Shown here: positions 1 to 64,000 of the stretch, piece after piece
How the letters are laid out: each line of letters opens with the position of its first letter
How positions within the stretch are numbered: position 1 is the first letter of the stretch
DNA from: Thermoleophilia bacterium
Lineage (GTDB): Bacteria > Actinomycetota > Thermoleophilia > Solirubrobacterales > 70-9
Assembly: GCA_016650125.1 (NCBI GenBank)
Contig: JAENWT010000010.1
Span: 1-64,000, forward strand
Reading direction: 5' to 3'
Length of the DNA: 64,000 nucleotides
The notes under the pieces: generated by a model
Databases searched by the model: none
What the model saw: the letters and a program-made list of their open reading frames with translations, nothing else
What the model was told of the DNA's origin: nothing
Translations under genes and position numbers: made by a program

Positions 1-930
1 GATCGCGGCGCTCGAGGCCGCGGCGGCTCCACCGGCTCCGGCGCCTGCTCCGGCGGCACTGCCGGCGGCAGCGGTTCCGCCGGCCGAACTGGCCGCGCTT
101 CCGGCTCCGGCGCTGCCGCCGAATCCGAGCTTGGCTCCGAGGGCTGCCTTGAGCGCGAGCAGCGGACCGACCGGAACGAGCATTGCCAAAACTTTGGTGT
201 CGGAGCGCAGCTGCTTGCGGAACTCCGAGCATTCCTCGCAGCCACGCACGTGACGGCGGACCGGGCCGGTGGCCTTGGCCAGGCCTTCGGCGGCCTCGGC
301 GAGCTCGACCCGGACTTCGCCACAGGTGAGCATGCGGGCCTGGCTGGCTTCGGCCAGGGAGATCCGGGCCCGGACCAGCAGAGACTTGACCGAAGGCACA
401 GTGGTGTCCATGGCTTCAGCGATCTCTTCATAAGAAAGTGCGTCGATTTCCCGGAGCAGCAATGCGGCGCGCTGCGTTTCGGGAAGCTTGGTGACGTCGT
501 TGAGCAGCTGGCGGAATTCCTCGCGGTTGTGGACCTTTTCCGCGGTTCCGCCTTCGACGGTCATCGGAACCATGTCCATCGATTCCTGAGCGTCCGCCTT
601 CGGCTTGCGCAGGTGGTTCAGCGAGCGGTTGCGAGCGATCCGGTAGAGCCAGGGCCGCAGGTTGATCTCGCGGTTGTCGGCGATCATCGCCTTGTAGGCG
701 TTGACGAAGACTTCCTGGAGCACGTCTTCGGCATCCTCGGTCGAACCGATCATCTGGCGGCAGAAACCCAGGAGCCGTGCCTGATAACGGTCAACGATGA
801 TGTCGAAAGCGCCGGAGTTTCCGCTCCGGACGAGCGCAATGAGCTGCTCGTCACCCTTGAGCTTGAGCAGGGGTGACTTGCGGGTCAGAAGGCCGCGTCG
901 TGCTGCGTGACTTAGCGCTGATGCTTCCAA
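1..930 (-). CDS. ECF sigma factor with C-terminal zinc-finger-like tail (partial)
   Basis: Open at the left edge; 310 codons are visible. The start is taken as TTG at 930, just after a GAGGAG ribosome site. Residues about 27-95 look like sigma-70 region 2 (EDVLQEVFVNAYKAM, RPWLYRIARN) and about 140-195 like region 4 (LLREIDALSYEEIAEAM, then a helix-turn-helix). Next comes CGEVRVELAEA followed by HVRGCEEC. That H-x3-C-x2-C pattern is the one seen in zinc-binding anti-sigma domains. A hydrophobic stretch and a Gly/Ala/Ser-rich tail follow and run off the window. Known: ECF factors direct RNA polymerase to stress or envelope promoters. Inferred: the fused tail restrains or tunes the sigma domains. 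Confidence 0.85.
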   Translation of the reverse strand, partial: MEASALSHAARRGLLTRKSPLLKLKGDEQLIALVRSGNSGAFDIIVDRYQARLLGFCRQMIGSTEDAEDVLQEVFVNAYKAMIADNREINLRPWLYRIARNRSLNHLRKPKADAQESMDMVPMTVEGGTAEKVHNREEFRQLLNDVTKLPETQRAALLLREIDALSYEEIAEAMDTTVPSVKSLLVRARISLAEASQARMLTCGEVRVELAEAAEGLAKATGPVRRHVRGCEECSEFRKQLRSDTKVLAMLVPVGPLLALKAALGAKLGFGGSAGAGSAASSAGGTAAAGSAAGAGAGAGGAAAASSAAI

Positions 931-1048
931 GATTCTCCTCGTTGACTGGGACAGCTACTTACACAACAAGGTACCGGGGCATTTGTAGCGGTTCCTAAAG
1001 AAAAAGTTCCTGCTATCCGCAGAAACGGATTGCCTCTACGATTCTAGT

Positions 1049-1133
1049 GCCCGGGTGGCGGAACGGTAGACGCAGCGGCCTTAAAAGCCGCTGCTCCTTC
1101 GGGGGCGTGCGGGTTCGAATCCCGCTCCGGGTA
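1049..1133 (+). tRNA. tRNA-Leu (anticodon UAA)
   Basis: An 85-nt cloverleaf. The seven-pair acceptor stem (GCCCGGG with TCCGGGT, two G-U pairs) ends with discriminator A. The anticodon stem GCGGC/GCCGC carries loop CTTAAAA, giving anticodon UAA at 1082-1084. A long variable arm (CTGCTCCTTCGGGGGCGTG region) marks a class II tRNA, and the T-arm GGGTTCGAATCCC is standard. CCA is not encoded. Confidence 0.95.
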
Positions 1134-1193
1134 TTTTAGAGCAGTTCAGTAAGCGTGGGCCGAATAATCGGAAAGCGTCACCAGGAGGAAACG

Positions 1194-2585
1194 ATGGCTG
1201 AAGAAAGACCACACCGGGGCTGGGTTCGTTTCCTCACGATTCTGATCGGCGTCATCACCGTCGTCGCCATCCTTGCGACCTGGGTCGACCGGCAGGTATT
1301 TGACACCGAGGAGTTCGGAGACACCTCGGTCAAGATGCTGCAGGACAAAGAGGTCCGCGACGCCATCGCGACCTTCGCCGTGGACGAGCTCTACGCGGAG
1401 GTCAACGTTGACGCCGAGCTGAAGAAGGTCCTGCCCGGCGACACCAAGGACCTGTCCGGCGTGGCTGCCGGGGCACTTCGCCAGGTGGCCGACCAGGGTG
1501 CCCAGCGCGCGCTGAGCGACAAGCGGGTCCAGGACCTTTGGCGCAAGGCGAACATCGCCGCCCATACGACCCTGATCAACGTCATCGAAGACCGGAGCGA
1601 CGTGCTCAGTACGGACAGTGGCGAGGTGCGCCTCGAGCTCCAGCCGCTGATCGTCGAGATCGCGGACCAGGTCGGGCTCGGCGACCAGGCTCGGAAGAAC
1701 ATCCCCAAAGACGTCGGCCAGATCAAGATCGTCGACTCGGACCAGCTTTCGACCGTTCAGACGATCGCCAGCGCGATCCACGGGACCGCCCTGATCGCCG
1801 CTCTGCTCGTGCTGGCGCTGATCTGCCTGGCGATCTACCTCTCACCCGGTTACCGCTGGCTCACCTTGCTCTGGCTGGCGATCACCCTGATCATCGCTTC
1901 GGCGATCGTCCTGATCCTGCGCTCCGTCGCGGGCAGCGTCCTCGTTCCCGAACTGGCGACGATCGACGTGCAGCCGGCCGCATCGGCCGCCTATGGCATC
2001 GGCACCGACCTGCTGAGGTCGATCGCCTGGACCGTCATCTGGGCGTCGGTGGGGCTGATCGCCCTGTCCTGGCTGATCTCGCCCAACGGCGCGGCCGCTT
2101 CGACCCGCAAGTTTCTGACGGTGCCGTTCGGCCGTTACCCGGTCGCGGTCTATTCCCTGCTCGCCCTGGTGGCGTTCATCTTCCTGATCACCGGCGCCGG
2201 CGACAGTCGTGGCTTCATCGTGCGGCTGGCGATCGTGCTCATGGCCGCGTCGGGGACCTATTTCTTCCGGCGCCAGCTCATGCTGGAGAATCCGGACGCC
2301 GACTTCTCGGGTGTGAACGACTTTCTCGAGCGGTCCCGCGACAAGGCCCGGAACGCCTGGGCCAACCGGCCGAAAGACATCTCGAAGAACCTGCCGAAGA
2401 TCGGCGGCAAGAGTGACGCGGCGGGCGGCGGAGCGGACCCGGCCACGGCCGTGCTGCCGGCGGCCGACCCGGAAGCGTCGAGGCTCGACCGGCTGGAGCG
2501 GCTGGCGGCCCTCCACAAGAGTGGTGCGCTGACCGACGAGGAGTTCGCGGAAGAGAAGGCCCGGCTCCGCGCTGACAAAGAGTAG
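1194..2585 (+). CDS. Polytopic membrane protein with C-terminal SHOCT motif
   Basis: The start is ATG 1194, preceded by AGGAGGA at 1183-1189; 463 aa. One transmembrane segment lies near residues 10-30. A long, charged, mostly helical extracytoplasmic stretch runs to about 190. Further membrane segments lie near 194-217, 222-242, 276-296, 318-335 and 340-357, then a polar linker. The last 25 residues (LDRLERLAALHKSGALTDEE) fit the SHOCT motif, a short oligomerisation tail often found at protein ends. No enzyme motif is visible. The gene is convergent with the phosphatase gene downstream, with only 9 bp between stops. Function unknown. Confidence 0.8.
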   Translation: MAEERPHRGWVRFLTILIGVITVVAILATWVDRQVFDTEEFGDTSVKMLQDKEVRDAIATFAVDELYAEVNVDAELKKVLPGDTKDLSGVAAGALRQVADQGAQRALSDKRVQDLWRKANIAAHTTLINVIEDRSDVLSTDSGEVRLELQPLIVEIADQVGLGDQARKNIPKDVGQIKIVDSDQLSTVQTIASAIHGTALIAALLVLALICLAIYLSPGYRWLTLLWLAITLIIASAIVLILRSVAGSVLVPELATIDVQPAASAAYGIGTDLLRSIAWTVIWASVGLIALSWLISPNGAAASTRKFLTVPFGRYPVAVYSLLALVAFIFLITGAGDSRGFIVRLAIVLMAASGTYFFRRQLMLENPDADFSGVNDFLERSRDKARNAWANRPKDISKNLPKIGGKSDAAGGGADPATAVLPAADPEASRLDRLERLAALHKSGALTDEEFAEEKARLRADKE

Positions 2586-2594
2586 GGGGCGCCG

Positions 2595-3542
2595 CTACTG
2601 GGCGGCTGCCTGGATCGCGGCGCCGTAGAGGATGTCGTGCTCGGAGACTTCGATCTCGTCGAGCGAGAAGGCCCGCATCACCTCGATCAGGATCACGATG
2701 CCGGCGACGATCGCCCCGGCCCGGTCGGGGTGGAGGCCGACGAAAAGCTTGCGCTCGGCCACCGGGGCCGAGGCCAGCCTCGACAGCCACCACTGGATCG
2801 TGGTCAGCGGCAGCCGGTGGCCTTCGACCGCCAGCGGGTCGTACGGGTCCAGCTCGAGGTTGATCGCGGCGAGCGAGGTCGGAGTCCCGGCCACGGCGAC
2901 GGCCGCTTCGATCGTTCCGAGGTCCTGGTCCCCGATCGCCCCACCGATCAGCTTCTCGATGTCACCGGCGAGCTTCTCCAGCTCGCCCGCGTCCGGTGGG
3001 TCGCTGGTCAGGAACCGCTCGGTGTGCCGGACGACGCCCGCCTGGAGTGAAACGTGGAAATCGGGTTCGTGCCCGCGGCCAATGATGATTTCGGTCGAGC
3101 CGCCGCCGATGTCGACGACCATCAGGTTCTCGCCGCCGGTGCGCTCGGAGATGCAGCCCAGATAGGTCAGCCGGGCTTCTTCGTCGCCGTCGATCACCTC
3201 TGCCGACAGGTCGAAGCGTTCCCGGAGTTCGGCCGCGAAGGCGGACCCGTTCTCGGCGTCACGGACGGCGCTGGTCGCGATGACCGAGATAGTGATCGCG
3301 CCGAGCTGTTCGATCGACGCGATGTACTCCCCGACCGTGATGCATACCGCTTCGATGCCTTCGGCCGAGAGCTGGCCGGAGTGGTCGACGCCGCGGCCGA
3401 GGCCGGTGACCCGGGAATGGCGCTCGACTTCCTTGACCCGGCCGTCAACGACGTCGGCGACCAGTAGCCGGGTCGAGTTGGTGCCGATGTCGATAACGGC
3501 AACCCGGCGGGGAGATGCGGGGCTGGGGTCAGCGGAGGGCAA
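2595..3542 (-). CDS. ppx: Exopolyphosphatase / GppA-type phosphatase
   Basis: A 315-aa single-unit Ppx/GppA protein of the ASKHA fold. Both phosphate-binding motifs are visible: DIGTNSTRLLVAD near residues 18-30 and VVDIGGGSTEII near 141-152, with the catalytic Glu region DGDEEARLTYLG between them. The family hydrolyses polyphosphate or pppGpp. The length matches short actinobacterial Ppx proteins that lack the C-terminal HD domain. The start is a TTG at 3542 without a clear ribosome site, so the N-terminus may be a few codons off. Divergent from the SDR gene at 3628. Confidence 0.88.
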   Translation of the reverse strand: MPSADPSPASPRRVAVIDIGTNSTRLLVADVVDGRVKEVERHSRVTGLGRGVDHSGQLSAEGIEAVCITVGEYIASIEQLGAITISVIATSAVRDAENGSAFAAELRERFDLSAEVIDGDEEARLTYLGCISERTGGENLMVVDIGGGSTEIIIGRGHEPDFHVSLQAGVVRHTERFLTSDPPDAGELEKLAGDIEKLIGGAIGDQDLGTIEAAVAVAGTPTSLAAINLELDPYDPLAVEGHRLPLTTIQWWLSRLASAPVAERKLFVGLHPDRAGAIVAGIVILIEVMRAFSLDEIEVSEHDILYGAAIQAAAQ

Positions 3543-3627
3543 GCAAAGAGAATATGCGTTCCGTTACGGCTTGCCGAACCCGCCGCGTGGGTAGGTTTGA
3601 AAGACAAGCTAAGAAAGGTATTCCGAG

Positions 3628-4389
3628 ATGGCTGACAGGTTGAAGGGCACGGTCGCACTGGTGACCGGGGCAAGCAGTGGAATCGGCGAAGCGACGGCGC
3701 GCAGCCTCGCGACCCAGGGCGCCAAGGTCGCACTCGTCGCGAGAAGGGTCGAGCGGATCGAGAAGCTGGCCCAGGAGATCGCCGGGCACGGACACACGGC
3801 TCTGGCGATCGAAGGCGACGTCTCCGACCAGCAGCAGGCGATCGACGCGGTCGAGCGCACGGTCCGCGATTTCGACCGGCTCGACATCGTCGTCAACAAC
3901 GCCGGCGTGATGTTGCTCGGTCCGGTCAACGGAGCGCCCACCGAGGAGTGGGACAACATGATCGACGTCAACCTCAAGGGCCTGCTTTACATCACGCACG
4001 CCGCTCTGCCGCACCTCTACCAGGCGGCGGAGAGTTCCGAACGCGAGGTCGCTGACATCGTCAACATCAGCTCGGTCGCCGGCCGGGTGCCGAGCGCCGG
4101 CGCCGCCGTCTACAACATGACCAAGCACGGGGTCGGCGCCGCATCCGAAGCACTCCGCCAGGAAGTGAGCCGCGACCACGTGCGCATCACGATCATCGAA
4201 CCGGGCGCGGTAGCGACGGAACTGGTCGATCACAACCGTGACGGGGTCCGGGAACAGATTGAGAAGCGGTTCACGAACATGACCAGGCTCGAAGCCCACG
4301 ACATCGCCGACGCGATCGAATACGCGGTCACCCGCCCGGCCCACGTCTCGATCAACGAGCTGCTTATCCGCCCGACCGAGCAGCCCTAG
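3628..4389 (+). CDS. Short-chain dehydrogenase/reductase (classical SDR)
   Basis: A 253-aa NAD(P)-dependent oxidoreductase. The Rossmann motif TGASSGIGE is near residue 13, NNAG near 91, the catalytic Ser in the NISSVAG strand, and the Tyr/Lys pair in YNMTKHG near 162-166. An Arg pair (VARRVERIEK) after the second strand suggests NADPH preference. Substrate cannot be told. The start ATG follows AAGAAAGG. The gene lies upstream of initiator tRNA and belongs to the high-GC backbone. Confidence 0.88.
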   Translation: MADRLKGTVALVTGASSGIGEATARSLATQGAKVALVARRVERIEKLAQEIAGHGHTALAIEGDVSDQQQAIDAVERTVRDFDRLDIVVNNAGVMLLGPVNGAPTEEWDNMIDVNLKGLLYITHAALPHLYQAAESSEREVADIVNISSVAGRVPSAGAAVYNMTKHGVGAASEALRQEVSRDHVRITIIEPGAVATELVDHNRDGVREQIEKRFTNMTRLEAHDIADAIEYAVTRPAHVSINELLIRPTEQP

Positions 4390-4429
4390 GAGCGCCCTCT
4401 CTTAACGCTGCTAGAATGGTCGATTCCGC

Positions 4430-4505
<76 letters not shown>

Positions 4506-4525
4506 ACCGCAAGGTCGACACACCG

Positions 4526-4553
4526 CCCCCTCTCGCCAGGGGGTTTTGTGTTT
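4526..4553 (+). terminator. Rho-independent terminator of tRNA-fMet
   Basis: Stem CCCCCT (4526-4531), loop CTCGCC, stem AGGGGG (4538-4543), then TTTTGTGTTT. Near copies occur at 62482 and 63794. Confidence 0.75.
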
Positions 4554-4690
4554 AAGGGGCGGGATATCAAACAACCCACCGTTAGAAAAAGTGTTGCTCA
4601 AAGCGGACTAGGACCATAGTTCTTCGACGGTGAGAGCGCCAGAATGTCGGCGGCCGTCTATGGGTGCTTTATGCGTCACGTGGAGATCGA

Positions 4691-4876
4691 CAGGAGCGAA
4701 GACATTCAAGGTCAAATTCAAGCTGAAGAGGCCGGGCAAGATCAAAGTCAAGTTCAAGTTCCGGCTGCGGGCCGGTTCTCGAGGTTCAGTACTCCAGGCT
4801 CAGACTGCCAACCGTTCCAGTATCCGAGCGTCCCCCCGAGAGACGAAGCGGGTCAGGTATTCGATTTAAAGGAGAC
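4691..4876 (+). pseudogene. Relic of a secreted-protein gene tail plus downstream repeat
   Basis: The reading frame shows KVKFKLKRPGKIKVKFKF, closely like the C-terminal KVKVKLKPRKPGKVKITFKV of the metalloprotease at 34633-37806. The following repeat (4816-4876) matches 37860-37920 at 55 of 61 positions. No start, signal peptide or body of the gene remains. It is read as the leftover 3' end of a related gene brought in or left behind when the island formed. An alternative is simple convergence of Lys-rich tails, but the shared downstream repeat argues against that. Confidence 0.6.
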
Positions 4877-5481
4877 CCCTGGATATTGCTCGGGTACTCG
4901 TAGCCTTCGAGACATGGCCGACTTACAAAGCCGGACGCGAGTTCAGTCCGCCGCGCCTTCGCATGGGAGCGACCATCCGGCTCCTTTAGTCTGACTTCGG
5001 CTGCGTACTGATGCCAGAATTTACGCGGTGAGAAAGCGAGCAGAGCTCGAGGCCCGGCACCGACGTGAAGAGGAAGTGTGCCGCCGACCTGAAGAGCGAG
5101 AGATGTAACCCGGTGCCCATCCAGGCGCTCGATGCACATGGCTTCGTTCCCGGCCCGGAGGCAAAGGTAGACAGTTTCTCCAGTGTCGTCGTGGATGCGT
5201 TCCATCACGGGAAGTGAAACGTCCCGAATGTTGAGGCGCGCCCGGGATTGACCACCAAGGCGAACGAGCTTCAGCCCCAGTCTGAAACTGCCGCAACTCG
5301 AACCCGGATCTACGTAGCCCAACTCCTTGAGGCTCTTCAGGATTCTGTAGACCGAGCTGCGCGGTTCACCCAGGTCTTCCGCGATGCCTGTCGCCGAGGC
5401 GGAACCACGCTTTGCCACCGCGTCGATGATGGCCGCGGCCTTGACCACCGTGCCGACCATGTTTTCTTTTTGTTTAGGCAT
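4786..5481 (-). pseudogene. IclR-family regulator, C-terminally truncated
   Basis: The N-terminal winged helix-turn-helix (residues about 10-65: ASATGIAEDL, SSVYRILKSLKELGYV) and the first half of the IclR effector domain (PVMERIHDDTGETVYLCLR, then LHVGAGPRALLAF) are clear. After about residue 155 the sequence stops resembling IclR and reads antisense through the dispersed repeat at 4816-4876. The second half of the ligand-binding domain is missing. IclR proteins are usually near 250 aa with an intact effector domain. It may still bind DNA but probably cannot respond normally. It sits at the left edge of the island, beside an aminotransferase it may once have controlled. Confidence 0.72.
4816..4876. 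repeat. Dispersed repeat, GAAGCGGG core, copy 1
   Basis: A 61-bp copy with core CCCCCCGAGAGACGAAGCGG, matching 37860-37920 with six differences. The same core appears in different surroundings at 39077 and 63730. Confidence 0.7.
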
Positions 5482-5599
5482 GGGCGAAGTTTGGGGGCTT
5501 GTGGCGACAGGGTCCCGGATTGCCTACATAGTTGAAAAGGTTTCTCAATATGTAGCTCCACTTTAGCGTACAACGGGCAACCTGAATTCAATCTTTCGC

Positions 5600-6928
5600 T
5601 TAGGAAAGCGCTTGGCAGAGATCCGTGAATTCATTTATGAACTGATCCGCGTTCTCTCGGCTGAACGGCAGCGGTGGTCTGATTTTCAGCGTGTTCGCGG
5701 CAAGTCCGCTCGCGCCGATCAGGATTCTTCGGCTCATGAGTCCGTTGACGATCCTGGATGCCCGTGCCGGGTCCGCAGTACGCCCGTCGATTGGGTCCAC
5801 CACGTCGACCGCGACGAACAGACCTACTCCACGAACATCTCCCAGAAAAGGAAATCCTTTGGACTGCTCTCGCAGGCCGTCCCGAAGGTATCGCCCAACC
5901 ATTCGAGAATTGTCCTTCAGATCCTCATCCTCGAGCACATCAAGTACAGCCGACGCAGCTGCCACACAAACAGAGTTTCCACCGAAGGTGTTGAAGTACC
6001 TGATGTCGGGTCCGAACTTTCTCAAGAGATCGGCCCTGACTGCGATTCCAGCGATGGGCATGCCATTTCCCATGGGCTTTCCCATCACGGCCACGTCCGG
6101 TTCAAATCCGTGTCGCTCATATCCCCACATCGAGTCTCCGGTCCGTCCGAAACCGGCTTGAACCTCATCCGCGACGTAAAGGCCGCCTGATGCTCGCACC
6201 AATTTGCTGACTGCCGAGAGCAGGCCGACGGGATCGGGACGAAGGCCGTCACTGGAGAAGACACTGTCGGCCACGAAGCCGGCGAAGCCGTGACCGGATC
6301 GTTCCAGATCACTGATTGCTTCTGAAACGGATGCCACGAAAGTCTCTGTCTCCTGGCGCGAATCCCCAATCGGCGGGTCAGGAAAACTGACCACTCGAAC
6401 ACCCGGATCGAGTGGGGAATTCGTTCCGAGACTCGGCGAGATTCCGGCACAGGCAGCGGTCACGCCGTGGTACGCATTGGCAGTGACCACGATGCCCGCT
6501 TTTCCGGTGTTGAACTTGACTATGCGCAGAGCCAAATCGATTGCCTCACTCCCGGTGCAGGTGAACATCATGTTCTCCAGCCCGATGGAGTGCGTGGCAA
6601 GTAGCCGCTCTGCGTAATCGAGAATGGGAGCCGCTGGATACCTCGTGTGGGTGTTGAGGGTGGCTGCCTGTTGACTGATCGCTGCTACTACGGCGGGATG
6701 TGAATGTCCGACGGACGGCACATTGTTGTACGCGTCCAGGTAAGACTTGCCGTCTGTGTCATAAAGATGCACACCTTCACCTCGAACGAACTGAACTGGC
6801 CGGTCGTAGAAGAGTCGGTAGGCGGGTCCGAGTGTTTGGCTACGTCGGGAAATCAAGGCACGCGTTTCAGCATCAGAATCTCGCATGCCTTCCGAGCTGG
6901 ACGAGCTGTCTTTGCCGAAGCTACTCAC
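5600..6928 (-). CDS. PLP-dependent class III aminotransferase / phospholyase-like
   Basis: 442 aa from GTG 6928; an in-frame ATG 14 codons in is an alternative start. Class III features in order: the N-terminal strand GVHLYDTDGKSYLDAYNN, GHSHPAVV, FTCTGSEAIDLALR for phosphate binding, ANAYHG, the Asp of ADEVQAGFGRTG, and the Schiff-base Lys in VMGKPMGNGMP near residue 283. It lies 3 bp after the kinase gene at 6932, almost certainly co-transcribed. Family members beside an APH-type kinase include the 5-phosphohydroxylysine and ethanolamine-phosphate phospholyases. The pairing suggests phosphorylation followed by PLP-dependent elimination or transamination of an amino alcohol or hydroxy-amino acid. 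Substrate is inferred only. Confidence 0.85.
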   Translation of the reverse strand: MSSFGKDSSSSSEGMRDSDAETRALISRRSQTLGPAYRLFYDRPVQFVRGEGVHLYDTDGKSYLDAYNNVPSVGHSHPAVVAAISQQAATLNTHTRYPAAPILDYAERLLATHSIGLENMMFTCTGSEAIDLALRIVKFNTGKAGIVVTANAYHGVTAACAGISPSLGTNSPLDPGVRVVSFPDPPIGDSRQETETFVASVSEAISDLERSGHGFAGFVADSVFSSDGLRPDPVGLLSAVSKLVRASGGLYVADEVQAGFGRTGDSMWGYERHGFEPDVAVMGKPMGNGMPIAGIAVRADLLRKFGPDIRYFNTFGGNSVCVAAASAVLDVLEDEDLKDNSRMVGRYLRDGLREQSKGFPFLGDVRGVGLFVAVDVVDPIDGRTADPARASRIVNGLMSRRILIGASGLAANTLKIRPPLPFSRENADQFINEFTDLCQALS

Positions 6929-6931
6929 CCT

Positions 6932-8122
6932 TCAGGGCTTTCCCGTCGCACAGGCTTGCATCATTCGTTCAGTTACATGATCCCTGGACACTTCGCGAAG
7001 AAAGTCGAATTCAGTCCATGCCTGCGATCTGTTTCGCAGGATGTAGTCACGATTCTCCGGAAAGCGATCGGCTCGCCATTCGGAAATGATGATTCTCGAA
7101 ACGATTCGCATGAGCATGAGGTCGTAGAGAAGGGCTACTTCGCTCTCGAGCAGTTCATCGACCTCATGGTACCCGGCGACGATGGCAGCAGCCGACTCCA
7201 GCGGATCAGCCAGGTCCCAGAGCTGGTAGGCAGCGATTGCCAGATCGTTCGCAAGGGGAGCCCGAACCAGATCCCCGAAGTCGAGTATGCCGACGATCTT
7301 CTTTTCCGCTCCGTCAACCAGAATGTTGTCCCGGCTGAAATCGGTATGTACTGCTTGTGTCCGCAGCCGCTCCATGAGCGGACGAACGTCAGAATCGAAA
7401 AGGTCGAGGCTTTGAGCCAGCGAGTCATGGCCACGGCTGGCGGGCTGGAGTAGTTCTCGCAGCTCGACCGACCTCTGGACATCCCACAGGAGGTGCTGAT
7501 GATCCAGACCCGGATGGTCGAATGTGCGCAACGTACGATTGAGCGTGGCGAGCGTTCGACCGAGTTCGAATCGTAATTCTCGATCAGGATTCGCGCTTCG
7601 GAGGATCCTGCCATCGAGGTAGGTGGTCACTCTCGCTCTGCGACTGGATCCATCACCCGTCGTCAGTTCAACCTCTGCCTCACTTTTGCGATCGCGAACA
7701 ACATGTTGAACCGGCAACTCTGGTGCCTCAGCGGCGACATGCAGCAGAACGCTGGTAACCAGATTCGTGACGGTTTCATCTTCGTGGATGTGGGCAACCT
7801 TAAGAAATATTTTCGTCCCACTCTTGCCCCGAATCAAAAAGTTGTCATCTCGCTCCCCGGCGATCCGTTCAGCTTCTCCTTCAAACCCGTAGCTATCGAG
7901 AACGATCTCCTCAGCCTCCCGTGCGGTGAGATACGGTGATCTTCCGGTTGCCGAATCGTCGCCCTGTCGCCCGGATGGATGATCCGGGTTCTCAGCGTCT
8001 GCGGGCAAGTTCTCGGGAGTAGCCACTTCGTCCAAGCATAGACTGATGTCAACGGGCTCCGAGTCCGCCATTGGATCCTCCGAGTCCGCCATTGGATCTT
8101 TTGTCAGCCTCTCATTTAGCAT
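6932..8122 (-). CDS. APH-fold kinase, hydroxylysine-kinase-like
   Basis: The chosen start is ATG 8122 (396 aa). ATG 8092 is a good alternative, and upstream in-frame sequence to 8422 does not look coding. The kinase fold begins with FLIRGKSGTKIFLKV (nucleotide-binding Lys). The catalytic loop HTDFSRDNILVDG (HxDxxxxN) and the metal-binding DFGDLVRAPLANDLAI follow. This second motif resembles hydroxylysine kinases and the kinase half of fused aminotransferase/phosphotransferase proteins more than antibiotic kinases. The N-terminus carries a tandem 18-bp repeat (8062-8097) encoding MADSEDPMADSEP. It lies immediately upstream of a class III PLP enzyme. Confidence 0.75.
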   Translation of the reverse strand: MLNERLTKDPMADSEDPMADSEPVDISLCLDEVATPENLPADAENPDHPSGRQGDDSATGRSPYLTAREAEEIVLDSYGFEGEAERIAGERDDNFLIRGKSGTKIFLKVAHIHEDETVTNLVTSVLLHVAAEAPELPVQHVVRDRKSEAEVELTTGDGSSRRARVTTYLDGRILRSANPDRELRFELGRTLATLNRTLRTFDHPGLDHQHLLWDVQRSVELRELLQPASRGHDSLAQSLDLFDSDVRPLMERLRTQAVHTDFSRDNILVDGAEKKIVGILDFGDLVRAPLANDLAIAAYQLWDLADPLESAAAIVAGYHEVDELLESEVALLYDLMLMRIVSRIIISEWRADRFPENRDYILRNRSQAWTEFDFLREVSRDHVTERMMQACATGKP

Positions 8123-8769
8123 CGTTGGTCCAGCTGTGAGCCGCGAAGGGGCGTGGCTGACCAGCGTCAGTGAGTTTACACTGGCGAATGAGAAGCGCCA
8201 CTTTCGAGGAAGCAGGTTTTCCGTGATTCGACACGTCGCCTGCAGAGGTTCAGTTCGTCGCTCTACGGTCGCCTTCGCCGCCGTGATGACCACCGTCCGG
8301 GTCGCGCTCGGGGCCCCGGTCGTGCCAGCCTCCGCGACCAGTTTCAAGTACGAACGCGAGTGGGGGGGTCGGCGGCCCACAGGGGATAGCGAACTTCTAC
8401 GTGAATGACGTTTTCGACGCATATTCCGGCCGGATCCAGGATTTCGACACGAATGGCGGCTTCATTCGACGTCGGAGCGATGCTGGTCTCTGACGTAGCC
8501 CCCAGTCGAGTGGTCGATGAAGCTGGGCTACTAGCTGCCGACTTTTCCCTCGACCGGCACCGCACGATCTTTGCCTCTTTTCGCCGTTTTGCCCAAAAGC
8601 GGCCTACGACTACTTCGGATGTGCGCTACTCGAACATAGGGCAGAGCAATCGTGAGTGTTGTCTGGAAATGCGGTGCCAAGTGCCGATCCGGTCAAATCG
8701 GGTGAAACCAAATTGCGCCCGGCGTCGGCAAGTGTGGGAACCCGGGTCTGATTAAGACCAGGAAAGCAC
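8123..8769. other. Gap without a recognised gene
   Basis: About 650 bp between two genes of the minus strand. Short frames exist on both strands, but none has a known domain, a convincing ribosome site or a codon pattern that stands out. It probably holds the promoter of the kinase gene and possibly a degraded gene. Confidence 0.4.
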
Positions 8770-10182
8770 CTACTGCATCTCGTCGAGAACACTCAGCGCT
8801 TCGTCAAGGGCCCCAAGGGCAAAGTCGAGTTCTGATTCAGTCAAGCAAAGCGGAGGATTGATGGTCACGGCATTCGGTACAAAACTGAAGAGATGCACAC
8901 CACGCTTCAAGCATTCTTCGGCAATCAGGGCCGATGGATTGAGTTCGGGTTGCGGGTCCACCGAGGGGTCCCACCAACGGTCTTCGGGCAACCACCGCTC
9001 AAGTGTGACCGGATTTCGTACCAGCTCGAGTGCCCTTGCCAAACCAAGTCCGCGGACAGACTGTGCAGTCGGATGGATTGCGATCAATCGCTCGAGACCG
9101 GCGGTCAGCTTCTTGCCCATCTCCGCTACCCGTTCCGGAATCGACTCGGAGAGCATCGTTTCGATGGTTGCAGACACCGCAGCCATCGCCAGAGGGTGTC
9201 CGGAAAATGTGCTGTAGCTGTGCAACTTGCCGCTGGCGAAATACTCGGCAATCTCCTCACTCATCATCACCGCTCCGCAGGGCACGGCGGCGCTCGTCAG
9301 ACCTTTAGCAGAAATCATCAGATCCGGTTCGGCGTCTTCGTAGTGTTCATAGGCCCACCATTTGCCCGTACGGCCCATTCCGGAAAGGGCTTCGTCATCG
9401 ATCAAAAGGATCCCGAGTCGCCTTGTCATCTCACGGATCTGCCTGGGATAGTCCTCGTGAACCAGATAGCCGGCGGCTCCACACCAGAATTCAGTCATAT
9501 ACGCGGCGACGTTCTCGACACCCAAGGACCTGATCATCTTCTCCGTCTCGGCGACGCACGTCAAAGTGCCGTCCGGTTCGCGGCAGTGTTCGTCGGACTC
9601 GCCCAGGGCGCAGCGTTCGCAGTAGGCCGATGGCGCGATTCGGACCGACGGATCAGGAGCGGGTCGGTGGACGACTTCCTCGCTGTCGATAAACAGATTG
9701 TTCATGTAAGGGATTGTTGTCGCCGAACCTGCGCCGGTCGTCCAGCCGTGAAAGGCTGTCTGCCTCGTGAGAACGAGAGGGCGTCCCGTGCGCAAGCGGG
9801 CAAGCAGAAATGCGACTTCGACGGCCTCAGACCCTGAGCACGTGAACCTGACCGATCCTGCCCAGCCCGATTCGGGCATTGTACCTTTGAGTAGGAGATG
9901 CGAGGCTCTTGCTCGCGACTCTGCGGTCATCAACTCGGCCACGTGATCCAGCCTGTCCACAGCCTCATGAAGCGCAGCCCGAACCGATGGATGACCATGG
10001 CCGACGCCAGTGCAGGCGTACTGACTGTGAAAATCTAACAGGCGGGTACCGTCGGCCATCACCAACCAGGAACCCTCCGCCCGGTCCACCAGTTGCGGCT
10101 CATAGTCAGCCTTCTTCACTCCGGGATGCAAAATCAGATTTCGGTCCCACGATTCAACCTGCTCGATGTCGACTGGTTCCAT
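8770..10182 (-). CDS. Class III aminotransferase with Cys-rich insert
   Basis: ATG 10182 (470 aa) is preferred over GTG 10188 because AAAGG lies just upstream. Class III motifs: FHSQYACTGVGHGHPSV, FTCSGSEAVEVAFLLARL, AFHGW, the Asp pair in LLIDDEALSGMGRTGKWW, the Schiff-base Lys in MISAKGLTSAAVPCG near residue 292, and FSGHPLAMAA. It resembles omega-amino acid or taurine:pyruvate aminotransferases. Unusual: a short insert near residues 190-213 with YCERCALGESDEHC and a further Cys in LTC, which looks able to bind a metal. Substrate unknown. Divergent from the lactonase gene at 10424. Confidence 0.85.
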   Translation of the reverse strand: MEPVDIEQVESWDRNLILHPGVKKADYEPQLVDRAEGSWLVMADGTRLLDFHSQYACTGVGHGHPSVRAALHEAVDRLDHVAELMTAESRARASHLLLKGTMPESGWAGSVRFTCSGSEAVEVAFLLARLRTGRPLVLTRQTAFHGWTTGAGSATTIPYMNNLFIDSEEVVHRPAPDPSVRIAPSAYCERCALGESDEHCREPDGTLTCVAETEKMIRSLGVENVAAYMTEFWCGAAGYLVHEDYPRQIREMTRRLGILLIDDEALSGMGRTGKWWAYEHYEDAEPDLMISAKGLTSAAVPCGAVMMSEEIAEYFASGKLHSYSTFSGHPLAMAAVSATIETMLSESIPERVAEMGKKLTAGLERLIAIHPTAQSVRGLGLARALELVRNPVTLERWLPEDRWWDPSVDPQPELNPSALIAEECLKRGVHLFSFVPNAVTINPPLCLTESELDFALGALDEALSVLDEMQ

Positions 10183-10423
10183 GCTCACCTTTCAAGTAAT
10201 CGGTATGAACGATCCCGCAGCTAGCGGCGTCAGATTTATCCTCAGCGCGTCACAAAAGAAACATGTTGCCAAGGTCCCGGTCTTGCTACCGAATCAGTCC
10301 GGCATGCAATTGAATACGAAATGCTTGACAAGCCGGTTCCAGTATGCCACGCTCGGCCCTCTCCGCCCCTGGCTGGAGATATTCTCATTATTTTTGGATA
10401 CGCCAGCAACTTGAAAAGGTAAA

Positions 10424-11212
10424 ATGAACACCGATAAGTCACCCAAGGTTTACGCCGTTCAATGCGGCGGAGACATGACCAATTGGGCAGCACTCGACCC
10501 TTACGACGAACGCGCAGGAACCTTCGTCTACATGCCCACTTTCTTCTACGTAGTGAAACACGCCGAGGGCGTGGTCCTCTTCGACAGCGGTTACCATCCT
10601 GCTCTCGCAACCGACCCTGAGGCGAGGATTGGGGACGCCGCAGCGGTATTCCAAGTGGAGATTGAGGCGGATGACGACCTCACCTCAACCCTCGGTCGAA
10701 TCGGGCTGAAGCCGTCGGACGTAGATCTCGTAATTCAATCCCACCTCCACTTTGATCACGCCGGGGGACTTGGAGAGCTTCGACAAGCCGAAGTAATGGT
10801 CCAGGGCTCGGAACTAGCTTTCGCCCGTAACCCTCCTCTTTACCAGCGAGACCTCTATGTGCAGGATGATTTTGCCGATCCGATCAACTGGGTCGAGCTT
10901 GATGGGGATCGAGATGTATTCGGCGACGGGCGACTCCAGATCGTACAAACACCTGGGCACACAGCTGGTCATCAATCGCTGATGGTTCACCTTGATTCCC
11001 AGAGCCTCTTCCTACTTGCGGATGCGGCCTATCTACTTTCCAAGATGCGCGAGAGGATCCTGCCAGTTGTGCTCTGGAACCCAGATGTCATGATGGACAG
11101 CTGGGACAGGATTGAGGAACTCGAGAAAGAACACGACGCATTTCTTATCACCACGCACGACATTGATTTTCGTGAACGCCTGAAGCTCGCTCCAGAGTCC
11201 TGGTACGAATAG
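10424..11212 (+). CDS. MBL-fold hydrolase, N-acyl-homoserine-lactonase type
   Basis: 262 aa. The metallo-beta-lactamase motif HLHFDHAGG (HxHxDH) is near residues 107-112, then HTAGHQSL and LLADAAYL supply the third His and the bridging Asp, and THDIDF near the end gives the last His. The arrangement of N-terminal Asp-Ser-Gly (VLFDSGYHP) and HxHxDH resembles the AiiA/AttM (BlcC) lactonases. These open homoserine lactone or gamma-butyrolactone rings. No signal peptide, so cytoplasmic. The start ATG follows AAAAGG. In this nutrient island a metabolic lactone is as likely a substrate as a quorum signal. Confidence 0.8.
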   Translation: MNTDKSPKVYAVQCGGDMTNWAALDPYDERAGTFVYMPTFFYVVKHAEGVVLFDSGYHPALATDPEARIGDAAAVFQVEIEADDDLTSTLGRIGLKPSDVDLVIQSHLHFDHAGGLGELRQAEVMVQGSELAFARNPPLYQRDLYVQDDFADPINWVELDGDRDVFGDGRLQIVQTPGHTAGHQSLMVHLDSQSLFLLADAAYLLSKMRERILPVVLWNPDVMMDSWDRIEELEKEHDAFLITTHDIDFRERLKLAPESWYE

Positions 11213-11312
11213 GCAAGGAGTTGATTTCGATGCCGGGCTTGTTCGCTCTGATGTTCGTATGACGTTGCAGGAGCATGGACGGGCTCGGCCGAAACTCTCC
11301 CGCCGCGTTCGA

Positions 11313-11332
11313 GGGGGAGGGATTACTCCCCC
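11313..11332. terminator. Bidirectional hairpin between convergent genes
   Basis: Perfect stem GGGGGAG / CTCCCCC with loop GGATTA, centred between the lactonase and MocR stop codons. No strong T-run follows on either strand, so termination efficiency is uncertain. Confidence 0.5.
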
Positions 11333-11370
11333 CCGAAAGATCTACGCGATAGCTTCACCCTGCCAGCGGC

Positions 11371-12798
11371 TTAGTTCCGATCAGCCGGTGGTCGGGCCTC
11401 GTCAATCACGAGACCCAGAGTTCTGACGATCATCTCGAGCGAGGCATCGGCAATTGCTCCGTAGCCGACGACGAGTGCCGGGGGCAGCGGTTCGGTTCCC
11501 ATTTGGTAGGTAGCAATTCCCCGCAGATGTATACCCTTTTGAGCCATTTTTTTGCAAACGATCCCCTCCTCGACTCCCGGGGGAAGCCTGAGTACGAGGT
11601 GAAGACCGGCGGCGATTCCTTTTATTTCGCCATCCGGCACGGCGGATTCCAGTGCCTTGACCAGCCGGTCTCTGCGGGTTCGGTAGATGTGACGAGTTTG
11701 GCGGAGATGACGGTCGAGGTCGCCGCTTAGGATGAACTCGACAAAAGCCCGCTGATCGATCGCGCGGTGGCCACCGTCGGTGGCCCATCTCTCGCGCGCG
11801 ACCGAACCGGTCATAGCACTCGGAATGATCATCCAACCCATCCTCAGAGCGGGGGCCAGTAGCTTCGACACAGAACCGATCTGAATGCAACTCTCGGGCG
11901 CGAGACCTTGGATAGTTCCGACCGGGTCACGGTCATACCGGTAGGCGGAGTCGTAGTCGTCTTCGATGAGAATCTTGCCGTTGCTGGCTGCCCATTCGGC
12001 AAGCTGGGAACGGCGTTCCGGTGCCATGACAGCTCCGGTCGGGAATTGATGGGCCGGCGTGGCTACGACAGCGTCCACATCCCTTTCGATCACCCGGTCT
12101 ACGATTAGGCCGGATTCGTCGACCGGGCAGGGAACGACTTCTAGGCCCGCTCGGCGAATCACTTCCCACTGATCGTCATCGCTCGGGTTTTCGACGGCGA
12201 TGTGAGTCGCGCCACGACGGACGAGGACGCGACAGGCCAGCGACAGACCCTGGGTGTAACCGTGGGTGATCACTATTCGTTCACCCGTACCCGATACTCC
12301 CCTAACTCGCCGGAGATATGAGGCCAGTTCTTCCCTCATCTCCGGAGTACCTCTCGGATCTCCGTATCCCAGCTCCGAGTTGGGCATTCCGGTCAGGCTG
12401 CGGCGAACCGCAGCCAGCCATTCTTTACGAGGGAAGAGGCTGAGGTCCGGAACGGTGCCGACTAGTTCATGGGTGAGCCGTGGTTTGAAGTCTGCGTCGC
12501 CGGTCGTGGTGACCTCGACCTGCGACAGATTGCGTACCCGCGGAGCGGCGCCCTGTCGTTGGTCGATGTAGCCCTCGGCGACCAATTGCGCGTATGCGTC
12601 GGTGACCACACCCCGTGAGACACCGAGGTCAGTGGCGAGGGCCCGGCTAGATGGCAAACGGGTTCTAGGACCAAGATGACCGGCCTTGATGCTATCCCGC
12701 AGCGCGTTCGCCAGCTGCTGGCGCAGAGGTATGGAGGCCGCTCGATCAACGAACAGCGGCAACTCGTAAAAGCGACTGGACCTATTTGAAGTATTCAA
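11371..12798 (-). CDS. MocR/PdxR-type transcriptional regulator (GntR-aminotransferase fusion)
   Basis: 475 aa from TTG 12798, with AAGGG upstream. Residues about 15-85 form a GntR winged helix (IPLRQQLANALRDSI, LPSSRALATDLGVSRGVV, AYAQLVAEGYI). A linker leads to a full fold-type I aminotransferase domain: GYGDPRGTPEMREELASYL, the IEDDYDSAYRYD segment and the PLP Lys in IGSVSKLLAPALRMGW near residue 310. MocR proteins use PLP or its adducts with amino compounds as effector. The gene is divergent, with 85 bp between starts, from the nitrilase-like gene and the Liv transporter, which it most likely controls. Confidence 0.9.
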   Translation of the reverse strand: MNTSNRSSRFYELPLFVDRAASIPLRQQLANALRDSIKAGHLGPRTRLPSSRALATDLGVSRGVVTDAYAQLVAEGYIDQRQGAAPRVRNLSQVEVTTTGDADFKPRLTHELVGTVPDLSLFPRKEWLAAVRRSLTGMPNSELGYGDPRGTPEMREELASYLRRVRGVSGTGERIVITHGYTQGLSLACRVLVRRGATHIAVENPSDDDQWEVIRRAGLEVVPCPVDESGLIVDRVIERDVDAVVATPAHQFPTGAVMAPERRSQLAEWAASNGKILIEDDYDSAYRYDRDPVGTIQGLAPESCIQIGSVSKLLAPALRMGWMIIPSAMTGSVARERWATDGGHRAIDQRAFVEFILSGDLDRHLRQTRHIYRTRRDRLVKALESAVPDGEIKGIAAGLHLVLRLPPGVEEGIVCKKMAQKGIHLRGIATYQMGTEPLPPALVVGYGAIADASLEMIVRTLGLVIDEARPPADRN

Positions 12799-12806
12799 AC
12801 TGGCCC

Positions 12807-12835
12807 TTGACCTTATGCCAGTTGCGACCTACTAT
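12807..12835 (+). promoter_or_regulatory. Sigma-A-type promoter for nitrilase-like/Liv operon
   Basis: TTGACC at 12807-12812, a 17-bp spacer, then TACTAT at 12830-12835, placed 48 bp before the ATG at 12884. It lies in the 85-bp divergent gap with the MocR gene, where the regulator would be expected to bind. Confidence 0.65.
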
Positions 12836-12883
12836 GCGGTTCGAGGTGTGAGTGGATCACCATTACTAGGGAAAGGCGGCTCG

Positions 12884-13723
12884 ATGTCACGACGAATGAC
12901 CATTGCATTAGCTCAACTTGCAACCGATGAGACCAAGGCCCAAGCCCTTGAGAAGGTTGAGCGCTACGTGGCCGATGCCAGCCAGCAAGGAGCTGGGCTG
13001 ATTGTGCTGCCCGATCTCACTTGCCTCCCGTTCTTCCCTCAATACCGCGCAGAATCAAAATGGATGGAACTGGCCGAAGAAGTGCCAGACGGTCCGTCAA
13101 CTCAGGCGTTTTGCAACCTGGCTCGCGAATACGGAATTGCGATCGTCGGCTCGATCTATGAAAAGCGGAGGGACGGTGTCTACTACGACGCTGGTATCGC
13201 GATCGACAAGGACGGAAACTTCCTCGGCTCGCAGCGGATGATGCATATTCCGGAAGAGCCTGGCTTCAACGAGAAGTACTACTACAAGGCCGGCAACTCG
13301 AAATACCCGGTTTTCGAAATTGATGGCATCAAGGTGGGCATCGCCATCGGACAAGATCTCTTCTATCCGGAGCACCACCGTCTCCTCGCAATCCACGGGG
13401 CGGAGCTTGTCGTCGGGCCAAACGCAATCGGTGCCGAAACTGACCCTCTGGTTCTCTGTAGCCAGGCCGCAGCTGTGATGAACCAGTTTTACGTGGGTGT
13501 TGCCAATCGCACTGGGCCGGACGGAATCCATACTTTCATTGGACGCAGCCATGTCGCCTCTCCGGATGGATCGCTGCTCGCTAAGGCCGATGGAACCGAC
13601 GAGCAGTTGGTGGTGCAAGAGCTGGACTTCAATGCGCTGTCCGAGCTCCGACGATCCCAAAACTATTGGCTCCGGGATCGTCGGCCTGAAACCTATGGCG
13701 ATCTCGTGCTGGATGAGGTCTGA
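12884..13723 (+). CDS. Carbon-nitrogen hydrolase fold protein lacking the catalytic triad
   Basis: The start is ATG 12884 (279 aa), after GAAAGGCGG; an upstream in-frame ATG at 12815 would overlap the promoter. The whole length resembles N-carbamoylputrescine amidases, including SQRMMHIPEEPGFNEKYYY and WLRDRRPETYGDL. The nitrilase triad is Glu-Lys-Cys. Here Glu is Asp in VLPDLTCLPFF (residue 44), Lys is Met in SQRMMHIP (119), and Cys is Gly in VGIAIGQDLFYPE (156). The surrounding fold residues are kept, so the change is selective. It is probably a non-catalytic member that binds an N-carbamoyl or amide ligand or acts as a partner protein. First gene of the Liv operon, opposite the MocR regulator. 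Confidence 0.85.
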   Translation: MSRRMTIALAQLATDETKAQALEKVERYVADASQQGAGLIVLPDLTCLPFFPQYRAESKWMELAEEVPDGPSTQAFCNLAREYGIAIVGSIYEKRRDGVYYDAGIAIDKDGNFLGSQRMMHIPEEPGFNEKYYYKAGNSKYPVFEIDGIKVGIAIGQDLFYPEHHRLLAIHGAELVVGPNAIGAETDPLVLCSQAAAVMNQFYVGVANRTGPDGIHTFIGRSHVASPDGSLLAKADGTDEQLVVQELDFNALSELRRSQNYWLRDRRPETYGDLVLDEV

Positions 13724-13764
13724 GTGGCCGATTTGAATTTTTCTTCGGTGGTCGGCGTCCGCTG

Positions 13765-14829
13765 ATGTTTGGTCGGTTGAAAGGTTCCAGGTCGCCACTT
13801 GGCGAAGGCTTGATCATTTCGGTTCTTCCAGTGATCGTTCTGGTTCTTGTGGTTGAACTCATTGTCGGGTTTGGGAGTGCGGCAAATCAGAGAACGCTTT
13901 TGACGTTCTTGGTTACTTTGACTGCCGTTTTGGGGCTCGGAATATTTGTTGGCAATAGCGGGATCATGAGTTTCGGCCACGCGGCTTTCATGGGAATAGG
14001 CGCTTATTGTGGAAGTTTGCTCGTCCTTCCGATCACGATCAAGGATCAAGCCCTTCCGGATCTACCGGGCTTTATTGGGAGTGCTCACTTGGAGTTCATT
14101 CCCGCGATTTTGATCACTTTGGTCGTGGTCGGTTTTGTGGGGTTCTTGATCGGACTTCCTTTGTCCCGAATGGCCCCTCCCAGTTTTGCGATTGCATCGA
14201 TTGCTTTTTTGATCATCGTTCAGGTGGTGCTCGATAGTGCTACGACCTTCACTCGCGGCGCCGCGACGCTTTACGGTGTGCCTCCGTTGTTGAGTGTGCA
14301 GGGGGCCCTTGCGATCGCTGTGATTGCGACTTTTGTGGCGGGAATGTTCAAAACTTCTCGATGGGGGCTTCAGCTCAGGGCGAGCCGGGAGAATGAAGTG
14401 GCCAGCAGGTCAACCGGAGGCAATATTGAGCGAAATCGTTGGTTGGCTTGGACGGTAAGTGCAGCTATTGCTGGTGCGGCGGGCTTCATGCTGGCGACTA
14501 CGATCGGCGCTTTTTCGCCGAAGGCGTTCGGTCTGACCCAGACGTTCATAATCTTGTCCATGCTGCTGGTGGGTGGCATGACCTCGGTTTCAGGCGCAAT
14601 TGCCGGTACGGCAGCGATAACGGCAATCACCGAGTTTCTCAGGCCTTATGAAAGTGGATTGTCGCTTGGACCACTGGAAACCGGAAGCCTCTTCGGCCTG
14701 AGCACGTTTGGTTTGGGCCTGGTGATTTTGCTGACCCTGTACTTCAGGCCTTCGGGGATTTTCGGCTATCGGGAGCTGAACCAGGTCCTGCCCGGCAGGT
14801 TCCTCAAACGCAACCACCGGGAGCCGTAA
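13765..14829 (+). CDS. livM: Branched-chain amino-acid-type ABC permease LivM
   Basis: 354 aa with roughly nine to ten hydrophobic segments. The LivM signature SFGHAAFMGIGAYCG is near residue 72, and the EAA-type loop region near RASRENEVASRSTGGN contacts the ATPases. It forms the inner-membrane channel with LivH (17614). Only 1 bp separates it from livG. The DNA is distinctly A/T-richer than the outer parts of the window. Confidence 0.9.
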   Translation: MFGRLKGSRSPLGEGLIISVLPVIVLVLVVELIVGFGSAANQRTLLTFLVTLTAVLGLGIFVGNSGIMSFGHAAFMGIGAYCGSLLVLPITIKDQALPDLPGFIGSAHLEFIPAILITLVVVGFVGFLIGLPLSRMAPPSFAIASIAFLIIVQVVLDSATTFTRGAATLYGVPPLLSVQGALAIAVIATFVAGMFKTSRWGLQLRASRENEVASRSTGGNIERNRWLAWTVSAAIAGAAGFMLATTIGAFSPKAFGLTQTFIILSMLLVGGMTSVSGAIAGTAAITAITEFLRPYESGLSLGPLETGSLFGLSTFGLGLVILLTLYFRPSGIFGYRELNQVLPGRFLKRNHREP

Positions 14830-14830
14830 A

Positions 14831-15631
14831 GTGGTCGACGAATCTTCCGGGGACCATCGTGTTCTTTCCCTGAAGGCATCTTCTATCGTCAAGAAGTTTG
14901 GCGGATTCATTGCCCTGAATGGTGTTACGTTCGAGGCTTTACGAGGAGAAATAACTGGTCTGATCGGTCCGAACGGGTCCGGCAAGACCACCTTGGTAAA
15001 TCTGCTTTCCGGCGTCCTCATTCCCTCCGACGGAGAAGTAGTTCTGGATGGATCCAACATAACCGATGTTCCGCCGCACGTAAGGGCGAAGTCGGGTATA
15101 GCCCGCACGTTTCAACACATTTGTCTCTTTGAGCATCTAAGCGTCCTGGAGAATATTGAAGTTGGAGTCCTGCTCCACGATCGCGGTGCCTGGGGAAGCG
15201 ATCGCCGTGACAAGGCGGAAGAGTTGCTTGAGAAGCTGAATCTCAACGGACTGGCCGGACGGACAGCCGGAACGCTGTCCTACGGCGATCAGCGTCGGGT
15301 GGAGATAGCCAGAGCTTTGGCCACCGATCCCTCGTATCTTTTGTTGGATGAGCCGGCTGCCGGGATGCTTCCGGTGGAATCAAATTCGCTTCTCGAAATA
15401 CTTCTACACGTTCATGAGACGTTTGATCTCGGAATCATCACCATCGATCACGATCTGCGCCTGATCAGTCGGCTGTGCGATCGCGTCGTTGTTCTCAACT
15501 CGGGTGAAGTACTAGCCATGGGCAGTCCCAGTGAAGTGCAAGAAGATCCCCGGGTCATTGAGGCTTACCTGGGACGTAGAAGGTCCAGGACATCGCAACC
15601 AGATCAAAAGGAAGGTAAAAGTGTTAGTTAA
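14831..15631 (+). CDS. livG: ABC transporter ATPase LivG
   Basis: 266 aa from GTG 14831, directly after the livM stop. Walker A GPNGSGKTT, Q-loop ARTFQHICLFEHLSVLENIE, signature LSYGDQRRVEIARAL, Walker B YLLLDEPAAGM and the switch His in TIDHDL are all present. The LivG-specific insert after the Q-loop fits the family. It powers import with LivF. The end overlaps the binding-protein start by 11 bp. Confidence 0.92.
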   Translation: MVDESSGDHRVLSLKASSIVKKFGGFIALNGVTFEALRGEITGLIGPNGSGKTTLVNLLSGVLIPSDGEVVLDGSNITDVPPHVRAKSGIARTFQHICLFEHLSVLENIEVGVLLHDRGAWGSDRRDKAEELLEKLNLNGLAGRTAGTLSYGDQRRVEIARALATDPSYLLLDEPAAGMLPVESNSLLEILLHVHETFDLGIITIDHDLRLISRLCDRVVVLNSGEVLAMGSPSEVQEDPRVIEAYLGRRRSRTSQPDQKEGKSVS

Positions 15632-16844
15632 GAGATTCGGAAGTCGAGGTAGGGTGGCGTCTTTGGCCACATCCGCAATCCTGTGTTTCGGGGTGGTTTT
15701 GGGCGTTTCGGCATGCGGGAGCAATGAGTCCGGTGGGGGTTCTGGAGGCGGAGATACCTATAGAATTGGCGTGGCTTCTGCGCAAACCGGCTTCATAGCA
15801 CCATTCGATCAACCGTTTATCGCAGGCTTGGAGTATGCGGTGGATGAAATTAATGCTGCCGGCGGGCTCAACGGTTCAATACCGATCGAGTTAGATGTCA
15901 GGGATGGCCAGTCAGACGCCGGCAAGACGGTCACCGTTGCTCAGGAACTCGTAGACTCAGGTGTCGACTTCCTGATCCTTCCCGGCGACGGCGACTTGGC
16001 AGTCGCCGGTGGTGCTGTGGGGCAGCAGGCAGGGATTCCAATGATGTCGGCTGGGACTGTCCCAGGGATGACCGACAAAGTCGGCGACTACATGTTTGGC
16101 ATCGCCTTTGGTGACAACTCCGACGCTGCGGTGCTCGGAAAGTACGCCGCAGACCAGGGCATCAAGACCGCGTTCTTGTTGAAGTCAAATGACTCTACTT
16201 ACACTGAGGACGTACCCGACTATTTCGCGGAGGTGTTCACGGAAGCCGGGGGTGAGATCGTTGGTGAAGCCCAATACGACCTGGGTCAGCAAGATTTCAG
16301 CGTAACTGTCACCGACATTCAGAACCTGAACCCGCAGCCCGACATCATCATGACTGCTGCATACGAGCCGGATTTCCCTGCTTTTGTCAAGAAGTTGAGA
16401 TCAGCGGGATCCAAGGTGCCGGTATGGGCTGCTGACGCCATTGATACTCCCGGCGTGTACGCACTGGGTGACAAGATTGATGGGACCGTGTTGACAGCTT
16501 CGGCTTTCGATGCTCCCGGTACTCCGTACGCGAAATTCGTCAAGGGCTTTACGGAAGCCACGGGATCTAAACCTGAGGCAAGCTACGCCGGTCTGGGTGG
16601 CGATGCTGTCAAGGTCATCGACGCTGCTGTGCGCGATGCTGGGTCGACTGACGGTGCCCCAGTAAGGGACGCAATTGCGAGCCTAAAGAATGTTCAGAGT
16701 GTAACCGGCAAGATTTCATACGACTATCCGGGATCAAACCGGATGCCGTTGAAGACGGTCTACCTGCTCAAGCCCAAAGACGGGGCTCCAGAGCTGATCG
16801 ACACCATCATCCCTTCGCCGAGCGATATTCCGCCGTCAAAGTAG
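15621..16844 (+). CDS. Amino-acid-type ABC substrate-binding lipoprotein
   Basis: GTG 15621 (407 aa) is preferred because GGAAGG lies just upstream and it yields a proper signal peptide: a basic N-terminus, a hydrophobic core and lipobox VSAC, with a Ser/Gly-rich linker after the lipidated Cys. The mature part has the periplasmic-binding-protein type I fold of the Leu/Ile/Val family (RIGVASAQTGFIAPFD; YAVDEINAAGGLNG; VDFLILPGDGD). It captures the substrate outside the membrane for LivMH. Family members bind branched-chain amino acids, but also urea, amides and aromatic acids. The island context leaves the ligand open. Confidence 0.88.
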   Translation: MLVKRFGSRGRVASLATSAILCFGVVLGVSACGSNESGGGSGGGDTYRIGVASAQTGFIAPFDQPFIAGLEYAVDEINAAGGLNGSIPIELDVRDGQSDAGKTVTVAQELVDSGVDFLILPGDGDLAVAGGAVGQQAGIPMMSAGTVPGMTDKVGDYMFGIAFGDNSDAAVLGKYAADQGIKTAFLLKSNDSTYTEDVPDYFAEVFTEAGGEIVGEAQYDLGQQDFSVTVTDIQNLNPQPDIIMTAAYEPDFPAFVKKLRSAGSKVPVWAADAIDTPGVYALGDKIDGTVLTASAFDAPGTPYAKFVKGFTEATGSKPEASYAGLGGDAVKVIDAAVRDAGSTDGAPVRDAIASLKNVQSVTGKISYDYPGSNRMPLKTVYLLKPKDGAPELIDTIIPSPSDIPPSK

Positions 16845-16859
16845 GACCCGGAAACGAGC

Positions 16860-17612
16860 ATGAAAGTGGATACGGACAGGCCTACCATTAGGCCATTACT
16901 GGAAATTGAAGATCTTTCAGTTTCTTATGGCGCCATCGCGGCTACGCATGGGGTGAGCCTGTCCGTATATCCAGGCGAGATAGTTGCTCTCATTGGCAAC
17001 AACGGGGCGGGCAAGTCGAGCACGCTCAACGCAATCATGGGATTGGTCAAGCCGAATGGGGGACGGGTGACGCTAGATGGGACGGACGCGACGGCGAAAC
17101 CACCGGAACGGCTGATGAACGCCGGACTGACCCTTTCCCCTGAAGGACGCCGGATATTCGGAGGGCTTTCTGTTCAGGAGAACCTCTCAATAGGTTCAGG
17201 GCCAGGTGTCAGCCGGTCGGAGCGACTTCAACGGCAGGATGAAATGTTTGAATTGTTTCCGATTCTGAATGAACGCAAGAGTCAGATGGGCGACACATTG
17301 TCTGGTGGCGAGCAACAGCAGCTCGCCTTGGGCAGGGCTTTGATGTCTCGTCCGAAGGTACTCATGCTCGACGAACCCTCGTTGGGTCTCGCGCCTCTGA
17401 TAACCGAGCAAATATTCGAAATTATTCAGAAACTTGGAGAGCAGGGCATGACGATTCTATTGGTGGAACAGAATGTCGATCGTGCTATGGATGTAGCCGA
17501 CCGAGCTTATGTGCTCTCGGCTGGAAGAGTAGAAATGGACGGCACCACCGAGGAGCTCGCTAGTTCCGGTGACCTGGAAGCCGCTTATTTCGGCACAATG
17601 CAGGGCGTCTGA
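16860..17612 (+). CDS. livF: ABC transporter ATPase LivF
   Basis: 250 aa. Walker A GNNGAGKSS, Q-loop LTLSPEGRRIFGGLSVQENL, signature LSGGEQQQLALGRAL, Walker B VLMLDEPSLGLAP, switch His position occupied by Gln in LLVEQNVDRA, as is usual for LivF. Second nucleotide-binding subunit of the Liv importer. Confidence 0.92.
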   Translation: MKVDTDRPTIRPLLEIEDLSVSYGAIAATHGVSLSVYPGEIVALIGNNGAGKSSTLNAIMGLVKPNGGRVTLDGTDATAKPPERLMNAGLTLSPEGRRIFGGLSVQENLSIGSGPGVSRSERLQRQDEMFELFPILNERKSQMGDTLSGGEQQQLALGRALMSRPKVLMLDEPSLGLAPLITEQIFEIIQKLGEQGMTILLVEQNVDRAMDVADRAYVLSAGRVEMDGTTEELASSGDLEAAYFGTMQGV

Positions 17613-17613
17613 C

Positions 17614-18507
17614 ATGGATCAGGTAATTCAGAATGTGATCAATGCGCTCAGCCTCGGTGGTATTTACGCCCTGCTGGCACTTGGGCTGGCAATCGTCTAC
17701 AGCATCCTTCAGTTGATCAACTTTGCTCACGGAGCGTTGTTGACCACTGCCGGCTATGCGATGTACTTCGCCATCTCGGCGGGTATGCCGTTCGCGGTCG
17801 CGGTAATCTTGGCAATTGTGGCTTCGACGGTAGCGGCCATGTTGATGGAGCGAATCGGGTTCCGACCGTTACGGGGAGCCAACTTCGCAATCCTTATTCT
17901 GAGTAGCTACGCGATCAATCTGATCATGGTGACCATGTTCCAGGTCTTCATTTCTGCCAGAGCGAAGAGCGTCAACGTTCCATCCTGGATCGAGGGATCG
18001 CTGCAGTTGGGTGGAGTACAGGTGGGCGTCGTCGACTTGGTAACGATCGGGGCGACGGTAGTTGCACTGGTGAGCTTGGTGGTCTTTTTCCAGAAGACCA
18101 AGGGCGGCATCAGCATTCGTGCCGCTGCTGCGGATTTCGACATAGCGCGTCTGATGGGAATCAGAGCGAACGTCGTGATTGCCGGCGCGTTTGGCCTGTC
18201 CGGACTCCTGGCCGGAGTGGCGGGGGTCCTGCTGGTGGCGAAACGTGGCTCCGTTGACCCACACCTTGGTGATATTCCGGTGATCAAAGCTTTCATAGCT
18301 GCGACGATCGGTGGCCTGGGAAGTCTCCCGGGAGCAGTAGCTGGCGGATTCTTCCTCGGTGCAGTAGAAATTTGCCTCCAGGCGACTCTCCCCGATGCGC
18401 TCCAGGCATATCGCGATGCTTTCGTTCTGTCGCTGGTAATCCTGGTACCGCTTATCCGTCCAGGCGGACTCGTCCGCGCACAAGAGCCCGAGGGTGCCAG
18501 CGCATAG
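17614..18507 (+). CDS. livH: Branched-chain amino-acid-type ABC permease LivH
   Basis: The start is ATG 17614 (297 aa), 1 bp after the livF stop. About eight membrane segments; the LivH signature LQLINFAHGALLTTAGY is near residue 27, and the coupling loop AADFDIARLMGIRANVV near 172. It completes the transporter in the order permease, ATPase, binding protein, ATPase, permease. Confidence 0.9.
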   Translation: MDQVIQNVINALSLGGIYALLALGLAIVYSILQLINFAHGALLTTAGYAMYFAISAGMPFAVAVILAIVASTVAAMLMERIGFRPLRGANFAILILSSYAINLIMVTMFQVFISARAKSVNVPSWIEGSLQLGGVQVGVVDLVTIGATVVALVSLVVFFQKTKGGISIRAAAADFDIARLMGIRANVVIAGAFGLSGLLAGVAGVLLVAKRGSVDPHLGDIPVIKAFIAATIGGLGSLPGAVAGGFFLGAVEICLQATLPDALQAYRDAFVLSLVILVPLIRPGGLVRAQEPEGASA

Positions 18508-19148
18508 CAACGGCACAAGTCCACCTGACCAGTCACAGAAGACACGTTCCTAAAACGCCGCACGTAACGCCAGCGACCCCGACAACGCGGACGGTTCACG
18601 AAAAGAGCGAGTGATTGTTGTGTCAAAGCGGAAGTGGATTCCCCCGGATACCGGCAACACGCTCGGCCTTCCGATAGCCGAGCAGTCAGAATCGGAACAT
18701 GTTCAAGGGCGGGCGCTCCGGCGCCCGCCCTTGAAATGTCCAGTTGGGGGAAGAGCATGAAGACCGGAAGTCCTTCAGTCGGCCACGGGATTGCTGATCG
18801 CCGCGGCCGCCCTGTTTCTGATTCTTGATAGAAGAACTTCCAATCACGGGCGAAGCCGGGGCCGAAAGCCCGATCGGTCTCGGCATGATTCGACTCACGA
18901 CCGACAAAAGCGTCGACTTTGTTGAGCGGGGCTACAACCGCGTAGGCGGGACCTTCAAGGTAGTGCCCGGAGTCCTCGATCCCGCCTTAAGGCTTTTGGG
19001 CGGCCCGAAAGTCGGCACTTCTCTTTGGCCGCTGCCAGTATCCGACCGATCACAAATTGGGAGGTTGTCGCAACAGAATACCTGTGCTATTGTTGAAAAT
19101 ACGACAGATACCATCGTGACCACAATCGAAAAGAAGGCAGAAGATTAG
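18508..19148. other. Gap without a recognised gene; contains a strong hairpin
   Basis: About 640 bp. A frame at 18825-19148 would encode 107 residues and ends directly before the next ATG. It matches nothing I recognise, and its composition is not clearly coding. A perfect inverted repeat lies at 18703-18736. Confidence 0.4.
18703..18736. terminator. Perfect 15-bp hairpin downstream of livH
   Basis: Stem TTCAAGGGCGGGCGC, loop TCCG, and the exact complement. It lies 195 bp after the livH stop and lacks a T-run on the plus strand. It could end the Liv transcript or stabilise its 3' end. Confidence 0.5.
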
Positions 19149-20504
19149 ATGATCAACGAAACTCGACTTCAAGAACTTCTCACGAAGGAACGGGCCACCT
19201 TCGCCGGGAGCCACCTCCGCTCCCGTGCTGCCTACGAAAATGCGACCCATCTTTTCGGCAAGGTCCCAATGACCTGGATGAACAAGTCCGCGGCCGGCCA
19301 CCCGGTATATCTCGACACTGCGCGTGGTGCCAAAGTCACCGATATCGACAACAACACCTACCTCGATCTCTGTTTGGGCGATACCGGGGCGATGGCGGGA
19401 CATTCGCCCGAGGCCACCGTCGAGGCCGTACAGAGACGGTTCGGGGAACTGGGAGGCGCGACCGCGATGATGCCGACCGAGGATGCCGAATGGGTTGGAG
19501 AGGAACTGACCCGTCGTTTCGGCATTCCACTCTGGAGCTTTTCTCTTTCCGCTACTGACGCCAACCGCTGGGCGATCCGTCTGGTCCGGGCCCTATCCGG
19601 TCGTCCCAAGATTCTGGTCAACAGCTACTGCTACCACGGGTCGGTAGACGAGTCGCTGATCGTGGTCGGACCCGATGGAGAGGGTGAATCCCGCGAAGGC
19701 AACGTCGGGGCTCCGGTCGACGTCACCCAGACCAGCCGAGTGGCGGAATTCAACGATCTCGATGCTCTTGAGAGGCAGCTCGCCCACGGTGACGTCGCGG
19801 CTGTCCTGATGGAGCCGGCGCTTACCAATATTGGCATCATTCTGCCAGAGGACGGATACCTCGACGGTGTGCGCGAGCTGACCCGCGAGCACGGGACCCT
19901 GCTGATCATCGACGAAACCCACACCTTCTCCGCCGGACCGGGCGGCATGACCGCGAGCGAGGGGCTGCAGCCCGACGTGCTCACGATCGGCAAGGCGATG
20001 GGCGGGGGAATTCCGTGCGGCGCCTACGGACTCTCGGGCGAGCTGGTAGAAAGGATCGAATCCCTGAAGGACCTTGATCTGATCGACACGGGTGGAGTCG
20101 GTGGCACCCTGGCCGGCAACCCGGTTTCGGTTGCGGCCATGCGTGCGACTCTCGGCGAGGTCCTTACCGACGATGCTTTCGTCGGCATGACTGACCTGGC
20201 GACCCGGTTCGTAGATGGAGTCGAATCCGCTTTCGACAAATACGAACTTCCCTGGTCGATCCGTCAGCTCGGCGCCCGTGCGGAATATCGCTTCACTTCG
20301 CCGGCCCCGCGCAACGGCACCGAGTCTGCGGCCGCGCACAATCCCGACCTTGATGACTACATGCATATCTACCTCGCGAACCGAGGCATTCTCCTGACCC
20401 CCTTTCACGCTATGGCATTGATGTGTCCGGCAACCACGGCTGAAGACGTCGATCTCCACACTGAGGTCTTCCACCAGGCGGCGGCGGACCTAGTCGGAAC
20501 GTGA
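19149..20504 (+). CDS. Class III aminotransferase, glutamate-1-semialdehyde-aminomutase-like
   Basis: 451 aa. Motifs: the TDIDNNTYLDLCLGDTGAMAGHSPEA strand region, ATDANRWAIRLVRA (where GSEA is usual), YHGSVDESL, the Asp of IIDETHTFSAGPGG, and the Schiff-base Lys in LTIGKAMGGGIPCGAYG near residue 281. It resembles GSA-aminomutase relatives that act on small amino acids, not the heme-pathway HemL. Its stop overlaps the next start in GTGA, so it is translationally coupled to an SDR: transamination followed by reduction or oxidation of the product is likely. GC is higher than in the Liv genes. Confidence 0.83.
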   Translation: MINETRLQELLTKERATFAGSHLRSRAAYENATHLFGKVPMTWMNKSAAGHPVYLDTARGAKVTDIDNNTYLDLCLGDTGAMAGHSPEATVEAVQRRFGELGGATAMMPTEDAEWVGEELTRRFGIPLWSFSLSATDANRWAIRLVRALSGRPKILVNSYCYHGSVDESLIVVGPDGEGESREGNVGAPVDVTQTSRVAEFNDLDALERQLAHGDVAAVLMEPALTNIGIILPEDGYLDGVRELTREHGTLLIIDETHTFSAGPGGMTASEGLQPDVLTIGKAMGGGIPCGAYGLSGELVERIESLKDLDLIDTGGVGGTLAGNPVSVAAMRATLGEVLTDDAFVGMTDLATRFVDGVESAFDKYELPWSIRQLGARAEYRFTSPAPRNGTESAAAHNPDLDDYMHIYLANRGILLTPFHAMALMCPATTAEDVDLHTEVFHQAAADLVGT

Positions 20505-21286
20505 GGGGCACCGGGTTCGACCTGAAAGGGCGGGTCGCGCTGATTACCGGCGCAGGTAGTGCCGATGGCATCGGTTTCGCGACCGCCAGGTCGTTGGGCC
20601 GGCTCGGCGCATCGGTCGTCATCGCAGCCACCACGGACCGGATCGAGGAACGAGCCGATGTACTACGGGCGGAAGGTATTGAGGTGGCTACGGCAACCGG
20701 GGACCTCACCTATCCCGATTTCGCCTCAGGCGCGGTCCGTTCAGTGGTCAAAGGCCTTGGCCGGCTCGACGTGCTGGTCAACAACGCCGGGATGACCGCG
20801 ATCTCGGATCCAGAGTCACCCGCGAGCTTGGCCGAGATGAGTGACGAGCAGTGGCATTCGACGATCAACCGCAACCTGACCACCGCCTTCAACGTGACCC
20901 GGGCGGCGCTCGGCCCAATGTTCGAAGAGGGCTTCGGGCGGATCATCAACGTCGCTTCGACTTCCGGCCCGGTCACCGCCTATGCGGGAGATGCGGCGTA
21001 TCACGCGGCGAAAGCGGGAATGGTCGGTTTGACCAGGGCCCTGGCGATCGAAGTCGCCGGCAGGGGAATCACGGTGAATGCTGTGGCTCCGGGATGGATT
21101 GCGACACCATCATCCACCAAGCATGAATTGGCAATGGGAAACGCGACACCTTTGGGCCGGTCGGGCACACCCGCCGAGGTGGCATCCGCAATCGCCGGCC
21201 TGGCGATGCCAGCGGCCTCCTACACCACTGGCCAGTTGCTGGTGGTAGACGGAGCGAATTCAATTGAAGAGGAAAAGACTGTCTGA
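20501..21286 (+). CDS. Short-chain dehydrogenase/reductase
   Basis: 261 aa from GTG 20501, which overlaps the aminotransferase stop. TGAGSADGIGFATA cofactor loop near residue 16, NNAG near 93, Ser in NVASTSG, and YHAAKAG with catalytic Tyr/Lys near 168-172. The loop has the longer GxGSxxGIG spacing. It probably handles the carbonyl compound made by the upstream aminotransferase. Confidence 0.87.
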   Translation: MRGTGFDLKGRVALITGAGSADGIGFATARSLGRLGASVVIAATTDRIEERADVLRAEGIEVATATGDLTYPDFASGAVRSVVKGLGRLDVLVNNAGMTAISDPESPASLAEMSDEQWHSTINRNLTTAFNVTRAALGPMFEEGFGRIINVASTSGPVTAYAGDAAYHAAKAGMVGLTRALAIEVAGRGITVNAVAPGWIATPSSTKHELAMGNATPLGRSGTPAEVASAIAGLAMPAASYTTGQLLVVDGANSIEEEKTV

Positions 21287-21319
21287 ACAGGTCGTGACTG
21301 TCAGCAGGATATAAATCCA

Positions 21320-21808
21320 ATGGTGAGCCAACCCCGATCCAGCGGCGAAAGCCCGAAACCCATCTCTCTGGACGAGCTGGACAAGGCGATCCTGTCCGAA
21401 CTGCAGGCTGACGGGCGGATGTCCTACACCGATCTCGGCCCGAAAGTGGGTCTGTCCGCGCCGGCTACCCGCCAGCGGGTCCGGCGGTTGATCGCGCAGG
21501 AGGTCCTGCAGATCGTCGGGGTTACCGATCCTCTGCGGCTCGGAATGCCGGTGATGGCGATGCTAGGCATCCGGGCCGAAGGCGACCTGCGGAAATTGGC
21601 TGATCGCATCAGCCAGGAGGCCGCTGTCATTTACGTGGTCCACACGGCCGGCCTGTTTGACCTGCTGGTCGAGGTGGTCTGCCGCGAACCCAGTGAGCTT
21701 CTCGACCTTGTGAACCATCAGATCGGCAGTCTCGAAGGAGTCAAGGAGATGGAGAAACTGGTCTACCTGGACATCCATACCCACCGTTTCAACTGGGAAG
21801 TACCCTGA
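21320..21808 (+). CDS. Lrp/AsnC-family transcriptional regulator
   Basis: 162 aa. The N-terminal helix-turn-helix (LDELDKAILSELQADGRMSY, then LSAPATRQRVRRL) is followed by the RAM ligand-binding domain (MAMLGIRAEGDLRKLADRI, then YVVHTAGLFDLLVEVVC). Lrp proteins respond to amino acids. Placed directly after the aminotransferase/SDR pair, it is a likely local regulator. Confidence 0.9.
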   Translation: MVSQPRSSGESPKPISLDELDKAILSELQADGRMSYTDLGPKVGLSAPATRQRVRRLIAQEVLQIVGVTDPLRLGMPVMAMLGIRAEGDLRKLADRISQEAAVIYVVHTAGLFDLLVEVVCREPSELLDLVNHQIGSLEGVKEMEKLVYLDIHTHRFNWEVP

Positions 21809-21887
21809 GTCGAAATCCAATATGGAAGTCACCGTGCGTCGGTTCACCGGGGCAAGCAGCCGACGGGAGTGCCCTGCCTGAGGCCCA

Positions 21888-22280
21888 TCATCCTTGGAAG
21901 GTGACCATGCGTTCCTCGGTGAGTTCCACGATCGAGTAAGCGGGTCCTTCGCGTGTGTTACCGGAGTCCTTGGTACCGCCATAGGGCTGCTGGTCGGCAC
22001 GAAAGGTGGGGACCTCATTGATCAGTACCCCCCCGAACTCGAGCGTGTTTGCGGCTTTCAGGCCGTTGCGAATGTCGCGGGTGAACACACCAGCCTGCAG
22101 GCCGAACTTTGAATCGTTAGCCATCCTCAGCGCTTCGTCGAAATCGGTGAAACGATCGACTGTGGCGACCGGACCGAAGATCTCCTCGCACCAGACGTTC
22201 GCCTTGCGGTCCGGATGCTCGATCAGGGTCGGGGCGAGGCAGCGCCCTTCGTCGACCACCTCGCTGGGATGGCCGCGACG
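21888..22280 (-). pseudogene. Aldehyde dehydrogenase, C-terminal fragment only
   Basis: The frame covers the last 125 or so residues of an ALDH: CLAPTLIEHPDRKANVWCEE leads to EIFGPVATVDRF, MANDSKFGLQAGVFT, FGGVLINEVPTFRADQQPYG, and TKDSGNTREGP. The catalytic Cys and Glu domain and the NAD fold (about 350 residues) are absent. At about 22280 the sequence switches to the zinc-ribbon gene in another frame. It is a deletion scar inside the island near its right end. Confidence 0.8.
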
Positions 22281-22282
22281 GG

Positions 22283-22435
22283 TCCCTCACGCACGGGTGC
22301 CAAGTCCTCCTCGAGCTCTTCAAGCTTCGCTCGGCGCTCCGAAGACAACTTCTCTTCGCACTTCGCACACATCTTTTTGCCCGAGATACGCCGGCCAAGC
22401 TTCAGTTTGTTACCGCAAACTTCACAGCTGCTCAT
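22283..22435 (-). pseudogene. Small zinc-ribbon protein, 3' end lost
   Basis: The start ATG 22435 follows AAAGGAAAT. The first 50 residues read as a CxxC...CxxC zinc ribbon (CEVCGNKLKLGRRISGKKMC, then AKCEEKL) and a charged helix. The frame then runs into the aldehyde dehydrogenase fragment. The 5' end is intact; the original C-terminus is gone. Function unknown. Confidence 0.6.
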
Positions 22436-23062
22436 ATTGCTATTTCCTTTGAGCTTGGTTCGTTCGTTCGCGTCGGTCTATTCCGCCTGCCGTTGCTTGG
22501 GGGTCACGAGACTGATCGCGGAGGAAAATGTTCGTTTTGGGACTCAATTCCCATTGGAACCGGTACCTGCATCCAAGTTCAAGGCTAGGGGGTGCCGCAG
22601 CTCGGGAGCCCCAGTTTGCGAGTAAGTCGCTCACTGAGCCCGCCGGCCGGCGCCTGTGGCACGAAGTCGCGCGTCTCCAGGAGATACAAACTGGCCTCAT
22701 CGCTGAACGTCGCGGCGTCCTCGGTACATCCGAAGGCCGAAGCAAAGCCTGCGTGCCCGCTATTCCCCAAGCCTTTGGCATGACGGCAGTCTAGGTCTTC
22801 GGGAGCCCTTGCCGGGATTTGTCTCGTCTCTTGGAGGATTCGGTGAGGCCGAAGGCGGCCAGGATGGAGGTGGCTCTTGGCGCTCTGGAGCCAGTCCGCT
22901 TTCGACAGCAGCCTTTCTGCTTTCATCGGGGCCATGTTTGGAATGTGCCAAACGTCGCGGTACCACCGGTGGTACCGAACCAAGCGAGGCTCAGCTCACT
23001 TCAGGGCATCCGAGACCGCATTAGACAGCCGTGAAGCTCTCGACAGACCACCCCGAAGAGAT
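22436..23062. other. Gap without a recognised gene
   Basis: About 630 bp at the right end of the tRNA-bounded island. Overlapping short frames exist on both strands with no domain I can identify. A perfect 20-bp palindrome, centred on ACCGGT with KpnI-like arms, lies at 22958-22977. Confidence 0.4.
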
Positions 23063-23106
23063 CTCATAACCCGAAGGTCACAGGTTCGAATCCTGTCCCC
23101 GCTATG
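23063..23106. repeat. attR-like direct repeat (3' half of tRNA-fMet)
   Basis: An exact 44-bp copy of 4462-4505, starting in the anticodon loop and ending two bases past the tRNA. The upstream half of the tRNA is absent, so this is not a working tRNA. It is followed by GTCCTTCGGGACCACCGTCA, different from the DNA after the real tRNA but like that at 39111 and 63771. Confidence 0.9.
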
Positions 23107-23269
23107 TCCTTCGGGACCACCGTCAGACCATCTCATTCTGGGGGCGGAATCTGCGCGTCAACCTATTTGGGGGAAGGTCGCTCACATCGTCGGATAGGGC
23201 CAACCCCTGGCCCATAAGGATGCACTAAGCCCTCATGTGCAGAAACTTTGATCATTATTCAATCTCTAG

Positions 23270-23890
23270 TTGATTTTGAAAAGTCTCTGTGGTACTTTGG
23301 CGGGAATCAAGCGCGTATCAAACCCATCTTCCATCCGAGCCGACCAAAGCGGCGCCGGTGCCCGACTACGAAGGGCTCGAAAACTCCGGCAGGTGACACT
23401 CAAGGAAGTCGCCCAGAGAGCCGGAGTCAGCGAGAGCTATCTCAGTCAGATTGAACGCGACCGGGCCCGTGGCAGCGTTGATTCGCTAAAGCGCATCACG
23501 GAGGCTCTAGGCATGAGCATGGTCGAGTTGTTTGAGCCCGATCTAGCCGAGCGCCCCCATCTGACCCGAGCTACAGATCTGAAATACCTCTCGTTAGATG
23601 AAGGTGCTCGAAAGGCTCTCTTGACGCCGGGACTGCTCAAGCATCTCGAGGTCTTTGTCGGAGACTTTGAAGTCGACGGTTCGACCGGACCGGAGGCTTA
23701 CGCGCATGGAGACTCGGATGAACTTCTCTTGGTCATCGAAGGCTGTGTCTCGCTTCAGCTTGGAACGGACGATTTTGAACTGGTCAAAGGAGACAGCATC
23801 TTTTATCGGAGCTCGATACCCCACCGACTCAGCAACACGGGTGATAGCCCCGCCCAGGTTGTATGGGCCATTAGCCCCCCGAGCTATTGA
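23270..23890 (+). CDS. XRE-cupin transcriptional regulator
   Basis: The frame opens at TTG 23270; a second TTG at 23297 is possible. A TTGATT-17-TACTTT promoter-like pair (23270-23298) overlaps both, so a near-leaderless start is plausible. Residues about 30-85 are a Cro/C1 helix-turn-helix (LRRARKLRQVTLKEVAQRAG, SESYLSQIERDRA). A C-terminal cupin barrel follows (PEAYAHGDSDELLLVIEG through SIFYRSSIPHRLSNTG). This two-domain layout is common in regulators of amino-acid or polyamine use. It precedes the hydantoinase operon and probably controls it. Confidence 0.85.
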   Translation: MILKSLCGTLAGIKRVSNPSSIRADQSGAGARLRRARKLRQVTLKEVAQRAGVSESYLSQIERDRARGSVDSLKRITEALGMSMVELFEPDLAERPHLTRATDLKYLSLDEGARKALLTPGLLKHLEVFVGDFEVDGSTGPEAYAHGDSDELLLVIEGCVSLQLGTDDFELVKGDSIFYRSSIPHRLSNTGDSPAQVVWAISPPSY

Positions 23891-24002
23891 TGAATCACAC
23901 CTACAACGAAATCCCTGATTTCCGAAGGCGAGAGTTTCAGTCCGATTTGTCCTCTTGTGGAACTTCATTTGTCCGAACCCGGGCCCAGAGGGACCATTGG
24001 AT

Positions 24003-26099
24003 GTGGCTATCGTGAGCTTTCGAATTGCAGTTGACACAGGAGGTACGTTCAGCGACGTCGTCGTGGCGAATGATAGCTCTGGAGAACTCTGGATCAATAA
24101 AGCGGCTACCACCCCCGAGCGTATCTTTGATGGCGTCGCAGAGGCGCTTCAGGTCGAGGCCGCAAGCCACGACTTGAGCTTGGAGGAACTTCTAAACGAG
24201 ACGGAATTGTTCGTTTACGGAACGACACATACGACCAACGCGATCCTCACTGGCTCTACAGCGAAGACGGCGTTCATCACTACCGCAGGTCACCCCGACA
24301 CGTTGGTTCTACGCGAGGGGGGGAAGCTGAACCCGTTCGATTTTCGTCACACCTATCCCGAGCCGTACATTCCAAAGCACCTCACATTCGAAATTGAAGA
24401 ACGGATCGACGCGGAAGGCAATGTAGTGGTCGCCCTCAACGAGGAGTTAGTTGCCGCCATCATCGCTGACCTCAAACACCTAGAAATCGAAGCCGTGTCG
24501 GTTTGCTTGCTCTGGTCGATAATGAATCCGATACACGAACAGCGCATAGGCGAGCTTCTTTCGGTTCAGTTGCCCAATGTTCCGTTCACCTTGTCTCACG
24601 CGTTGAACCCGATTATCAGGGAATATCGCCGCGCATCGTCGGCCTCGATCGACGCTTCGTTAAAACCCCTCATGCAAGTCCACCTCCACCAAATGGAAAA
24701 CGACTTGCGAGAGGCCGGTCTTGGAGGTGAACTTCTAGTTGGAACTTCCTTCGGAGGCGTCCTGACTGCCGATCAAGTTGCAGATCGTCCGATCTACTCG
24801 GTTAATTCTGCCCCCGCCATGGCTCCGATCGCTGGTCGCGCCTATGCAGGGTCGGACGAGGCGGGGGTGATCATTTGCGATATGGGAGGAACAAGCTTCG
24901 ATGTCAGCTTGATACGTGATGGCTACATCAAATTCTCGCGCGAAACTTGGTTGGGAGAACAGTACACCGGACACATGACCGGCCTTTCGGCTGTAGACGT
25001 AAAGAACATCGGAGCAGGTGGCGGCAGCATCGCTTGGATCGATCCGGGCGGTCTCCTGAGGGCAGGGCCGCAGAGTGCTGGTGCCGATCCTGGTCCGGCA
25101 TGCTATGGCAAGGGTGGCACAAAACCGACGGTTACTGATGCGGCAGTCGTGCTTGGCTATATTGACCCAAAGTACTTCCTCGCAGGCAGAATTCACCTTT
25201 CCTCAGAGAGCGCCCGGGAAGCAATACAAAAGGAGATTGCCGAGCCTCTGAACATGTCGGTTGAGCAGGCCGCTCACGCCATACTTACGTTGGCCAACGA
25301 GCACATGGTGAGTGCGATCAGCGACATCACCATCAACGAAGGAATTGACCCACGGGAGTCTCTAATTGTCGCAGGCGGTGGAGCTGGTGGGATGACGATC
25401 GGTCGAATCGCCGATACGCTCGGGTGTGAGCGAGTCCTAGTACCCCGAACCGCCGGAACTCTCTCGGCTTGTGGGGGTCTTTTCTCCAACATCGTCAGCG
25501 AGTTCAGTGCTAGCAAGCGAACTGATACCAATGAGTTCGATTTCGAAGGTATTAACAACACACTTTTGAGTCTCGGCGAAGAAATGAACGAATTCTTCGA
25601 GCGACTTAAGACCCCGACTGACCAGCGTCGTCGCGAGTTCTTCGTCGAGGCTCGATACCCATATCAGGCATGGGAACTTGAAGTTCCCATCAATTTCGAC
25701 CAGGTCAAAGGTGAGTCCGAGGTCGAGCACTTGGTAGAAAGTTTCCACGCTGCTCATGAGCGGGTGTTCGGCGTTTCCGAACCGGGCCAGCATGTTGAAT
25801 GCATTTACTGGAAAGCGCGTGCCACCGCCATGCTACCCGAGTCACCTCTCGATCTAGTTTCTGAAAAAGGAAGTGCCGATAGGGAGTCGTGGACGTCCCC
25901 AGCATGGTTTGGAGATGAGACTGCTGAGGACACGAGCCGCCACCATGGCTCAATGCTCACTCACGGTGACCGCATCACCGGTCCAAGCGTGATCCAAGAA
26001 CCGACGACAACGGTTGTTGTCTACCCCGGCTGGAGCGCCGTGGTGAATGAGCACGGTGACTACATGATGGAACGAGAAGCCCCAAAGGAGGTCAGATGA
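24003..26099 (+). CDS. hyuA: Hydantoinase/oxoprolinase subunit A
   Basis: GTG 24003 is preferred (698 aa; AGAGGGA 9 bp upstream). The ASKHA-type ATP site is clear: AVDTGGTFSDVVVA near residue 6 and ICDMGGTSFDVSLIRDG near 292. YGTTHTTNAIL and AGGGSIAWIDPGG are also family motifs. HyuA proteins work with HyuB to open cyclic amides (hydantoins, 5-oxoproline, caprolactam) using ATP, or to carboxylate ketones such as acetophenone. The substrate cannot be read from the sequence. The end overlaps hyuB as ATGA. Confidence 0.88.
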   Translation: MAIVSFRIAVDTGGTFSDVVVANDSSGELWINKAATTPERIFDGVAEALQVEAASHDLSLEELLNETELFVYGTTHTTNAILTGSTAKTAFITTAGHPDTLVLREGGKLNPFDFRHTYPEPYIPKHLTFEIEERIDAEGNVVVALNEELVAAIIADLKHLEIEAVSVCLLWSIMNPIHEQRIGELLSVQLPNVPFTLSHALNPIIREYRRASSASIDASLKPLMQVHLHQMENDLREAGLGGELLVGTSFGGVLTADQVADRPIYSVNSAPAMAPIAGRAYAGSDEAGVIICDMGGTSFDVSLIRDGYIKFSRETWLGEQYTGHMTGLSAVDVKNIGAGGGSIAWIDPGGLLRAGPQSAGADPGPACYGKGGTKPTVTDAAVVLGYIDPKYFLAGRIHLSSESAREAIQKEIAEPLNMSVEQAAHAILTLANEHMVSAISDITINEGIDPRESLIVAGGGAGGMTIGRIADTLGCERVLVPRTAGTLSACGGLFSNIVSEFSASKRTDTNEFDFEGINNTLLSLGEEMNEFFERLKTPTDQRRREFFVEARYPYQAWELEVPINFDQVKGESEVEHLVESFHAAHERVFGVSEPGQHVECIYWKARATAMLPESPLDLVSEKGSADRESWTSPAWFGDETAEDTSRHHGSMLTHGDRITGPSVIQEPTTTVVVYPGWSAVVNEHGDYMMEREAPKEVR

Positions 26100-27919
26100 C
26101 TTCATCACAAACTTCGGATGCGACTGAAGAAGAGACCAAGACTATAGACGGTGTGCTCCTTGCCGTTCTAGCCAACCGGATGGAGAGCGTAGTGCGAGAG
26201 ATGACCAACACTCTGCTCCGCTCAGGCAGATCTGCCGTGCTCAACACAGCTCGGGACTTCTCTTGCTCATTGATTACCTCTGAGAATGAGCTGTTGGCGT
26301 CTGCCGAGGGCTTGCCAGTTCATGTGATCGGAACGGAACTTCTCGCCAAAGCGATGACTGAACTCCATCCAGAATTCTCAGAAGGCGACGCGTACCTTCA
26401 TAACGACCCGTATTTAGGCAACACTCATGCTGCAGATCACGCAATATTGGTGCCAGTCTTCTATGAGGGCGAGCACGTCTTCACGGCATGTGCGAAAGCC
26501 CACCAGGCGGATTGCGGGAACGCCCTTCCAACCACGTATATGCCCGGTGCCCGAGATGTTTATGAAGAGGGCGCACTGATTTTTCCATGCGTCACGGTCC
26601 AGCGTGACTATCAGGATAATGAGGACATAATTCGGATGTGTCGTCGCAGGATCCGAGTGCCTGAGCAATGGTATGGAGACTATCTCGCCACTTTGGGCGC
26701 CGCCCGAATCGCTGAGCGCCGTCTCAAGGACCTTTGCGCGAAGTACGGGCTCGAAACCGTCCGCGCCTTCGTTCGGGAGTGGTTTGACTACAGTGAACGG
26801 CGAATTACCCAAGCGATCCAAGAGCTACCAACCGCGGAAGTCGTCGGTAGCGCAACACACGACCCGTATGTAGGAGTGCCTGACGGTATTCCACTAAAAG
26901 TCGAGATGAGCATTGACGGCGAAGGTGGAAGAATTGAGATCGATCTGCGCGACAATCCGGATAACTACCCTGGTGGACTGAACGAATCCCAGGCGTGTGC
27001 GACAAATAACGTCATTACTGGAGTATTCAACTCAATTGATCCGGATGTGCCGCACAATGCTGGCAGTTTCCGTCGAATCAGCGTCAAGCTGCGGGAGGGC
27101 TGCGTGGCCGGGATTCCCGAGTTTCCGCACTCGTGCTCGATGGCGACAACAAACGTTGCCGACCGCTTGGTCTGTCTGACGCAAGCTGCCTTTGCCACGC
27201 TTGGCGAGGGTTTGGGACTCGCCGAAGGAGGGCTCGGAATGGGCATCTCGTACGGAGTGATCTCGGGTAAAGACGAACGCTACGGCGGGGCGCCCTACAT
27301 CAACCAAATTTTTCTCGGGAGTACCGGAGGTCCAGGTGGCCCAGAGGCCGACGGCTGGCCCACTTACTACTTGCCCGTCGCAGCTTCATTGATGTATCAC
27401 GACAGCACGGAGATCGACGAACAGAAGTATCCCCTGCAGGTTTGGGAGAAGCGCCTGATACGGGACTCGGCAGGGGCCGGACGTCAGCGTGGGGGACTCG
27501 GTTCGAAAGTCATTTATTCGTGCAAGAACGAACCCATGACAGTTGCCTACTCCGTCGACGGACATGAGAATCCGCCGCGGGGGGTCCGGGGTGGCAAGGG
27601 CGGCAAGCCGGCGGACGCTTGGAAGCTCAACGAAGCCGGTGACCGGACGGATGTTGAGATGGTTGACGCGATTGAAATCGAGCCTAACGTGAGGCTCGTT
27701 TCAATCACCCCTGGGGGGGGTGGGTATGGCGACCCGCTCACGCGTGCCCCGGCGCTGGTTTGTCACGACGTCAGCGAGGGTTGGGTGTCTGAGGAAGAGG
27801 CTCGGAGTAGCTATGGCGTAGTTCTAGTCGGTGTCGAAGCGGGACGACAGCGCCGGCAGGTAGATGAAGACGCGACACGCCATCTCCGCGAAGCTTTAGA
27901 AGAGGACTTACATGATTAG
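26096..27919 (+). CDS. hyuB: Hydantoinase/oxoprolinase subunit B
   Basis: 607 aa with strong ribosome site AAAGGAGG. Family motifs: LANRMESVVREMTNTLLRSG near the N-terminus, ARDFSCSLITSENELLA, DAYLHNDPYLGNTHAADHAI (the conserved NDPyxGgTH region with probable metal-binding residues), and PGGGGYGDPLTR near the C-terminus. Forms the active complex with HyuA. Followed 62 bp later by a sugar-type ABC importer. Confidence 0.9.
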   Translation: MTSSQTSDATEEETKTIDGVLLAVLANRMESVVREMTNTLLRSGRSAVLNTARDFSCSLITSENELLASAEGLPVHVIGTELLAKAMTELHPEFSEGDAYLHNDPYLGNTHAADHAILVPVFYEGEHVFTACAKAHQADCGNALPTTYMPGARDVYEEGALIFPCVTVQRDYQDNEDIIRMCRRRIRVPEQWYGDYLATLGAARIAERRLKDLCAKYGLETVRAFVREWFDYSERRITQAIQELPTAEVVGSATHDPYVGVPDGIPLKVEMSIDGEGGRIEIDLRDNPDNYPGGLNESQACATNNVITGVFNSIDPDVPHNAGSFRRISVKLREGCVAGIPEFPHSCSMATTNVADRLVCLTQAAFATLGEGLGLAEGGLGMGISYGVISGKDERYGGAPYINQIFLGSTGGPGGPEADGWPTYYLPVAASLMYHDSTEIDEQKYPLQVWEKRLIRDSAGAGRQRGGLGSKVIYSCKNEPMTVAYSVDGHENPPRGVRGGKGGKPADAWKLNEAGDRTDVEMVDAIEIEPNVRLVSITPGGGGYGDPLTRAPALVCHDVSEGWVSEEEARSSYGVVLVGVEAGRQRRQVDEDATRHLREALEEDLHD

Positions 27920-27981
27920 AGAAAGTGGGCGATTCAGCCTAGTTGGTGTCGAGTTACTAGTCAGGAACAAGAGGAGGAGAC

Positions 27982-29049
27982 ATGTTTAAATTAAGCACAA
28001 GAGACGGATCGTCATCCACGTATTCCCGCGGGCGATTGTGGCTCATATCCTGCTGTATCGCACTTGGGTTGGTCGCGGTGGTAGCGGTGGCTGGTTGTGG
28101 ATCTGATTCGAGTTCTACTGATAGCTCGGGCTCCACAGGGAGCCTCGAAGGCAAGAAAGTCACCTTGGTTGCCTGTGGTTCGGCGAATCCCTGGTGCAAG
28201 GTCTTCAATGATCGCCTAGTTGGAACCCTTGAGGATAAGGGCGCCAGCGTTAACGTTTTGGAGAACGACTTCGACGCGGTTCTCGCTGTCCAGCAAGCAA
28301 ATCAAGCAATCGCGCAGAACCCGGATTTGTTTATCCTGTACGCGTCAAACGATACGGCCTTGATTGGCTCGGTTAAGAAGGCGCAGCAGGCTGGCATCCC
28401 AGTGCTCTATTTGGATAGTACGTTGGATGAGTCAATCCTCGACGACGGTTCTTCCCAGGTTGTCGCCGACAATACGGCCCTTGGTCGCTTCGCTGGCGAG
28501 AGCATGATTGCCGGCCTAAAGGAAGCCGGTGTCCAACAGGGAGACATTGCCGTCATCACTGGTACCGCGGGTACGCAAATGGTCGAAGACCGCCAGGCCG
28601 GGTTTGAAGAGGCTATGAGCAAAGCTCCTCAGTACAAGACCGTAGAAGTCCAGGACGGAGACTGGGACGGCGTACAGAGCGGTAAAATTGCTCAACAGTT
28701 GTTTGCCAAGTATGGATCCGATGGACTACAAGGGATCCGCACGGAAGCTGACTATATGGCAGTTCCAGTTATCGAAGCGGCAAAGCAGGCGGGAATAACG
28801 GTTGGCTCAAAGAAAGGCGATCTAGTCGTCGTCAGCACAAATTGCTCAAAGGTTGGCGTGAAGTCGATGGAAAACGGTCAGCTTTTCGCGACAGGAACCG
28901 AGGATCCGCCGACGCAAGCCGACTACACTGCCGACACAGCCATCAAGCAGCTCAGTGGTGAAACAGTTCCGAAAACTGTAGTCGTGCCGGAGTTCAAGGT
29001 CACCAGACAAAACTTGGACAAACACAGGGAAGTGTGTTCGCAAGGCTAA
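27982..29049 (+). CDS. Ribose-type ABC substrate-binding lipoprotein
   Basis: 355 aa after AGGAGGA. Signal peptide with hydrophobic core and lipobox VAGC, then a Ser/Thr/Gly linker. The mature protein has the periplasmic-binding-protein type I fold of the RbsB class (NDFDAVLAVQQANQAIAQNP; IPVLYLDSTL; DIAVITGTAGTQ). Two Cys in the mature N-terminal region (LVACGSANPWCK) may form a disulfide. It probably delivers the compound opened by HyuAB; cyclic amides, nucleosides or sugars are all possible. Confidence 0.85.
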   Translation: MFKLSTRDGSSSTYSRGRLWLISCCIALGLVAVVAVAGCGSDSSSTDSSGSTGSLEGKKVTLVACGSANPWCKVFNDRLVGTLEDKGASVNVLENDFDAVLAVQQANQAIAQNPDLFILYASNDTALIGSVKKAQQAGIPVLYLDSTLDESILDDGSSQVVADNTALGRFAGESMIAGLKEAGVQQGDIAVITGTAGTQMVEDRQAGFEEAMSKAPQYKTVEVQDGDWDGVQSGKIAQQLFAKYGSDGLQGIRTEADYMAVPVIEAAKQAGITVGSKKGDLVVVSTNCSKVGVKSMENGQLFATGTEDPPTQADYTADTAIKQLSGETVPKTVVVPEFKVTRQNLDKHREVCSQG

Positions 29050-29097
29050 CGTCGATACCTGGGTAGAGAACCGCGTGATTAGCAAATCGAGTCGGTA

Positions 29098-30594
29098 ATG
29101 TTGCTCCAAGTAGACGGACTTTCTCGGAGCTACGGAGCGATTCGTGCAGCTGAAGACGTCAGCTTCAATGTCGAGGCGGGCGAGGTTCACGGTTTGTGCG
29201 GACACAATGGTGCTGGCAAGAGCACAGTTGTGAAGATGCTCTCAGGGCTGATCTACCCAGATTCCGGTCGCTTGTTGTTGGACGGACGTGAAGTTGCCTT
29301 CACGTCCGTCCGCGATGGGCAGTCTCATGGAATTGCACTGGTTGACCAGGAACTTAGTGTCGTGCCGGCATTGACGGTGCTGGAAAACCTGGTTCTAGGT
29401 AACATCGATCAGCCTTTTCTACGTCGACGAGGTTCCGGACGGGCGCGTGCGCGAGATCTCCTCGACACCGTTGGTTTGACTGATCTGGACCCTTTGGACG
29501 AGGTTGAAACTTTGTCGCTGGGCCAGCGTCAACTCTTGGAGATCGCTCGAGCGCTTGGGCGTGAGGCAAACGTTCTAATCCTGGACGAACCGACCGCGAC
29601 TTTGAGTAGCGTTGATATTGAGCACGTATTCACAGCAATCCGGAGAGTGACCGAGACAGGGCGTGGGGTTATCTATGTGTCTCACCGTTTGGACGAAGTA
29701 ATGGAACTTTGTGCTCGAGTTACTGTGATGCGAGATGGCCGTGTCGTCGGAACGGCAGATCGTAAGGAGTTGACCGGGGGATCTCTTGTAGAGATGATGC
29801 TCGGGGAGGCGGTCGCGCACGGGGCTCGCTCCGTGAGCCCTGACCACAACAACGAGGTGCGGTTGGAAGTGGAAGGTCTCTCTGCCGGTCGTCGGACACA
29901 GGGCGTTGAATTCGAGGCTCGGGCAGGCACTATCTATGCGCTTGCTGGACAAATTGGATCTGGAACTACGGATGTGCTGAGGGCGCTTGGTGGACTCGAT
30001 CCGCAGGCGCATGGTCGTGTAGCTGTCGACGGCCAAGTGGTGCCGTTAGGTTCTCCGAGAGAATCTCAGCGAGCTGGGATCGCCTACGTTCCTGGCGACC
30101 GTAAGAGCGAAGGACTATTCCTAGGGCAGTCGATTGAGCAGAACTTGAATGCGACAAATCTTGATCGCTTGAGTCGCTGGGGTTTTCTCATGATTACCAA
30201 ACTGAAGGCCGCGGCGCATCGGATGAGTGACGCTATCGGCTTGGACCCCAAACGTGTTGGTGAACCCGCCGAAAGGTTGAGTGGCGGAAACCAACAGAAA
30301 GTTCTAATCGGACGATGTCTAGAGCAAGAAGGAATTGACGTCCTTCTACTTGATGACCCTACTCGGGGCGTCGATGTGCGCGGCAGGGCCGACATCCATG
30401 AGCTGGTGCATGAATTCGCAAGAGACGGCGCGGCGGTTGTGTTTTCCTCGACCGAGCTCGGTGAGATTCTCGATCTTGCGGACGTTGTCATCGCGATGCG
30501 GGGCGGCAAAGTCGTAAGCCAGAATGTGCGCGCAGACGTTGACGGTCACCACATTCTCTCTGACATGACGCATACGCCTGGAGCGTCAAGCTAG
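29098..30594 (+). CDS. Ribose-type ABC ATPase with two nucleotide-binding domains
   Basis: 498 aa, RbsA/MglA layout. Domain 1: Walker A GHNGAGKST, signature LSLGQRQLLEIARAL, Walker B VLILDEPTATL. Domain 2 has a degenerate P-loop (GQIGSGTTDVLRAL, no Lys) but keeps signature LSGGNQQKVLIGRCL and VLLLDDPTRGVDVRG. This asymmetry is usual for the family. Energises the two permeases that follow. Confidence 0.9.
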   Translation: MLLQVDGLSRSYGAIRAAEDVSFNVEAGEVHGLCGHNGAGKSTVVKMLSGLIYPDSGRLLLDGREVAFTSVRDGQSHGIALVDQELSVVPALTVLENLVLGNIDQPFLRRRGSGRARARDLLDTVGLTDLDPLDEVETLSLGQRQLLEIARALGREANVLILDEPTATLSSVDIEHVFTAIRRVTETGRGVIYVSHRLDEVMELCARVTVMRDGRVVGTADRKELTGGSLVEMMLGEAVAHGARSVSPDHNNEVRLEVEGLSAGRRTQGVEFEARAGTIYALAGQIGSGTTDVLRALGGLDPQAHGRVAVDGQVVPLGSPRESQRAGIAYVPGDRKSEGLFLGQSIEQNLNATNLDRLSRWGFLMITKLKAAAHRMSDAIGLDPKRVGEPAERLSGGNQQKVLIGRCLEQEGIDVLLLDDPTRGVDVRGRADIHELVHEFARDGAAVVFSSTELGEILDLADVVIAMRGGKVVSQNVRADVDGHHILSDMTHTPGASS

Positions 30595-31581
30595 ATGATG
30601 TCATCAGCTTCCGCAACCCCCACTGTTATGTCGGCCAAGTCTCGGCGCCGTGTTCTGCTCCTTCGTGTACTACAAGTCCTCGGAGTAGCCGCTGCCATCG
30701 TCCTGGTTCTTGGCGCCGTGACTACTCATGGTTTCTTAACGCTCAACAACTTCCGAGCCGTCCTTGGTTCAACGACTTTCGTTGGAATAGTCGCCGTAGG
30801 CATGACGATCATCATGATCAGCGGTTCGTTCGTCTCTCTTTCGCTTGGAACGACGGCGACGGTCACTGCCATGTTGTTTATTTTTGGTTTGCAATTTGGA
30901 GTGGTTGCTTCGATTCTCATGACCCTCACCCTGGGCTGCCTAATTGGAGTGGTGCAGGGATTGGCAATTGGCGCATGGGCAGCAAACCCGATCATCCTTA
31001 CAATCGCTGCTGGCGGTATTCAGCAAGGTATTGCGGTCGCGGTATCAGGTGGGACCACGATCACTCCAGATTCTGATTCATTTGAGTTTCTGAACGAGAC
31101 GCTACTGGGAGTTCCGCTGGGCTTCTATATTCTTCTCGCGCTGGTTACTGGGGCGGAGCTTTTCATGCGGAGGACAAAGTACGGGCGGGAGATCTACTTA
31201 ACTGGTGAAAGCCGTTCTGCCGCTCGCGCAGCAGGCCTTCCGCTAGGTGCGATTGGGGCAAGGGTCTTCGCCATTGCCGGAGCATGCGCGGCACTAGCTG
31301 GAATCATGCTTGGAGCCTTCAACCACTCCGCATCCCTGTTGCTCAATAATGGAACTCTGAACTACGATGCCATTGCCGCAGCGTTGGTTGGGGGAACTGC
31401 AATCGCCGGTGGGCACGGATCCGTTTGGCGGGCATTGATAGGTGCGCTCGTTATCGCGACAGTTACCGACCTGCTCCTCCTCCGCGGATACAGCACTGGC
31501 GTTCAGATACTTCTAAAAGGATTGATTGTGACGGGAATGGTTGTGGCTCTACATCTCAATTCAAGCCGTGAGGGGAAATGA
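30595..31581 (+). CDS. Ribose-type ABC permease (first)
   Basis: 328 aa. About eight to ten hydrophobic segments, with the RbsC-class loop ETGRS-like region TGESRSAARAAGLPLGAIGA near residue 203. It starts directly after the ATPase stop and overlaps the second permease by 4 bp. Confidence 0.88.
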   Translation: MMSSASATPTVMSAKSRRRVLLLRVLQVLGVAAAIVLVLGAVTTHGFLTLNNFRAVLGSTTFVGIVAVGMTIIMISGSFVSLSLGTTATVTAMLFIFGLQFGVVASILMTLTLGCLIGVVQGLAIGAWAANPIILTIAAGGIQQGIAVAVSGGTTITPDSDSFEFLNETLLGVPLGFYILLALVTGAELFMRRTKYGREIYLTGESRSAARAAGLPLGAIGARVFAIAGACAALAGIMLGAFNHSASLLLNNGTLNYDAIAAALVGGTAIAGGHGSVWRALIGALVIATVTDLLLLRGYSTGVQILLKGLIVTGMVVALHLNSSREGK

Positions 31582-32588
31582 GCGGGCATCGCGGACGAGT
31601 GTTGGGCGGACGAAAGTGGCTCTTCGGCAATCTGCCGCTGCTGATCTTTCTGGCAGTACTTATTGCGGTACTCGCGTCGCCGCTTTATTCGTCAACAAGC
31701 CCGACATCATTTACGGCGTTTGGTGCGCTTCAGAATTTCGCATCACTCGGTCTGCTCGCGTTGGCAGTCGGACTCTCAATGATGGTCAAAGAATTTGATC
31801 TGTCGACAATCGGCGTGTACACGGTTGGCGGACTGGTGGCGGTTAAGTTTGGGGGAGATTCAGCCTTCCTGGGGGTTCTGTTGGCTTTGTTAGCTGGAAC
31901 ATTCGTGGGGTTGTTTCAAGGCAGCGTCATAGCCAAAACAGGCATCAGTTCAGTGCCACTAACGCTTGGTGGCTTCCTCACTTTACTTGGCGTTAGTTAT
32001 CTGCTTGCCAATGGAGGCACCTTGCCGTACGAAAATTACTCGGCGGGGCTTTGGTTGGATTCGCCTATCGCGACGATCTTTTCAGCTCGCAGCCTGATTG
32101 TCCTCGCGGTGTTTCTCATAGTTGGTCTTGTATTCGCGTGGACTCGTATTGGGCCCGAGGTAAGAGCTGTTGGCGGTGATCGCCGAGCTGCCAGTGCAGC
32201 CGGTGTCCCGGCAGGCTGGGTACTCATCGGAATCTTCACGTTCTCGGGGTTCTGCTCTGCGCTTGGTGGCGCCCTGTTTGCTTTCAGCACGTCCGCAGCT
32301 GCGTCGGATCTCGGTCTTTCGCCATTCATATTCGCGATCACGGCCGCGCTCTTGGGCGGGGTAGCCCTTGCTGGAGGCCGCGGCACAGCGGCCGGAATTT
32401 TTCTGGGCGTTCTGACACTGAGCCTACTAGAGGGGCTATTTGCACAACTTGGCACCCCCGCTTACGTAGTTGATCTAGTCCGTGGAGGCCTCTTGGTTGC
32501 GGTTGTGCTCGTTGAAGCGCCTGACCTCCGCCGTCAAATTGCCCGAATTCGAACCCAGCTTTCGAAGCACGCGGGTCCAGAGTTCTAG
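31578..32588 (+). CDS. Ribose-type ABC permease (second)
   Basis: 336 aa, overlapping the first permease stop as ATGA. Same family (VGLSMMVKEFDLSTIGVYTV; VGGDRRAASAAGVPAGWV), so the channel is a heterodimer. Last gene of the low-GC unit; 200 bp on, insertion-sequence debris begins. Confidence 0.88.
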   Translation: MSGHRGRVLGGRKWLFGNLPLLIFLAVLIAVLASPLYSSTSPTSFTAFGALQNFASLGLLALAVGLSMMVKEFDLSTIGVYTVGGLVAVKFGGDSAFLGVLLALLAGTFVGLFQGSVIAKTGISSVPLTLGGFLTLLGVSYLLANGGTLPYENYSAGLWLDSPIATIFSARSLIVLAVFLIVGLVFAWTRIGPEVRAVGGDRRAASAAGVPAGWVLIGIFTFSGFCSALGGALFAFSTSAAASDLGLSPFIFAITAALLGGVALAGGRGTAAGIFLGVLTLSLLEGLFAQLGTPAYVVDLVRGGLLVAVVLVEAPDLRRQIARIRTQLSKHAGPEF

Positions 32589-32726
32589 TGAGTCGCCCTA
32601 GTTCTGAGTTCGGCCTTGAGGAAGCTGGCAGCATTTCGTAATCCTCAAGCGCACTGTATCTCTCCTGACCAGCCCCCGGTAGTTGGTCCACTCGGAGTGT
32701 CGTAGCTCACCTGTTGCTGTCTGGTA

Positions 32727-32744
32727 TCGGCCCCGCGGGGCCGA
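32727..32744. repeat. 18-bp perfect palindrome
   Basis: TCGGCCCCG followed by its complement CGGGGCCGA, between the transporter operon and the IS3 remnant. No T-run follows. It may be part of the remnant element's end or a transcript-end hairpin. Confidence 0.5.
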
Positions 32745-32791
32745 CGAAGTCCCAAATCCATCTGGTCCAGTTTCGGTGAGGGAGGTCGCTC

Positions 32792-32956
32792 TCATAGCCT
32801 GCCCACCTTAGCTTCTCTGGCGAACTCCATGGGGGCCTTCATGCCCAGGCCGCGGTGCGGGCGAAGCTCGTTGTATTCGGTGACCCAGGCCTCGATGATC
32901 ACCCGGGCTTCGAGCACCGAGTGGAAACTCTCGCCGTCAAGGACTTTGTCTCGCAT
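32792..32956 (-). pseudogene. IS3-family transposase orfB, C-terminal remnant
   Basis: About 55 codons encode the typical IS3 OrfB tail (FHSVLEARVIIEAWVTEYNE, then LRPHRGLGMKAPMEFA). The Glu of the DDE triad would lie upstream in the missing part. It is a different element from the intact IS next to it, and was cut at about 32970 where that IS begins. Confidence 0.82.
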
Positions 32957-33004
32957 CGTTCGGGTCTCCCCCGAGTTAGGTTGTCACTCGGGGTTTAGTG
33001 TGTT

Positions 33005-33883
33005 TCAGCCCGCAGCTGCGGGCTGATTGATCATTTCAAACTCGACCGGGGTGAGCTTCCCGAGGCCCCGTTGCCGGCGCCTGCGGTTGTATTTCGCTTC
33101 GATCCAGTAGACGATCGCGTGCCGGAGTTCTTCCCGGGTGTCCCAGCTTCGGGTGCTCAGCACGTTCTTTTGAAGCAGGCTGTAGAAGGACTCCATTGAG
33201 GCGTTGTCCCCGGCGGAGCCGACCCGGCCCATCGAACCCTGGAGGCCGTGGGTTCTGAGCAGCCGGACGACCTTCCGGGATCTGAACTGGCTGCCGCGGT
33301 CGGAATGGCAGATCGTCTTCTCGGGTCCGCGGAGCGCTATCGCGTTGCGGATCGCGGCGGTCGCCAAGGACGATTTCATTCTCGTGTCGATCGAGTGGCC
33401 AACGATCCGGTTGGAGAACACGTCCTTGACCGCGCAAAGATAAAGCTTTCCTTCCCGGGTGTGATGCTCGGTTATGTCGGTCAGCCAGACCTGGTTCGGG
33501 GCCTTGGCGGTGAAGTGGTGCCGGATCCGGCCATTTTCGTCAACGGTGGCGAGGAGATCGTCGTGAACCGGCGGGCCCGGTTTGCCGGCCCTGCCCTTCT
33601 TCTTGGCATGGGAGGCCTGAATACCGCCGATCTGGCAAAGCCGGTGAACCCGGTTCTCGCTGGCAACGATCCCGGCATCCTCTAGCTCATCAGTGAGGAA
33701 CCGGTAACCGAGGGTGGGGTCATCCTCATGGATCTCGACCAACTTGTTGATGACCTCGGCGTCATCCCTCTCACGCCTCGAGGCCGGCTCTTTGAGCCAT
33801 TTGTAATACCCCTGGGTTGAGAAACCCAGGACCCGGCACGCCACCGCGACCGGCACCCTGATTCGGGCGCCGGCCGCAGCCAT
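33005..33883 (-). CDS. IS3-family transposase OrfB (DDE integrase domain)
   Basis: 292 aa. An HTH_21-like region (VACRVLGFSTQGYYKWLK) is followed by the catalytic core: Asp in VWLTDITEHHT, Asp in CHSDRGSQFRS, Glu in NASMESFYSLLQK. It lies in the -1 frame relative to orfA. A fused OrfAB would be made by frameshifting at 33907-33913 and continues KIVFPLVREMAAAG into this gene. Confidence 0.9.
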   Translation of the reverse strand: MAAAGARIRVPVAVACRVLGFSTQGYYKWLKEPASRRERDDAEVINKLVEIHEDDPTLGYRFLTDELEDAGIVASENRVHRLCQIGGIQASHAKKKGRAGKPGPPVHDDLLATVDENGRIRHHFTAKAPNQVWLTDITEHHTREGKLYLCAVKDVFSNRIVGHSIDTRMKSSLATAAIRNAIALRGPEKTICHSDRGSQFRSRKVVRLLRTHGLQGSMGRVGSAGDNASMESFYSLLQKNVLSTRSWDTREELRHAIVYWIEAKYNRRRRQRGLGKLTPVEFEMINQPAAAG

Positions 33884-33903
33884 CTCACGGACGAGCGGGA
33901 AAA

Positions 33904-34200
33904 CTATTTTCCCGGCAGATTTGCCTGGGAAAGATAGGCAGCCGCGCGGCGGAGGACCTCGTTTTCTTGCTCCAGCAGGCGGTTGCGTTTCTTCAGCTCA
34001 CGGAGCTCCTTGCGATCGGCGTCAGTCAGGCCAGGGCGATGGCCATCCTCGATCTCGGCTTTCTTCATCCAGTTATGCAGGGAGGCTTCGGAGATCCCGA
34101 AATCCTTTGCTATCTGGGTGATCGGCGCGTGGCCCGTGCGGGCCACGGCAACAACATCAGCGCGGAACTCCTTTGGATACGGCTTCGGCATGCTTAACAT
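33904..34200 (-). CDS. IS3-family transposase OrfA
   Basis: 98 aa with an N-terminal helix-turn-helix (PITQIAKDFGISEASLHNWM) and a leucine-zipper-like tail (LRELKKRNRLLEQENEVL). Near the stop lies G GGA AAA (33913-33907 on the minus strand), the canonical X XXY YYZ slippery heptamer for -1 frameshifting into orfB. Confidence 0.9.
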   Translation of the reverse strand: MLSMPKPYPKEFRADVVAVARTGHAPITQIAKDFGISEASLHNWMKKAEIEDGHRPGLTDADRKELRELKKRNRLLEQENEVLRRAAAYLSQANLPGK

Positions 34201-34245
34201 CCTTCCAGCGAGGACGAATCCTCACACGTCAGGTGTCAACCAAAC

Positions 34246-34558
34246 CCTGGGCAGACCCGTACGGTCGCCCTTGTGGCCTTCGGGCGTCGCTTCGAGGTTG
34301 CGTCGATACCCGTAGGGAGCCCGTCCCCCGGCCCGGTAGCCCTGCTCGGATACTTCCCGCATCCCGCGTCTGGTTTCCCGTGCGAGCTTCGTCCGTTCGA
34401 ATTCGTCCCAGAGCTGCTGCATCCCGATCATGAGCCCGCCTTCAGGGGTATCCGGATCGCCCCCACCCATGGCGTAATGGATGGCTACGTCGACCTTGCG
34501 GAGTTGCCGCTCGTACAGCCCTGCGATCACCCGGTCCCGAGCGAGTTCGGTTCCTGTT
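34246..34558 (-). pseudogene. Serine recombinase (resolvase/integrase) relic
   Basis: About 100 codons cover the end of the catalytic domain and the start of the recombinase domain (VDVAIHYAMGGGDPDTPEGG, MIGMQQLWDEFERTKLARET, GYRAGGRAPYGYRR). The N-terminal catalytic Ser and the DNA-binding C-terminus are missing. One side is cut by the IS3 element, the other by the protease promoter region. A large serine integrase of a former mobile element is the best reading. Confidence 0.78.
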
Positions 34559-34632
34559 GACCATAGTCCCAGACCACCTATAGTTGTCCACAACGGAAGA
34601 AGAAGTCCGTGAAGTCGATTGGTGGAGGTTCT

Positions 34633-37600
34633 ATGACAACGTATCGTCGCCTCAACGTGGTATTCCTGTCGGCTTCCTGCATCGTCGGTGCCATAGGGCT
34701 CGCTCCAGGAATCGCCGCGGCTAGCGGCGGACTCGCTTCCGAACTCGGGCCGGGGGTGAGCGTCACCCGTCAGGACGAGACCGGCAAGGTTGGTTTCATC
34801 GGAACTGAGCCCGGCGACGCGATCGATGTCGGCTTGCCGGCCTCGGCATCTGCTGTCAGGGTCGCCAAGAGCTTCATCGACTCCTACGCGAAGGGCTTCG
34901 GCGTCGACGAAGCCGGTGCCTCGCTCAAGCTGGGTGGCACCGACAGGACATCCGGCGACGGGACCGCCGTGCATCTGCAGCAGTTTCAGAACGGTCTGCC
35001 GGTACTCGGCGGCGAGCTGACCGTCAGTCTGAACGCCGACGATCAGGTGCTCTCGGTGCTGGGCGAGACCAGTCCCTCGCCGAGCGTCTCGAGTGCGGCG
35101 AGCGTGACCGCCGACGAAGCGATCGTCGCGGCGATCGCTACGGTTGCCCGCGAAAAGCACGTCTCGGCCGACGAGCTCACCGCGAGCGTACCGAAGCTTC
35201 AGGTCTACGATCCGCGTCTGCTCTCCGCGCCCGGTCCGCTGCAGCAGGCGCGCACAGCCTGGGTACTCGAGGTCACCTCCACCGACAAAGTCTCTGAGCC
35301 GATCGATGTGTTCGCCGTCGTTGACGCCGAGCTCGGCGCGGTCGCGCTTCACTTCGACCAAATCAAGACGGCGCTCAATCGCTCGGTCTGCGACGCGGTC
35401 AATACCAGCACCAAGTACCCCTGCACCGCCCCATCCCGCATCGAAGGTCAGGGGGCAACTGGCAACTCCGATGTCGACCATGCCTATGACTACGCGGGCG
35501 ATACCCACAACTTCTTCTTCTCGCGCTTCGGCCGCGACAGTCTTGATGGCGCCGGTCTGCCGCTGCTATCGACGGTGCGTTACTGCGACCCGTCCTTGGC
35601 GTGTCCCTATCAGAACGCATTCTGGGACGGCTCGCAGATGGTCTACGGCCAGGGTTTTGCCGACGCCGACGACGTCGTCGGCCACGAGCTCGCCCACGGC
35701 TTCACCGATTTCACCTCGCACCTCTTTTACTATGCCCAGTCCGGCGCGATCAACGAGTCGATGTCTGATGTCTTCGGCGAGTACATCGACCAGACCAACG
35801 CCGCCGGCACCGATACCCCTGCGGTGAAATGGAAGCTTGGAGAGGACATCCCGGGGATCGGCGCGATCCGTGACATGAAGACCCCGGGCGCCTTCGGTGA
35901 TCCCGACCGGATGACGAGCGCCAACTTCACCGCCGACGTGAACGAGACCGATGGCGGCGGCGTGCACACCAACAGCGGCGTCAACAACAAGGCCGCCTAC
36001 CTGCTTGCCGACGGCAGCGCCGGCGAGGCAGGCGGCACCTTCAACGGCCAGACGATCGGCGCGATCGGGATCACCAAGGCCGCCCGCATCTACTACGAGA
36101 CCGAGACGGCGATGTTGGGGTCCGCAAGCGACTACGCCGATCTCGGCAACGCGCTCAACCAGGCGTGCTCGAACTTGATCGGGACGGATGGGATCACCGC
36201 CGGCGACTGCACCAACGTCTCCAAGTCCGTGCAGGCGACCGAGATGGCCACCAATCCGACCAACTCTCCGACCGTGACCGCGCCGGCATGCACGCCCGGC
36301 TCGCCAGTGAACGTGTTCAGCGACGATCTCGAGAACACGGGCAGCGGCAACTGGACCTCGGCGGCCACGGTCGGCTTCAACTCGTGGTTCTACCCGCAGA
36401 ACCCGAACCTGTTCGTCGGGTTCGACGCCACCTATGCGACGAGCGGAACGACGAACATCTTCGGAGGAGACCGGTCGACGGTCAGCGACTCGTCGATCCG
36501 AGCAACGAACGCGACCGCGATTCCCGCGGGCGCGTTCATGCGTTTCAACCACTCCTACGGCTTCGAGGATGACCCTTTAACGGCTTACGATGGCGGCGTG
36601 GTCGAGTACTCGACGGCCGGTGCGGGAGGCCCCTGGACAGACGCGGGATCGCTGTTCGACTCCGCCAGCGGCTACAACGGGACGATCTCGTCCAGCTTCG
36701 ACAACCCGCTCGCCGGCCGCTCGGCCTTCGTCCGCGAGTCCAACGGCTACGGGGCGAGTCGCCTCAACCTGTCATCGCTGGCCGGTCAGAACGTGATGTT
36801 CCGGTTCCGGATCGGCAGCGACAGCTCGGTCAACGACTACGGCTGGTTCATCGACGACGTGAGTATCTACACCTGCGCCGTCCTGCCAACCCTCTCGATC
36901 GCCGATCAGTCGAAGGCCGAGGGCGACGCGGGCCAGTCGAACGCCGACCTGACGGTGACGCTCAACCCCGCGTCGGGCAGCACGGTGACCGTCAACTACG
37001 CGACCAGCGACGGCACCGCAACGCAGCCGGGCGACTACACATCGTCCTCCGGCACCGTGACGTTCAATCCTGGCCAGACCGCGACGACGGCCAGCGTCCC
37101 GGTCACGGGCGACACCATCGACGAGACCGACGAGACGTTCTCGGTCGACCTCTCGAGCCCCACCAACGCGACCATCGCCGACGGCCACGGGGTCGGAACG
37201 ATCACCGACGACGACCCTCCGGACACGTTCATCATCTCGGGGCCTTTGGAGGGGAGCACGATCGCAGACAGTACGCCGTCCTTCGGCTTCTCGGCGACCC
37301 AGTCTGGCTCGACTTTCGAGTGCCGGATCGACGGGGCCAATTTTGCTGCCTGCAGCGGTCCCGTCGCCACCCACACTCCGGTCTCGGCGCTCGCGAACGG
37401 CCAGCACACCTTCGATGTCCGGGCGGTGGATTCCGCGGCGCAGGCCGACCCGACCCCGGCCACCCGCACCTTTACGGTCGACACCTTCGTTCCTGTCGTC
37501 CCCAAGGCCAAGACCAACAAGGTCAAGGTGAGCGGACCCAAGAAGGTCAAGAAGGGCAAGAAAGCCATCTACAAAGTCAAGATCAGAAACTCCGGCAACG

Positions 37601-37806
37601 CGACCGCCACCGGAGTGAGGCTCAAGGTCAGGGGCCGGGGAGTCAGCTTCAAAACATCGGTCGGGAAGATCGGCGCCGGAAGGGCCAGGACGGTCAAGGT
37701 CAAGCTCAAGCCGAGGAAGCCCGGCAAGGTCAAGATCACCTTCAAGGTGACATCAAAGAACGCCGGCGGCAAGACCGTCAGGAAGAAGATCACCGTCAAG
37801 AAGTAG
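34633..37806 (+). CDS. Secreted M4 (thermolysin-like) metalloprotease with Calx-beta and Lys-rich tail
   Basis: The start is ATG 34633 after GGAGG (1057 aa). A signal peptide covers about the first 35 residues. An FTP/PepSY-type propeptide follows (HLQQFQNGLPVLGGELTVSL). The catalytic domain has HELAH near residue 350 and the Glu in GAINESMSDVFGEYID about 20 residues later, which together bind zinc. After the protease comes an immune-inhibitor-A-like beta-sandwich region (about 560-750), a Calx-beta domain (about 755-860), an Ig-like segment (PPDTFIISGP to RTFTVD), and a C-terminal CARDB-like, strongly basic domain. Exported and probably wall- or polymer-associated. It carries the GC bias of the chromosomal backbone. 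Confidence 0.9.
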   Translation: MTTYRRLNVVFLSASCIVGAIGLAPGIAAASGGLASELGPGVSVTRQDETGKVGFIGTEPGDAIDVGLPASASAVRVAKSFIDSYAKGFGVDEAGASLKLGGTDRTSGDGTAVHLQQFQNGLPVLGGELTVSLNADDQVLSVLGETSPSPSVSSAASVTADEAIVAAIATVAREKHVSADELTASVPKLQVYDPRLLSAPGPLQQARTAWVLEVTSTDKVSEPIDVFAVVDAELGAVALHFDQIKTALNRSVCDAVNTSTKYPCTAPSRIEGQGATGNSDVDHAYDYAGDTHNFFFSRFGRDSLDGAGLPLLSTVRYCDPSLACPYQNAFWDGSQMVYGQGFADADDVVGHELAHGFTDFTSHLFYYAQSGAINESMSDVFGEYIDQTNAAGTDTPAVKWKLGEDIPGIGAIRDMKTPGAFGDPDRMTSANFTADVNETDGGGVHTNSGVNNKAAYLLADGSAGEAGGTFNGQTIGAIGITKAARIYYETETAMLGSASDYADLGNALNQACSNLIGTDGITAGDCTNVSKSVQATEMATNPTNSPTVTAPACTPGSPVNVFSDDLENTGSGNWTSAATVGFNSWFYPQNPNLFVGFDATYATSGTTNIFGGDRSTVSDSSIRATNATAIPAGAFMRFNHSYGFEDDPLTAYDGGVVEYSTAGAGGPWTDAGSLFDSASGYNGTISSSFDNPLAGRSAFVRESNGYGASRLNLSSLAGQNVMFRFRIGSDSSVNDYGWFIDDVSIYTCAVLPTLSIADQSKAEGDAGQSNADLTVTLNPASGSTVTVNYATSDGTATQPGDYTSSSGTVTFNPGQTATTASVPVTGDTIDETDETFSVDLSSPTNATIADGHGVGTITDDDPPDTFIISGPLEGSTIADSTPSFGFSATQSGSTFECRIDGANFAACSGPVATHTPVSALANGQHTFDVRAVDSAAQADPTPATRTFTVDTFVPVVPKAKTNKVKVSGPKKVKKGKKAIYKVKIRNSGNATATGVRLKVRGRGVSFKTSVGKIGAGRARTVKVKLKPRKPGKVKITFKVTSKNAGGKTVRKKITVKK

Positions 37807-37859
37807 GCCTGTCCCTGCAGGTTCCAGGAGTCGGAACCCAGATTCAGGTAGCCACGCGC

Positions 37860-37920
37860 TCCAGTATCCGAGTGTCCCCCCGGGAGACGAAGCGGGCCGG
37901 GTATTCGATCTAAGGGAGAC
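37860..37920. repeat. Dispersed repeat, GAAGCGGG core, copy 2
   Basis: Matches 4816-4876 at 55 of 61 positions and likewise follows a Lys-rich protein tail. Confidence 0.7.
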
Positions 37921-38061
37921 GATTGCCGGAGGCGTTCGAATGCGGCTTCGGTACTCGAATATTTGGAAAGGTCGAAGCAGCCTCCGAGATACCTTCCGTG
38001 CCTTCGAGATCCGGTGCCCTCCGTCGACCACCGGACTCGCCTATCACGCCTGATCTCGGCG

Positions 38062-38922
38062 TCAACCTCCGGCGTATGCGATCACGAAGTCAGTGAGTAT
38101 GCCTGCGCTGAATCCGGCGGCGAGCATGAGCAGCCCGAGTTCCTTGTGCCCGTATCGCCTCACGCCATGCCAGACCTCCCCGATCACGAATAAGATCGCG
38201 CCGCCCGCCAGCCCGAAGAACGCAATCTCAAGTGCCTCCGAGTCCACGCTGTAGCCGATGCTGGCCCCGATCACTACCGGTAGTCCTGCGATCAGACCGG
38301 CGAGTCCGAGCCACCGCCACGAAGGCCGCACGTCCCCCAGAGGTCCGATGATCCCGAACCCCTCAGTTGCGTTGTGAAGAGCAAAACCGATAACGAGAAC
38401 GGTGGCCAGGGCGATCTCCCCCGTTCCAGCGGAAACACCGATGGCGAGGCCTTCCGCGAAGTTGTGAAGGCCGATGGCCGCCGCGATGAACAGGCCGGTG
38501 CGAAGAGCCTGCTTGGCCGACTCATCAATTCGGAGGTCGAGCCGCTGCGACTCTTCCACGGTTAGCGTGTCCGTCGCTCCTCCGGCGATCGGCGGAAGCC
38601 GATTCGGCCTGGCTGAGCGGATCCTTCGTTCAAGCAGCCCGATTCCAAAAGAGCCGAGGGTGAAGCCGCCAAGTAGGAGCGCGGTCAATGCAACTGCATG
38701 TCCGAGGCTGCCTTCATCCTCGCCAAAGGCTTCGACGGCACCCTCGGCCCCCTCATACCCATGCCCTAGAACATCGATCAATAGGAACGCGAGAATTCCG
38801 ACCGAGAACATCGCGATCATTACGCGGGTCCGGCCACTCATCTTCATTCGGGCAAGCGGCAAGCCGACGACGATCGTGCCTCCGGCGATGGCAGCGAGCA
38901 AAATCGTCTCAGCGAAGGTCAT
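38062..38922 (-). CDS. ZIP-family divalent metal transporter
   Basis: 286 aa, about eight membrane segments. Paired ZIP motifs in transmembrane helices IV and V are clear: GLHNFAEGLAIG and FALHNATEGFGI, both with the metal-binding His and Glu. A His/acid cluster in the loop before helix III (GHGYEGAEGAVEAFGEDEGS) may sense metal. It moves zinc, iron or manganese across the inner membrane. Two palindromic boxes lie 23-56 bp upstream of the start and match one before feoB, suggesting metal-responsive repression and an iron or manganese role. Confidence 0.88.
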   Translation of the reverse strand: MTFAETILLAAIAGGTIVVGLPLARMKMSGRTRVMIAMFSVGILAFLLIDVLGHGYEGAEGAVEAFGEDEGSLGHAVALTALLLGGFTLGSFGIGLLERRIRSARPNRLPPIAGGATDTLTVEESQRLDLRIDESAKQALRTGLFIAAAIGLHNFAEGLAIGVSAGTGEIALATVLVIGFALHNATEGFGIIGPLGDVRPSWRWLGLAGLIAGLPVVIGASIGYSVDSEALEIAFFGLAGGAILFVIGEVWHGVRRYGHKELGLLMLAAGFSAGILTDFVIAYAGG

Positions 38923-38944
38923 TCGTTCTCCGTGGGTTGTGGCC

Positions 38945-38978
38945 TTAGGGCACCCTAAACAGCGCTAGGGCACCCTAA
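38945..38978. promoter_or_regulatory. Tandem metal-repressor-like boxes before ZIP gene
   Basis: TTAGGGCACCCTAA at 38945-38958 and CTAGGGCACCCTAA at 38965-38978, 20 bp apart (about two helical turns). The half-sites TTAGG/CCTAA resemble DtxR/IdeR operators, and a near-identical box precedes feoB. Confidence 0.7.
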
Positions 38979-39076
38979 CACCGGCTTCATTTTCATGCTG
39001 CCCCGATGGGACTCAACCGAGTGTGGTCGCGCCGGTGGTGCCCCCGCTAGGCATTCGCGTCTTCCACGATTCTTTG

Positions 39077-39150
39077 GTGGTCCCGAGAAACGAAGCGGGC
39101 CCCCGCTATGTCCCTCGGGACCACACTCAGACCTCCTCTCTCCAGGCGGT
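39077..39150. repeat. Nested-hairpin repeat with tRNA-end-like core
   Basis: The outer stem GTGGTCCCGAG (39077-39087) pairs exactly with 39114-39124. The inner stem AGCGGG (39094-39099) pairs with CCCGCT (39102-39107). It is followed by a degraded copy of the tRNA-fMet terminator (39131 on). Related copies lie at 23052-23150 and 63743-63826. Confidence 0.7.
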
Positions 39151-39259
39151 TTTCGTGGTCCAGGGCCTCGGCGACGGCCTCCGAGACAGTCGCGGAGATC
39201 TCCAGCCGCCCTTCCGTCTTGTCGAAGGCGATCTGGTTACACAATGTGAGTGTGTAATT

Positions 39260-40543
39260 TCAGATGCGCGGACGGGCCTGCCTGATCACCTTGGCGGCCC
39301 GAAGAGCGACTGCGACCGCCAGGTAGCCGTAGACGGGCCAGTACGGCGAATCGAGCCATCCGGCCCAGGTCTTCGAGTCCGGCAAGCTGGCAGGCTGCCA
39401 GGCATGCCACGCTGACCATCGCGGCTGCGGCCGCCACGACATCCACTCGTGGTCTTGCCTTCGGCATGGGTTCAGTGAAGCTGCGAACCCTGACCACGAC
39501 CGCCAGTAGGTGCAACAGCGAACCGATCACGGTTAGACCGATCCAGCCCACTACCAGGAGGGTTCCGGCGGCGATCCTGGTGGAACCCGAAAGAGCCAGT
39601 GCCGGACCGTCGGTGACCGCGGCTGTCGAAACAACGATGAGTCCCGCCAGAAGGAAGGGCTGTGCGGCGCCGACAACTCGTGCTGCCAGCGAGAGATCAC
39701 CGGAGGCGCGCAGGCGACGTCGACCAGGTTGACGAGCATTGCAACCGCACCGATGGAGAGTGCGATCCAGCCGGCGATGGCAAGTCCGTCGAGCGACCAT
39801 GCGTAGCCGACGGCGAGAGCCAGGACACCGGACGACCAGAAACGAAACGAGAATCGCTGGAGTTCCGGAAACCGGAGCTGAGTCTGGGTCAGTGACGGGT
39901 AGAACGTGTGAAGAGTGCCGACGATGGCCGTGCCGAAGAAACCGACCAGATTCAATGACATATGGGCACCCAGAAGGAAGCCATGGCTCCAGTACACGCC
40001 GTCGGCCATCAGAGAGCCGACGATCATCCCCGCTCCGAAAAAGGCGACAGCGGTGAGGTACCAGCGGGTGGCCCAGGGGGCGCTGCTAAGTGACCGCCTC
40101 CGCATCCGCCACACGGCGACAAACCACAGTCCAAGTCCGCCGCTCAGCAAGCAGACCGCCGCCCAGAGCAGGACGGCGATCCCCAACGGAACGGCCAGGG
40201 CGAGGGCAACCGTACCCAGGTTCCAGAGGAGCAGCTGACCACGGATCAGCAGTCTGGACGGTGGCTCGGTCGCCAGAAACGCTCCGGCGAAAAACTGGCT
40301 GGCGCCCAGGATCAGCTGGGAGACCCCACCCACGAACACCAGATGAAGGGACAGCCATCGGCCCCACATCCAGGGGTCCGCGGTCTGCCAGATCGCGCAG
40401 ATCGCGCCGGCGAGCAGAAAGAAGACACCGGCGAGGAAGAAGGCTCCGACCACATCGGTGGGGCGGAGATCGCCCGGGTTTCGTGGCAGGGGACGGGACC
40501 GGCCTGAGCAGCTGGACCGTCGAGTCGAGACCTGCGGTTCCAT
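39260..40543 (-). pseudogene. Polytopic membrane protein with two apparent frameshifts
   Basis: Three consecutive frames together encode one protein of about 425 aa with eleven or so hydrophobic segments. Frame one runs from ATG 40543 to about 39710 (LHLVFVGGVSQLILGASQFF; GAHMSLNLVGFFGTAIVGTL), frame two to about 39360 (AQPFLLAGLIVVSTAAV), and frame three ends at 39260 (SPYWPVYGYLAVAVALRAAK). Conserved His in the middle helices recall heme-copper oxidase subunit I or NnrS-like proteins, but I cannot place it firmly. Either a decaying gene or two sequencing slips. It is divergent from the radical SAM gene. Confidence 0.6.
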
Positions 40544-40754
40544 CGAGCGAGTTTCTCACAAGCGGCGTGTAAAAAAGATCCTGGCTCCTCCCCGGGGCCG
40601 GTTCTTGAAACTTCCGGCCCGGCGGCCGTCCTGCGGATGGCACTGGGCGGCAAGGCCACCACAAAAAGCCCGCCCGGATCGCGGACCGCCCCCGTGACCG
40701 ACACGGGCTCGCCACGGATAGCATCGCGACCTCGAGGGTCCAAGATGAGTCGTC

Positions 40755-40874
40755 ATGCTCAGCGTCAGCCGACTACACATGGACCGGGTGGACCCGCAGG
40801 ACGCGTCGGTACAAGGACTCGGCTCCAGCGAAGCCCGGTTCCGCTTTCCGAGCGACGTGGAGATCCCCGCGTGA
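40755..40874 (+). CDS. Small ORF (39 aa) translationally coupled to radical SAM gene
   Basis: ATG 40755 opens a 39-codon frame, MLSVSRLHMDRVDPQD and on to VEIPA, whose stop overlaps the radical SAM start as GTGA. Its first 22 bp are identical to the first 22 bp of the AhbC/NirJ-like gene at 53077. No strong ribosome site. It may be a leader peptide, a substrate peptide, or the clipped front of a lost paralogue. Confidence 0.45.
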   Translation: MLSVSRLHMDRVDPQDASVQGLGSSEARFRFPSDVEIPA

Positions 40875-42073
40875 GCGGCACCACGGAGGCGGCGAAGGAG
40901 GTCCGCGCCGAACGTGATCCCCGCCTCGCCGCGATCGACTTCGACCGGGCGCCATTCGTCATCGCCTGGGAACTGACCCGGGCCTGTGCCTACTCATGCG
41001 CTCACTGCCGTGCCGATGCCCAGCCAAGGCGCCACCCCGAGGAACTGGACACCACCGAGGCACTGGCACTGGTCGACGAACTCGCCGGCTTTGGCAACCG
41101 TCCGATCCTCGTTCTCACCGGGGGCGACCCGCTCATGCGCCGGGATGTATTCGAGATCGCGGCCCACGCCACCGGGCGCGGACTGCGGGTGGCGCTGACG
41201 CCAACGGCGACGGCGCTGGCGACGCCGGCCCGCATGATCGAGGCCCGCGACGCCGGGATCCGGCGGGTCGCTTTCAGCCTCGATGCCCCGGACGCCAACC
41301 TGCACGACCGCTTCCGTGGCTTCTCCGGCTCCTTCGAGCGTACGCTCGGGGGCATCGAAGCGGCCGCTGCCGAGGGCCTTTCACTTCAGATCAACACCAC
41401 CGTCTGCGAACTGAACGCCGATGTGATGGAACGGATGGTGCCGGTAGTCGCCGGGCTCGGTGCAGTCCAGTGGTCGGTATTCTTCCTCGTCCCGACCGGT
41501 CGCGGGAGGAGGCTGAAGATGCTTTCCGCCCACGACCACGAGAAGATGATCCGCTGGCTCGACCACTCCGCCGCGGACTTCCCCTTCGACCTCAAGATCA
41601 CCGCCGCACCTCAACACCGCCGCGTCGCCCTGGAACGGACCGGGGGAGGTAGCTTCGCGGCCGCCGGCTATCACTTTGACGACGGGCTGCGGCGGCCGGC
41701 AAAGGGCGTCAACGACGGACGTGGTTTCATGTTCATCTCCCACAAGGGGGAGGTCATGCCTTCTGGCTTCCTTCCTGTCTCCGCCGGCCGGGTGTCTGAC
41801 TCAAGTGCCGTCGACCTCTACCGCAATTCACCTCTGTTCCGTGTGCTGCGCGACCCCGATGCCCTGGGCGGCAAGTGTGGCCGCTGTGAGTTCAGAGAGG
41901 TCTGTGGCGGCAGCCGCGCGCGGGCTTACGCGGTGAGCGGCGATTATCTGGGGCCGGATCCAAGCTGTCCCTACGAGCCGGGCCAGCCACCCGCTTCTTC
42001 CTCGTCCGATCCCCAGGACGCATCGAGCTCGAGCGCGACCGTCTCCGGTGGCGGACCTCCTGACACCCCCTGA
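40871..42073 (+). CDS. Radical SAM/SPASM enzyme, heme-maturase-like
   Basis: GTG 40871 is preferred (400 aa) because it is coupled to the small ORF. The [4Fe-4S] SAM motif CAYSCAHC (C-x3-C-x2-C) is near residue 37, preceded by FVIAWELTRA. VLTGGDPLMRRDVFEIA is the SAM-binding GGDP strand. The C-terminal SPASM-type cluster motif is CGRCEFREVCGGSRARAY and a later Cys in DPSCPYEP. It resembles the family beside NirJ/AhbD enzymes that act on siroheme-derived tetrapyrroles. Its 3' end overlaps the convergent oxidoreductase gene by 103 bp. A Ser-rich tail follows the cluster. Confidence 0.82.
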   Translation: MSGTTEAAKEVRAERDPRLAAIDFDRAPFVIAWELTRACAYSCAHCRADAQPRRHPEELDTTEALALVDELAGFGNRPILVLTGGDPLMRRDVFEIAAHATGRGLRVALTPTATALATPARMIEARDAGIRRVAFSLDAPDANLHDRFRGFSGSFERTLGGIEAAAAEGLSLQINTTVCELNADVMERMVPVVAGLGAVQWSVFFLVPTGRGRRLKMLSAHDHEKMIRWLDHSAADFPFDLKITAAPQHRRVALERTGGGSFAAAGYHFDDGLRRPAKGVNDGRGFMFISHKGEVMPSGFLPVSAGRVSDSSAVDLYRNSPLFRVLRDPDALGGKCGRCEFREVCGGSRARAYAVSGDYLGPDPSCPYEPGQPPASSSSDPQDASSSSATVSGGGPPDTP

Positions 42074-43179
42074 AGCGCAAGGAGCGGACCAAGTCTGCGG
42101 CCGGTGATCTTTGCCGGTGGCCGCCGGATCGCCCCGCCCGGGGCCATTGACGGACCCCCTTGGCCCCGTAGTACCTCGGCGCGCAGATGGCGCGGAGCGC
42201 GCCCGGCAAGAAGCAGCCCCCGCAGTACCGGCCGGAAGGGATCTGGCCGGACGTCCCCGCCGAGATCGGCAACAATCGCTTCTGCGGTGGCATCCGCCTG
42301 CTGGGTCGCGATCCCTCCCTGCTTGAGAGGGAAGCTGGTGACGTCACCGGCCGCGTAGACGCCGGCCAGGTCGCGAACCCGGCCGTGATCGTCGACCGGC
42401 AGGAATCCGAGCTGGTCCCGGGGCAAGCCGGGTATCTCCGGCGCGACGATCCTGGGGAGGGCGACGACGGCGTCGGCGGGGATCGGCTCGCCCTGCTCGA
42501 CGATCAGGTGATCCGGTTCGGCGTACACCGGTACGGCGCTGTGAAAGCTGACGCCGCGCAGGTCCATCATCTCCGCGACTGCCGCGCTCGATCGAGCACC
42601 GAAGACATCGACAGGCCTGGGCTCCGGGGTCACCAGCGCGAGCGTGGCCTCAACCTTGCGCTCGGCCAGATGAGCGGCGGTCATCAGGGCCAGCTCGTAA
42701 GCGGGCAGCGGCCAGGTCACTTCACTTGGGACCACAAAGGCGATCCGCTCGACGGCCCCTGCTGTGGCGTCACGCAGAAGGTTCCGGGTGTCCGCGCTCG
42801 CCCGCGACCCCGAGAAGGTGATCGCGCCCGGCAGGGCGCTGCGCCTGTGGGCGCCGACCGCCACCAGCAGGGCGTCATAGGAGATGTTGAGCCCGCCGTT
42901 CGTGTGAACGACGTGGTCGACCGGGTCGACCCTTTCAAGCGAGTCGATGATCATGTTCACGCCGCGACCCCGGAGGAGTTCGCGTAGCTCGAAGCGGTGT
43001 GCTCGTCCAAGGTCGAACGGCTCGGCAACCGACAAGGGCACATAGTCGAAGCGGGGGCTGGGGCTGAGCAGCACTATCTCAAGTCGGCCCTGTGCCAGCT
43101 CCCTCAGGGTCAGCACCGCTTCCAGTGCGGCGACTCCGCCGCCGGCGACGAGAACCCGTCGGTCGGCCGGGTCACTCAA
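41971..43179 (-). CDS. FAD-dependent NAD(P)H/sulfide:quinone oxidoreductase-like protein
   Basis: 402 aa. The N-terminal FAD-binding Rossmann motif is VLVAGGGVAALEAVLTLREL. The second dinucleotide site is less typical (RIAFVVPSEVTWPLPAYELA), and the FAD ribityl-binding segment is LAGVYAAGDVTSFPLKQGG. This layout matches sulfide:quinone reductases and type II NADH dehydrogenases. The redox-active Cys residues of true sulfide:quinone reductases are not visible, so the donor is uncertain. The C-terminus after about residue 345 is proline- and glycine-rich and antisense to the radical SAM gene. Confidence 0.8.
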   Translation of the reverse strand: MSDPADRRVLVAGGGVAALEAVLTLRELAQGRLEIVLLSPSPRFDYVPLSVAEPFDLGRAHRFELRELLRGRGVNMIIDSLERVDPVDHVVHTNGGLNISYDALLVAVGAHRRSALPGAITFSGSRASADTRNLLRDATAGAVERIAFVVPSEVTWPLPAYELALMTAAHLAERKVEATLALVTPEPRPVDVFGARSSAAVAEMMDLRGVSFHSAVPVYAEPDHLIVEQGEPIPADAVVALPRIVAPEIPGLPRDQLGFLPVDDHGRVRDLAGVYAAGDVTSFPLKQGGIATQQADATAEAIVADLGGDVRPDPFRPVLRGLLLAGRAPRHLRAEVLRGQGGPSMAPGGAIRRPPAKITGRRLGPLLALQGVSGGPPPETVALELDASWGSDEEEAGGWPGS

Positions 43180-43243
43180 CGGCAGGTGCCGACCGGCGTC
43201 GGATGTGACCGGGAGTGGGGACCAACTACCATTCCGCTATACG

Positions 43244-43507
43244 CTAGAGGACGCTCGTTGAGACCAGTATGCCGCCCGCTATCCTCGATTCGAACGCCAG
43301 GTCGGTGCGCTCGACTCGTACGACGGTGACCGGGGCATGCTGGACCACCTCCAGTCGGCGCCCGGGTACCAGGCCATAGGCCTGGAGCCGCTCGCGCCAG
43401 GCGGAGATCGAGTCGTCGAGTTTTACGACCCGAGCGAGAGTACCCACCGGCACCTCGTCGAGCGGGATCTGTTCGGGCGCCACAGCCTCAGGCCCCTGCG
43501 ACCTCAC
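43244..43507 (-). CDS. feoA: FeoA, ferrous iron transport accessory protein
   Basis: 87 aa, SH3-like FeoA fold (IPLDEVPVGTLARVVKLDD; RLQAYGLVPGRRLEVVQHAP; ESRIAGGILVST). It starts inside the end of the Cys-rich gene (ATGA-type overlap), so it is translated in the feoB operon. FeoA binds and modulates FeoB. Confidence 0.88.
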   Translation of the reverse strand: MRSQGPEAVAPEQIPLDEVPVGTLARVVKLDDSISAWRERLQAYGLVPGRRLEVVQHAPVTVVRVERTDLAFESRIAGGILVSTSVL

Positions 43508-43722
43508 CTGCTCCTCAGCTTTTCGAAGGCTCGAACGAGCAAGGACTGTGCGGGGTCAGCGCTGCTGAACCCGCATGAGGGACAACAGGCCAGGGCGCAG
43601 CCGGCGTTCAGCGGGCAGCCTCCACAGGCGGCGTTCTCGCGAGGATCGAAGCAATGGCCACACATCGGACATGCCATCTCGTCAGGCGGGGCGACGGGCG
43701 GGTTCCTGGAGTGGGTGACCAT
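43504..43722 (-). CDS. Small Cys-rich protein in the feo operon
   Basis: 72 aa with nine Cys (ACPMCGHCFDPRENAACGGC, then C-x5-C and CCPSC). The pattern could hold two zinc or an iron-sulfur cluster. It sits between feoB (6 bp upstream) and feoA (overlapping), the place where FeoC occurs in other bacteria, but it does not resemble the FeoC winged helix. A possible iron or redox sensor for FeoB. Confidence 0.75.
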   Translation of the reverse strand: MVTHSRNPPVAPPDEMACPMCGHCFDPRENAACGGCPLNAGCALACCPSCGFSSADPAQSLLVRAFEKLRSR

Positions 43723-43728
43723 CTTCGT

Positions 43729-45732
43729 CTAGCCCTGCCATCCGGTCACCAGCAGGATCCGGTGAAGTACGCCGCCGATCAGGAACGCAAGGGGAAAGAT
43801 CAGGGCAACCATCGCCACCGCGGTCCGCACCCCGCGCTCCCGGGCGATGACCAGAGCGCTGGCCAGGCAGGGGATGAAGAGAGTGATGGTGACCATCGCG
43901 ACGACGATCTGCTCCGGCGTCAACATGTGCTGCTGCTGCATGACAAAAAGGCCGGTCGCACCGAAGTCGCGGCGTAGAAAGCCGAGCAGGAAGGCCGCGC
44001 TGGCGGTGCCAGGCAGCCCGAGCCAGCCGGTTACCAGTGGTTCGGCGGCACTGATCAGAAGTGGCAGGGCACCGGTCGCGTCGAGCACGAACAGAAGGGC
44101 GGTACCGAGCAGGAACAGCGGCACGACCTCCTTGAGGTACCACTCCAGGCGCGCCAGGGTCTTGATCATGACGTTTGCGGCGTCAGGTACTCGAAGTGGC
44201 GGCATCTCCAGCAGCAGCATCGACCGTTCACCAGGGATCAGACGCGCTGCCAGGCCTCCGACCACCAGCAGGACCGTCAGCAGGACCGCCCCCCAGATCA
44301 ACGTGGCGCTGAAGGAGAGGGCACCGAGCATCCCGAGGATGACGCCGAGCTGTGCCGAGCAGGGCACGGCCAGCGCGAGCAGCAGGATCGCAAGCATGCG
44401 GTCGCGCCTGTTGTCGAGAATGCGGGTGGTGAGCGTCGCCATCGTCACGCAGCCGAGGCCGAGAACCATCGGCAGGACCGCCTTGCCATTCAGACCCATG
44501 GTGGTGAAGAGGCGGTTGCTGACGACCGTGAGTCGCGAAAGGTAGCCCGAGTCCTCGAGTACGCTGAAGGCGATGAAAAAGGTGGTGACGATGGGGAAGA
44601 TCAGCGCCAGTGCGTAAGTCATACCCATGGTCCAGAGTCCGAATTCGCCAACCAGGAATTCGGATATGAGCGTGACCGGCACAAGACCGTTGACCAAGTC
44701 GGTGACCCAGGGGTTGATGATCGAGCCGAAGATGCCTTCCTCGACGATTCCGACCAACGTGCCGGCCCCGAAGACGCCGACGAACTCGTACATGCCATAC
44801 ATCACCAGACCCAGAATCGGCCAGCCCCAGACGCGATGTGTGGTCAGTCGCGCAAGCTTTGAAGTCCAGCTCGGACCCGGTGCCCGCTCGCTGAGGGCGG
44901 CGGAGGCGAGGTCGTCGGCGTGTGCGATTCTCGCCTCTTGGATGGCCGCCGACACAGGCCGCCCGATTCGGTGCTCGAGCGACTCCCGGTGTGCTCGCAG
45001 TTGTTCGAGCGTCGGGGCCGGGAGGTGCTCGGAAATCCACTCTTCGGTCGTGCGATCGCTGCTCAGCCAGAGCAGACCGAGAGCCCTGGGGTGCAGATTC
45101 CCGTTCGGCAGCAGCGGCAGGGTTTCCAGCAGCGCGGACTCGATCGGCTCCGGGTATTCGAGGCGCAGCTTCGCCGGCCGGGCCGATTCGCAGGCCGCGA
45201 CCAGCGAGGCGACGCCTTCTCCCCGGGTCGCCACGGCCGCTTCGACCGCTATTCCCAGGCTCCCGGCGAGAAAGTCAAAGTCGATCGCCACTCCATCCGC
45301 CCTCGCCTCGTCCATCATGTTGAGAACCAGAACCATCGGCAGACCCATCTCCGCCAGTTGGATGGTGAGAAGCAGCGCCCGCCGCAGACTCTTGCCGTCG
45401 CCGACCTGAACCAGCGTCCGCACGGACTCGTTCAGTAGTACCTGTGTGGTCACTTCCTCGTCCTCGCCCTGGGCGGGAATCGAAACGACGCCGGGCGTAT
45501 CGACTACACCGACCCCTGGCGCTGAACGTGAAGTGCCACGACTTATCTCGACGGTAGTGCCGGGGAAGTTCGAGACGGTCACGTAACGCCCGGTCAATTC
45601 TTTGAACAGCACTGACTTGCCGACGTTGGGTTGCCCGTCGAGTACGATGCCGCCATGCTCAGCCTCAACAACGGCTTCGCCGGCGGAGTGGCAACTTGCT
45701 GTGGATGAGCCCATGAGTTTCCCGCTAGACAA
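43729..45732 (-). CDS. feoB: Ferrous iron transporter FeoB
   Basis: 667 aa. N-terminal GTPase domain: G1 GQPNVGKS near residue 33, G2 Thr in FPGTTVE, G3 DTPG, G4 NMMD. The membrane domain has two Gate-type repeats with the conserved Cys motifs (LPMVLGLGCVTMATLTTR; LALAVPCSAQLGV; LLGFLRRDFGATGLFV). It imports Fe2+ at low oxygen. A box TTAGGACACCCTAA lies 26 bp upstream. First gene of feoB-Cys-rich-feoA. Confidence 0.93.
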   Translation of the reverse strand: MSSGKLMGSSTASCHSAGEAVVEAEHGGIVLDGQPNVGKSVLFKELTGRYVTVSNFPGTTVEISRGTSRSAPGVGVVDTPGVVSIPAQGEDEEVTTQVLLNESVRTLVQVGDGKSLRRALLLTIQLAEMGLPMVLVLNMMDEARADGVAIDFDFLAGSLGIAVEAAVATRGEGVASLVAACESARPAKLRLEYPEPIESALLETLPLLPNGNLHPRALGLLWLSSDRTTEEWISEHLPAPTLEQLRAHRESLEHRIGRPVSAAIQEARIAHADDLASAALSERAPGPSWTSKLARLTTHRVWGWPILGLVMYGMYEFVGVFGAGTLVGIVEEGIFGSIINPWVTDLVNGLVPVTLISEFLVGEFGLWTMGMTYALALIFPIVTTFFIAFSVLEDSGYLSRLTVVSNRLFTTMGLNGKAVLPMVLGLGCVTMATLTTRILDNRRDRMLAILLLALAVPCSAQLGVILGMLGALSFSATLIWGAVLLTVLLVVGGLAARLIPGERSMLLLEMPPLRVPDAANVMIKTLARLEWYLKEVVPLFLLGTALLFVLDATGALPLLISAAEPLVTGWLGLPGTASAAFLLGFLRRDFGATGLFVMQQQHMLTPEQIVVAMVTITLFIPCLASALVIARERGVRTAVAMVALIFPLAFLIGGVLHRILLVTGWQG

Positions 45733-45757
45733 AGGTGCGGACAGGGGTGCGGATTAG

Positions 45758-45771
45758 TTAGGACACCCTAA
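45758..45771. promoter_or_regulatory. Metal-repressor-like box before feoB
   Basis: TTAGGACACCCTAA, 13 of 14 bases identical to the first box before the ZIP gene. It is well placed to block the feoB promoter. Confidence 0.72.
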
Positions 45772-45851
45772 TGTCTGCGGGGCGGGTTTCCGTGGCGGTT
45801 GCCCCCGTTGAGAGCGGGCCTTGCCCGCGGCCGGGTGGGACTTGTCCGCGA

Positions 45852-46286
45852 CTAACCGCAGTCGGCTGCGGCGGTGACCTCAGCCAGAGCCGCGTCGATC
45901 CGGGGACGCACCGACGGGTCCTCGGCGATCAGTGCCGGTGCCAGCTCCTCGAGTACCCGGCCAAAGACCAGCTCGCACTCCTCGGTTTCGAAGTCGACGT
46001 GCTGACGTTTCTTCAAGCCCAGCTCGTGCAGGCGGATCATCTGACGGGGATTGACGCCCTTGGCGCCAAGTACCTGCTCACAGCAGGTAAGCGGGCAACC
46101 GTCGATGGCGATCACGGGGCGACCCGCGGTGGCCTTCTTGACGAGCGCCTTCACGTCACCGCCGACTCCGGCAATGCAGGACATCTCGGCGATGCCGAGG
46201 CGGTCGAAGCGCACCGCGATGTAGTTGGCGAGCTGGGCGACATTCGAGCTGCCCGAACAGGAATAGATCAGCATCGTCGACATCAA
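45852..46286 (-). CDS. DGC-domain zinc-binding protein
   Basis: 144 aa. Family motifs in order: YSCSGSSNVAQLANYIAVRF, EMSCIAGVGGDVKALV, and AIDGCPLTCCEQVL (the DGC motif). The Cys set is thought to bind zinc. The start overlaps the upstream acyl-CoA dehydrogenase stop. It lies last in a four-gene operon, just upstream of feoB on the same strand. Confidence 0.82.
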   Translation of the reverse strand: MMSTMLIYSCSGSSNVAQLANYIAVRFDRLGIAEMSCIAGVGGDVKALVKKATAGRPVIAIDGCPLTCCEQVLGAKGVNPRQMIRLHELGLKKRQHVDFETEECELVFGRVLEELAPALIAEDPSVRPRIDAALAEVTAAADCG

Positions 46287-47362
46287 CGTCTCCCGAGCTC
46301 GGAGTCGATGATCCGGTCGTCGGCCATCCAGTTCGGCTCCGGCCAGAGCTGCAGGTACTTGGCGTCGCGCATCAGCTTCTCGACGCCGGTCTCATGCATG
46401 TAGCCGGCGCCGCCGAAGATCTGCACGGCGTCGGTGCTGGCCGCAGCGGCTGCGTCGCTGGCTGCGACTTTTGCGGCCAGCGTGGCGGTCTCGTCGAGCA
46501 CGGCGCCGATCTGTACAGGCACCGTGGCCAGGCCGACGCTCATTGCCGCGAGCATCTGCCGCACGGCACCGTGCTCGACGATTGCCACGCCTCCCTGCGA
46601 CCGGGCTTGTGCGTACTCGAAAGCCATGTCGCGGGCCCGGCGCGTGATTCCGCGGGCAATTGCGGCGCAGCCGGCATGCAGCAGGCACAGCGAAGCCGTG
46701 GCCGCGGCGCCGGCTGTCGCATGGTCGGTCGCGGCCTCGGCCATCGCCCCCGAGAGTGAGATGCGGGCCGAGGCAGCCGACCTCAGCCCGAGTTGATGCT
46801 CACAGCTCCCTATCCTCAGCTCCGGTGTATCGGCGGCCAGCACCAGCACGGCAGGCTCCTCGCCTCCCTTGACGATGACGATGCCGTCGGCACCGAGCGC
46901 GCCCAGCGAGGGTGAGAGCATGCCGGCGATGACGGTGCGACCGTCCGGCTCGACGCCGAATGCAAGCTGCGCCGGGGTGACGAGCCGATCGGATGGGACC
47001 GGTACAAGTACCCAGCGCTCCGCCTCGGCGACCTGGGCCGCCCGCACCGGCGGCATCGCCGCGAGTGCGGCGTTGGCGAGCAGGACGACAAGTGCCACGC
47101 CGGCATCGCCGCTGCCGATTTCCTCCAGACACAGCAGAAACAGGCCGACGTCAAGACCGACACCGCCGTCCTCCACGGCAAGCAGCGCCCGGTCGTACCC
47201 CGCCTCGGCAATCGGAGTCCAAGCGGCCTCGAAGGCGCCCGGCCGCCGCTCGTCGAGCGCCAACGCCAGCGGCGCCAGTTCGCGTCTGGACAGCTCACGT
47301 GCAAGCGCGACGATCTCGTGGCGCTCGGCTGCCACTCCGGCGCCGGCAGCGACCGCGTTCAT
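46283..47362 (-). CDS. Acyl-CoA dehydrogenase-like protein, altered active-site motif
   Basis: 359 aa with the acyl-CoA dehydrogenase fold: N-terminal helices, a weak beta-domain, and C-terminal helices with VQIFGGAGYMHETGVEKLMRD. The usual YEGT motif after RDA, which holds FAD and often the base in other members, reads LQLWPEPNW here. Together with its short length this suggests an unusual or partner subunit. It overlaps both neighbours by 4 bp. Confidence 0.78.
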   Translation of the reverse strand: MNAVAAGAGVAAERHEIVALARELSRRELAPLALALDERRPGAFEAAWTPIAEAGYDRALLAVEDGGVGLDVGLFLLCLEEIGSGDAGVALVVLLANAALAAMPPVRAAQVAEAERWVLVPVPSDRLVTPAQLAFGVEPDGRTVIAGMLSPSLGALGADGIVIVKGGEEPAVLVLAADTPELRIGSCEHQLGLRSAASARISLSGAMAEAATDHATAGAAATASLCLLHAGCAAIARGITRRARDMAFEYAQARSQGGVAIVEHGAVRQMLAAMSVGLATVPVQIGAVLDETATLAAKVAASDAAAAASTDAVQIFGGAGYMHETGVEKLMRDAKYLQLWPEPNWMADDRIIDSELGRR

Positions 47363-48843
47363 ACGGCGGCCGCCCCGACCCCGTCCCGACCCGGCAACGG
47401 CGGCAACATCGCCATCGTTTCTCCCTGCACCAGGGTCCGGAATACCTCGATCCGATTGAGCTGGTTGGTGCCCTCGTAGATCTGGCAGAGTTTGGCGTCC
47501 CGCCAGAGCTTCTCCAGTTCGGCCCGAACCGGTGCGTCGGTGAGGCCGGCGATCTGGAGGGCGTCATCGGTGACGCTCATCGCGACATCGCCACCTTGGG
47601 CCTTGGCCAGCGAGGAAAGGCCCAGCGAGCGGGTCACCGCGGCATCACTGGTGACCCGGTTGAGAAATCCGGCGAGCGCATCGCGGGTTCGCGGAGAGTT
47701 CAACATCCTGCGCACAGCGGGCCGGCGGAATATCCAGTTCGGCACCAGCCCCAGGCTCCTCAGCAACGGATGTCCTGTTGCGGCGCCGAGCGAGGCGATG
47801 TCGATCTCCACGGCGGCGTCCATGTAGGCCTGGCGGGCGAGGTGCAGGCGCTCGACCATGGTCGCGAGCCTCAGCTGCACACTCTGGCGTTCGAGCAGCC
47901 GCCGCCCGTCGGGGCTCTCCTGCAGCCATGCCAGCAGCCGCTCGTAAGCACCGCGCGCGATTCCCGTCGCGATCGCTCCGACCGCTGGACGTGAAGTGGC
48001 GAGTACGGTCAGCGTCGCTCCGGCGGCATCGCCGACTCGTCCGACGACCCGTTGGTCGGGGACGAAGACCTCGTCGAAGGAGAGTTCCGCCGCGGGACAT
48101 GCTCGCTGGCCCATCTTGTGCTCGGTGCGCGCCACGGTGAACCCGCTGCTCCTGGCATCGACCAGGAAACAGGTCCAGGTCTCCGCCGGGCGGGTCGGAT
48201 CGACTGGCATCATCACCGTGATCCAGCGGGCGACGCTGCCGTTCGAGATGAATCGCTTGGTGCCCGACAGCGAGTAACCGCCCGGAACTCGCCGCGCCCG
48301 GCTGGTGATTCGTCCCCTGGCCAGCAGGTCGAGGTCCTCGACGTCGGTGCCCGCATCGGGTTCGGTCAGCGCAAAGGCCATCAGTATCGGCTCTCCCCGC
48401 CGGGCCGACTCCACGATTTCGCCCAGCACGTCCCAATGCAGCGGGCCGTCGAGCAGCAGCGGCGCGACCCCGAGCGAGTGGGCGCCGAAGATCAGGGCGA
48501 GGCCGGGGCAGCCGGCGCAGAGTTCTTCCATGATCAATGCGCACTGGGCCGTGAGACAACCGCCACCGCCGACCTGGGCCGGCAGAAGGAAATCGAGCAT
48601 CCCCTCCCGGCCCCCTGTCCTGACCAGGTCCCAGTCGAAGAAGGAAGGATCCTCGTCGGTTCGCCGGTCCATATCCAGCGCGACCGGCCTCAGGTGCTCA
48701 TCGGCAAACCGCCGGGCTCGCAGCTGTTCCCTTTCGAGTCGGCGCACATAGCGGCGGTCCAGCCGTTCGATCTGGCGCAGACGCGGAAAGGCTTCCAGAA
48801 GCGACGGAGCCGTCACGGGGGTAGCGGCGCGTACGGCGCTCAT
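47359..48843 (-). CDS. Acyl-CoA dehydrogenase
   Basis: 494 aa. FALTEPDAGTDVEDL (FAD and substrate), YSLSGTKRFISNGSVARWI, and AKLCQIYEGTNQLNR with the likely catalytic Glu of the YEGT motif. An extended N-terminus and an insert before the last helices (about residues 345-400) distinguish it from simple family members. It likely forms a complex with the shorter dehydrogenase encoded next; paired dehydrogenases of unequal length occur in steroid and branched-acid breakdown. Confidence 0.85.
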   Translation of the reverse strand: MSAVRAATPVTAPSLLEAFPRLRQIERLDRRYVRRLEREQLRARRFADEHLRPVALDMDRRTDEDPSFFDWDLVRTGGREGMLDFLLPAQVGGGGCLTAQCALIMEELCAGCPGLALIFGAHSLGVAPLLLDGPLHWDVLGEIVESARRGEPILMAFALTEPDAGTDVEDLDLLARGRITSRARRVPGGYSLSGTKRFISNGSVARWITVMMPVDPTRPAETWTCFLVDARSSGFTVARTEHKMGQRACPAAELSFDEVFVPDQRVVGRVGDAAGATLTVLATSRPAVGAIATGIARGAYERLLAWLQESPDGRRLLERQSVQLRLATMVERLHLARQAYMDAAVEIDIASLGAATGHPLLRSLGLVPNWIFRRPAVRRMLNSPRTRDALAGFLNRVTSDAAVTRSLGLSSLAKAQGGDVAMSVTDDALQIAGLTDAPVRAELEKLWRDAKLCQIYEGTNQLNRIEVFRTLVQGETMAMLPPLPGRDGVGAAAV

Positions 48844-48844
48844 C

Positions 48845-49675
48845 TCAACCTGCGACGGGATCGCCGGACGAACTCATTGCCGCCGCATGCTGGATCAGCT
48901 GCAGGCTGAGATGGTCTGGCCCGAACAGGATCCCTTCGAATCGAGGCGTCAACTCGTAGTAGAAAGAACGTCGTGAAACCAGCATGCCGGCAAGCTCGCG
49001 GGCGATCGGGTGCCGCTGGCCCAGTTCCAGCTGCGCGGCCCCCGGCCGCAGCGAACGACCCCCGGCAAGCACGTTCAGCTTGAACTCCGAGGACTGCGGC
49101 TGGCGATCCATCCACAGGTGGCTGAACATCTGGACCTCGCCCGAGCGGGGCGTATCGATAAGCGGTCCGTCGAAGCTGAGGATGTGCTCCTCGCCCTCGC
49201 CCAGCCGGCAGGTGCGTCGTGAGCCGTCCTGAGCGAAGTCGATCGAGCCGATGAACTTGGGGTAGTTATAGAGTTCGACGCCGCCGGCCCGGGCGATCTC
49301 CGTCGTCACCGGCAGGTGCTGGACCCAGGCATGGAGCTGATTGCTGCGCTGCGATGCGAGGAGTGCCCGGCCGGGAGGGTTGGAGACGAAGCGAGGGTCG
49401 TTGAGGAGGATCGAAATTGCCAGTTCGTTGTAGGGCCCGAGGTCCGTATCGCGGTACTCGAAGCAGCTGATGCCGACAGCGCCCAGGCCGGGCGCAAGCC
49501 GGGCAGGAACGAAGCGCGGATCGGGCAGGAGTCTGCGCACCGCATCGAGCCGGGCCGGAAAGAGCGCCGTCTGGGCTGTGCCGTCGAAGTAGAAGATCGG
49601 CAGCTTTGCTTCCTCCCCCGCCAGCGTTATGTCCAACTGGGTGACGCCCTCGAAGAATGCTGATTGACGTGACAT
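48845..49675 (-). CDS. Acetoacetate-decarboxylase-fold protein
   Basis: The start is ATG 49675 (276 aa). The ADC family pattern is present: DPRFVPARLAPGLGAVGISC, DLGPYNELAISILL, and VELYNYPKFIGSIDF, where the Lys corresponds to the Schiff-base region of acetoacetate decarboxylase. It starts the operon with two acyl-CoA dehydrogenases and a DGC protein. Decarboxylase or another lyase activity on a small keto acid is possible. Confidence 0.75.
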   Translation of the reverse strand: MSRQSAFFEGVTQLDITLAGEEAKLPIFYFDGTAQTALFPARLDAVRRLLPDPRFVPARLAPGLGAVGISCFEYRDTDLGPYNELAISILLNDPRFVSNPPGRALLASQRSNQLHAWVQHLPVTTEIARAGGVELYNYPKFIGSIDFAQDGSRRTCRLGEGEEHILSFDGPLIDTPRSGEVQMFSHLWMDRQPQSSEFKLNVLAGGRSLRPGAAQLELGQRHPIARELAGMLVSRRSFYYELTPRFEGILFGPDHLSLQLIQHAAAMSSSGDPVAG

Positions 49676-49781
49676 GGAGGCAGGTTGCCATGTGGGCCAC
49701 CGGCAATCCATCCGTATATGTCCCGTGTACTTCGCGGGATCGACCCGTGCCGGTCACCTGAAGTCCGCCGCGAGAGCGGGC

Positions 49782-50420
49782 TCAGGACATCAGGTTGTGG
49801 TCGATCGCGTAGCGCACGAGTTCAGGGCGGCTGGAGAGACCAAGTTTCTGCTGGATGCGGGTGCGGTGGGTCTCGACCGTCCGAACGCTGAGCGAAAGCT
49901 CACGAGCGATGTCCGTATTGGTATGTCCGCGGGAAATCAGGCGCAGTACCTCGCTCTCTCGCGCGGACAGCTCGCTTTCCGGATCGGCTTCTCCGACTGG
50001 TTCGGCAAGAGCCCGTTCCAGATTCCGATCGACGTGCCTGCGGCCCGCAGCCACCGCCCGGATCGCGTCCACGAGTTCATCGTCGGCGGCCCGCTTCAAC
50101 AGGTAGCCCTTCGCACCGGCTTCGAGCGCCAGCCGGGCGAATTTCGGGTCCTGCTCCATGGTCAGGACCAGTACTGCGAGGTGTGGAGTCGATCCTGCGG
50201 CCTCAGAGACGACCTCCAGCGGGCGGCCCGGCATATTGAGGTCGAGCAGGAGCACGTCCGCATTTCCCTCCCTCGCCACCGCGAGTGCTGCGGTGGCGTC
50301 GCCTTCCTCCGCGATCACGTCGAAGTCGGGCACCCGCGCCAGCAGCTTGTGCAGGCCGCGGCGGACGACGACATGGTCATCGGCCAGTACCAGGGAGATC
50401 GACGGCTGGGCCTCATTCAT
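49782..50420 (-). CDS. NarL/LuxR-type response regulator
   Basis: The start is ATG 50420 (212 aa). Receiver domain with acidic pocket LADDHVVVRRGL, phospho-acceptor Asp in VLLLDLNMPG, Thr in LVLTMEQDP, and Lys in GYLLKRAA. C-terminal GerE helix-turn-helix: LSARESEVLRLISRGHTNTD, RTVETHRTRIQQKLG. Divergent from a second regulator of the same type. Confidence 0.92.
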   Translation of the reverse strand: MNEAQPSISLVLADDHVVVRRGLHKLLARVPDFDVIAEEGDATAALAVAREGNADVLLLDLNMPGRPLEVVSEAAGSTPHLAVLVLTMEQDPKFARLALEAGAKGYLLKRAADDELVDAIRAVAAGRRHVDRNLERALAEPVGEADPESELSARESEVLRLISRGHTNTDIARELSLSVRTVETHRTRIQQKLGLSSRPELVRYAIDHNLMS

Positions 50421-50583
50421 CGACAGCGACTCTAGATGTCCTGCCCGGATACCGAACAGGCAGGTCGGGGCAGGTCGGGGTATTGCCCGCTGCCGGGCAG
50501 GGCGATCCACGGATGATGAGCCGTCGCGAAAATGGGAACATTGTCGAATGCCGTCTGGTTCCCGCCGCGAGAACGTCGCATCA

Positions 50584-51249
50584 ATGGACTCTCCTGATCA
50601 TGCCGCCGGAGCCGAGGGGGAAGGACCGATTCGCGTCGTGATCGCCGACGACCACAGAGTGGTCCGCACCGGCTTGCGACTGCTGCTGGAGACGGAGGCA
50701 GGGTTTGATGTCGTGGCGGAGGCGGACGACGCCTCGACCGCCCGTCTTTACGTGCGTGCCCATCGCCCGAACGTGCTCGTGCTCGACCTCAACATGCCGG
50801 GTGAGTCGAGTCTCGCTTCGATTCCGGCGCTGCGAAAGGAGATCCCGGAGACACAGATCGTCGTGCTCACCATGCAGGACGACCCCGCATTCGCAAGAGA
50901 GGCGCTGAAGGCCGGCGCGCTCGGTTTCGTGCTGAAAAGAGCAGCCGAGAACGAGCTGATTGAGGCCGTCCGGCTCGCTGCAACGGGTGAGCGGTACCTG
51001 AACCCGCAGATCGGTGCCCGCATCGTGGTCGAGCCACCGCCCGGACCGCCGGACGGTCTGACCGAAGAGGAGATCGAGATCCTGCGCCTCGTGGCACTCG
51101 GCCATACCAATGCCGAGATCGGCGAGAGGCTCTTTCTCAGCGGACGCACGGTTGAGACTCACCGGACAAAGCTCCAGCGCCGGCTCGGCCTCGATACCCG
51201 GGTCGAACTGGTCAGCTACGTTCTGGATCAGGGTCTGCTCGAGCGCTAG
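50584..51249 (+). CDS. NarL/LuxR-type response regulator
   Basis: The start is ATG 50584 (221 aa). Receiver: IADDHRVVRTGL, Asp in VLVLDLNMPG, Lys in GFVLKRAA. GerE domain: LTEEEIEILRLVALGHTNAE, RTVETHRTKLQRRLG. It overlaps the kinase gene by 4 bp tail to tail. It is clearly a paralogue of the regulator at 49782; the two may form heterodimers or split one kinase signal. Confidence 0.92.
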   Translation: MDSPDHAAGAEGEGPIRVVIADDHRVVRTGLRLLLETEAGFDVVAEADDASTARLYVRAHRPNVLVLDLNMPGESSLASIPALRKEIPETQIVVLTMQDDPAFAREALKAGALGFVLKRAAENELIEAVRLAATGERYLNPQIGARIVVEPPPGPPDGLTEEEIEILRLVALGHTNAEIGERLFLSGRTVETHRTKLQRRLGLDTRVELVSYVLDQGLLER

Positions 51250-52835
51250 GTGGTCGCGCTGCCGGTTTGCGTGGGGATGATGGCCGAGACCGTTGTTCCG
51301 CGGCCCGCGGTCGCGGAAATTCGCAGTTCTCCGTCGGCCAACTTGACGCGCTCCCGCATGCCGATCAGCCCGAAGCCGTCTGTTACGGCCGAGGTGTCAA
51401 AGCCATGTCCGTCATCGTGAACCGAGATTTCGACAACGTCACCGGTTCTCTCCAGCATCACCTCCACCCGCGAAGCGCCAGCGTGCTTGACCACATTGGT
51501 CAGCGCCTCCTGCGCGAACCTGTAAAGCATGCTCTCGGTCTCGGGGGGGAGCCGCGCGTCTTCATCAAAACGGGAGAGGACGTCAACGCTGATGCCGCCC
51601 TCGCGGCTCTTGCGCTCTGCCAGAGTGCGAAGCGCCGGCACCAGGCCGATTTCGTCGAGCGCAGCGGGACGGAGTTCGGCGATCAGGGCCGAGAGGTTGT
51701 CGATCTCGGCATCGATCAGGTCGATCCCATCGCTCAATGCTTCTCGCATTTCGGTCCCGCCCGCGTCCGTACGGAGCGCTGCAGAGTGAAGCATTCGCAA
51801 GCCGCCGAGGGCCTGAAGTGTCTCGTCATGCAACTCGCGTGCCCATCGCTTGCGCTCCTGCTCGGCAGCTTCCAGGCTCTGGCGAAGGCGCTCGGCCTCG
51901 ACCGACTTCGCCGTGGCGACTGCGGTGCCCGCACTGGCGGCGAAGGAGCGCAGCAGGCGTTCGTCCTCGAGCCCGAAATCCGGTCCATCCGCCAGCCGGT
52001 CGAGGGCGATGAGTACTCCGGAAGAGATTCCACGAAAAGTGAGCGGCACCAGCATCGCCGCCTCCGCCGTGACGCCCAGCGTGCCCAGCTCCGCCTCACT
52101 GTCAGCACGACCGAGTCGTATCGCCCTGAGACTGCTCAGTACTGAGCCGGCAAGCGTGCTCTTGGCCGGAATTCGTCTGCCGTGCAGGTTGGTATCGAGG
52201 CTTCCGGCGGTTGCCGCCACGACCAGCTCTTCGCCATCGGCAAGCATGATCAGCAGGGCGCTCGCCTGGACGAGCGTTCTGCCACGGTCGACGATCAACC
52301 CGAGAATGTGTCCGGTGTCGGTCTCGCCCCCCACCGAAAGGGCGATGTCGGTCATGACAGCAAGCGCCTGGGCCGAGTGCTCCGCCTGGTCGCGCTGTCG
52401 TTCCACCTCGTTGTGGCGGCGAGCGAGGCCTTCATGGAGGCGGGCGTTCTGAACCGCGATCGCCGCCCAGTCGGCGAGGACTGCAAGCGCAGCTTCGTCG
52501 CTCTCGTCAAAGCCGACGCCATCCTCCTTCCCGATGAGGTGGAGGTTGCCCCAGGTTTCGCCGAGAATCAGGATCGGTACGGCGACCGCGTCGTGGCCGG
52601 AAGGGATCTGTCCGGTTTCCGCCCATGGTTCTCCATCGATCCCGAGAGTGACCAGGCGATCGGGTTCGTCGTCGTTTTCGCCGGGGATGTTCAGCGCCGC
52701 GAAGCTTGCGCCAGTCAGCTCGCGGCCCGCCTCGAGCACGATCTGGAGTACTCCCTCCAGGTCCAGGCGGGAGACCAGGGTTCTTGCCACCTCGATCAGC
52801 CGGAGCCTTGTCATGTCGATCGTGGTCGGATCCAC
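51246..52835 (-). CDS. GAF-domain sensor histidine kinase (NarX/DevS class)
   Basis: GTG 52835 is used (529 aa); ATG 52814 is an alternative. Two GAF domains (about residues 10-150 and 190-320) are joined by a coiled coil. The HisKA_3 dimerisation box follows (RWARELHDETLQALGGLRML, phospho-His), then the ATPase domain with FAQEALTNVVKHAGA, HDDGHGFD and GFGLIGMRERV. No membrane segment, so a cytosolic sensor. GAF domains in this class can bind heme or sense redox or gases; the iron/heme neighbourhood fits that. Confidence 0.9.
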   Translation of the reverse strand: MDPTTIDMTRLRLIEVARTLVSRLDLEGVLQIVLEAGRELTGASFAALNIPGENDDEPDRLVTLGIDGEPWAETGQIPSGHDAVAVPILILGETWGNLHLIGKEDGVGFDESDEAALAVLADWAAIAVQNARLHEGLARRHNEVERQRDQAEHSAQALAVMTDIALSVGGETDTGHILGLIVDRGRTLVQASALLIMLADGEELVVAATAGSLDTNLHGRRIPAKSTLAGSVLSSLRAIRLGRADSEAELGTLGVTAEAAMLVPLTFRGISSGVLIALDRLADGPDFGLEDERLLRSFAASAGTAVATAKSVEAERLRQSLEAAEQERKRWARELHDETLQALGGLRMLHSAALRTDAGGTEMREALSDGIDLIDAEIDNLSALIAELRPAALDEIGLVPALRTLAERKSREGGISVDVLSRFDEDARLPPETESMLYRFAQEALTNVVKHAGASRVEVMLERTGDVVEISVHDDGHGFDTSAVTDGFGLIGMRERVKLADGELRISATAGRGTTVSAIIPTQTGSATT

Positions 52836-53076
52836 GGTACGAACCCTACGCGGGGAGGGCGAGTCCCCGAAGCTCACCACCTCCCGGCAGCCCACGCATC
52901 CCCGAGTGGACCGGGCTCCCGACGGCTCGCGTCCAACTGGGCCGCGGGTTCAGCGTGATCCCGCATGACAGGTCAAAGGGTTGTGCCCATTCCGTTCGGA
53001 TCACGGTGTCCCCCCGTGATCAGCGGGGGCTCTGACCCGATGACACGATGTCGCGGAAGCCCCAGTATGAGTGGCA

Positions 53077-54255
53077 ATGCTCAGCGTCAGCCGACTACTG
53101 AACGGCCAGATAGGTACCGAGGACGCTCTCCGCTACGGACGGCGTTCCGGCGCCGGCCCGGCGCATCTCCTCCATTACTCGCTCGACAAGAAGCCTGTCG
53201 TGGTCTGGAGCACCACCCGTCGCTGTAACCTGCATTGCGGTCATTGCTACGCGGATTCTCACGACCGCGACTACCCGGGCGAGCTGAGCGGCGAAGAGGC
53301 CGGCCGGATGCTGGAGGATCTAGCCTCCTTCGGGGTCCCCACGGTACTCTTCTCCGGCGGGGAGCCTCTGTTGCGCCCCGACCTGCTCGAGATGGCAGCG
53401 CTGGCGAGTGAGCTCGGGATGCGCACCGTGCTCTCGACCAACGGAACGCAGATTGGCGCCGAGAAGGCCGAGGAGCTGGCGCAGGCAGGCTTCTCTTACA
53501 TCGGCATCAGCCTCGACGGGATCGGTGCGCTGAACGACAAGATGCGCGGCTCGCGCGGTGCCTTTGATGCGGCGCTGGGCGGGATACGTGCAGCCCGGGC
53601 GGTCGGCCTCCGTACCGGCATTCGCTTCACCGTTCACGCCCGTAACCGCACCCACCTCAGGGCGATCTTCGAGCTTGCCGAAGCCGAGGGAGTCAATCGA
53701 CTCTGCGTCTACCATCTTGCCTACGCGGGCCGCGGCGAGCGGATGCGCGGCCACGACCTCACCCCGGTACAGGCCCGCGAGACCGTGGAGGAGATCTTCG
53801 ATCACACCGAAGACCTGGGTCGTCGCGGCATAGAACTCGAAGTTCTGACGGTGGACAACCCCGTCGACAACGCGTTGTTGCTCGAGCGGGTGCGGCGCAA
53901 TGAACCCGCGCGCGCCGGGGATGTCGAGCAGATGCTGCTCTGGAACGGTGGCAACCAGTCCGGTGTCGCGATCGCAGCGGTCGATCCCCAGGGCAAGGTT
54001 CATCCGGACCAGTTCTCCTGGCACGTCGAAGCCGGCGACATGCGGCGCCAGCGCTTCGCCGAGATCTGGCGGGACGACAACCCTGTGCTCGCGGCATACC
54101 GCCAGCGACCGCGCCGGCTGAGTGGGCGTTGCGAGCGCTGCCGCTTCGCCCCGCTATGCAACGGCGGCCTGCCGGTGCGAGCGGAATCGGCTACCGGGGA
54201 TCCCTGGGCACCGGACCCCTCCTGCTACATGACCGATGAGGAGATCGCAGCGTGA
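53077..54255 (+). CDS. Radical SAM/SPASM enzyme of the AhbC/NirJ heme family
   Basis: The start ATG 53077 is set by the family N-terminus MLSVSRLL (392 aa). SAM cluster motif CNLHCGHC near residue 52, VLFSGGEPLLRPDLLEMA, and GISLDGIGALNDKMRGSRGA. The second cluster is CERCRFAPLCNGG, then Cys in DPSCYMTDEE. The pattern is very like AhbC (12,18-didecarboxysiroheme deacetylase) and NirJ (heme d1), including VHPDQFSW. It suggests an alternative heme or heme d1 route. The other genes of that pathway are not in the window. The 5' end shares 22 bp with the small ORF at 40755. Confidence 0.85.
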   Translation: MLSVSRLLNGQIGTEDALRYGRRSGAGPAHLLHYSLDKKPVVVWSTTRRCNLHCGHCYADSHDRDYPGELSGEEAGRMLEDLASFGVPTVLFSGGEPLLRPDLLEMAALASELGMRTVLSTNGTQIGAEKAEELAQAGFSYIGISLDGIGALNDKMRGSRGAFDAALGGIRAARAVGLRTGIRFTVHARNRTHLRAIFELAEAEGVNRLCVYHLAYAGRGERMRGHDLTPVQARETVEEIFDHTEDLGRRGIELEVLTVDNPVDNALLLERVRRNEPARAGDVEQMLLWNGGNQSGVAIAAVDPQGKVHPDQFSWHVEAGDMRRQRFAEIWRDDNPVLAAYRQRPRRLSGRCERCRFAPLCNGGLPVRAESATGDPWAPDPSCYMTDEEIAA

Positions 54256-54356
54256 ATGCCTGTCGGGACCGGACCAAGCGATTGGCGGAAGCGTTTACCT
54301 GAGTGTGTGACGCGACCGGCCCGACCGGGGCGGTGGGTCTGCTCGTTGGAGAGGGA

Positions 54357-55064
54357 TCAATCCCCTTCGCTTCGCCGGACGGCCTCAATCGCGAATACTC
54401 CCAGGCCGGCGACGATGAACGTGGCCACCAGCAGTCCGGCCAGGATTTCCATCGGGAACTCGCTCTTTCCGGACCAGTAGAGCGTGCCTTCGATGGCTGC
54501 CGGCCGACCGTCCACCTTCAGGGGGACCTTGTATGTACGCAACTTCTCCGGCCCCTCGGGATCCTCCAGGCCGGGCGGGGTCGCCGTGCTCATGTAGTGA
54601 GTGCGCTTGTCAAACCATGCGAGTTCGCCATCGTCAGCCTTCCGGACCCATTTCGGCGGGGCCGAGGGGTCGGCCGACGGGTCAACAGGCGTCTGGGCAT
54701 ATCGATCCTGGTTCAGATAGAAGGCGGGTGAGAGCGAGTTGAGGTACACGCCTCCGTCCGGATCAAACCGGGCGTAGGGCTCACCGTTGTAACCCTTGAC
54801 GACCACGACCTTGCCGCTGTCGTTACGAAGCCACATCCGGGAGTCATAGTCGAGCATCTTGAACTCGATATCTGCTCCGAGCGCCTCGGGCGTGATCCTT
54901 TCGGGAGTCGATTCAAACGAATGAGATGAAGAACTGTGCGCCGAGCCCGGAGCAGGGGTCAGCGCAAGCACGAAAATGCCGGTCAGGACCAGTGACCCGA
55001 GAAGAATCGCGTGCTGCCGTGCGGTGGTGAGGATGGCGGCAGGTCCTATTTCTGTAAGAACCAA
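54357..55064 (-). CDS. Membrane-anchored extracytoplasmic protein, 5' end altered by IS481
   Basis: About 235 aa. An N-terminal hydrophobic segment (LLGSLVLTGIFVLALTPAPG) looks like a signal peptide. The outside domain of about 150 residues has no motif I recognise. A C-terminal membrane helix (EILAGLLVATFIVAGLGVFA) and short basic tail follow. The only in-frame start upstream of the signal peptide (TTG 55064) lies in the terminal repeat of the adjoining IS, so the native start was probably lost or replaced. It is convergent with the AhbC-like gene. Confidence 0.6.
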   Translation of the reverse strand: MVLTEIGPAAILTTARQHAILLGSLVLTGIFVLALTPAPGSAHSSSSHSFESTPERITPEALGADIEFKMLDYDSRMWLRNDSGKVVVVKGYNGEPYARFDPDGGVYLNSLSPAFYLNQDRYAQTPVDPSADPSAPPKWVRKADDGELAWFDKRTHYMSTATPPGLEDPEGPEKLRTYKVPLKVDGRPAAIEGTLYWSGKSEFPMEILAGLLVATFIVAGLGVFAIEAVRRSEGD

Positions 55065-56009
55065 CCACGTTGTTCCCGTTGATCTCGGCTAATCGAGTTC
55101 CGGGTGGCCTCTTCGCCAGAGAGCCATGGGGCCGTTTCCAATTATAGAAATCGAGCCAGCCCGAAAGGGCGGCAGTCCGCTCAGCTGATGAGCCATAGAT
55201 CGCTCCGTAGGCCCAGCCACCGAGCATGGTGCGAATGAAACGCTCGGCCTTGCCGTTGGTCCTGGGCCGGTAGGGCCGGGTGCGGATGTGTCTGATCCCG
55301 AGTGCCCGGCAAGCAGCCGCGTGGGCGAAGGACTTGTAGGCAGGACCGTTGTCGGTCATCAGGCGCTCGACTTTGACTCCGAAGCCGGCGTAGTGGTGAA
55401 TCGCCCTTCTCAGGAAGCCGATCGCGCTTATCGCCTTCTCATCGGGCAGGACCTCAACGTAGGCCAGGCGGGTGGCGTCGTCGACGCAGACGTGGACGTA
55501 TTCGAAGCCGGCGCCGCGAGAGCGCCGGCCTTTGCGGCTGCCGGTGATCCGGTGACCCGGGCCGTTTCGGCCGATCCGGCTAGCTTCTTGACGTCGATGT
55601 GGATCAGCTCGCCCGGTCTTTGCTTCTCGTAGCGGTTGGGTGGCTCGGGCGGCTCCAGCCGGCTGAGTTTGCCGAGGCCGATCCTTCGCAGCACCAGTGA
55701 AACTGTTGAGGGCGGCATGTCAAGCATTTCGGCGATCTCGGCTCCTGTTGATCTGATCCTGCGAAGGGCGGCAATCGCCTCGACTGTGTCTTCGGGAGTC
55801 TGGTGAGGGACTCTCTTCGGCTGTGAGCTTCGATCGGTGAGGCCGGCTTCGCCTTCGGCGCGGTACCTGGCTCTCCACTTTGCTGCGGTCCTGGTCGAGA
55901 CCCCGAAGGTCTCGGCCGCCTGGGCGAGGGTCCACTTTTCGGCTTCCAGCCGCCTGACCATGGTCAGGCGGCCCCTGGGCGTCATTGAAGCATTAGCGTG
56001 CACTTCCAT
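54913..56009 (-). pseudogene. IS481-family transposase, single frameshift
   Basis: The first frame (ATG 56009 to about 55583) has the N-terminal helix-turn-helix (AQAAETFGVSTRTAAKWRAR) and HIDVKKLA, the first catalytic Asp. One missing base near 55583 moves the rest (FEYVHVCVDDATRLAYVEVL; MTDNGPAYKSFAHAAA; RPYRPRTNGKAERFIRTML) to another frame. The Asp and Glu of the triad are intact there. The second frame has no stop inside the element; it reads across the end to 54913. Confidence 0.85.
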
Positions 56010-56095
56010 CCGGGTGTCTCCTTGCTGCTGGTTGTCAGATACCTCCAGCATGCAGGGCCACCCGGATTTAAGGAACAACGTGCTTAGGAATTACA
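55053..56095. mobile_element. IS481-family insertion sequence
   Basis: Inverted ends TGTAAGAACCAACCACGTTG at 55053 and, inverted from 56095, TGTAATTCCTAAGCACGTTG. Both continue with TTCC. One transposase gene fills it, now frameshifted. No clear target duplication is seen. Confidence 0.85.
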
Positions 56096-56096
56096 C

Positions 56097-56393
56097 CTAG
56101 GCGGGGGCCGCCTCGGGGTCGGGGCGAACGATGACAGTGTCTGCGACGGCGATTATCTCGTCGACCGGGAGATCGGCCCTGGAGGCATGCTCGCGGATTG
56201 CCTCGGGGCTGCTCGCCTGGTAGATGCAGACAGTCCCGACGGCGCTGTCATCTTCTTCGAGGACATAGCTGCGAATCCAGCGAATGTCATCCGCCATCTC
56301 CTCGTCGCCCACCTGTCTCGAACGTTCGGCGGCGGCAGCGAGGTCCTCCGGGGACCGCCAACCGCTTCGGCGCAATATCACGTAGGTATCCAT
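56097..56393 (-). CDS. DUF4242-like small protein
   Basis: 98 aa from ATG 56393. Typical features of this ferredoxin-like-fold family: MDTYVILRRSGW at the start, SYVLEEDDSAVGTVCIYQA in the middle, and IREHASRADLPVDEIIAVAD. Related proteins include nickel-binding SCO4226. Function otherwise unknown. It lies 2 bp from the IS481 end, so its downstream context has been replaced. Confidence 0.75.
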   Translation of the reverse strand: MDTYVILRRSGWRSPEDLAAAAERSRQVGDEEMADDIRWIRSYVLEEDDSAVGTVCIYQASSPEAIREHASRADLPVDEIIAVADTVIVRPDPEAAPA

Positions 56394-56478
56394 GTGTCCC
56401 TTTCTGGAGCTGGTCAGTCGTTCGATCCTATGCCGGGAGGCGGGGTATGCGCAACGGGGACGCGTCCGGTTTACGAAA

Positions 56479-56501
56479 CCGAAGGTCACAGGTTCGAATC
56501 C
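56479..56501. repeat. T-arm relic of tRNA-fMet (third copy)
   Basis: A 23-bp exact match to positions 4470-4492 of the tRNA, covering the variable loop and T-arm. Neither the acceptor stem nor the anticodon is present. It sits between the DUF4242 gene and the peptide transporter operon. Confidence 0.6.
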
Positions 56502-56589
56502 ATGGCGGCTGGCTGATTGCGGCGATAGGCTGGCGGGTAGGTTTTGCGTCAAGCACCGTCGTCCGTCCAACGAGGAGAGGCTGTCCACC

Positions 56590-58284
56590 ATGATCCCGAA
56601 TCGTGTATTGCAGAAATCAACGATTGCGAAGTTGCTGGCCGTCGTTCTGATCAGCCTGGGACTCGGCACTGCTGTCGCCGCCTGTGGCTCCGGTTCCAGC
56701 AGCAGTAGCAGCAGTGGCAAGGATGGAGGGTCGATCACGATCTCCCAGACCTCACAGCCCGACTTCCTCGACCCGGCCCTCTCCTACACGGTCAACGGCT
56801 GGGAGCCGATGTGGCTCGTCTATACGCCGTTGCTGACCTACCCGCACGTCGAGGGCACGGCTGGTGGCGAACTGATTCCGGGACTTGCAGAGGATCTGCC
56901 TGAAGTAAGCAACGCAGGCAAGACTTACAAGCTGAAGCTGAGGCATGGTCTTAAGTACTCGGACGGCCAGCCGGTGGTCGCCAGCGACTTTGACCACACC
57001 ATCAAGCGGGTCCTGAACCTCGAATCAGGTGGCTCGTTCTTCTACGAGAACATCGTCGGTGCCGATGAGTATCTGAAAGTCGGCGATCCGAACGGTGAGA
57101 TCAAGGGCATCAAGACCAATGACAAGACCGGCGAGATCACGGTCGATCTGGTCAGTGCGGATGCTTCGTTCTCAAACATCCTGGCGATGAACTTCGCCGG
57201 CCTGGTACCGGGCAACACGCCCTTCAAGAACATGACCGAAGATCCTCCGCCCGGGGTCGGCTCTTACATGATCACCGACTCGGTCCCCAACCGCGAGTTC
57301 GTAATGGAGAAGAGCCCGAACTTCGCCAGCTTCAAGATCCCCGACATTCCGACCGGGCACGTCGAAACGATCACCACCAAGATCATCAAGAACGCCAATC
57401 AGCAGGCCCAGGATGTCCTGTCGAACAAACTCGACTACATGCAGGATCCGCCGCCGGCCGACCTCAAGCCGACCGTCATCGAGCAGGCCGGCGATCGCTA
57501 CAAAGAGACGACCACGGGTTCGACCTATTACTTCTTCATGAATACCCGGGTCGCGCCATTTGACGATCCGAAGGTCCGCGAAGCGGTGAACTACGGCATC
57601 GACAAGCCGGGTCTGGCGCGGATATTCGCCGGTGAACTGGCTCCGGGCTGCAGCTTCCTGCCTCCGGGAATGCCGGGTTATAACGAGGCATTCGATACCA
57701 CCGACTGCCCCTATGGCGATCCGACCCAGCCGCCGGATCTGGACAAGGCCAAGCAGTTGATCAAGGAGGCAGGTGCAGACGGCACCAAGTTGACGGTCTG
57801 GGGCAATAACGATGACCCGACCGACAAGGTGACCGAGGCCTACGCCGACATGCTCAACCAGATGGGCTTCGACGCGACCCCGAAGATCGTTGATGGCGGC
57901 GTCTATTTCCAGACGATCGGCAACCAGTCGACCAAGGCCCAGACCGGCTTCGCCAACTGGTTCCAGGATTTCCCCCACCCGCTCAACTTCTCGTTCCTGG
58001 TGGATGGAGATTCGATCCAGGACACCAACAACCAGAACTACGGCAACGTAGACGACAAAAAGCTCAATACCGAGATCAACGAGCTGACCCTCGAGCCGGG
58101 CCTGGCCGCTGTGGCTGACCGGTGGGCAGCCTGGGACGAGACATTGGTCTCGCCTCCGAACAGCTACATCGCTCCGTACGGCCATCGCAAGATTGCGACG
58201 TTCGTATCCGATCGGATCGATTTCGACAAGATAATCTTCCACTCGAACTACCTGAACGACTACTCGAGCTTCGAGCTGAAGTAG
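56590..58284 (+). CDS. Peptide/opine-type ABC substrate-binding lipoprotein (family 5)
   Basis: The start is ATG 56590 after GAGGAG (564 aa). Signal peptide with lipobox VAAC, then a long Ser linker. SBP family 5 features: QTSQPDFLDPALSYTVNGWE, YKLKLRHGLKYSDGQPVVAS, and VREAVNYGIDKPGLARIFAG. It captures short peptides or similar solutes for the permeases downstream. Confidence 0.92.
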   Translation: MIPNRVLQKSTIAKLLAVVLISLGLGTAVAACGSGSSSSSSSGKDGGSITISQTSQPDFLDPALSYTVNGWEPMWLVYTPLLTYPHVEGTAGGELIPGLAEDLPEVSNAGKTYKLKLRHGLKYSDGQPVVASDFDHTIKRVLNLESGGSFFYENIVGADEYLKVGDPNGEIKGIKTNDKTGEITVDLVSADASFSNILAMNFAGLVPGNTPFKNMTEDPPPGVGSYMITDSVPNREFVMEKSPNFASFKIPDIPTGHVETITTKIIKNANQQAQDVLSNKLDYMQDPPPADLKPTVIEQAGDRYKETTTGSTYYFFMNTRVAPFDDPKVREAVNYGIDKPGLARIFAGELAPGCSFLPPGMPGYNEAFDTTDCPYGDPTQPPDLDKAKQLIKEAGADGTKLTVWGNNDDPTDKVTEAYADMLNQMGFDATPKIVDGGVYFQTIGNQSTKAQTGFANWFQDFPHPLNFSFLVDGDSIQDTNNQNYGNVDDKKLNTEINELTLEPGLAAVADRWAAWDETLVSPPNSYIAPYGHRKIATFVSDRIDFDKIIFHSNYLNDYSSFELK

Positions 58285-58325
58285 GCAAGGCGAGTCGGAG
58301 AACCGGAAAATTGCTGATCCGGGAA

Positions 58326-58349
58326 GAGGCGCGCCAGCCGGCGCGCCTC
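58326..58349 (+). terminator. Intra-operon hairpin after the binding-protein gene
   Basis: Stem GAGGCGCGCC / GGCGCGCCTC with loop AGCC, 41 bp after the stop codon. No T-run. Such hairpins usually stabilise the binding-protein message or partly stop transcription before the permeases. Confidence 0.6.
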
Positions 58350-58379
58350 CCGATTGCCGTTTGGAAATGACCCCGCCGA

Positions 58380-59420
58380 TTGAGTGAGACCGCCGACAAG
58401 CCGGTCAGCGATCTCGAAGCCTTCGCGGAGCCGCCTGCGGTCACGGTCGAGGGGGTCGGTGGACAGAGTCCCTGGCGACTGGCCGCCAGACGCCTGCGAA
58501 AGCGCCGGTTCGCGCTCTTCATGGGAGCCGTATTCGTCCTACTGGTCCTGGTGATGGCGGCCGCTCCGCTATATGCCGAACACGTGGCCCACACCTCGCC
58601 TTTCGAGAACCACCTTTCCGACCAGATCAACGTCGGCGGCGAGAAAGTCAACGTGGTTGGCCTCGATGGCGTGCCGATCGGGCCGACCTGGCGGGGTGAA
58701 TTTCTTCTCGGTGCGGACGGCAACGGCAGGGACGTGGCGGTGCGCCTGCTCTATGGCGGCAGGAACTCCCTGCTCATCGGACTCACCGCGGCGCTCATCA
58801 CCATGATCCTGGGCCTGGTCACCGGCCTGTTGGCCGGCTATTTCCGAGGCTGGACCGATTCGTTCCTTTCACGGATCATGGATATTCTCTGGGCCTTCCC
58901 GGTGATCCTCCTCGGCATCGCGCTGGGTACGTCGCTGGCCCTCGGCGGGCTCAAACTGGGTCCGGTTTCGATCTCCGGCGGCAGTCTCGCGATCCCGATT
59001 TTCGTGATCTCCATCGTCTATATCCCCTACCTGGCGCGGCCGATCCGCGGTGAAGTGCTCAGTCTGCGGGAAAAAGAATTCGTCGAAGCGGCGCGCGCCC
59101 AGGGCATGGGGTCATTCAGGCTGATCAGTTCGGAGATCCTGCCCAACGTCATCTCGACGGGACTTGTGTTCTTCCCGCTGCTGGTCGCCAACGCGATCCT
59201 GCTTGAGGCGGCGCTGTCGTTCCTCGGGGCCGGGGTCCAGCCGCCCGAACCGTCCTGGGGCACGATGATCGACGAGGGGGTGGCCCGGATAGTCACGGCG
59301 CCGGCTCTGGCGATCGTGCCGGGCCTGATGATCGTGGCCACCGTGCTTTCGCTGAATGTATTCGGCGAAGCCGTCCGCGACGCGCTCGACCCCCGCGCCA
59401 AAGTCCGGATCGAGCACTGA
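58380..59420 (+). CDS. Dipeptide/oligopeptide ABC permease (DppC/OppC type)
   Basis: 346 aa from TTG 58380. N-terminal tail, one membrane helix, a loop of about 70 residues, then five more helices. The binding-protein-dependent permease loop is clear: EFVEAARAQGMGSFRLISSE near residue 227. LSFLGAGVQPPEPSWG is typical of DppC. Note the gene order, with the C-type permease before the B-type. Confidence 0.9.
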   Translation: MSETADKPVSDLEAFAEPPAVTVEGVGGQSPWRLAARRLRKRRFALFMGAVFVLLVLVMAAAPLYAEHVAHTSPFENHLSDQINVGGEKVNVVGLDGVPIGPTWRGEFLLGADGNGRDVAVRLLYGGRNSLLIGLTAALITMILGLVTGLLAGYFRGWTDSFLSRIMDILWAFPVILLGIALGTSLALGGLKLGPVSISGGSLAIPIFVISIVYIPYLARPIRGEVLSLREKEFVEAARAQGMGSFRLISSEILPNVISTGLVFFPLLVANAILLEAALSFLGAGVQPPEPSWGTMIDEGVARIVTAPALAIVPGLMIVATVLSLNVFGEAVRDALDPRAKVRIEH

Positions 59421-59424
59421 GGCC

Positions 59425-60408
59425 ATGGCACTGTTCGCACTCAGACGGCTCGGGTCGATGATCCTGGTGCTGTTCGCGGTCTCGGTCCTGACCTTCCTGA
59501 TCTTCAACGTGCTGCCGAGTGGTGATCCCGCGGTCCGCATGGCCGGCAAGCAGCCGACCGAAACCCAGATCGAGGCGATCCGCGTGGAATGGGGCTTCAA
59601 CGAACCGGTCTACGTCCAGTACGTGAAGACCATGGAGAACCTGTTCAGCGGCAACATGATCAGCTACTTCAATCAGCTGAACGTAGTCGAAGAGATCTGG
59701 AAGGGGGTTCCGAGAACCTTCGCCCTGGCGATCGGCGCGGCGATCATCTGGATGACCTTTGCCGTAGCCCTCGGAGTGTGGAGTGCAATGCGTGCAGGAG
59801 GTGTCTCTGACGGCCTGCTCAACGTACTCGCCCTGGTCGGGATCTCAATGCCGGTTTTCTGGCTGGGTGCACTGATGAATCAGTACCTGGGATTCGAGCT
59901 GACCAAAATACTTGGCTTCGAGCTTTTCCCGAATGGCGGGTATGTGGAGTTCTCGGTGAGTCCTTTCGAGTGGTTCCACCACCTGTTGCTGCCATGGATC
60001 GCCCTCTCGGTTCTCTTCATCGGCTTCTACTCGCGGGTCTTACGGGCAAACATCCTCGAGACGATGGAAGAGGACTACGTGCGAACGGCCCGAGCCAAAG
60101 GCCTTTCCGAACGGCGGGTGATGCTGAGCCACGTTCTCCGCAACTCGATGATCTCGGTGATCACACTCTGGGGCCTGGATTTCGCGGTGGTGGTCGGCGG
60201 CGGTGCGATCCTCACCGAAACCGTCTTCAACCTCCAGGGGGTCGGACAGTACGCAGCCGACGCGATCGGTCAGCTCGACCAGCCGCCGATCATGGCGGTG
60301 ACCATGTTCGGTGCATTCTTCGTCGTCTTTTTCAACGCTTTGATCGACATCGTCTACGCGGCGCTGGACCCGCGGATTCGCCTCCAGGACGGGGACACCG
60401 CAATATGA
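59425..60408 (+). CDS. Dipeptide/oligopeptide ABC permease (DppB/OppB type)
   Basis: The start is ATG 59425 (327 aa), 4 bp after the previous stop. Six membrane helices, the DppB N-terminal LRRLGSMILVLFAVSVLTFL, loop DYVRTARAKGLSERRVMLSH near residue 216, and ILTETVFNLQGVGQ. Its end overlaps the next gene as ATGA. Confidence 0.92.
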   Translation: MALFALRRLGSMILVLFAVSVLTFLIFNVLPSGDPAVRMAGKQPTETQIEAIRVEWGFNEPVYVQYVKTMENLFSGNMISYFNQLNVVEEIWKGVPRTFALAIGAAIIWMTFAVALGVWSAMRAGGVSDGLLNVLALVGISMPVFWLGALMNQYLGFELTKILGFELFPNGGYVEFSVSPFEWFHHLLLPWIALSVLFIGFYSRVLRANILETMEEDYVRTARAKGLSERRVMLSHVLRNSMISVITLWGLDFAVVVGGGAILTETVFNLQGVGQYAADAIGQLDQPPIMAVTMFGAFFVVFFNALIDIVYAALDPRIRLQDGDTAI

Positions 60409-61436
60409 GCGAACCGCTGCTGAGTGTCCGGGACCTTGAGGTCAGTTTTCGCACCGAAGGCGGGTTGCTGCGGGCGGTGGACGGGGTTTCCTTTGACTTG
60501 GAACGAGGCGAAACCCTTTCGATAGTCGGCGAGTCCGGTTGCGGCAAGTCGGTCACCGCGATGACCCTGATGGGCCTGACGGGCGGGCCCAATGCCCAGT
60601 TCAGCGGTTCGGTCAAGCTCGACGGGCAGGAGCTGCTCGGTGCGGATGACAAGGTGATGCGATCGGTACGGGGCGATCGCATGTCGATGGTTTTCCAGAA
60701 CCCGATGACCTCGCTGAATCCGGTTCACCGGATCGGCAATCAGATCGTCGAGCAGATCCGGGCTCATCGCGACGTCAGCAAGAAGGAGGCGATGGTCCGG
60801 GCGGTGGAATTGCTCGAAGCGGTCGGCGTTCCGGACGCTGCCGAGCGTGCTCGCTCGTACCCCCATGAATTCTCGGGCGGCATGCGGCAACGGGCGATGA
60901 TCGCCATGGCACTCTCGCTGGAGCCTGAGATCCTGATTGCCGACGAGCCGACAACGGCGCTCGACGTCACGATCCAGGCCCAGATCATCGAACTGTTGAA
61001 GCAGCTCAACAGGGACTTCGGCCTGACCGTGGTCCTGATCACTCACGACCTCGGAGTCGTCGCCGATATCGCCGACAGGGTGGCCGTGATGTACGCCGGC
61101 CGCCTGGTCGAGACCGGCACGCTTACCGAGATCTTCTATGACCCGCAACATCCTTACACCTGGGGACTACTCGGCTCGGTTCCACGCATCGAGGGTGAGC
61201 GCCTCGAAAGACTGGCCCAGATAGATGGCCAGCCACCGTCGTTGATCGACCCGCCCGAAGGCTGCCGCTTTCGGGAACGCTGCCCTCATGCCTTCGGCAA
61301 GTGCGGCAAGGAACCGGAACTGCTCAGCCGGGGCGAGACCCCGGGCCACCTGGATCGTTGCTGGCTCGAAATTTCCGGACGTCCTGCCCTCCGGCAGCTG
61401 CCTTCGGGCCTGATCGGGCTGGGCAAGCCCTCATGA
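60405..61436 (+). CDS. Dipeptide/oligopeptide ABC ATPase (DppD/OppD type)
   Basis: The start is ATG 60405 (343 aa). Walker A GESGCGKS, signature [15 protein letters not shown], Walker [13 protein letters not shown], switch His in ITHDLGVV. The C-terminal oligopeptide-ATPase extension has the Cys motif [14 protein letters not shown] and a later Cys, which in relatives holds an iron-sulfur cluster. Confidence 0.93.
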
Positions 61437-62464
61437 AGGACGCCGTGGCCCGGATGGATTCACCTTCTTCGGGCGAGCCACTGATGGAAGTCGAGGCGCT
61501 GAACAAGCACTTTCCCCTGCCAGGAGGGTCGCTCTTCGGCAGCGGCAAAGGTGCCGTCAGGGCGGTGGATGGAGTCACCTTCGAGCTACGAAAGGGTGAG
61601 ACTCTCGGCCTGGTCGGGGAATCAGGATGTGGCAAGTCGACCCTGGCGAGGTCGCTACTTCAGCTGGTCCGGCCGAGCGCGGGTTCGGTCAAATTTCGCG
61701 GGGTCGAGCTCACCGGGCTCAGTGCCAGGAAGCTCAGGCCACTGCGCCGCGACATGCAGATGATCTTCCAGGATCCCTATACCTCGCTGAATCCCCGCAA
61801 ACGGATCGGGCATATCATCGGCGAGCCCTTGCGCATCCACGGTCTGGCCGAAGGCGCCGACCTCGAGCGCCGGGTATGCGAGAAGCTCGATCAAGTCGGC
61901 CTTTCGAGCGACTGCTACGGCCGGTATCCGCACGAATTTTCCGGGGGCCAGCGGCAGCGCATCGGCATCGCCAGGGCCTTGGCGCCCGAACCAAGCCTGA
62001 TCGTCGCCGACGAGCCGGTCTCGGCCCTCGATGTGTCGATCCAGGGCCAGATCGTGAACCTGATGGCCGATCTCCAGCGAGACCTGGATCTGACCTACCT
62101 GTTCGTGGCCCATGACCTGGGCGTGGTCAGGCAGGTTTCCGATCGCATCGCCGTGATGTACCTGGGCAAGATCGTCGAGATCGGACCGGCCGAATCGGTC
62201 TACACCAGCCCGATCCACCCTTATACGGCCTCGCTGCTGGCGGCGGTCCCGATCCCGGACCCGCGGACCAACGCCAAGCGCGAGAAAAAGCCGCTCCAGG
62301 GCGATGTGCCCAGTCCTTCGAATCCGCCTTCAGGTTGTAGTTTTCACACTCGCTGCCCCTACGCCGATGGGATTTGTGAGCAGGAAGAGCCACCCCTGGT
62401 GGATTACGGAAACGGACATCTTGCTGCTTGTCACCACCCGCTCGGCAGGACCACTCCCGGCTAA
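61433..62464 (+). CDS. Dipeptide/oligopeptide ABC ATPase (DppF/OppF type)
   Basis: The start is ATG 61433 (343 aa), overlapping the previous stop. Walker [10 protein letters not shown], signature [15 protein letters not shown], Walker [13 protein letters not shown], switch His in VAHDLGVV. C-terminal Cys motif [14 protein letters not shown], then Cys in AACHHPLG. Completes the importer. Confidence 0.93.
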
Positions 62465-62481
62465 GGGTGACCGGTACACCG

Positions 62482-62510
62482 CCTCCTCTCGCCAGGGGGT
62501 TTTGTGTTTA
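62482..62510 (+). terminator. Terminator of the peptide transporter operon, tRNA-fMet-terminator-like
   Basis: CCTCCT, loop CTCGCC, AGGGGG (one G-T pair), then TTTTGTGTTTA. From the loop onward it is the same sequence as the tRNA-fMet terminator at 4532-4553. Confidence 0.75.
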
Positions 62511-62568
62511 AGTGGCTCAGCGAGGGTTCCGGACGGTTGCCGAGATCTCCGAACTGCTCTGAGTCCTC

Positions 62569-63471
62569 GTGACTGTTGTTATGTTCTTTGGTGTAACAAC
62601 GCTCGGCGAGGTTTCCGTCCGAGAATCAAGGTTTCAGAAAGGGCCTATCCCACATCGCCTGTGCTTCGTCCGCCGCAGAGGTCTCCTGGCCCTGATCGTG
62701 TTGCCTCTCGCTTTCGCCGCCGCCGGCTGTGGTGGTGATTCCGGTGAGGAGACCCATTCTGCCGATGCCGCACATGCCCATTGGGGCTATGGGGCGGAGG
62801 ACGGGCCGTCGCACTGGGCATCGCTCGATTCCGACTACGCAGTCTGCGGCGACGGAAAGCGTCAGTCACCGATGAACATCCCCAGTTCCCGCGCGTCGTC
62901 CGGCGACCTGGCGACTGAGGTCGACTACAAGCCTGAAGACCTTTACGTCGAAAATAACGGCCACGCGATCGAGGCACAGATTCAAGACCCGAATGGATCG
63001 GTCACCGTGAAGGGCACCAAGTACGAGATCGAGAGATTTCATTTCCACACGCCCTCGGAAGAGAAGATCAACGGCAAGCGCTTCGACGGGAGCGTACATA
63101 TCGTCAACACGAGGCCCGACGGAAAAACCGCGGTGATCGGGCTGCTGATCAAGGAAGGTCCTTCGAATCCGGTCATGGACAAGATCGTGCCGCTGATCGG
63201 CGATACCGAGGGCGACGAAAACGAGGCTCCGGGGCAGATCAACCCGGAAGATCTGTTGCCCGCCAGCAACAGGGCTTTTGAGTTCAAGGGGTCGCTGACA
63301 ACGCCGCCCTGCACCCAGGGACTCGAATGGATCGTCTACAAGCAGCCGATCACCATGTCGGCCGATCAGCTGGATGCCCTGCGCGCGGCGTACAGCGACA
63401 ACATTCGTCCGAATCAGCCGGTCAACGGCCGCCCGATCACCGTCGGTCAGGTCGCGTCAGCCGGGCAGTAG
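62569..63471 (+). CDS. Alpha-class carbonic anhydrase, lipoprotein
   Basis: Up to 300 aa from GTG 62569; ATG 62581 is an alternative. A hydrophobic segment ending in lipobox AAGC indicates an anchored, extracytoplasmic enzyme. Alpha-CA signatures: WGYGAEDGPSHWASL, QSPMNI, the zinc ligands in FHFHTPSEEKING and the third His in DGSVHIVN, and GSLTTPPCTQGLEWIV. It hydrates CO2 to bicarbonate. Two Cys (YAVC and PPC) match the conserved disulfide of bacterial members. Confidence 0.9.
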   Translation: MTVVMFFGVTTLGEVSVRESRFQKGPIPHRLCFVRRRGLLALIVLPLAFAAAGCGGDSGEETHSADAAHAHWGYGAEDGPSHWASLDSDYAVCGDGKRQSPMNIPSSRASSGDLATEVDYKPEDLYVENNGHAIEAQIQDPNGSVTVKGTKYEIERFHFHTPSEEKINGKRFDGSVHIVNTRPDGKTAVIGLLIKEGPSNPVMDKIVPLIGDTEGDENEAPGQINPEDLLPASNRAFEFKGSLTTPPCTQGLEWIVYKQPITMSADQLDALRAAYSDNIRPNQPVNGRPITVGQVASAGQ

Positions 63472-63729
63472 CCGATTCGCCCAATGATCCTGGGATCCCA
63501 CCGACTCCTGACCAAAATGTGTCGCCAAGCAGAGCTTTCTCCGAGGCCAAATTAGTCCAAATTGATCCCAAAATTTGGAGGTCGCTATAAACCAAATGAT
63601 TGGATGAACTTGGAATAGTTTGGAGTTCGCATGTATGTCAATGTGACCATCGCGATCAGACGGAAGTAGATCTCGGTCCAAATTCGGTCAGCGGGCGCCC
63701 ATCTGGCTCAGGCAGCTATTTGCTCAACT

Positions 63730-63826
63730 ATCCGGGCGTCCCCCCGAGAGGCGAAGCGGGTCCCCGCTATGTCCCTCGGGACGACAACTCAGACCTCCTC
63801 TCGCCAGGGGGTCTTTGTGTTTTAGG
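63730..63826. repeat. Nested-hairpin repeat plus tRNA-terminator copy
   Basis: Outer stem CCCGAG (63743-63748) with CTCGGG (63775-63780); inner stem AGCGGG (63755-63760) with CCCGCT (63763-63768). It is followed by CCTCCT-CTCGCC-AGGGGG-TCTTTG at 63794-63815, like the tRNA-fMet terminator. Same order as at 39077. Confidence 0.72.
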
Positions 63827-63899
63827 GGGAGGCTGGCGACCTTATTGATGTACTGTCAGTTACAGGGCCGAGAGATGCCGAAGGACTGAATTCTTCGGC

Positions 63900-63935
63900 T
63901 TCGTCATCGGAATTCAATTCGTCATCGGAATTCAA
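63900..63935. repeat. Two tandem 18-bp units
   Basis: TTCGTCATCGGAATTCAA occurs twice head to tail, ending 3 bp before the ATG at 63939. It could be an operator pair or simple duplication. Confidence 0.6.
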
Positions 63936-63938
63936 TAA

Positions 63939-64000
63939 ATGAGCCTGGCCGAAGTCCTCCTGACGTTCGTAGGAGGAACCATTGTCGTCTGGTTGTTCAT
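63939..64000 (+). CDS. Start of an unknown, probably membrane protein (partial)
   Basis: ATG 63939 opens a frame of 20 codons to the window edge, mostly hydrophobic (MSLAEVLLTFVGGTIVVWLF). No clear ribosome site, but the tandem repeat just upstream suggests a regulated gene. Too short to identify. Confidence 0.35.
   Translation, partial: MSLAEVLLTFVGGTIVVWLF

What the first reader, a model, noticed from the sequence alone, without database searches (positions are those of the whole stretch)
12884..13723. Nitrilase-fold protein with all three catalytic residues replaced
Against N-carbamoylputrescine amidases the Glu, Lys and Cys of the triad read Asp, Met and Gly, while neighbouring fold residues (MHIPEEPGF, DLFYPE, RDRRPE) are kept. 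That points to a retained binding or structural role and not decay. It heads the operon of a Liv-type importer and is divergent from a PLP-sensing MocR regulator, so it could be a ligand-binding or signalling pseudoenzyme for an amino or ureido compound.
Basis: partly seen in the sequence, partly recalled or inferred. Interest (0 to 1): 0.78.

Follow-up and report, generated by a model that had tools for sequence, protein, structure and literature searches.

The report
Triad-less nitrilase-fold pseudoenzyme heading transporter operon
A protein built like an enzyme that cuts carbon-nitrogen bonds has lost every residue of its cutting triad but kept the pocket that holds an amine, and it sits first in an importer operon, so it has probably become a non-catalytic amine-binding protein; only one copy is known so far.

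Summary
Confirmed: ORF 12884-13723 (+, 279 aa) is a full-length nitrilase-fold protein of the N-carbamoylputrescine amidase (CPA) branch. Its triad columns read D44/M119/G156, against E/K/C in all other homologues aligned bar one paralogue. It is not general decay: 25 of 29 other strictly invariant positions are kept, the model superposes on a CPA crystal structure (Z 34.7), and codon composition is normal. Mapped on that structure, the chemistry positions (E48D, K121M, C158G, W159Q, Q161L) are replaced; most of the substrate funnel, tail-amine Glu187 and second Glu132 are kept or conservatively changed. Best reading: a catalytically dead protein that still binds a terminal-amine compound, in a probably horizontally acquired, MocR-flanked amine import/transamination island. 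Amidase activity is unlikely; binding and purpose are inferred. No D-M-G clade was found: it is a singleton in about 1,000 genomes of its phylum, and a motif scan of about 85,000 species found only E-K-G variants. Selection on this gene itself is therefore unproven. But the same genome carries a second triad-less nitrilase (Q-Q-G), syntenic in eight genomes and under purifying selection.

The parts
12884..13723 (+). nitrilase-fold (CN_hydrolase) protein with D-M-G in place of the E-K-C triad
   Evidence: model m73cffb1478f5 pLDDT 81.6, pTM 0.85; best PDB match MtCPA Z 34.7
13013..13015 (+). codon 44, Asp in place of catalytic Glu (MtCPA Glu48)
13238..13240 (+). codon 119, Met in place of catalytic Lys (MtCPA Lys121)
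13271..13273 (+). codon 130, second Glu kept (MtCPA Glu132)
13349..13351 (+). codon 156, Gly in place of nucleophile Cys (MtCPA Cys158); next residues W159Q and Q161L also changed
13436..13438 (+). codon 185, tail-amine-binding Glu kept (MtCPA Glu187)
12807..12835 (+). sigma-70-like promoter candidate, TTGACC-17-TACTAT, 49 nt upstream of the start codon
   Evidence: consensus match only; 0.1 expected in shuffles
11371..12798 (-). divergent MocR-type regulator (GntR HTH + aminotransferase-like domain; PdxR model 374 bits, above its cut-off of 320)
13765..14829 (+). LivM-like permease
14831..15631 (+). LivG-like ATPase
15624..16844 (+). Liv-type substrate-binding protein; 50% identical to Shinella/Ensifer plasmid orthologues, no close match in own order
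16860..17612 (+). LivF-like ATPase
17569..18507 (+). LivH/UrtB-like permease
19149..20504 (+). class III aminotransferase (PRK07046 family, above cut-off); 72% identical to a Streptomyces plasmid transaminase that is also followed by an AsnC regulator
20501..21286 (+). SDR oxidoreductase
21320..21808 (+). Lrp/AsnC-type regulator
8770..10188 (-). class III aminotransferase
6932..8422 (-). APH-type kinase; with the next gene it is the split form of the PRK06148 kinase-aminotransferase fusion (N-terminal part of this ORF may not be coding)
5600..6928 (-). class III aminotransferase/phospholyase-type domain of the split PRK06148

Best explanation
The gene encodes a catalytically dead member of the N-carbamoylputrescine amidase branch of the nitrilase superfamily, kept for non-catalytic ligand binding. 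Shown from sequence: the Glu/Lys/Cys triad and two further chemistry positions (oxyanion-hole Trp159, water-holding Gln161) are replaced, while the fold, most of the hydrophobic funnel, the rim Glu that holds the tail amine and the second Glu are kept or conservatively changed. Inferred: with Lys gone, the bottom of the pocket holds two acids (D44, E130) and space left by Cys to Gly, and the rim holds E185, so the pocket is suited to a free diamine or omega-amino compound and no longer to its N-carbamoyl form. Inferred: as first gene of a Liv importer operon divergent from a PLP-sensing MocR regulator, and next to several terminal-amine aminotransferases, it acts in the cytoplasm as an amine-responsive binding or adaptor protein (sensor, buffer or partner subunit) for the imported compound. 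Step estimates: not a Cys-dependent amidase 0.93; retained for function and not decaying 0.7; binds a terminal amine 0.45; acts in regulation of, or hand-over in, this pathway 0.35.
For: Triad substitutions unique against about 65 homologues. 25 of 29 non-triad strict invariants kept, against about 33% identity elsewhere in the same pair (Fisher p about 1e-8), with losses focused on the triad (p 0.007). AF2 model has the alpha-beta-beta-alpha nitrilase fold; best PDB match is MtCPA with cadaverine, Z 34.7, 2.6 A, 261 residues. Pocket mapping on PMC4812014: E48D, K121M, C158G, W159Q, Q161L changed; Y54F, P125, Y130F, W162F, A183, I184, E187, E132 kept or conservative. Glu187 is the CPA residue that binds the tail amine; the hydantoin/ureido-type homologues have Gly or Ser there. 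Context: MocR, Liv importer, three class III aminotransferases, split PRK06148 kinase-aminotransferase. The same Liv transporter lies beside class III aminotransferases in Shinella and Paracoccus, and beside a kinase-aminotransferase fusion in Paracoccus. MocR regulons are reported with gabT plus COG2334 kinase and ABC importers (PMC5320631). Precedent in the same genome: the NIT2 clade is triad-less, syntenic in 8 genomes, dN/dS 0.21-0.50. Coding pattern intact (GC1/2/3 = .65/.40/.64, matching the island).
Against: Singleton: no orthologue in 232 genomes of the order, 399 of the class or 396 of the phylum, nor by motif in about 85,000 species, so dN/dS on this gene cannot be computed. It has a long branch (1.32), compatible with relaxed constraint. 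Invariants could have been kept before a recent loss. Asp190 of the CPA rim is not kept and the dimer-mate Trp277 is not clearly kept. Loop 121-138, which carries part of the pocket, is modelled at pLDDT under 50. Liv orthologues elsewhere work without it.
Confidence: 0.45

Rival explanations
1. Young pseudogene or relaxed passenger: the enzyme lost its triad recently after the island was acquired, and the protein is still made but does nothing.
For: Singleton with a long branch; island of lower GC (0.55-0.60 against 0.63-0.68), with a transposase at its right edge and no close LivK in own-order genomes; Liv orthologues lack a nitrilase neighbour.
Against: Intact 279-codon frame with normal codon-position composition. 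Five chemistry positions changed while 25 of 29 other invariants are intact and the remaining losses are mild (N102D, F134Y, L170I, with W189L the exception); random decay should not single out the chemistry. Neighbouring operon genes are intact full-length frames.
Confidence: 0.27
2. Partner subunit: the protein forms mixed oligomers with an active nitrilase of the cell and adjusts its activity, as mixed nitrilase complexes do in grasses.
For: Nitrilases share a dimer with a swapped C-terminus (PMC4812014); the dimer-arm motif RDRRPE is kept. Active E-K-C paralogues exist in the genome (C26, C16, C23, C15). Mixed NIT4A/NIT4B complexes are reported in sorghum (PMC5154151).
Against: The closest active paralogue is only about 30% identical and lies on another contig; no active nitrilase lies in the island.
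Confidence: 0.15
3. Still an enzyme, by a shifted nucleophile (Cys47 in PDLTC, or Cys192) or by acid/base chemistry of D44 and E130.
For: C47 is three residues after D44 and C192 lies in the helix behind the pocket; the second Glu is kept.
Against: Position 47 is a variable loop residue in relatives. Lys, the oxyanion-hole Trp and the water-holding Gln are also gone, so a thiol alone would lack the rest of the machinery.
Confidence: 0.07
4. Sequencing or assembly artefact.
For: The genome is a draft in 41 contigs.
Against: Three separate codons far apart, plus W159Q and Q161L; frame intact; contig 116 kb. Five scattered in-frame replacements are not an error pattern.
Confidence: 0.02

Closest known systems
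N-carbamoylputrescine amidase (CPA/AguB, TIGR03381; MtCPA, PDB 5h8i-5h8l)
   Same: Fold, length, HIP..EK[FY][FY], [FY]PE and RDRRP motifs, second Glu, tail-amine Glu187, most of the hydrophobic funnel
   Different: No Glu/Lys/Cys triad, oxyanion-hole Trp and water-holding Gln replaced; 187.6 bits against a cut-off of 410; operon without agmatine deiminase
NIT2 clade: triad-less nitrilase-fold proteins in the same genome and 7 others of its order
   Same: Triad lost in the same way at two positions (Lys to an uncharged residue, Cys to Gly), second Glu kept, in an amine-related operon
   Different: Only about 30% identical; Q/L-Q-G; strictly between an M24 peptidase and an HDAC-like amidohydrolase; closer to the window protein by neither profile score nor the free tree, though one clade is not rejected (AU p 0.33)
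E-K-G nitrilases of Chromatiaceae/Verrucomicrobia and of Deltaproteobacteria/CSSED10-310/Methylomirabilis
   Same: Nucleophile Cys replaced by Gly in the same motif
   Different: Glu and Lys kept; two separate well-supported clades; beside argS in two of the loci read, or a TrpD2-like gene
Beta-ureidopropionase/hydantoin-pathway nitrilases of Actinobacteria and Bacilli
   Same: Best whole-protein scores outside CPA (38-41% identity)
   Different: Intact E-K-C; Gly or Ser at the tail-amine position; beside dihydropyrimidinase

Membership tests
Nitrilase superfamily (fold) | CN_hydrolase domain over the full length | tested here: met
   PF00795 165.5 bits, profile 1-256/256
Nitrilase superfamily (fold) | alpha-beta-beta-alpha sandwich | tested here: met
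   AF2 model pTM 0.85; 5h8j_P Z 34.7, 2.6 A over 261 residues
Active nitrilase-superfamily enzyme | Glu-Lys-Cys triad | tested here: not met
   D44, M119, G156
Active nitrilase-superfamily enzyme | measured amidase/nitrilase activity | not testable with these tools
   needs a bench assay
N-carbamoylputrescine amidase (TIGR03381) | score above the curated cut-off | tested here: not met
   187.6 bits against 410.25
N-carbamoylputrescine amidase | tail-amine Glu187 and hydrophobic funnel | tested here: met
   E185; F50, P123, F128, F160, A181, I182; Asp190 is not kept and Trp277 is not clearly kept
N-carbamoylputrescine amidase | agmatine deiminase neighbour or pathway | tested here: not met
   none among the genes identified within about 8 kb on either side
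NIT2 pseudo-nitrilase clade | phylogenetic placement in the clade | tested here: inconclusive
   outside in the free tree; union not rejected, AU p 0.33; profile scores place it with CPA-like enzymes, 268.8 against 67.3 bits
NIT2 pseudo-nitrilase clade | M24 - NIT2 - HDAC-like operon | tested here: not met
   window context is MocR and Liv
Pseudoenzyme (retained, functional) | purifying selection with catalytic residues absent | not testable with these tools
   no close orthologue available; tested and met only for the NIT2 clade

The most novel reading that the evidence does not exclude
A class of nitrilase-fold proteins in this bacterial order has been converted, at least once and perhaps twice in one genome, from C-N hydrolases into dedicated amine-binding proteins that serve amine import and catabolism operons. 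The former active site holds a free diamine or omega-amino compound between the rim Glu and a bottom acid pair, and the protein signals to or partners with the MocR-controlled pathway.
Probability: 0.25. Interest if true: 0.75.

Novelty: new variant of a known kind. Interest (0 to 1): 0.55.

Why it matters
Pseudoenzymes are well known for kinases and some other folds. A search of 5.4 million open-access papers found none that holds both 'nitrilase superfamily' and 'pseudoenzyme'. Annotation pipelines would name this protein an amidase. If right, it shows that the nitrilase pocket can be recycled as an amine sensor or carrier, and it offers simple tests. It also led to a conserved, syntenic, triad-less nitrilase clade (NIT2) under purifying selection, where the pseudoenzyme claim does not rest on one sequence.

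Tried and rejected
D-M-G clade beside Liv transporters: not found in the genomes searched or in the plasmid regions read. Orthologue with a normal triad in the same operon: none; nearest E-K-C relatives are 36-41% identical and none of those whose neighbourhood was read is syntenic. Liv substrate-binding protein as a guide to orthologous operons: same LivM-G-K-F-H order in Alphaproteobacteria plasmids but no nitrilase. Membership of the window protein in the NIT2 clade: not supported, not excluded. First motif pattern was mistyped and found nothing even in the window; rebuilt by script, checked on the window and rerun. Profile comparison first left out the window protein by mistake; repeated with it. 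Papers on nitrilase pseudoenzymes: none found; the PNAS paper on heteromeric plant nitrilases is not held. No operator could be named in the 85-bp MocR/nitrilase gap.

Full report
What was checked. The ORF 12884-13723 (+) is exactly as described: 279 codons, no stop, CN_hydrolase over its whole length. Searches of the own genome, the order (232 genomes), the class (399) and the phylum (396) gave homologues of at most 41% identity. About 65 of them were extracted and aligned. All read Glu, Lys and Cys at the triad columns, except a second protein of the same genome; the window protein reads Asp44, Met119 and Gly156.

Loss is targeted, not general. Among 18 non-redundant E-K-C relatives, 32 columns are strictly invariant. 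The window protein keeps 25. The seven lost are the three triad residues, N102D, F134Y, L170I and W189L. Three of three triad positions among seven losses has a chance of 0.007, and the other invariants are kept at 86% against about 33% identity at the remaining columns. Codon-position GC (.65/.40/.64) fits the neighbouring operon genes. A caveat: invariants could have been kept while the protein was still an enzyme, so this alone does not date the loss.

Structure and pocket. AlphaFold2 with 11 sequences gives pLDDT 81.6 and pTM 0.85. The best solved structures are those of N-carbamoylputrescine amidohydrolase from Medicago (MtCPA), Z 34.7, 2.6 A over 261 residues. The MtCPA paper (PMC4812014) assigns roles: Glu48, Lys121 and Cys158 triad; Lys121 and Trp159 backbone oxyanion hole; Gln161 and Trp162 hold a water; Glu132 second acid; Tyr54, Tyr130, Pro125, Trp159, Trp162, Ala183, Ile184 and a dimer-mate Trp277 the hydrophobic middle; Glu187 the tail amine. 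Mapped by alignment, the window protein has Asp, Met and Gly at the triad, Gln for Trp159 and Leu for Gln161, but Phe, Phe, Pro, Phe, Ala and Ile in the middle section, Glu at 132 and Glu at 187. Asp190 is not kept and Trp277 is not clearly kept. So the chemistry is gone and the amine-binding funnel is mostly kept. The inference is that two acids at the bottom without the Lys, a rim Glu and room left by Cys-to-Gly suit a free diamine or omega-amino compound. The loop 121-138 is modelled poorly, so this geometry is not shown.

Context. The gene heads LivM-G-K-F-H and is divergent from a MocR-type regulator. Around it are three class III aminotransferases, an APH kinase, an SDR and an AsnC regulator. 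The kinase and aminotransferase at 5600-8422 are the two ends of the PRK06148 fusion, split. The Liv substrate-binding protein is 50% identical to Shinella and Ensifer plasmid proteins, with the same transporter gene order. In Shinella these lie beside a class III aminotransferase, N-formylglutamate amidohydrolase, a glutamine-synthetase-like gene and an isochorismatase-like hydrolase, and in Paracoccus also beside the PRK06148-type fusion. No nitrilase is present there. Published MocR regulons join gabT, a COG2334 kinase and ABC importers (PMC5320631). The common theme is compounds with a terminal amine. The region 4-32 kb has GC 0.55-0.60 against 0.63-0.68 in the flank to its right, with a transposase at 33.0-33.9 kb, and own-order genomes lack a close LivK: probably an acquired island.

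Is it a clade? No. A pattern for the CPA motif with Gly in place of Cys, run over about 85,000 species, gave ten loci, all with Glu and Lys intact (E-K-G), in two separate well-supported clades. The window protein joins E-K-C relatives L035/L036 with moderate support (89/84) and a long branch of 1.32. It is a singleton in the genomes available.

Precedent in the same genome. G000:C21:11095-11883 (NIT2) is another nitrilase-fold protein with Q-Q-G. Seven other genomes of the order hold orthologues (41-61% identity), all triad-less: Gln/Leu, Gln, Gly, with the Gln and the Gly invariant and the second Glu invariant. In every locus where the flank is held they lie between an M24 peptidase and an HDAC-like amidohydrolase; L109 lacks the M24 side because its locus ends. 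Pairwise dN/dS is 0.21-0.50. So triad-less nitrilase-fold proteins are retained in this lineage. Whether the window protein shares ancestry with NIT2 is open: the AU test does not reject it (p 0.33), but profile scores place the window protein with the CPA-like enzymes (268.8 bits against 67.3).

Verdict. The protein is very unlikely to be a Cys-dependent amidase. The best-supported reading is a retained amine-binding pseudoenzyme in an acquired amine-uptake island; a recently dead gene is the main rival, because there is one sequence only. The most solid outcome of the follow-up is the conserved NIT2 pseudo-nitrilase operon.

Noticed in passing
G000:C21:11095-11883 (L070 11095-11883; L103-L109): Second triad-less nitrilase-fold protein (Q-Q-G), conserved in 8 genomes of the order in a syntenic M24 peptidase - pseudo-nitrilase - HDAC-like/acetylpolyamine amidohydrolase - solute-binding protein operon; dN/dS 0.21-0.50.
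   Followed up: yes
L073-L082: Ten nitrilases with Cys to Gly but Glu and Lys kept (E-K-G), in two clades across several phyla; two of the Deltaproteobacterial ones lie directly upstream of argS and a SPOR-like gene, a Chromatiaceae one beside a TrpD2-like gene.
   Followed up: partly
window 4000-33900: Probable acquired island: GC 0.55-0.60 against 0.63-0.68 to the right, GC3 about 0.6 against 0.88 in the Ppx gene at its left edge, transposase (rve) at 33005-33883.
   Followed up: partly
window 23270-32588: XRE-cupin regulator, hydantoinase/oxoprolinase A and B, then a sugar-type ABC importer (binding protein, double ATPase, permeases): a hydantoin or oxoproline-type catabolic cluster 5 kb from the Liv operon.
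   Followed up: no
window 5600-8422: Two-gene, split form of the PRK06148 APH-aminotransferase fusion; the fused form lies beside the orthologous Liv transporter in Paracoccus seriniphilus.
   Followed up: partly
window 12786-12798: Perfect small palindrome TTGAAGTATTCAA at the divergent MocR/nitrilase gap, next to a -35/-10-like pair (12807-12835); possible operator, seen by eye only.
   Followed up: no
window 10424-11212: Metallo-beta-lactamase-fold lactonase (AttM/AiiA/4-pyridoxolactonase-like, below cut-offs) next to the MocR gene.
   Followed up: no
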